Shown: in pieces, positions 1 to 16,683 of the stretch
Numbering within the stretch: position 1 is the stretch's first letter
Layout: each line of letters starts with the position of its first letter
DNA from: Kiritimatiellales bacterium
GTDB taxonomy: Bacteria > Verrucomicrobiota > Kiritimatiellia > Kiritimatiellales > Pontiellaceae
Direction: 5' to 3'
DNA length: 16,683 bases
NCBI GenBank assembly: GCA_013042165.1
Contig: JABDQT010000191.1
Span: 1 to 16,683 of the forward strand
Notes under the pieces: model-generated
Told to the model about the DNA's origin: nothing
The model's input: the letters and a program-made list of their open reading frames with translations, nothing else
Database searches by the model: none
Translations under genes and position numbers: made by a program

Positions 1-347
1 GCGATGGCCTCAATAACATCGCGGAAGCGAATCTGGGCACCGATCCAAAATTGGTCGACACCGATGGAGATGGCTTCTCGGATCTGGCTGAAATGCAGTT
101 CGGCAGCAATCCGCTTGACGAAACCAGTATGCCCGACAGCGATATGGTTATTCTGACCGCAGCCGAAATCGGCTACCTGCCGAAGGGCACGAACACGATG
201 GTCACGTTCCAGGCCGTGGACAGCCTGTCCGAGGGCAGCTGGTTCGACGTTGGTTCGGCGCACACCAATGCCGGCGACTGGGTCTACCAGTTCGACAGCA
301 TGCGGACGAACGGCAACAGCCGCTTTTACCGCGCCATCGAGGAATAA
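1..347 (+). CDS. C-terminal part of a secreted protein with thrombospondin type 3 repeats (partial, 5' end outside window)
   Basis: The open frame runs in from the left edge (first full codon at position 3) and stops at TAA 345-347, so only about the last 114 residues are visible. They begin DGLNNIAEANLGTDP and continue with DTDGDGFSDLAEMQFGSNP, which are two tandem TSP3-like calcium-binding repeats (DxDGDGxxD loop followed by a xxGxNPxD turn). About 65 residues follow, rich in beta-prone and aromatic residues, ending NSRFYRAIEE. Short C-terminal modules ending near FYR are common on large exported proteins of PVC bacteria; this is recalled, not checked. The protein is probably secreted or surface-exposed, but its catalytic or binding domain lies outside the window, so no function can be given. 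A TTG at position 51 could be mistaken for a start, but the repeat upstream of it in the same frame shows the gene extends further left. Confidence 0.75.
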   Translation, partial: DGLNNIAEANLGTDPKLVDTDGDGFSDLAEMQFGSNPLDETSMPDSDMVILTAAEIGYLPKGTNTMVTFQAVDSLSEGSWFDVGSAHTNAGDWVYQFDSMRTNGNSRFYRAIEE

Positions 348-357
348 TTAAGAGAAA

Positions 358-388
358 CGGGTTGGCCGTCAGCGGCCAACCCGGTTTA
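358..388 (+). terminator. Strong GC-rich hairpin, probable intrinsic terminator of the TSP3 gene
   Basis: An 11-base-pair perfect stem (CGGGTTGGCCG at 358-368 pairing with CGGCCAACCCG at 373-383) closes a 4-base loop TCAG and is followed by GTTTATT. It lies 11 bases after the TSP3 stop codon. The T tract is short and interrupted, so termination may be partial. The stem ends only 22 bases before the ATG of the barrel gene, so it could also act as a leader hairpin or attenuator for that gene. Confidence 0.7.
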
Positions 389-405
389 TTCTCCAGAGAG
401 TCAAC

Positions 406-1812
406 ATGGACCGACTGACCAAAAAGAGTCTCTGCACATCCCTGTTCATCGCAGGGCTTTTTTTGGCTTTATGGCCCGTGCATGCCGAAGAGGAGGCAAC
501 GGCCGCAGAGGAAGCAAAGACCGTAGAGAAATCGAAGGGTGAATATTCGGGCTCGCTGCGTGCCACGTATGACTACCGGGGTTTAGGCAGCGACAGCGAT
601 CAGGACGTCTATGGCTACTTTCATTTTCGCGGCCGCGATCTCTCGGACGAGCACCTGGATATCTATCTCTCCGGTCGGTTGTCTGCCGACCTCGACGGAA
701 CCGGACGTTCCTCTGCAGCTGATCCGTTCATCAGTTTAAATGACACCTCGCGGGATGACGTAGCCAAAATTCTTCAACTGTATTTTGATGCGCACGACCG
801 GAAAAAGACCAAGTCATTGCGCGTCGGGAGACAATATGTGGATGTCGCCGATTATATCCAAATGGATGGATTGCAGGCCATGTTCCATGAGAGCAGGAAG
901 CTGGGCGGCCGCGCTTTTTTTGGTCAGCCGGTTAGCTATTACAGTTCGGTCTCGAGTGATTTATTCGGAGGCGTTTCGCTGGTCGGCACCCCCTGGAGCG
1001 GAAACCGCAGCCGGGTAACCTATGCCCGCTATGAGGATGATAGCGAAGGCGCCTCGGACGATCACTACTTTCTGGATGTCCGCCAGCAAATGAGCGAGGA
1101 GTTCCGTACCCGCGGTTATCTCTCGGTGATGAATGAGGATGTCCGCATGGGCGGGGTGGATTTTATCTACATATCGCTGGAGGAAAAAGTATTTGATGCC
1201 ACGGTGGGTGTGCGGCGGTGGGGGGACTACAAGGCCGAGACGCGGGCCTACTCTCCTTTATTCGATGTGCTGGGGGATCAGGAACCCTATAGCACGGCAT
1301 ATGGTCGGCTCACGACCGAGTTGCTGCCCTGGCTCTACCTTTCACCCGGCGCAATGATGCGCCGGCCCGACGATTCTGACGCCACGAATCGACGCTTCGA
1401 ACGCTATGATCTCAACTTTATTTTTGAGCCGTCGGATGCTCTGAGCGCATCGGTGGCGCTGGAATACTGGGACGTCGAGAACGACGACCGCTTTTTTGGT
1501 TTAAGCGGCGACATCCGTTACCGCTACCGCAAGCTGTGGGAGCTCTCGGTCGGAGCCGCCTATGTGGACTACACTTATAAGCAGCTTTCAGATGTTTCGG
1601 TGTTTACCGATGATGACCCCATTGTTCCGGTCATCGATCCGTTAGACGGCACTCGCGTGGAACGTTCGCCTAATGCGTTCACCTACTACCTTCGCGGTAA
1701 GTGGAATCTTTCTGAAAATACAGCGTTGCGCCTTTCCGGGGAAATCGAGGACGATAGCGATGAAGACGACCTCGGCTACCGGGTTCGCACATCCTTTGAG
1801 GTACGGCTGTGA
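406..1812 (+). CDS. Outer-membrane beta-barrel protein, cassette 1 (porin-like partner of a multiheme cytochrome)
   Basis: This 468-residue protein has a clear Sec signal peptide: MDRLTKK, a hydrophobic core, and a likely cut after VHA (residue 27). The mature part shows alternating hydrophobic/polar strands separated by acidic loops rich in Asp, Tyr and Arg, as in outer-membrane barrels. The segment LRVGRQYVDVADYIQMDG (about residues 138-155) resembles the GRQ...DG element of alginate-export/OprD-like barrels. The C-terminus is SFEVRL, without the usual terminal aromatic residue. It is a paralogue of the barrel at 7658-9055: DVADYI-MDG, LGGR-F-GQPVS-Y-S and GNRSR-TYARYEDD recur in the same order over the full length. 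Its stop codon overlaps the start of the 12-haem lipoprotein cytochrome, suggesting translational coupling. The start ATG is preceded by a weak AGAG ribosome site. It may be an electron-conduit sheath or a substrate porin; barrel fold is confident, role is inference. Confidence 0.8.
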   Translation: MDRLTKKSLCTSLFIAGLFLALWPVHAEEEATAAEEAKTVEKSKGEYSGSLRATYDYRGLGSDSDQDVYGYFHFRGRDLSDEHLDIYLSGRLSADLDGTGRSSAADPFISLNDTSRDDVAKILQLYFDAHDRKKTKSLRVGRQYVDVADYIQMDGLQAMFHESRKLGGRAFFGQPVSYYSSVSSDLFGGVSLVGTPWSGNRSRVTYARYEDDSEGASDDHYFLDVRQQMSEEFRTRGYLSVMNEDVRMGGVDFIYISLEEKVFDATVGVRRWGDYKAETRAYSPLFDVLGDQEPYSTAYGRLTTELLPWLYLSPGAMMRRPDDSDATNRRFERYDLNFIFEPSDALSASVALEYWDVENDDRFFGLSGDIRYRYRKLWELSVGAAYVDYTYKQLSDVSVFTDDDPIVPVIDPLDGTRVERSPNAFTYYLRGKWNLSENTALRLSGEIEDDSDEDDLGYRVRTSFEVRL

Positions 1813-2786
1813 ACATGAAACGCATAATCACGATTCTTTTCACTGGAAGTGTTCTTGTGCTGCTCTGCGGCTGCGACGAGGAGAAGTATCAACTCAAATT
1901 CAGCCACTATATCCACGTAACGGATAACGAAATGACTTGCGACGAGTGTCATGGTGAACCTGGAAGCGCTTCTTTCAATACCCTGAGCCACGACACCTGT
2001 ATCGACTGCCATGATGAGCCGGAAGCCAAGGAGATTACCCAGGAAGCCTGCGGCTACTGTCATCAGGAAAATGAGCAGCAACTGCTGCTGATGCTGATGG
2101 AAAGTGCAGATGAGACTACTCCTGCGGAAGTCAAAGACCCTGTGTTCATGCATACAGAGGCGTTGGCGGAACGTTGCGCGGAGTGTCATGGAGGGCTGAT
2201 GAATGAAGCTTTAACATCGGTGCCCAGGCTTTCGCGCGATGAAGTCATACAGATACGCAACGAAGCGCACGTGTCGGGAGAGGATTGCCTGACGTGCCAC
2301 GTCAACATGGATCGCTATCAGGAACCGGCTAATCACGACCACGCTTGGATGAAGCGCCATGGCCAGCTCGGCATGCAGTTCGATGCCGCGTGCAGCGTTT
2401 GCCACACGGAGGACTCCTGCACGGAATGCCACAGTGTCATGCAGCCGGCCTCGCACAATAATCTATTCCGGAGGCAGACGCACGGTGCCGTCGCCGCATG
2501 GGATCGCGCCAGCTGCCAGACCTGTCACGAAGAAGATTCCTGTCAGTCGTGCCATTCACAGACGCGTCCGAGATCCCACAATGCACGCTGGGGCGCCCCG
2601 GGGTTTAAGCCGGCCCATTGCATCGGTTGCCACAATACATCGACTGCTGGTGACGGCTGCGTGACCTGCCATGAGGGGGGCAATGATATTGCGTTGCACG
2701 AGAAGTACTGGGGCGGCGCCAGTTTTAATCATGACATACTAACGACAGAAAGTTGTTACATTTGTCATTGGTCGAAGACGCCGTAG
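1809..2786 (+). CDS. Dodecaheme (12 CxxCH) c-type cytochrome lipoprotein, cassette 1
   Basis: The protein (325 residues from GTG 1809; ATG at 1815 is an alternative start two codons later) carries a lipoprotein signal, VLVLLCGC with Cys22 as the likely lipidated residue, followed by DEE. Twelve CxxCH haem-attachment motifs have their first Cys at residues 44, 64, 81, 123, 160, 195, 204, 236, 245, 271, 284 and 316, and many additional His can act as distal ligands (FSHYIHV, SHNN, THG). From residue 195 the motifs come in close pairs, CxxCHxxDSCxxCH, followed by PxSHN. It should be exported, lipidated and loaded with haem by the ResB/CcsA system encoded downstream. GTG and the barrel TGA overlap by 4 bases (GTGA), so the two are probably coupled. 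It is the shorter paralogue of the 20-haem protein at 9052-10428. An electron-transfer role follows from the haem density; donor and acceptor are unknown. Confidence 0.9.
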   Translation: MNMKRIITILFTGSVLVLLCGCDEEKYQLKFSHYIHVTDNEMTCDECHGEPGSASFNTLSHDTCIDCHDEPEAKEITQEACGYCHQENEQQLLLMLMESADETTPAEVKDPVFMHTEALAERCAECHGGLMNEALTSVPRLSRDEVIQIRNEAHVSGEDCLTCHVNMDRYQEPANHDHAWMKRHGQLGMQFDAACSVCHTEDSCTECHSVMQPASHNNLFRRQTHGAVAAWDRASCQTCHEEDSCQSCHSQTRPRSHNARWGAPGFKPAHCIGCHNTSTAGDGCVTCHEGGNDIALHEKYWGGASFNHDILTTESCYICHWSKTP

Positions 2787-2803
2787 CAAAACGGCTGGCG
2801 GTG

Positions 2804-3466
2804 TTACAGTTTGCGGACGGTGCAACCGCTTTCAGCGACATCCATTTCGAAGGCCTTGATCCCTTTTGAGCCGCGCACCGTGACTGTAGCAGGTCCGGAA
2901 ACGGTCAGTTCGAATTCCAGAGCCTGCAGGTCGGCCGGCGAGCCTTCGATCATCCCGAGGTTTCCCTTTGCATTGACCACAACATCGACGTTGGAATAGG
3001 CAGACTCGGTCACCGGTTTCAACGACAGGATCGTGGTTTCAGATTTACTCGGAACCCGGATGACCAAGGTAATCATCTCCGGTAATGTTTGGCTGTCAAC
3101 AGGGTCGAATCCAAAGCGGGCGATAAGACCGGAACCGGTTCGAATTACCGACGGTTCCTGCAGGAACAGGGTTTCCGGTTCTTCAGCGGATTTGGTTACG
3201 GAAGTCGCCGCTTTGATCGGTGTCTTTTTTGCGCCCGCTCGAGAATCGCCCGTTTTGAAAAAATCCAGCTCGCTTCGTGCAGTGGAAAGTTGATCGCGAA
3301 GATGGCTGTTTTTTTCTGCGAGCACCGCCAGCTTTTCATTTGTACCGGACTGGTTTCGCCAGAGCATGGCAACCACCAGAAGCAATACGGCAACGGCAAC
3401 AAAGCTGAGAAGGGTAAGCAGGTTATATCTGCTTTTTTCGGTGATTTGAGGGGCTGGAGGATTCAT
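2804..3466 (-). CDS. Single-pass membrane protein with coiled coil and beta-rich C-terminal domain, unknown function
   Basis: This 220-residue protein has a short N-terminal tail, one transmembrane helix at about residues 16-36 (LLTLLSFVAVAVLLLVVAMLW), a predicted coiled coil at about 42-72 (NEKLAVLAEKNSHLRDQL...), a Lys/Ala/Pro linker to about 98, and a C-terminal region (100-220) of alternating hydrophobic residues that looks like a small beta-sandwich. I do not recognise the family. It is transcribed opposite to its neighbours and ends 17 bases from the stop of the 12-haem cytochrome, so it is unlikely to be part of either operon. The start shows no clear Shine-Dalgarno sequence. The topology suggests an inner-membrane anchor presenting a periplasmic domain, with the N-terminus inside. 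Codon periodicity and the ordered domain layout support a real gene. Confidence 0.6.
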   Translation of the reverse strand: MNPPAPQITEKSRYNLLTLLSFVAVAVLLLVVAMLWRNQSGTNEKLAVLAEKNSHLRDQLSTARSELDFFKTGDSRAGAKKTPIKAATSVTKSAEEPETLFLQEPSVIRTGSGLIARFGFDPVDSQTLPEMITLVIRVPSKSETTILSLKPVTESAYSNVDVVVNAKGNLGMIEGSPADLQALEFELTVSGPATVTVRGSKGIKAFEMDVAESGCTVRKL

Positions 3467-3559
3467 CCGCAGAATATGGATAAGATGATGAAGGCAGTCA
3501 AGATTGGTTATGTGCGGCGGGGTATGAAACGGGTTTTGCCCTTAAGATTATGATAATTG

Positions 3560-3587
3560 TCGACATTTGGCAGAGTGTACGTACTAT
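3560..3587 (+). promoter_or_regulatory. Possible sigma-70-type promoter for the lipoprotein-resB-ccsA operon
   Basis: TCGACA at 3560-3565 (5 of 6 to TTGACA) is separated by 16 bases from TACTAT at 3582-3587 (4 of 6 to TATAAT). It sits in the 152-base gap between the divergent genes ending at 3467 and starting at 3619, and would give a leader of about 25 bases containing the AAAAAGGGA ribosome site. Such matches occur by chance, so this is tentative. Confidence 0.35.
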
Positions 3588-3618
3588 TCCCCGCATTAAA
3601 TTAAAAAGGGACGATTAT

Positions 3619-4200
3619 ATGAAATACGCAGCCTTTGGCCTGATTTCTTTGTTGTTTATAGCCGGATGCGGGCAGGAACAACCGGTCACCTATGAAGCCC
3701 CCAAGGAAAAGGCCGCACCGCCGGTTCAGCAGATGGGATCGAAGGCGGACATGGACGCCGTAAGTGCGGCCCATGCGGCGATGAACGCTCATACCCCGGA
3801 TGTCGGATTTGCTGCCGAGTTGCCTGAAGGATGGACGGAAAAGGCCGGCTCCGGAATGCGGAAGGTCAGTTATGCCATCGCAGGCACCTCGATCGACTTT
3901 TATCTTATTTCTCTGACAATGGGTGACGTTCCAAGCAACGTCAACCGCTGGCGCGGGCAGGTGGGTTTGCCGCCCGCCTCCGAGGATGAAATTGCCGCAG
4001 ACGTTCAGGTTTTGCAGGCCGACGATCATTCAGTGAATTATATCGAGATCTACAATGATGAAGGCGGCACGGGCATCATTGCGGCCATCGTGGATCTGGC
4101 TCCGAAATACTGGTATTTCACCGCCAAGGGCTCGGTTGAGGAACTCAAGGCGCATGCCTCGGACATCAGGAGCTTCCTCGATTCTGTGAAGATTAATTGA
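3619..4200 (+). CDS. Small lipoprotein encoded directly upstream of resB-ccsA; unknown function
   Basis: The chosen ATG at 3619 follows a purine-rich ribosome site (AAAAAGGGA at 3602-3610) and starts directly with a lipoprotein signal, MKYAAFGLISLLFIAGC, giving a 193-residue precursor with lipidated Cys17; an in-frame ATG at 3550 would add an unlikely 23-residue leader. After a Pro/Ala/Lys linker to about residue 60 comes a compact domain with PEGW (69-72), NVNRWRGQVGLPP (107-119) and a C-terminal helix SVEELKAHASDIRSFLDSV. I recall similar NVNRWRGQ-GLPP sequences in uncharacterised Planctomycetes and Verrucomicrobia proteins but cannot verify it. It precedes resB by 49 bases with no visible terminator, so all three are likely one transcript. 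No CxxCH is present, so it is not a cytochrome. A role in assembling or supporting cytochromes is suggested only by position. Confidence 0.8.
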   Translation: MKYAAFGLISLLFIAGCGQEQPVTYEAPKEKAAPPVQQMGSKADMDAVSAAHAAMNAHTPDVGFAAELPEGWTEKAGSGMRKVSYAIAGTSIDFYLISLTMGDVPSNVNRWRGQVGLPPASEDEIAADVQVLQADDHSVNYIEIYNDEGGTGIIAAIVDLAPKYWYFTAKGSVEELKAHASDIRSFLDSVKIN

Positions 4201-4249
4201 ATGCTTCCGCCGCGGTGCGGTCATAACGGATCACAGAAAGCGCTATGCG

Positions 4250-5668
4250 ATGAAGAAAATTTTCGATCTATTCCTTTCCCTCAAGCTGACGGTTATCCTG
4301 CTTGCGCTGAGCATGGTGCTGGTGTTCGCCGGTACGCTGGCGCAGGTTGATAAAGGCATCTGGACGGTGATGGACCAGTATTTCCGTTGCATCATCGCAT
4401 GGATCGAGCTGCCCGTCTTTTTCCCGCGCCACCTGAATATTCCCAATGTGCGGATTCCCTTTCCCGGCGGCTTTCTGATCGGGTTTCTGCTGACGATCAA
4501 TCTGCTGGCCGTGCACATGTCCAACTTCAAGGTCTTGGCCACGGGCGGGCGCCGGGTCGCCGGCTTCATGGTGCTTCTGCTGGGCATACTCGTTACCGTG
4601 GGCGTCATGTTCGGCTGGGGAACGGCGCCGGTGGCGGCGACGGAAAGCGATGCCTTCTGGCGGGTCTTCCTGCGGCTGGGCCGCGGAACGCTGGCGGCCG
4701 TGGTGCTCTACGGGGCCTGCGTGCTGCTCTATCGCAAACGCGCCGGCATGGTGCTGCTGCATGGCGGCATCCTTTTCCTGCTGATCGGCGAATTTGCAAC
4801 GGCGCAGTTTGCCGTCGAGGCCCGGATGACGATCAAGGAGGGCGAGACCGTCAACTATCTCGACCGTTCGCAGGAGCTGGAGCTGGCTTTTATCGAATCT
4901 TCCAACTCCGATTATGACAAAGTGACCGTACTTCCCCAGCGCATGCTCAGGGAGGGCAAGGTCATCGAATCCGATGTGCTGCCTTTCAAGGTCAAGGTGC
5001 ACCGCTACATGGTCAACTCGAACCGGCCGCAACCGCTGGAGTCAATGTCCGAAGCAGCAAAGGCCGCTTATCCGCAGTACGAAGGCTACGGCTCGCGCCT
5101 CTATGTGGCCGAACAGCGCGAAGTGAGCGGGGCAACCGGCGCCATAAACGCCCCCGCGGTCGATGTGGAACTGCTCGATCGGAACAGCGGGGCATCGCTC
5201 GGGCGTTACGTCATGAGCCTCTGGTTTTACCCCAACTTTGTGAATCGAGCATGGGACATGCCGACCAACTTCAGTATCGATGGCCGCGATTTCACATCCT
5301 ACTTCCGTTTCAAGCGCGAATACCTCGCCTCGCCGAGCGGCAGCCCCTACTCGATCAAGCTGCTCGACTTTGTGCATGAAAAATATGAAGGCACGCAGAT
5401 GCCGAAGGACTTCGCCAGCCGGATTCTGCTCGTCAACGAAGGCGACGACGTGGAGCGCGAGCTGCGCATCTGGATGAACAACCCGCTGCGCTATGCGCGC
5501 CGCACCTTTTATCAGTCGGGCTATCTGCCCGACGACAGCGGCACGGTGCTGCAGGTCGTGCGCAACGATACCTGGATGATTCCCTACCTCGCCTGCATGA
5601 TTGTTTTCGTCGGCATGACCGCCCAGTTCGTCCAGTCGCTGGGACGCTACCTCAGGAGGGACGCCTGA
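4250..5668 (+). CDS. resB: Cytochrome c biogenesis protein ResB (Ccs1/CcsB), System II
   Basis: This 472-residue inner-membrane protein is half of the System II haem-delivery and cytochrome c synthetase complex, which ligates haem to CxxCH motifs on the periplasmic side. The start is MKKIFDLFLSLKLTVILLALSM, the usual ResB opening with LKLT before the first membrane helix (about 13-31). Further helices lie at about 74-90, 104-123 and 147-185, the last pair carrying the conserved HGG (His171). A large periplasmic domain (about 187-440) follows, ending in the ResB signature PLRYARRTFYQSGY and a final helix (about 442-462). Length fits the family. Its TGA overlaps the ATG of ccsA by one base, typical of a coupled ResB-CcsA pair. 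The location between two multiheme cytochrome cassettes suggests it serves them, although it may serve all cytochromes c of the cell. Confidence 0.93.
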   Translation: MKKIFDLFLSLKLTVILLALSMVLVFAGTLAQVDKGIWTVMDQYFRCIIAWIELPVFFPRHLNIPNVRIPFPGGFLIGFLLTINLLAVHMSNFKVLATGGRRVAGFMVLLLGILVTVGVMFGWGTAPVAATESDAFWRVFLRLGRGTLAAVVLYGACVLLYRKRAGMVLLHGGILFLLIGEFATAQFAVEARMTIKEGETVNYLDRSQELELAFIESSNSDYDKVTVLPQRMLREGKVIESDVLPFKVKVHRYMVNSNRPQPLESMSEAAKAAYPQYEGYGSRLYVAEQREVSGATGAINAPAVDVELLDRNSGASLGRYVMSLWFYPNFVNRAWDMPTNFSIDGRDFTSYFRFKREYLASPSGSPYSIKLLDFVHEKYEGTQMPKDFASRILLVNEGDDVERELRIWMNNPLRYARRTFYQSGYLPDDSGTVLQVVRNDTWMIPYLACMIVFVGMTAQFVQSLGRYLRRDA

Positions 5669-7458
5669 TGCCAAAGCCATTCATTCATCTTATTGCAATC
5701 CTGTTTGCCGCATGGTTCTTCCAGATGGGCGTCAAGCCTCCCGAGGAAACGGCAGCCGACTTTCAGTTGAATGCCTTTGCGCATCTGCCCGTCAAGTTCG
5801 AGGGGCGCAAGAAACCAGTAGATACCATGGCGCGCAACCTGTTGACCGTGCTTTCGGGCAAGCAGTCGGTACGGGCCGAAGACGGCACAAAAACCAGTGC
5901 CGTGCAGTGGCTGCTGGACAACATGTCCGGTCGGCCGGAGGCGCTGGATTATCCGGTGATCCGCATCGAGAACCTCGATGTGTTGACGAACCTCGGGCTG
6001 GAGGAGCGCAAGCGCCTGCGCTATTCCTATCGTGAACTGCTGCCCAATCTGGGGAGGCTTGATTCGGCGGCACGCTCCGCATATGCCAAGCAGGACCGCA
6101 ACCGCGACCTCTATGACCGGCAGGTTATCAAGTTGGCCAACAAGCTCTACCTCTTCCAGAATGTGCTCGGCTCGTTCGAGGACCCCTCCGCAATTCCCGC
6201 GGAGCAGCTGATGGCCACGGCTCAGCGCTACATGCGGCTCGAAGGCATGTCCATTCCCCTGATGATTCCGCCAACCGCCGGAAACGAGCGGTGGCGGCCG
6301 CTGATGAGCACGCTGCTTGCGGCGCATCCCGCCATGACGGGCGCCGCGGCCGGGCACGATATTGCCGTTGAGCCGCTGGCGGTGCATATGGGCGTCATGA
6401 TGGGGGCCTACCGCGAAGGCAACGTCGACCTGTTCAACAGCGAGCTGATGGAATACGGAAATCTTCTGCAAGCGGAAAATCCCGAGGCGTTTCACAAAAT
6501 GTCGTTCGAGGTCTTCTACAACCGCCTGAGCACCTTCATGAAATCCGCCCAGTTGTATCTGCTGGTCTTTGTACTCAGTTGTTTCGGCTGGCTGTTCCGC
6601 AAGGACGGCTTGCTGTCCGCCGCCCGTACGCTGATGATCTTCGCCTTCATACCGCATACGTTCGCCATCATTGCACGCGTGTTTCTTTCCGGTTATCCGC
6701 CGGTGACCAATCTCTATTCCTCGGCCATCTTTATCGGCTGGGCCGCGGTCGGGGCCGGCATTGTGATTGAACTGGGCTTCCGCAGGAGGGCGGCCGGCAT
6801 CGGCAATATGGTGGGGGGCACCGCCGGCTTCGCGACGCTGCTGATCGCCCACTTTCTCGCGGGCGACGGCGACACGATGGAGCAGATGCGCGCCGTGCTG
6901 GACACGCGCTTCTGGCTGGCGACACATGTGATCACCATCACGCTGGGCTACATGGCCACCTTTGTTTCGGGAACCATCGCGGTCTTCTATGTATTTTCCG
7001 GCCTGCTGACCCGACGGCTCGATGATGAGACGGCGGACGGCATGTATCGCATGATGTACGGCACCACCTGTTTTGCGCTGTTGCTCAGTTTTGTGGGCAC
7101 GGTGCTCGGCGGCTTGTGGGCCGACGATTCCTGGGGCCGTTTCTGGGGGTGGGATCCAAAGGAAAACGGGGCGCTGCTGATCGTGATCTGGAATGCGATC
7201 ATGCTCCACGCCCGGTATGGTAAAATGGTTCAACGCCGCGGCTTCGCGGTCATGGCGATCTTCGGCAACGTGGTCACGGCCTGGTCGTGGTTCGGGGTCA
7301 ACCAGCTCAGCGTCGGGCTGCACTCCTATGGCTTTACCGATTCGGCCAGTTTCTGGCTGATGATTTTTGTTCTGTCGCAGCTGGTCTTTGTCGCCGCAGG
7401 GTTGCTGCCTGTGCGCATCTGGCGCAGCCGGCCCGGTGCCGATACCGCCTGCCGTTAG
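5668..7458 (+). CDS. ccsA: Cytochrome c biogenesis protein CcsA (ResC), System II, with long N-terminal periplasmic extension
   Basis: This 596-residue protein is the haem-handling half of the System II synthetase. The C-terminal half (about 293-582) holds several membrane helices and the tryptophan-rich WWD segment LWADDSWGRFWGWDPKENGALL (483-504) that presents haem to ResB and the apocytochrome. Candidate haem-ligand histidines are His330 (FIPHTFAII), His420 (LATHVITITLGYM) and His551 (VGLHSYGF); the YPPVTNLYSS motif (343-352) is also characteristic. The N-terminal part has one helix (about 5-21) and then about 270 residues predicted periplasmic, absent from compact CcsA proteins of about 320 residues and of unknown role. 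The start is well placed: AGGAGG at 5653-5658, and TGATG coupling with resB. It ends 199 bases before the cassette 2 barrel. Confidence 0.93.
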   Translation: MPKPFIHLIAILFAAWFFQMGVKPPEETAADFQLNAFAHLPVKFEGRKKPVDTMARNLLTVLSGKQSVRAEDGTKTSAVQWLLDNMSGRPEALDYPVIRIENLDVLTNLGLEERKRLRYSYRELLPNLGRLDSAARSAYAKQDRNRDLYDRQVIKLANKLYLFQNVLGSFEDPSAIPAEQLMATAQRYMRLEGMSIPLMIPPTAGNERWRPLMSTLLAAHPAMTGAAAGHDIAVEPLAVHMGVMMGAYREGNVDLFNSELMEYGNLLQAENPEAFHKMSFEVFYNRLSTFMKSAQLYLLVFVLSCFGWLFRKDGLLSAARTLMIFAFIPHTFAIIARVFLSGYPPVTNLYSSAIFIGWAAVGAGIVIELGFRRRAAGIGNMVGGTAGFATLLIAHFLAGDGDTMEQMRAVLDTRFWLATHVITITLGYMATFVSGTIAVFYVFSGLLTRRLDDETADGMYRMMYGTTCFALLLSFVGTVLGGLWADDSWGRFWGWDPKENGALLIVIWNAIMLHARYGKMVQRRGFAVMAIFGNVVTAWSWFGVNQLSVGLHSYGFTDSASFWLMIFVLSQLVFVAAGLLPVRIWRSRPGADTACR

Positions 7459-7555
7459 CCTCGGCTTTACCCGGATGATTGCATATTTATCTGCTCCATC
7501 CGTCTGTCTGCTTCAGTAGACTAAATCCAAAGTTGCAGGGTGGGTATAAGGCTGA

Positions 7556-7583
7556 TTGAAATTCCGCTGTTCAGGCGTACCAT
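7556..7583 (+). promoter_or_regulatory. Possible promoter for the second barrel-cytochrome cassette
   Basis: TTGAAA at 7556-7561 is spaced 16 bases from TACCAT at 7578-7583. It lies in the 199-base non-coding gap 7459-7657 between ccsA and barrel 2, the only gap long enough for an independent promoter in this part. The -10 match is weak (4 of 6), so confidence is low. No gene or terminator hairpin is visible elsewhere in this gap. Confidence 0.3.
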
Positions 7584-7586
7584 AGC

Positions 7587-7608
7587 TCCGCTTTATTATA
7601 CGAGCGGA
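7587..7608 (+). promoter_or_regulatory. Small inverted repeat in the leader of cassette 2, possible operator or hairpin
   Basis: TCCGCT (7587-7592) and AGCGGA (7603-7608) are exact reverse complements flanking an AT-rich 10-base centre TTATTATACG. The element falls just downstream of the tentative -10 at 7578-7583. It could bind a dimeric repressor, or the AT-rich centre could itself be a -10 element. Six-base arms are short enough to arise by chance. Confidence 0.25.
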
Positions 7609-7657
7609 TCTATGCCCGGAACGGATCGCATTTCTACCGGCCTAAAGAGACCTCCCT

Positions 7658-9055
7658 ATGACAGCGGTTTTGTCCAGTCTGCAACACAAGGGAAAAAGGG
7701 GGCTGAACCCGGCGCCCCTCTCCGTTCGGCTGTTTTTCATATGCCTTCTCCTGCAGGCGGTTTCCGTCCGGGCGTGGCAATCCGATAAAGCGGTTTATTC
7801 AGGATCATTGAGAACCATCTACGACTATCGCGTTCAGGGAGACGACGAGGATCACGATGGCTATGCCTATTGGCGCGTAGGCGCCCGAAATATGGCTTCC
7901 GGGCATGTCGATGTCTACACCTCCGGCCGGGCGCATGACGATCTGGATGGTTCAGCCCCTTCGGGCGGCGGAGATCCTTTCCTGGGCCTTCAGGACACAT
8001 CCCGGCGCGATGAGATCCGGTTGCTGCAGTTTTATATGGAACTGCACGACGCAAAAAATAAAATGGCTCTGCGAATCGGTCGGCAATATGCGGATGTGGC
8101 CGATTATATTCATATGGATGGCGCGCAGGCGATACTGTATGAGCGCGGACGCCTGGGTGGACGTCTGTTTGCTGGACAGCCGGTCAGTTTTTATTCTTCG
8201 ACGTCAGGGGATCTTTTTGCGGGCGCATCGCTGGTGGGAAGGCCCTGGAAAGGGAACCGAAGCAGGATGACCTATGCCCGCTATGAGGACGATGACCGCG
8301 CTGTCGCTGACGACCACTGCTTTATCGATGTCCGGCAGCAGGTGTCCGACGCGTTCCGCGCCCGTGGCTATCTTTCGGTGATGAACGATGATGTCCGCAT
8401 GAGTGGCGGCGACGTCTATTATACGTCTCGCGGGGATGAGGTGTTCAGTGTACGGGCAGGGATTCGTCGTTGGGGAACCTACGATGCTCAGACGCGCGTC
8501 TATTCGCCTCTGCTGCAAACGCTGGGCGGGCAGGAGCCTTATACGACAGCCTATGGTCGCTTTACCCGCGAGCTGCTGCCCTGGCTTCACCTGGCTCCCG
8601 GAATCTATATCCGTTATCCGGATGCGGATAATTCATCCAACCGACGCTATGAGCGCTATAACCTGGGGCTGATCTTCCGCCCGGAAGATGCTTTAAAGGC
8701 GAACATCGGACTCGAGTATTGGGATGTGGAAGACGGGGGCCGTTTTTCCGGCCTATCCGGTCAGGTTGAATATGAACATCGCAAGCTTTGGGAAATCGCC
8801 GCGGGTGCCGCATATCTGGATTATACGTATTATCGTTTTTCCGACTTTTCCGTTTCCGCTGACGGCGGCGGTATTGTTGCCGTCGAGGACGGCACCCGGA
8901 CGGAAATCTCCCCGGATACCTTCACCTATTTTGTGCGGGGCAAATGGAACGTGAGTCGTAATCTGGCGCTGCGGCTTTCCGGCGAGGTCGAGGATGACAG
9001 TGAAGAGGCGGACCTTGGCTACCGGGTGCGTGCAACAGTCGAGGTGCGAATGTGA
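7658..9055 (+). CDS. Outer-membrane beta-barrel protein, cassette 2 (paralogue of the barrel at 406-1812)
   Basis: This 465-residue protein has an unusually long N-terminal region before its signal core (RLFFICLLLQAVSVRA, likely cut after residue 39); no later ATG is available, and the ATG at 7658 has only a weak upstream AAAGAG. The mature part aligns with the first barrel from start to end: YSGSLR-YDYR, GRQYADVADYIHMDG-QA, LGGR-FAGQPVSFYSS, GNRSRMTYARYEDD, GYLSVMNDDVRM, QEPYTTAYGR-T-ELLPWL, LEYWDVED. Strands are short and amphipathic, loops acidic. It ends ATVEVRM, again lacking a terminal Phe/Trp/Tyr. The TGA overlaps the GTG of the 20-haem cytochrome by 4 bases, the same junction as in cassette 1, so the two cassettes arose by duplication of a whole pair. 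Function is inferred: a sheath for electron transfer or a porin supplying a substrate to the cytochrome. Confidence 0.8.
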   Translation: MTAVLSSLQHKGKRGLNPAPLSVRLFFICLLLQAVSVRAWQSDKAVYSGSLRTIYDYRVQGDDEDHDGYAYWRVGARNMASGHVDVYTSGRAHDDLDGSAPSGGGDPFLGLQDTSRRDEIRLLQFYMELHDAKNKMALRIGRQYADVADYIHMDGAQAILYERGRLGGRLFAGQPVSFYSSTSGDLFAGASLVGRPWKGNRSRMTYARYEDDDRAVADDHCFIDVRQQVSDAFRARGYLSVMNDDVRMSGGDVYYTSRGDEVFSVRAGIRRWGTYDAQTRVYSPLLQTLGGQEPYTTAYGRFTRELLPWLHLAPGIYIRYPDADNSSNRRYERYNLGLIFRPEDALKANIGLEYWDVEDGGRFSGLSGQVEYEHRKLWEIAAGAAYLDYTYYRFSDFSVSADGGGIVAVEDGTRTEISPDTFTYFVRGKWNVSRNLALRLSGEVEDDSEEADLGYRVRATVEVRM

Positions 9056-10428
9056 AAGTGGACCGTTTTATTATATCCATGTCGGCTGTTGCCTTCCTGT
9101 TGCTCCTCTGTGGGTGCGAGGAAGATGACCATCGGCTGAAGTTCAGTCATTTCATTCATGTCGAGGACAATGGAATGGAGTGCGCGGATTGTCATGGAGG
9201 GGCTGTTGACGGCCACTTTCTGCCTATCACGCATGAAACCTGTTCGGATTGTCATGAGGAGGCGGAGAGCGAGACAATCGCAACGGAAACCTGCGGATAT
9301 TGTCATGCCGAATCGAAGCCGGCGGATCTCATGAGGCGGCCCGTGGAGAGTGAAGTGAAAGCGCCGGGCGTGTTTGTGCACTCCGCCGCGCTGGCGGAAA
9401 GCTGCCGGGATTGCCACGGCACGCTGATGGCCGAAAAGTTTTCCGTGGTTCCGGACATGAACCAGTATGAGCGGTTGCGTATCCGTGAAGCGGCCCACGG
9501 CACGGGAATGGATTGTGCAGTGTGCCACGCGGATCTTTCTCGTGATGAGGAGCCGGATAGCCATGGCGCGCTCTGGATCCGGCAACATGCCATGCCTGGC
9601 GGGCAGGATGAAGCTGTTTGCAGCATTTGTCATACGGAAGATTCCTGCCGGGCGTGCCACAGTGTCATGCAGCCCGCTTCTCATAACAACCGATGGAGGC
9701 TGGATACGCATGGTGCTTTTGCTGATTGGAACCGGGAAGGATGCATGGTGTGTCATGAGGAAGACTCCTGCTCTTCCTGTCATTCGCAGGTTAAGCCTCG
9801 TTCTCATACGGTTCTCTGGATTGAAACGCACGGACTTGGAGAATCCGGCCGCTGCATGGTGTGCCATGAGCCGGAGGGGTGCAATGCCTGTCATTCAGAA
9901 CAGGCTCCGAGTTCCCACAATGGTTCCTGGGAAGCAACCCATGGGCTGGGGGACCTCGACAGCTGCTATGTTTGTCACACTCCTGATACCTGTACCTCCT
10001 GTCATGCAGGGGAAACTCCAGGATCGCATTCATCCGGTTCGTGGTTGGAAACGCATGGGCTCGGGGCTCTCGACAACTGCAGTTTCTGTCATGTACCGGA
10101 TTTTTGCGCCGCATGTCATCAGACCACGCCTCCTGCTTCTCACGGCGGGACATGGGAATCGACCCACGGGTTTGGAGGTTTGAGCAACTGCTACGTATGT
10201 CACGAGCCCGAAAGCTGTTCGGCCTGCCATCAGACCACCCGTCCGTCCTCTCACACAGGATCGTGGGATGAATTGCACTGCACGCCCTGTCATATGAATC
10301 CAGATTCCAACTGCATCCTCTGTCATGAAAACGCCAACGATATTGTAGCGCCGCACGAAGCCGAATGGCCTTCATCTCATTCCAATAGAGGTTATAACAA
10401 CCAGACCGATTGCATGCGGTGTCATTAG
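9052..10428 (+). CDS. Icosaheme (20 CxxCH) c-type cytochrome lipoprotein, cassette 2
   Basis: The GTG start at 9052 overlaps the barrel stop (GTGA). The 458-residue precursor has a lipoprotein signal ending LLLLCGC (lipid Cys22), then EEDDHRLKFSHFIHV, close to the cassette 1 cytochrome. Twenty CxxCH motifs begin at residues 44, 64, 81, 118, 155, 190, 199, 231, 240, 268, 277, 305, 314, 343, 352, 380, 389, 410, 421 and 454, about one haem per 23 residues. Hemes 6-17 sit in six similar modules of the form CxxCHxxxxCxxCH-x5-7-PxSH-x4-5-W-xxx-HG, giving extra His for bis-His ligation. The final residue of the protein is the His of the last CxxCH. It should be lipidated, exported and matured by ResB/CcsA. 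Haem density suits a long linear electron carrier at the outer membrane. The nearest comparison is the 12-haem paralogue at 1809-2786; no enzymatic domain is visible. Confidence 0.92.
   Translation: MKVDRFIISMSAVAFLLLLCGCEEDDHRLKFSHFIHVEDNGMECADCHGGAVDGHFLPITHETCSDCHEEAESETIATETCGYCHAESKPADLMRRPVESEVKAPGVFVHSAALAESCRDCHGTLMAEKFSVVPDMNQYERLRIREAAHGTGMDCAVCHADLSRDEEPDSHGALWIRQHAMPGGQDEAVCSICHTEDSCRACHSVMQPASHNNRWRLDTHGAFADWNREGCMVCHEEDSCSSCHSQVKPRSHTVLWIETHGLGESGRCMVCHEPEGCNACHSEQAPSSHNGSWEATHGLGDLDSCYVCHTPDTCTSCHAGETPGSHSSGSWLETHGLGALDNCSFCHVPDFCAACHQTTPPASHGGTWESTHGFGGLSNCYVCHEPESCSACHQTTRPSSHTGSWDELHCTPCHMNPDSNCILCHENANDIVAPHEAEWPSSHSNRGYNNQTDCMRCH
9742..10278 (+). repeat. Tandem two-haem modules of about 111 bases inside the 20-haem cytochrome gene
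   Basis: Five consecutive in-frame modules start with Cys codons at 9742, 9853, 9964, 10078 and 10189, with spacings of 111, 111, 114 and 111 bases up to the fifth module, which is shorter (90 bases to the next haem Cys at 10279). Each encodes CxxCHxxxxCxxCH, a PxSH turn, Trp and HG, for example HGLGDLDSCYVCH and HGLGALDNCSFCH. DNA identity between modules is partial, so the expansion is not very recent. Compared with the 12-haem paralogue, four modules are extra. Confidence 0.85.
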
Positions 10429-10542
10429 GGGGCGTTTTTTGTGTTTCGGGTAGTAGTCCAGTCGATATGCGCCGAAATGTCCCCACTTTCATAGATCGAT
10501 TTCGCGTTTGTAATGAATGCGCCTATATGACACAGTGCCCGC

Positions 10543-11706
10543 ATGAAACAGGGGTTTTTCGAAAAGCTGGTTGATCGGCTCGATCATCTGGACAAAGGCA
10601 GTCTCCAGACCTATTTCCTGCGGCTGGCGCATGAAAAGGGTTTGATGGAAACCATCTTTCAGGCGTTGGAAGAGGGGATCATCGTACTCGATCCTGCGGC
10701 GCAGATCAGCTACGCCAACCGCGCGGCCGAGCAGTTTCTCGGCTTCCGGCTCGATAATGCCGCCGGCACGAAGATCAGCCGCTACCTGAAGGATATCCAT
10801 TGGGATCTGGTTCTCGATCTCGATGAGTATGAATGGAGCCAGTTGGTGCGGCGCGAGATCGAAGTCACCTATCCGCAGCACCGCTTCATGGAATTTTACG
10901 TCGTGCCGCTCGCGGCGGTCGATGAGAATGAGGAAGGGGCGGTCGTGATTTTCCGGGATGTGACCCGCGAACGCGAAATTACAGCCGATTCGATCGAGTC
11001 CGAGCGGCTGCATGCCCTGAGCCTGCTGGCGGCCGGCGTGGCCCACGAAATCGGAAACCCGCTCAACTCGATCAATATCCATCTTCAGCTGCTGGACCGA
11101 GAAATCGGTTATCTGGAGAACGAACAGGCCCGTAGCGAACTCAAGGAACTGGTCGAAGTTTCGCGCAAGGAGGTGGGGCGACTCGATACGATTATCCGGC
11201 AGTTTCTGAAAGCCCTGCGCCCGTCGCTTCCCGAGCGCAAGCCTCATAAGATGGCCGAGCTGGTTCAGGAAACACTGGATGTGATGAAGCATGAAATCAA
11301 AGATCGCCGCATGCTGGTCGAGACCGATTTTCCCGATCATATGCCGCGGGTCGCTGTTGATGAGGCCCAGGTCAAGCAGGTCTTTTTCAATGTCATCAAG
11401 AATGCGCTGCAGGCCATGTCGGATGGAGGTATTCTCAAGGTGGAATCGCTGCTGTCCGACCGCTTTGTCAGTGTGGTGTTCGAGGATAACGGCGAGGGGA
11501 TTGATCCCGAAAAACTGGGCGCGATCTATGAGCCGTACCATACCACCAAAGCCGAAGGCACCGGCCTCGGGATGATGATTGTCCAGCGCATCATGCGCGA
11601 TCATGGCGGCGAAATTGAAATCAACTCTGAGCAGGGGCGGGGAACGCGCCTGACGTTGCGGTTCCCGCGCGAGGATGCAAGGTTGAATCTGCTCGAAGCA
11701 CCTTAG
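10543..11706 (+). CDS. Soluble PAS-domain sensor histidine kinase (NtrB/AtoS type)
   Basis: This 387-residue protein has no signal peptide or membrane helix, so it is cytoplasmic. A PAS domain at about residues 33-142 (ALEEGIIVLDPAAQISYANRAAEQFLG ... VIFRDVTRERE) is followed by the dimerisation/phosphoacceptor helix with His168 in AAGVAHEIGNPLNSI, and an HATPase domain with N box FFNVIKNALQAM (281-292), G1 DNGEGI (315-320), F box PYHTTK (331-336) and G2 GTGLGM (339-344). All catalytic motifs are intact. Its likely partner is the NtrC-type regulator at 12131, separated only by the decayed IVP element at 11707-12129. The signal sensed by the PAS domain is unknown. No good Shine-Dalgarno precedes the ATG. 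The gap 10429-10542 shows a T6 run (10435-10440) but no convincing terminator stem. Confidence 0.9.
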   Translation: MKQGFFEKLVDRLDHLDKGSLQTYFLRLAHEKGLMETIFQALEEGIIVLDPAAQISYANRAAEQFLGFRLDNAAGTKISRYLKDIHWDLVLDLDEYEWSQLVRREIEVTYPQHRFMEFYVVPLAAVDENEEGAVVIFRDVTREREITADSIESERLHALSLLAAGVAHEIGNPLNSINIHLQLLDREIGYLENEQARSELKELVEVSRKEVGRLDTIIRQFLKALRPSLPERKPHKMAELVQETLDVMKHEIKDRRMLVETDFPDHMPRVAVDEAQVKQVFFNVIKNALQAMSDGGILKVESLLSDRFVSVVFEDNGEGIDPEKLGAIYEPYHTTKAEGTGLGMMIVQRIMRDHGGEIEINSEQGRGTRLTLRFPREDARLNLLEAP

Positions 11707-11735
11707 TATTGCGTACTGCGTATTACGTATTGCGC
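11707..11735 (+). repeat. Left arm of an imperfect inverted repeat flanking the IVP element
   Basis: A run of related blocks, TATTGCGTACTGCG then TATTACGTATTGCGC, begins one base after the kinase stop codon. Reverse-complemented, the right arm at 12098-12127 reads CGTACT-CCGTATT-GCGTAATT-CGTATTGC and matches this arm apart from a five-base gap and a few substitutions. The two arms bracket the four-helix-bundle pseudogene. I recall similar TACGCAATACG-type repeats around IVP genes in other genomes, but cannot check. Confidence 0.6.
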
Positions 11736-11750
11736 AACAGGAGAGATCAG

Positions 11751-12097
11751 ATGAACTACGAAGACTGGGAAAAGGGCGTACCGAAAGTGATTCGGGAAGA
11801 TCTGCTATGGAAAATGAAGGTCTATAGGCTTGCGCTCTTCTTGTCGGACATTTGCTGGGAAGACGTCTCTAAGCTGGCCAAGGACTCGCGGACAAAGTCG
11901 TTGTCGAACCAGTTATATCGCTCGACCGGATCGGTCGCCACATCCTTGGCCAAGAGGTGTTTGAGCATCGTTCATGTATGCTAACTGAAATTATAAAGAT
12001 GCTTTTGACGATCGTGCCTGAAGAGCAAGGAACAAGTATTTGCGAGGATTCTCCTAAATACACGGTCAAAATATGGGACGAAGAAGTTCCCTGTTGA
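11751..12097 (+). pseudogene. Four-helix-bundle (23S rRNA intervening-sequence protein, IVP/S23-like) gene broken by an internal out-of-frame deletion
   Basis: The ATG at 11751 follows a good ribosome site (AGGAGAG, 11739-11745) and opens MNYEDWEKGVPKVIREDLLWKMKVYRLALFLSD ... LYRSTGSVAT, the usual N-terminal half of TIGR02436-type four-helix-bundle proteins. That frame then gives SLAKRCLSIVHVC and stops at 11984. From about 11939 a different frame (codons starting at 11939) resumes the family's C-terminal half, HILGQEVFEHRSCMLTEIIKMLLTIVPEEQG, to a TGA at 12095-12097. The expected middle (the NIAEG...ARESRDWY part, roughly 35 residues) is missing. One deletion of about 100 bases, not a multiple of three, explains both the gap and the frame change. 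Intact members are small and mostly of unknown function, related to Avd accessory proteins of diversity-generating retroelements; no reverse transcriptase is present here. Confidence 0.8.
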
Positions 12098-12127
12098 GCA
12101 ATACGAATTACGCAATACGGAGTACGA
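12098..12127 (+). repeat. Right arm of the inverted repeat flanking the IVP element; contains the regulator's ribosome site
   Basis: GCAATACGAATTACGCAATA followed by CGGAGTACGA is the near reverse complement of the arm at 11707-11735. The GGAG at 12119-12122 lies 8 bases before the ATG of the response regulator at 12131, so the arm supplies that gene's Shine-Dalgarno sequence. Confidence 0.6.
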
Positions 12128-12130
12128 AAG

Positions 12131-13510
12131 ATGAAACCGGTTGTTTTAATTGTCGACGATGAAAAGAGCGCGCGCGACGGACTGGTGCGTGCGCTGCAGC
12201 GGGACTACCGCGTCTTCGCGGCCGAAAACGGAACGTCCGCGCTGGAGGTGCTGGCCAGCCAGAGCGTGGATGTGCTGCTGAGTGATGTCCGTATGCCGGG
12301 GATGGATGGGATCACACTCATGCAACGTGCGCTGGCCAACCATCCCGAGCTGACATGCATTATCCTGACGGCCTACGGCGACGTCGACGTGGCAGTCGAG
12401 GCCATGAAGCAGGGTGCTACGGATTTCATGACCAAACCCATCAATCTCGACAAACTGGAGCTGGTGCTGGGGCGGGTGCTGAAAGCAAAAAAAATCGAGC
12501 TCGAAAACGAGCAGCTCAAGGCCCAGCTCGACACCAAGTATGGGCTGGAGAATATCATTGGACGCTCGGCGGCGATGCAGGAGGTTTTCGATACGATCCG
12601 GCAGGTGGCGAACTCGCGTGCAACGGTTTTGCTCCAGGGCGAGAGCGGTACCGGCAAGGAGCTGGTGGCGAAGGCGATTCAGCATCTGAGTCCGCGGAAC
12701 AAGGGGCCGTTTGTGGCGGTGCATTGCGCAGCCCTTTCGCAGAATCTTTTAGAGAGTGAACTGTTTGGCCATGAGAAGGGGGCGTTTACCGGCGCGATGG
12801 AGCGACGCATCGGCCGCTTTGAAAAGGCGGATGGCGGCACACTCTTTCTCGATGAAATCAGCGAGATCGATGCATCTGTACAGGTTAAGATCCTGCGCGC
12901 ACTGGAAGAACGGCAGATCGAGCGCGTGGGAGGAGATACGCCCGTGGATGTGGATACGCGGTTGATTGCCGCCACCAATCGCGATCTGCAGGCGATGGTG
13001 GATGAGGGCGACTTCCGTGAAGATCTGTTTTACCGGCTTTATGTGGTGGTCATCACGTTGCCTCCTTTAAGAGAGCGGGAGGATGATATCCTGTTGCTGC
13101 TAAATCATTATCTGGCGGTCTTTAACAAAGAAAACGGAAAGCAGATTGAAGGATTTACACCGGCGGCGTACAACCTGCTTTCGAGTTACGCTTGGCCGGG
13201 CAATATCCGTGAACTGCGCAATCTGGTGGAGCGCATGGTGGTACTGGCGCGCGGCAAGGTGCTGGATGTGAAGGATGTTCCGATACAGGTGCGTGATGCG
13301 GCCAGCGGCGGTTCAGCGATCAAAGCGGATGCCGAGTTGACGGTGGATGAAATGGAAAAGCGGATGGTGATCCAGGCCCTGGAAAAAACCGGGGGCAACC
13401 GGACCAAAGCCGCCGAGAAGCTGGGGATCAGCCGCCGCACGCTGCACCGGAAATTGAACCAGTATGGATTAGGAAAGGAAACCCAAGCCGGCAAGGAGGA
13501 ACAGTCATGA
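12131..13510 (+). CDS. NtrC-family sigma-54-dependent response regulator
   Basis: This 459-residue activator has three domains. The receiver domain (1-120) carries the acidic pocket Asp9/Asp10, phospho-acceptor Asp52 (SDVRMPGMDG), Thr80 and Lys102. The AAA+ domain (about 142-375) shows Walker A GESGTGKE (170-177), the sigma-54 contact loop GAFTGA (217-222), Walker B GGTLFLDE (235-242) and the arginine-rich FREDLFYRL. A Fis-type helix-turn-helix lies at about 405-446 (NRTKAAEKLGISRRTLHRKL). All motifs are intact, so it should activate sigma-54 promoters when phosphorylated, most likely by the kinase at 10543. It overlaps the downstream carbinolamine dehydratase by 4 bases (ATGA). I found no convincing -24/-12 site in the window's gaps, so its targets cannot be named; the multiheme cassettes are only a guess. 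Confidence 0.95.
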   Translation: MKPVVLIVDDEKSARDGLVRALQRDYRVFAAENGTSALEVLASQSVDVLLSDVRMPGMDGITLMQRALANHPELTCIILTAYGDVDVAVEAMKQGATDFMTKPINLDKLELVLGRVLKAKKIELENEQLKAQLDTKYGLENIIGRSAAMQEVFDTIRQVANSRATVLLQGESGTGKELVAKAIQHLSPRNKGPFVAVHCAALSQNLLESELFGHEKGAFTGAMERRIGRFEKADGGTLFLDEISEIDASVQVKILRALEERQIERVGGDTPVDVDTRLIAATNRDLQAMVDEGDFREDLFYRLYVVVITLPPLREREDDILLLLNHYLAVFNKENGKQIEGFTPAAYNLLSSYAWPGNIRELRNLVERMVVLARGKVLDVKDVPIQVRDAASGGSAIKADAELTVDEMEKRMVIQALEKTGGNRTKAAEKLGISRRTLHRKLNQYGLGKETQAGKEEQS

Positions 13511-13833
13511 GTGATTATGCCCGAAAACATTGTAAAGCCTGCGAAGGAGGTGTTCCTCCGCTCTCGCCTGAGCAGGCGGATGCCATGCTGGCGGATCTCG
13601 ATGGATGGACCCGCGAGGGTAGCGAAATCAGGAAAACCTTCGCGTTTCGAAATTACTACCAGACCATGGCCTTTGTGAATGCGGCGGCCTATGTATCGCA
13701 TCGCGAAGATCATCATCCGGACATGCTGGTGGGCTACAAGACCTGCGCCGTCACCTACAGCACGCACTCAATCGGGGGGCTTTCGGAAAACGATTTCATC
13801 TGTGCCGCCAAGCTGGACCGTCTGCTCGATTAA
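13507..13833 (+). CDS. 4a-hydroxytetrahydrobiopterin (pterin-4a-carbinolamine) dehydratase
   Basis: This 108-residue protein matches the small PCD/DCoH family in length and motifs: CKACEGG near the N-terminus (residues 9-15), LDGWT (31-35), and the active-site signature EDHHPDMLVGY...THSIGGLSENDF, with His69, His70 and His87 as the expected catalytic histidines. The enzyme dehydrates 4a-hydroxytetrahydropterin after aromatic amino acid hydroxylation; some bacterial members instead work with molybdopterin or other pterins. No phenylalanine hydroxylase is present in the window. It is translationally coupled to the NtrC-type regulator by an ATGA overlap, and its stop overlaps the stop of the convergent hybrid kinase gene (TTAA at 13830-13833). 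Confidence 0.93.
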   Translation: MSDYARKHCKACEGGVPPLSPEQADAMLADLDGWTREGSEIRKTFAFRNYYQTMAFVNAAAYVSHREDHHPDMLVGYKTCAVTYSTHSIGGLSENDFICAAKLDRLLD

Positions 13834-16337
13834 GCCGGTTCGGGCTGAGCGGTGTACTTGTTGATAATGTCGATCAGTGCCTGCCGGCTGACCGGCTTCG
13901 GGATATAATCGTTCATCCCGCTGTCGATGCACATCTGCTTATCGTCTTTCATGGCGTGGGCCGTGATGGCGATAATCGGCAGGTCGCACAGGGGCTTTTT
14001 CATGGCCCGAATTTTTTCAGTGGCCTCGAATCCGTCCATGATGGGCATCTGGCAGTCCATGAGGACGACATCGTAGGTTTCCCGCTGAACCTGCTGGATG
14101 GCATCCTGTCCGTTTTCGGCGGTGTCGACGAGACAGCCCGCCTTGCGCAGGATGGCGTTGGCTACATTCTGATTAACAATGTTGTCCTCAACAAGAAGCA
14201 CGCGGGTGTGGGGTTTGGTGACAAACTTAGCGCTTTCGCCCCCCTCCCTCCGGCTGGATGCAGGAGCGGTCGTCTTGGGTAGATTAAGGTTGAAGAAAAA
14301 GGTCGAACCCTTGCCGGCGGAACTGATCAAACCAATTTTACCGCCCATGAGCTCGACCAGTCGTTTGCTGATGGCCAGTCCAAGACCGGTGCCCCCGTAA
14401 AAGCGTTTGCTGGAGCCGTCGACCTGAGTGAACTTATCGAAGATAGTTGCTTGTTTTTCCTTCTCTATGCCGATGCCCGTATCGATGATCTGGAAGTACA
14501 GTTCGGCATCGTTGTCGGAGATGCTGTGGCACTCAATGTTGAGCGAAACCGAGCCCTGATGGGTGAATTTGAGTGCATTGCCGACGAGGTTGATGAGGAT
14601 CTGTTCAATCAGACCTTCGTCGCCGACCACATAGCGGGGCACATTCTCCTGACATTCGCATAACAGGGTCACTTTGTGATCATCCACCTGCGGACGGAAC
14701 ATATTCATGATGCTTGTGCTCAGTTCGCGCAGGTCAATGGAGGATTCCCGGACATCCATCTGTCCGGCTTCGATTTTGGAAATATCGAGCACGTGGTTGA
14801 TGATCTTCAATAGACCGCTGGTTGATTGAAGGATGGTGTCGACGCAGTCGGTCTGCTCGGCGGAAAGCTTGGTGTCGGAGATGAGTTGAGCCATACCGAC
14901 AATCCCGTTGAGCGGCGTGCGAATCTCATGGCTCATGTTGGCTAAAAACTCGCTTTTGGCCTGGCTGGCGTTCTCGGCAATCACCCGGGCCTCTTCCGCC
15001 ATTTCGCGGGCGTCCTCCGCCATTTTACGCGCCGCATTGATTTGCTCTTCAGCCTGTTTGCGCATGGTGATGTCGCGCACATGCAGCTGAAGCACCGGAG
15101 CACCTTCGATATTCTGAACGGACCCGGTCATGTCGGTGGGGGTGATTTTTCCGTTCGAATCCACGCTGGCTGCTTCGCATTGCTTCATGCTGCCGGAAAA
15201 CCATTTACGCAGATTGGACTCGGCCTCGCCCTTCAGTTCGGGAGGCGTAAGATCGAAGAGGGTTTTGGTGAGCAGTTCGCTCTTGGTTGTTTTGACGAGA
15301 TCGCAGGCACGCGAGTTGACCGATATAATCTGACCGTTTCGTTCCAGCACAAAAACCGCGTCCGGTGAATTTTCAAATAACTGGCGGAGCCGCTCCTCGC
15401 TTTCGGCATAGTGGCGGGTTCGTTCTTCGACGATCCGCTGAAGTCTGCGGTTCCATACCAGGACCATGTAAACGGCTGCAGCCGCAATGATGAAGACGAG
15501 GGTCACTACCAGAAGGATGGTCTTGATGGGGATCCTTGGACGGACATGTTCGGAGCCGAGCCATTTGGCCGTGATTTTGTTCAGGATACCATGCTTCTCG
15601 GCATGCTCAATACCCTCGTTGAAAACCGTCAGCGTGGCATGGTCCTCTTTGGCGACCACAAAGCCCAGACGTCCCGTGACGATCGGGTCACCGACAACCT
15701 TGAGGTTGGTTTTTCCTGACGTAGATAAATAATGCTGGGCGATGAGCTCGTTGCCGATCATCGCATCAACATGCCCGGAAACGGTAAGCTCAACCGCCTC
15801 CTCTACGGAGGACACAAATCTGATTTTACAGCGGATCCGTTTTTTCTGCAGGATCTCCATGGCACGGCCGGAACCCAGAATGGCCACCTGCCGGCCTTCC
15901 AAATCCGCTAGGTTGTGGATGTCGTTGCACGTGTCGTGAACATAGATGGCGGCAATGGTGCGGGTGATGGGATGGGAAAAATCAAAATCAGTATCTTTGT
16001 CGCTCGAGTAGATGAGGGAGGTTGCGGCATCGGCCTTACCGCTCCGCACCATCTCCAGGGCCTCGGTTAACGAGGCGACTTCAAAGCTGACCTTGTATCC
16101 CATGTCCGCGGCCATCCACTGAATGAGCTCAACGTTCATTCCGTTGACCTGATTCTTGTGGACAAACTCAAACGGGGCGAAGTCGGGTTGCGCTACGAAT
16201 ATGATCTCTTTTACCGGATGCTTGGAGGAAGATTCCGGTCGATCGACGTGCGCAGTCGCTACCGGCGCGGTCGCGGCGATGCAGACTAAAGCTATCCAGC
16301 GGTGAAACGATGTCATCATAAGAGAATTAGTTCTCAT
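13830..16337 (-). CDS. Hybrid sensor histidine kinase with periplasmic solute-binding domain, PAS and receiver domains
   Basis: This 835-residue protein starts with a signal peptide ([16 protein letters not shown], cut near residue 29) and a family 3 solute-binding domain at about 43-262 ([15 protein letters not shown]...[22 protein letters not shown]), as in BvgS-like sensors that bind amino acids or other small ligands. A single membrane helix (about 272-294) leads to a PAS domain (about 312-428), a coiled coil (about 430-462), HisKA with His470 ([16 protein letters not shown]), HATPase with N box [19 protein letters not shown] (619-624) and GGTGLGLAI (648-656), and a C-terminal receiver domain (about 712-828) with Asp761, Thr792 and Lys814. 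No HPt domain is visible, so phosphotransfer should go through a separate protein or back to water. The start at 16337 has a weak ribosome site; ATGs at residues 7 and 8 are alternatives. Partner and output are unknown. Confidence 0.93.
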
Positions 16338-16398
16338 TACTTTATCTGTCGGTCTTTATGCGGCCAATCAAAAGAAGCTCCAAATCACAACTAGGACT

Positions 16399-16426
16399 TT
16401 GAAGCCAATAAAACATAATATATAAA
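16399..16426 (+). promoter_or_regulatory. Possible promoter for the glycosyltransferase gene, giving a leaderless or very short-leader transcript
   Basis: TTGAAG at 16399-16404 is 16 bases from TATAAA at 16421-16426, inside the 99-base divergent gap 16338-16436. The ATG at 16437 is only 10 bases past the -10 element, and no Shine-Dalgarno is present, which fits a leaderless mRNA. Confidence 0.4.
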
Positions 16427-16436
16427 TGCATTTGTT

Positions 16437-16683
16437 ATGCCAAGACCCTCCAAGGTTGTCCATGTGATGCGGCGTTTCTCCTTCGAAAAGTGGGGAGGAA
16501 CCGAGAGCGTGGTTTTTAATCTGGCATGCGCAATGAAAAAAAAGGGGATCAAAAGCCGTATTTACTGCACTGACATGCTCTCGGCCCCGGGAATCGAAAG
16601 CCATGATGCGGTTGAGGTACATCGCTTCCGGTATCTGTTCCCCTGGGTGGGCTTATCGAAGGCCGCCCGGAAAAAGCTGATCC
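16437..16683 (+). CDS. N-terminal part of a GT4-family-like glycosyltransferase (partial, 3' end outside window)
   Basis: An open frame from ATG 16437 runs 82 codons to the right edge without a stop; the frame is closed just upstream by TAA at 16416-16418. It reads MPRPSKVVHVMRRFSFEKWGGTESVVFNLACAMKKKGIKSRIYC..., the typical GT-B opening: a first beta strand (KVVHVMRRF), the glycine loop WGGTESVV that packs near the acceptor/nucleotide site, a helix (VVFNLACAMKKKG) and a second strand (KSRIYCT). The later VEVHRFRYLFPW also fits this family's N-terminal lobe. Such enzymes build polysaccharide, lipopolysaccharide or exopolysaccharide from nucleotide sugars. The donor-binding C-terminal lobe is not in the window, so the sugar cannot be named. 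It is divergent from the hybrid kinase gene. Confidence 0.8.
   Translation, partial: MPRPSKVVHVMRRFSFEKWGGTESVVFNLACAMKKKGIKSRIYCTDMLSAPGIESHDAVEVHRFRYLFPWVGLSKAARKKLI

Follow-up and report, generated by a model that had tools for sequence, protein, structure and literature searches.

A barrel, a lipoprotein haem wire and an OcwA-like nonahaem cytochrome probably form an outer-membrane electron conduit in a Kiritimatiellales bacterium

A locus of a Kiritimatiellales bacterium, which belongs to a little-studied group of oxygen-avoiding bacteria, probably encodes a three-part outer-membrane conduit for extracellular electron transfer. The locus lies in a window of 16,683 nucleotides (the whole stretch of DNA analysed; contig JABDQT010000191.1, forward strand). 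The conduit would be of the porin-cytochrome kind and would consist of a beta-barrel, a multihaem lipoprotein and a surface nonahaem cytochrome, with a proposed feed through NapC-, b561- and c554-type cytochromes. The argument draws on computed features: the order and pairing of the genes, the numbers of haems and histidines, the homology to OcwA and the number of strands in the barrel model. The pairing of barrel and cytochrome genes and a plug-free 22-strand model speak for the candidate conduit proposed in the preliminary description of this DNA, but its further claims of a single cytochrome per barrel (for cassette 1), a dedicated maturation unit and a separate conduit type are not supported.

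Two paralogous cassettes flank a resB-ccsA pair, all on the + strand, as had been described. In cassette 1, the gene for an exported beta-barrel (barrel 1, 406-1812) is followed by that for a wire-type lipoprotein cytochrome with 12 CxxCH motifs (cytochrome 1, 1809-2786; lipoprotein site GC/DEE). In cassette 2, barrel 2 (7658-9055), which shares 56% identity with barrel 1 (465 aligned columns) and scores 672.7 bits against the barrel profile A1, is followed by a lipoprotein cytochrome with 20 CxxCH motifs (cytochrome 2, 9052-10428; GC/EED). Cytochrome 2 is 44% identical to cytochrome 1 over 330 aligned columns, and its core is supplemented by further two-haem repeats, which are of type B (28,9 spacing). 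A recount confirmed the 12 and 20 motifs, as well as the GTGA by which the barrel and cytochrome genes overlap in both cassettes. Pfam domains matched in window genes include ResB, Cytochrom_C_asm and Cytochrome_C7, and the window barrels gave no significant Pfam domain match.

Across the relatives, a multihaem cytochrome gene lies directly 3' of the barrel gene in 16 of 16 barrel genes examined (15 loci), so the arrangement is not due to chance. The survey of co-occurrence suggested in the preliminary description thus found no barrel without a cytochrome (0 of 16 cases). Such barrels, together with too narrow a lumen, had been named as evidence against a conduit; the predicted lumen is in principle not too narrow, given 22 strands and no plug. 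The four-base overlap falls at the first start codon of the cytochrome in 14 of the 16 barrel genes and at an internal start in L013 and L044; in L044, an open reading frame with an internal ATG restores the same overlap. The pairing was also seen at L046, which has a distant barrel (93 bits) and lies outside the class, and the count excludes the neighbourhoods of the most distant barrels listed (P0115-P0117). Relatives of the barrel, lipoprotein and nonahaem were the candidates sharing most words, with the best 120 listed for the lipoprotein and the nonahaem. Within the class, the barrel occurs in 15 of 345 genomes, one of which (G165) scores 19 bits and was treated as no match. The nonahaem occurs in 13 of the 345, with two candidates per genome scored, and 12 of these genomes are common to the barrel set. 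The barrel and lipoprotein trees co-diverge (Mantel r 0.88 over 32 pairs, two from the window and 30 matched by eye on the longest contig being of equal length, non-exhaustively and with a shared contig inferred), and this could reflect species descent.

The conduit genes are carried by Pontiellaceae bacterium B1224 (L010), whereas two genomes of the genus Pontiella (G005 and G022) are without barrel and lipoprotein. The latter two appear to be isolates known for Fe(III)/AQDS reduction, which counts against the conduit reading. Kiritimatiella glycovorans is described as reducing Fe(III) and AQDS without c-type cytochromes (PMC7356697).

The AF2 model of the barrel (pLDDT 75) has 22 strands, over residues 46-467 of barrel 1, and lacks a plug domain; it thus predicts an integral outer-membrane beta-barrel, as porin-cytochrome conduits have. 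In the fold search, the alignment of the barrel with receptor barrels covered its sequence from roughly residue 160 onward. A TonB-receptor or alginate-export role was considered and rejected, since the model has no plug and no such family was matched at E ≤ 1. Pfam and NCBIfam both hold an MtrB/PioB-type model, and 0 of 25 barrels matched a family so named in either library at E ≤ 1, in agreement with the earlier remark that the barrels seem unrelated to MtrB. Neither fold search had MtrB among the 50 rows listed, an absence that excludes nothing, and a sequence search of solved structures with the barrel profile gave a best match of only E 0.61. Inward-facing positions were more conserved than outward-facing ones (3.24 vs 2.70 bits); we give this little weight because the parity was picked by hydrophobicity, which itself tracks conservation.

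In the lipoprotein, 12 non-motif histidines, one for each of twelve haems, are invariant in 57 of 57 aligned rows (chosen rows, 51 of them with 12 haems), and histidines number at least twice the haems in all 120 relatives listed. The haem count follows 12+2n in 117 of these best 120, the exceptions being P0170 (10), P0234 (13) and P0151 (15); the overall range is 10-24, and the added length comes from two kinds of repeat unit with two haems each. The AF2 model of cytochrome 1 was poor (pLDDT 59, pTM 0.32; 57 rows). Cytochrome 2 exceeds the cut-off of PF22113 (MtrC/MtrF II/IV; 43.8 vs 30 bits), a non-specific match that the nonahaem (59.6) and a small tetrahaem cytochrome (32.3) also reach. 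Cytochrome 1 scored far below the cut-offs of the DmsE-type decahaem model TIGR03508 (19.5 vs 192.2 bits) and the OmcA/MtrC model TIGR03507 (12.9 vs 209.3 bits), for both of which cytochrome 2 was unlisted. The possibility that cytochrome 2 is a tandem-repeat assembly artefact was rejected: its copies are 61-75% identical in DNA to the reference copy, and Tandem Repeats Finder listed no tandem repeat in it. Tentatively, and with somewhat less than even confidence, we regard the wire as a modular cable with a fixed core, an end cap and 0-6 inserted two-haem units, lengthened separately from two repeat units. Evolution would have set the reach of this cable, whether over the width of the periplasm or past the barrel, with the sleeve kept constant, and the cable would feed a reductase of the OcwA type, whose other characterised source is a Gram-positive bacterium.

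Upstream of barrel 1, the window begins with the 114-residue C-terminal tail of an exported, OcwA-like nonahaem cytochrome (3-347, + strand), which consists of an Asp-rich TSP3-type repeat and a final domain without haem; it lies outside the region 406-10428 covered by the preliminary description and was missed there. The gene is cut by the contig start, and the window keeps only this haem-free tail. By blastp, the tail is 58-66% identical to the ends of 9-haem proteins of 729-761 residues in L009-L011, and positions 641-754 of the nonahaem profile A2 match it (E 1.8e-40, 139.9 bits). Those 9-haem proteins directly precede the barrel in their loci. A nonahaem gene immediately precedes that of the barrel in 10 of the 12 further loci readable there (L009-L012, L014, L015, L041-L044), and the tails at this position in L012, L014 and L015 are 31-42% identical to that of the window. 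No nonahaem tail was found upstream of the barrel in L013 (266 bases readable) or in the distant L046 (694 bases). The claim of only one lipoprotein cytochrome per barrel is therefore not supported for cassette 1, which appeared to have a single cytochrome because the contig start cuts the upstream nonahaem gene. For barrel 2, A2 gave no match upstream in 7459-7657; cassette 2 has no nonahaem gene upstream. Another contig of this genome, C19, carries a nonahaem copy with 9 CxxCH motifs and, like the window, ends in the nonahaem gene. Joining C19 and the window into one stretch was rejected, since the 264 shared bases are 91% identical, and C19 is thus another copy or a strain variant of the window locus.

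The best structure match of profile A2 was OcwA (6i5b_A, E 2.8e-19), followed by the 'multiheme cytochrome cf' entry 6qvm, which we take to be OmhA of Carboxydothermus. Exactly nine CxxCH motifs occur in 112 of the best 120 nonahaem relatives (of 1363), the others having 7 (one), 8 (four) or 18 (three, two fused copies). With the OcwA histidine pairs registered by hand on the profile alignment, the pair over haem 2 is kept in 84 and 111, and that over haem 5 in 118 and 97, of 118 aligned nonahaems. Judged by sequence, the nonahaem is a relative of OcwA that mostly keeps both His-His motifs.

Considering these parts together, we infer an outer-membrane location for the conduit. Menaquinol would be the electron source and would pass electrons to an inner-membrane NapC-type six-haem cytochrome and/or a b561-linked 11-haem cytochrome, which a periplasmic c554-type tetrahaem cytochrome would link to the conduit. 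The plug-free 22-strand barrel would act as a sleeve in the outer membrane, and the bis-histidine lipoprotein wire would fill it or dock in it and carry electrons through. In cassette 1, the OcwA-like nonahaem, presumably at the cell surface, would serve as terminal reductase, and electrons would flow to Fe(III)/Mn(IV) minerals, humic quinones or shuttles. Cassette 2 would be a co-diverged copy of old origin, in which the wire is longer, with 20 haems. On contig C19, a Cytochrom_NNT six-haem protein, a Ni_hydr_CYTB protein with 11 haems and a Cytochrome_C554 tetrahaem protein score above their Pfam cut-offs, and the same three kinds of partner occur near the conduit in L041. NapC-, b561- and c554-type genes were observed near the conduit in several relatives; in this genome, they are on C19. 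The c554-type four-haem gene is near the barrel but not adjacent to it, the direct neighbour of the barrel being the lipoprotein.

Between the cassettes lie genes for a resB-like cytochrome c maturation protein (4250-5668, + strand; PF05140, E 1.7e-15) and a ccsA/ccsB-like one with a long N-terminal extension (5668-7458, + strand; PF01578, E 1.4e-21), the latter below the cut-off of TIGR03144 (E 4.3e-37, 128 vs 187.6 bits). They are the only ResB and the only PF01578 match found in their own genome, an 86%-complete assembly. As the sole such pair found, they may serve all c-type cytochromes of the genome, and the description of the unit as 'dedicated' is unproven. A 220-residue protein (2804-3466, - strand), convergent with cassette 1 and showing by eye an N-terminal transmembrane segment and a coiled coil, has tblastn matches above 60 bits in 10 of 13 compared loci, with none in L015, L038 and L046 and no Pfam match. 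A 216-residue putative lipoprotein (3550-4200, + strand) belongs to a block not seen in L008 and had no match in any of the 13 loci. Downstream, a PAS histidine kinase (10543-11706, + strand; 86% identical in L008) is, from its position, a possible regulator of the region, and an NtrC-type sigma-54 response regulator (12131-13510, + strand; 88% identical in L008) its possible partner.

The proposed conduit follows the same logic as MtrCAB of Shewanella and MtrAB/PioAB, namely a barrel, a multihaem wire and a surface reductase. However, MtrB is described as a 26-strand barrel (PMC12133095), against the 22 strands modelled here, and in the window the wire is a lipoprotein and the large partner OcwA-like. 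The Geobacter sets Omb/Oma/Omc and ExtABCD/EFG likewise combine a barrel with 12-haem cytochromes in duplicated clusters; as described, each comprises a multihaem cytochrome in the periplasm and one or more distinct lipoproteins at the surface (PMC6148476), whereas in the window the barrel-adjacent multihaem cytochrome is itself the lipoprotein, a distinction made by description. OmcKL of Geobacter and HotSeep-1, described as a porin and an extracellular cytochrome with no adjacent periplasmic cytochrome gene, is by description closest to cassette 2; the OmcKL set so described has no nonahaem reductase (PMC10553843). In related bacteria, the Verrucomicrobia clusters of He et al. 2017 are described as a porin, for which at least 20 transmembrane motifs are predicted, and a multihaem cytochrome, sometimes also with an extracellular one. 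The cytochrome next to this porin is predicted to be periplasmic, with eight haem sites (PMC5615132), unlike the lipoprotein cytochromes of the window (12 and 20 haems) and their relatives (mostly 12-24). With this different Verrucomicrobia type in print and OmcKL known, the terms 'separate type' and 'little described' are not supported. OcwA of Thermincola potens (6I5B), for which nine haems and a terminal-reductase role are reported (PMC6703420), shares the nine haems and mostly both His-His motifs with the window-type nonahaem. OcwA is a Gram-positive surface protein, whereas the nonahaem carries an additional domain at its N terminus and an Asp-rich repeat at its C terminus, and its gene lies beside that of an outer-membrane barrel.

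The nonahaem might instead be an NrfA-, MccA- or c554-type enzyme, periplasmic or at the surface, that reduces soluble nitrogen or sulfur compounds, with the barrel as substrate porin and the lipoprotein as donor. Profile A2 does match NrfA, MccA and octahaem nitrite reductases, and the OcwA fold is described as that of N/S-cycle enzymes, with slow nitrite reduction (PMC6703420); moreover, two relatives (P0241 and P0321) are named 'ammonia-forming cytochrome c nitrite reductase' by their sources. The C19 copy just passes the Cytochrom_C552 cut-off (25.3 vs 24.1 bits), but the L010 and L015 copies fall below it, and OcwA and the 'cytochrome cf' entry both match before NrfA. CxxCK occurs at none of the nine haem sites in 118 aligned nonahaems. 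In addition, the Asp-rich repeat motif close to the C-terminal end (108 of 117) and the Ig-like domains of the L015 nonahaem suggest a surface location, and a wire of 12-24 haems seems, in our judgement, excessive for a periplasmic donor. We consider a soluble-substrate reductase unlikely.

Two further readings concern the barrel and the lipoprotein. Instead of acting as a sleeve, the barrel could serve to export or anchor the nonahaem or the lipoprotein, with electrons crossing elsewhere. The nonahaem has an N-terminal hydrophobic segment, seen by eye, but just 2 of 117 show a lipobox-like site, and it would thus need a route of export; the fold neighbours of the barrel include ushers and an alginate exporter. 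These neighbours are, however, generic large barrels; the gene that overlaps the barrel gene encodes the wire-type cytochrome and not the nonahaem, and cassette 2 retains barrel and wire without an upstream nonahaem. A role as exporter or anchor is quite improbable. The least probable of the three alternatives places the lipoprotein in the inner membrane, crossing the periplasm or linked to quinol, with a loose or indirect tie to the barrel. Asp at position +2 retains lipoproteins in the E. coli inner membrane and is found in 64 of the 113 lipoboxes detected among the 120 relatives listed. ActA of Alternative Complex III, matched by the N-terminal module of the lipoprotein, and QrcA, below its cut-off, are subunits of inner-membrane complexes. 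Yet Lys, Glu, Asn or Arg stands at +2 in 46 of the 113, so there is no uniform sorting signal, and the module also has Hmc and the soluble dodecahaem 3ov0 among its best matches. In all 16 cases, the gene paired with that of the lipoprotein encodes a barrel.

The three-part conduit would add an architecture whose barrel has no match among the conduit-barrel family models of the libraries searched, and it would combine a Gram-negative barrel with a terminal reductase of the OcwA type. The two-haem ladder, with 12-24 haems on the same core, offers a natural series for relating wire length to electron-transfer rate, and carrier and non-carrier Pontiellaceae might be compared (B1224 against the two Pontiella genomes). 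If the conduit reading is true, a single reductase module could serve both envelope types, with sleeve and wire as its Gram-negative adaptor.

On recheck, the preliminary description proved right on the open reading frames, their coordinates and strands, the GTGA overlaps and the numbers of haems (12 and 20). Two cassettes lie on the forward strand, barrel 1 (406..1812) with cytochrome 1 (1809..2786) and barrel 2 (7658..9055) with cytochrome 2 (9052..10428); the barrels are 56% and the cytochromes 44% identical. The pairs are separated by a 220-aa gene on the opposite strand, a 216-aa putative lipoprotein gene, resB (4250-5668) and a long ccsA-type gene (5668-7458). The source assembly is 1.85 Mb and 86% complete, and the start of its contig C157, which is the window, cuts a gene.

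The lipoprotein cytochrome gene directly follows the barrel gene in 16/16 cases examined (15 loci), and 14 of the 16 junctions are exact four-base overlaps (ATGA, GTGA or TTGA) at the first start codon. At locus L013 the first start gives a 31-base overlap ending in TTGA and an internal start yields the four-base overlap, as does an internal start (ATGA) at L044. The same linkage was found for the distant barrel of L046 (93 bits), from outside the class. Barrel matches were found in 15 of the 345 genomes of the class (one of only 19 bits) and matches to an OcwA-like nine-haem exported cytochrome, the nonahaem, in 13 (E<=1e-30), with both in 12. The barrel occurs without the nonahaem in G024 (masked there) and G018 (contig end), and the nonahaem without the barrel in G167, at a contig edge. 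In a phylum sample of 387 genomes the barrel was found in 11, one of these outside the class. By these counts, the system is rare and patchy. Distant barrel relatives with 26-35% identity were also seen (P0115-P0117), two of them named from Thermodesulfobacteriota/Deltaproteobacteria.

Window bases 3-347 encode 114 residues matching the ends of exported 8-9-haem proteins that directly precede the barrel in L009-L011 (58-66% identity over this tail) and in L012, L014 and L015 (31-42%). The same order was seen in L041-L044. Of 12 other loci with readable upstream DNA, a set that excludes L008 (masked stretch) and L039 (contig ending inside the barrel), 10 have the nonahaem immediately before the barrel. 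The tail was not found in the 266 bases up to the contig edge in L013, whose genome carries its nonahaem on a different contig, at the edge, nor in the 694 bases upstream in L046. Cassette 2 is preceded by ccsA, with no nonahaem match there. Contig C19 of the same assembly carries a nearly whole nonahaem gene (739 aa) that is cut by the contig end, and its last 264 bases (13471-13734 of L038) are 91% identical to window 3-266, pointing to another copy or a strain variant; the two gene ends in one assembly may thus reflect either paralogy or strain mixture. Elsewhere, the nonahaem is doubled into an 18-haem fusion (P0238-P0240) or present as two tandem genes (G167, L040 1-4497).

A profile of six nonahaem proteins matched OcwA (6i5b_A, E 2.8e-19) and 'multiheme cytochrome cf' (6qvm, E 2.8e-8); NrfA, MccA and octahaem nitrite reductases matched more weakly. 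OcwA is a cell-surface terminal reductase of Thermincola potens acting on iron oxide, shuttles and, slowly, nitrite; its haems 2 and 5 are open, and a His-His pair lies above each of them (PMC6703420). Counted by hand along the alignment, the positions of these pairs hold His in 84 and 111, then 118 and 97, of 118 nonahaem sequences (117 listed relatives plus C19). Among the best 120 of 1363 relatives, 112 have nine CxxCH motifs, four eight, one seven, and three, head-to-tail double proteins, 18. An Asp-rich TSP3-like motif lies near the C terminus in 108 of the 117 relatives listed, a lipobox-like site occurs in 2/117, and the L015 protein has Ig-like domains. Against a terminal reductase, the C19 protein is barely above the Pfam Cytochrom_C552 (NrfA-type) cut-off (25.3 vs 24.1 bits), those of L010 and L015 being below it, and two relatives are annotated at source as 'nitrite reductase'. 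Given the OcwA match, the His pairs, the Asp-rich motif and the Ig-like domains, we favour an exported terminal reductase, probably at the surface, a location inferred from these features.

The lipoprotein cytochrome was aligned in 57 chosen rows, 51 of them with 12 haems. Twelve motif histidines are kept (eleven in 57/57 rows, one in 56/57), and exactly twelve non-motif histidines are invariant (each 57/57), the number that bis-His ligation of twelve haems requires, which suggests a wire that, unlike the nonahaem, has no open haems. Of the best 120 of 267 relatives, 117 have even CxxCH numbers from 12 to 24 (12/14/16/18/20/22/24 in 66/13/4/11/15/7/1), and the remaining three have 10, 13 and 15. 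Haem spacing in the core is near-constant (20, 17-18, 36 or more, 37, 35, 9, 32, 9), with a similar end, and additional haems arrive in pairs of two sorts. Most long forms carry type A pairs (about 24-25, 13); type B pairs (about 28, 9) occur in cytochrome 2 and in a small number of relatives that have 13, 14 and 16 motifs. In the trees, window pair 2 splits off deeply and does not group with the 14- and 16-haem pairs of type B; lengthening by type B may therefore have occurred more than once. The repeats of cytochrome 2 are old, since copies are only 61-75% identical in DNA to the reference copy. The N-terminal module resembles ActA, dodecahaem 3ov0, Hmc and, below cut-off, QrcA. PF22113 (MtrC/MtrF domain II/IV) is above cut-off in cytochrome 2 and is taken as generic because it also matches the nonahaem and a small tetrahaem.

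The gene order in L008 is cassette, 220-aa gene, histidine kinase, sigma-54 regulator, pterin-dehydratase gene and hybrid kinase. In the window, an additional block at 3550-10428 (216-aa gene, resB, ccsA, barrel 2, cytochrome 2) separates the 220-aa gene from the histidine kinase; L008 lacks this block at that place. Kinase and regulator (10543-13510) are 86-88% identical between the two, whereas barrel and cytochrome are only 60-65%, which suggests that the conduit proteins diverge fast. The hybrid histidine kinase (13830-16337, reverse strand; family-3 solute-binding sensor domain, PAS, receiver) adjoins the locus in L008 too. The 220-aa protein (2804-3466, reverse strand), with a TM segment and a coiled coil, is present in 10 of 13 loci compared, had no family match, and is a possible unrecognised partner of the conduit.

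Upstream of the C19 nonahaem lie hemA, c554-type tetrahaem, Rrf2 regulator, NapC/NirT-type six-haem and b561-linked 11-haem genes, each above its own Pfam cut-off. L041 combines in one stretch the nonahaem, barrel, a 20-haem lipoprotein, c554-type tetrahaem, ResB, CcsA, a NapC/NirT-type six-haem protein and two multihaems that match the b561-type model (above its cut-off in one case, below it in the other), a set that would provide the path expected for electrons from quinol to the surface. The maturation unit had been called dedicated; it need not be, as no ResB or CcsA besides those of the window was found in the 86%-complete assembly.

By the tests run, the barrel is not MtrB-like, in keeping with the earlier view that no relation between the two is obvious, and the lipoprotein is not MtrA-like. 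He et al. report a different Verrucomicrobia porin-multihaem type with eight-haem cytochromes (PMC5615132), in contrast to the 12 and 20 haems here; OmcKL combines a porin with a cytochrome and has no periplasmic cytochrome next to them (PMC10553843); and in Geobacter conduits the barrel is accompanied by a periplasmic cytochrome and by lipoproteins at the surface (PMC6148476). Among the open-access matches listed for this conduit, for OcwA with porins and for Kiritimatiellales or Pontiella with cytochromes, no paper described it. We conclude that this is a real, conserved and probably electron-conducting outer-membrane system, which would work like a porin-cytochrome conduit.

For the Pontiella type strains, reduction of ferric citrate is reported, and also of MnO2 when AQDS is added; reduction of amorphous MnO2 alone was detected in Kiritimatiella glycovorans only, a species that lacks c-type cytochromes, and the authors regard the mechanism as unclear (PMC7356697). 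Barrel and lipoprotein are both absent from G005 and G022, presumed to be the Pontiella type-strain genomes, so the conduit does not explain the Pontiella reduction phenotype, and strains without it are natural controls.
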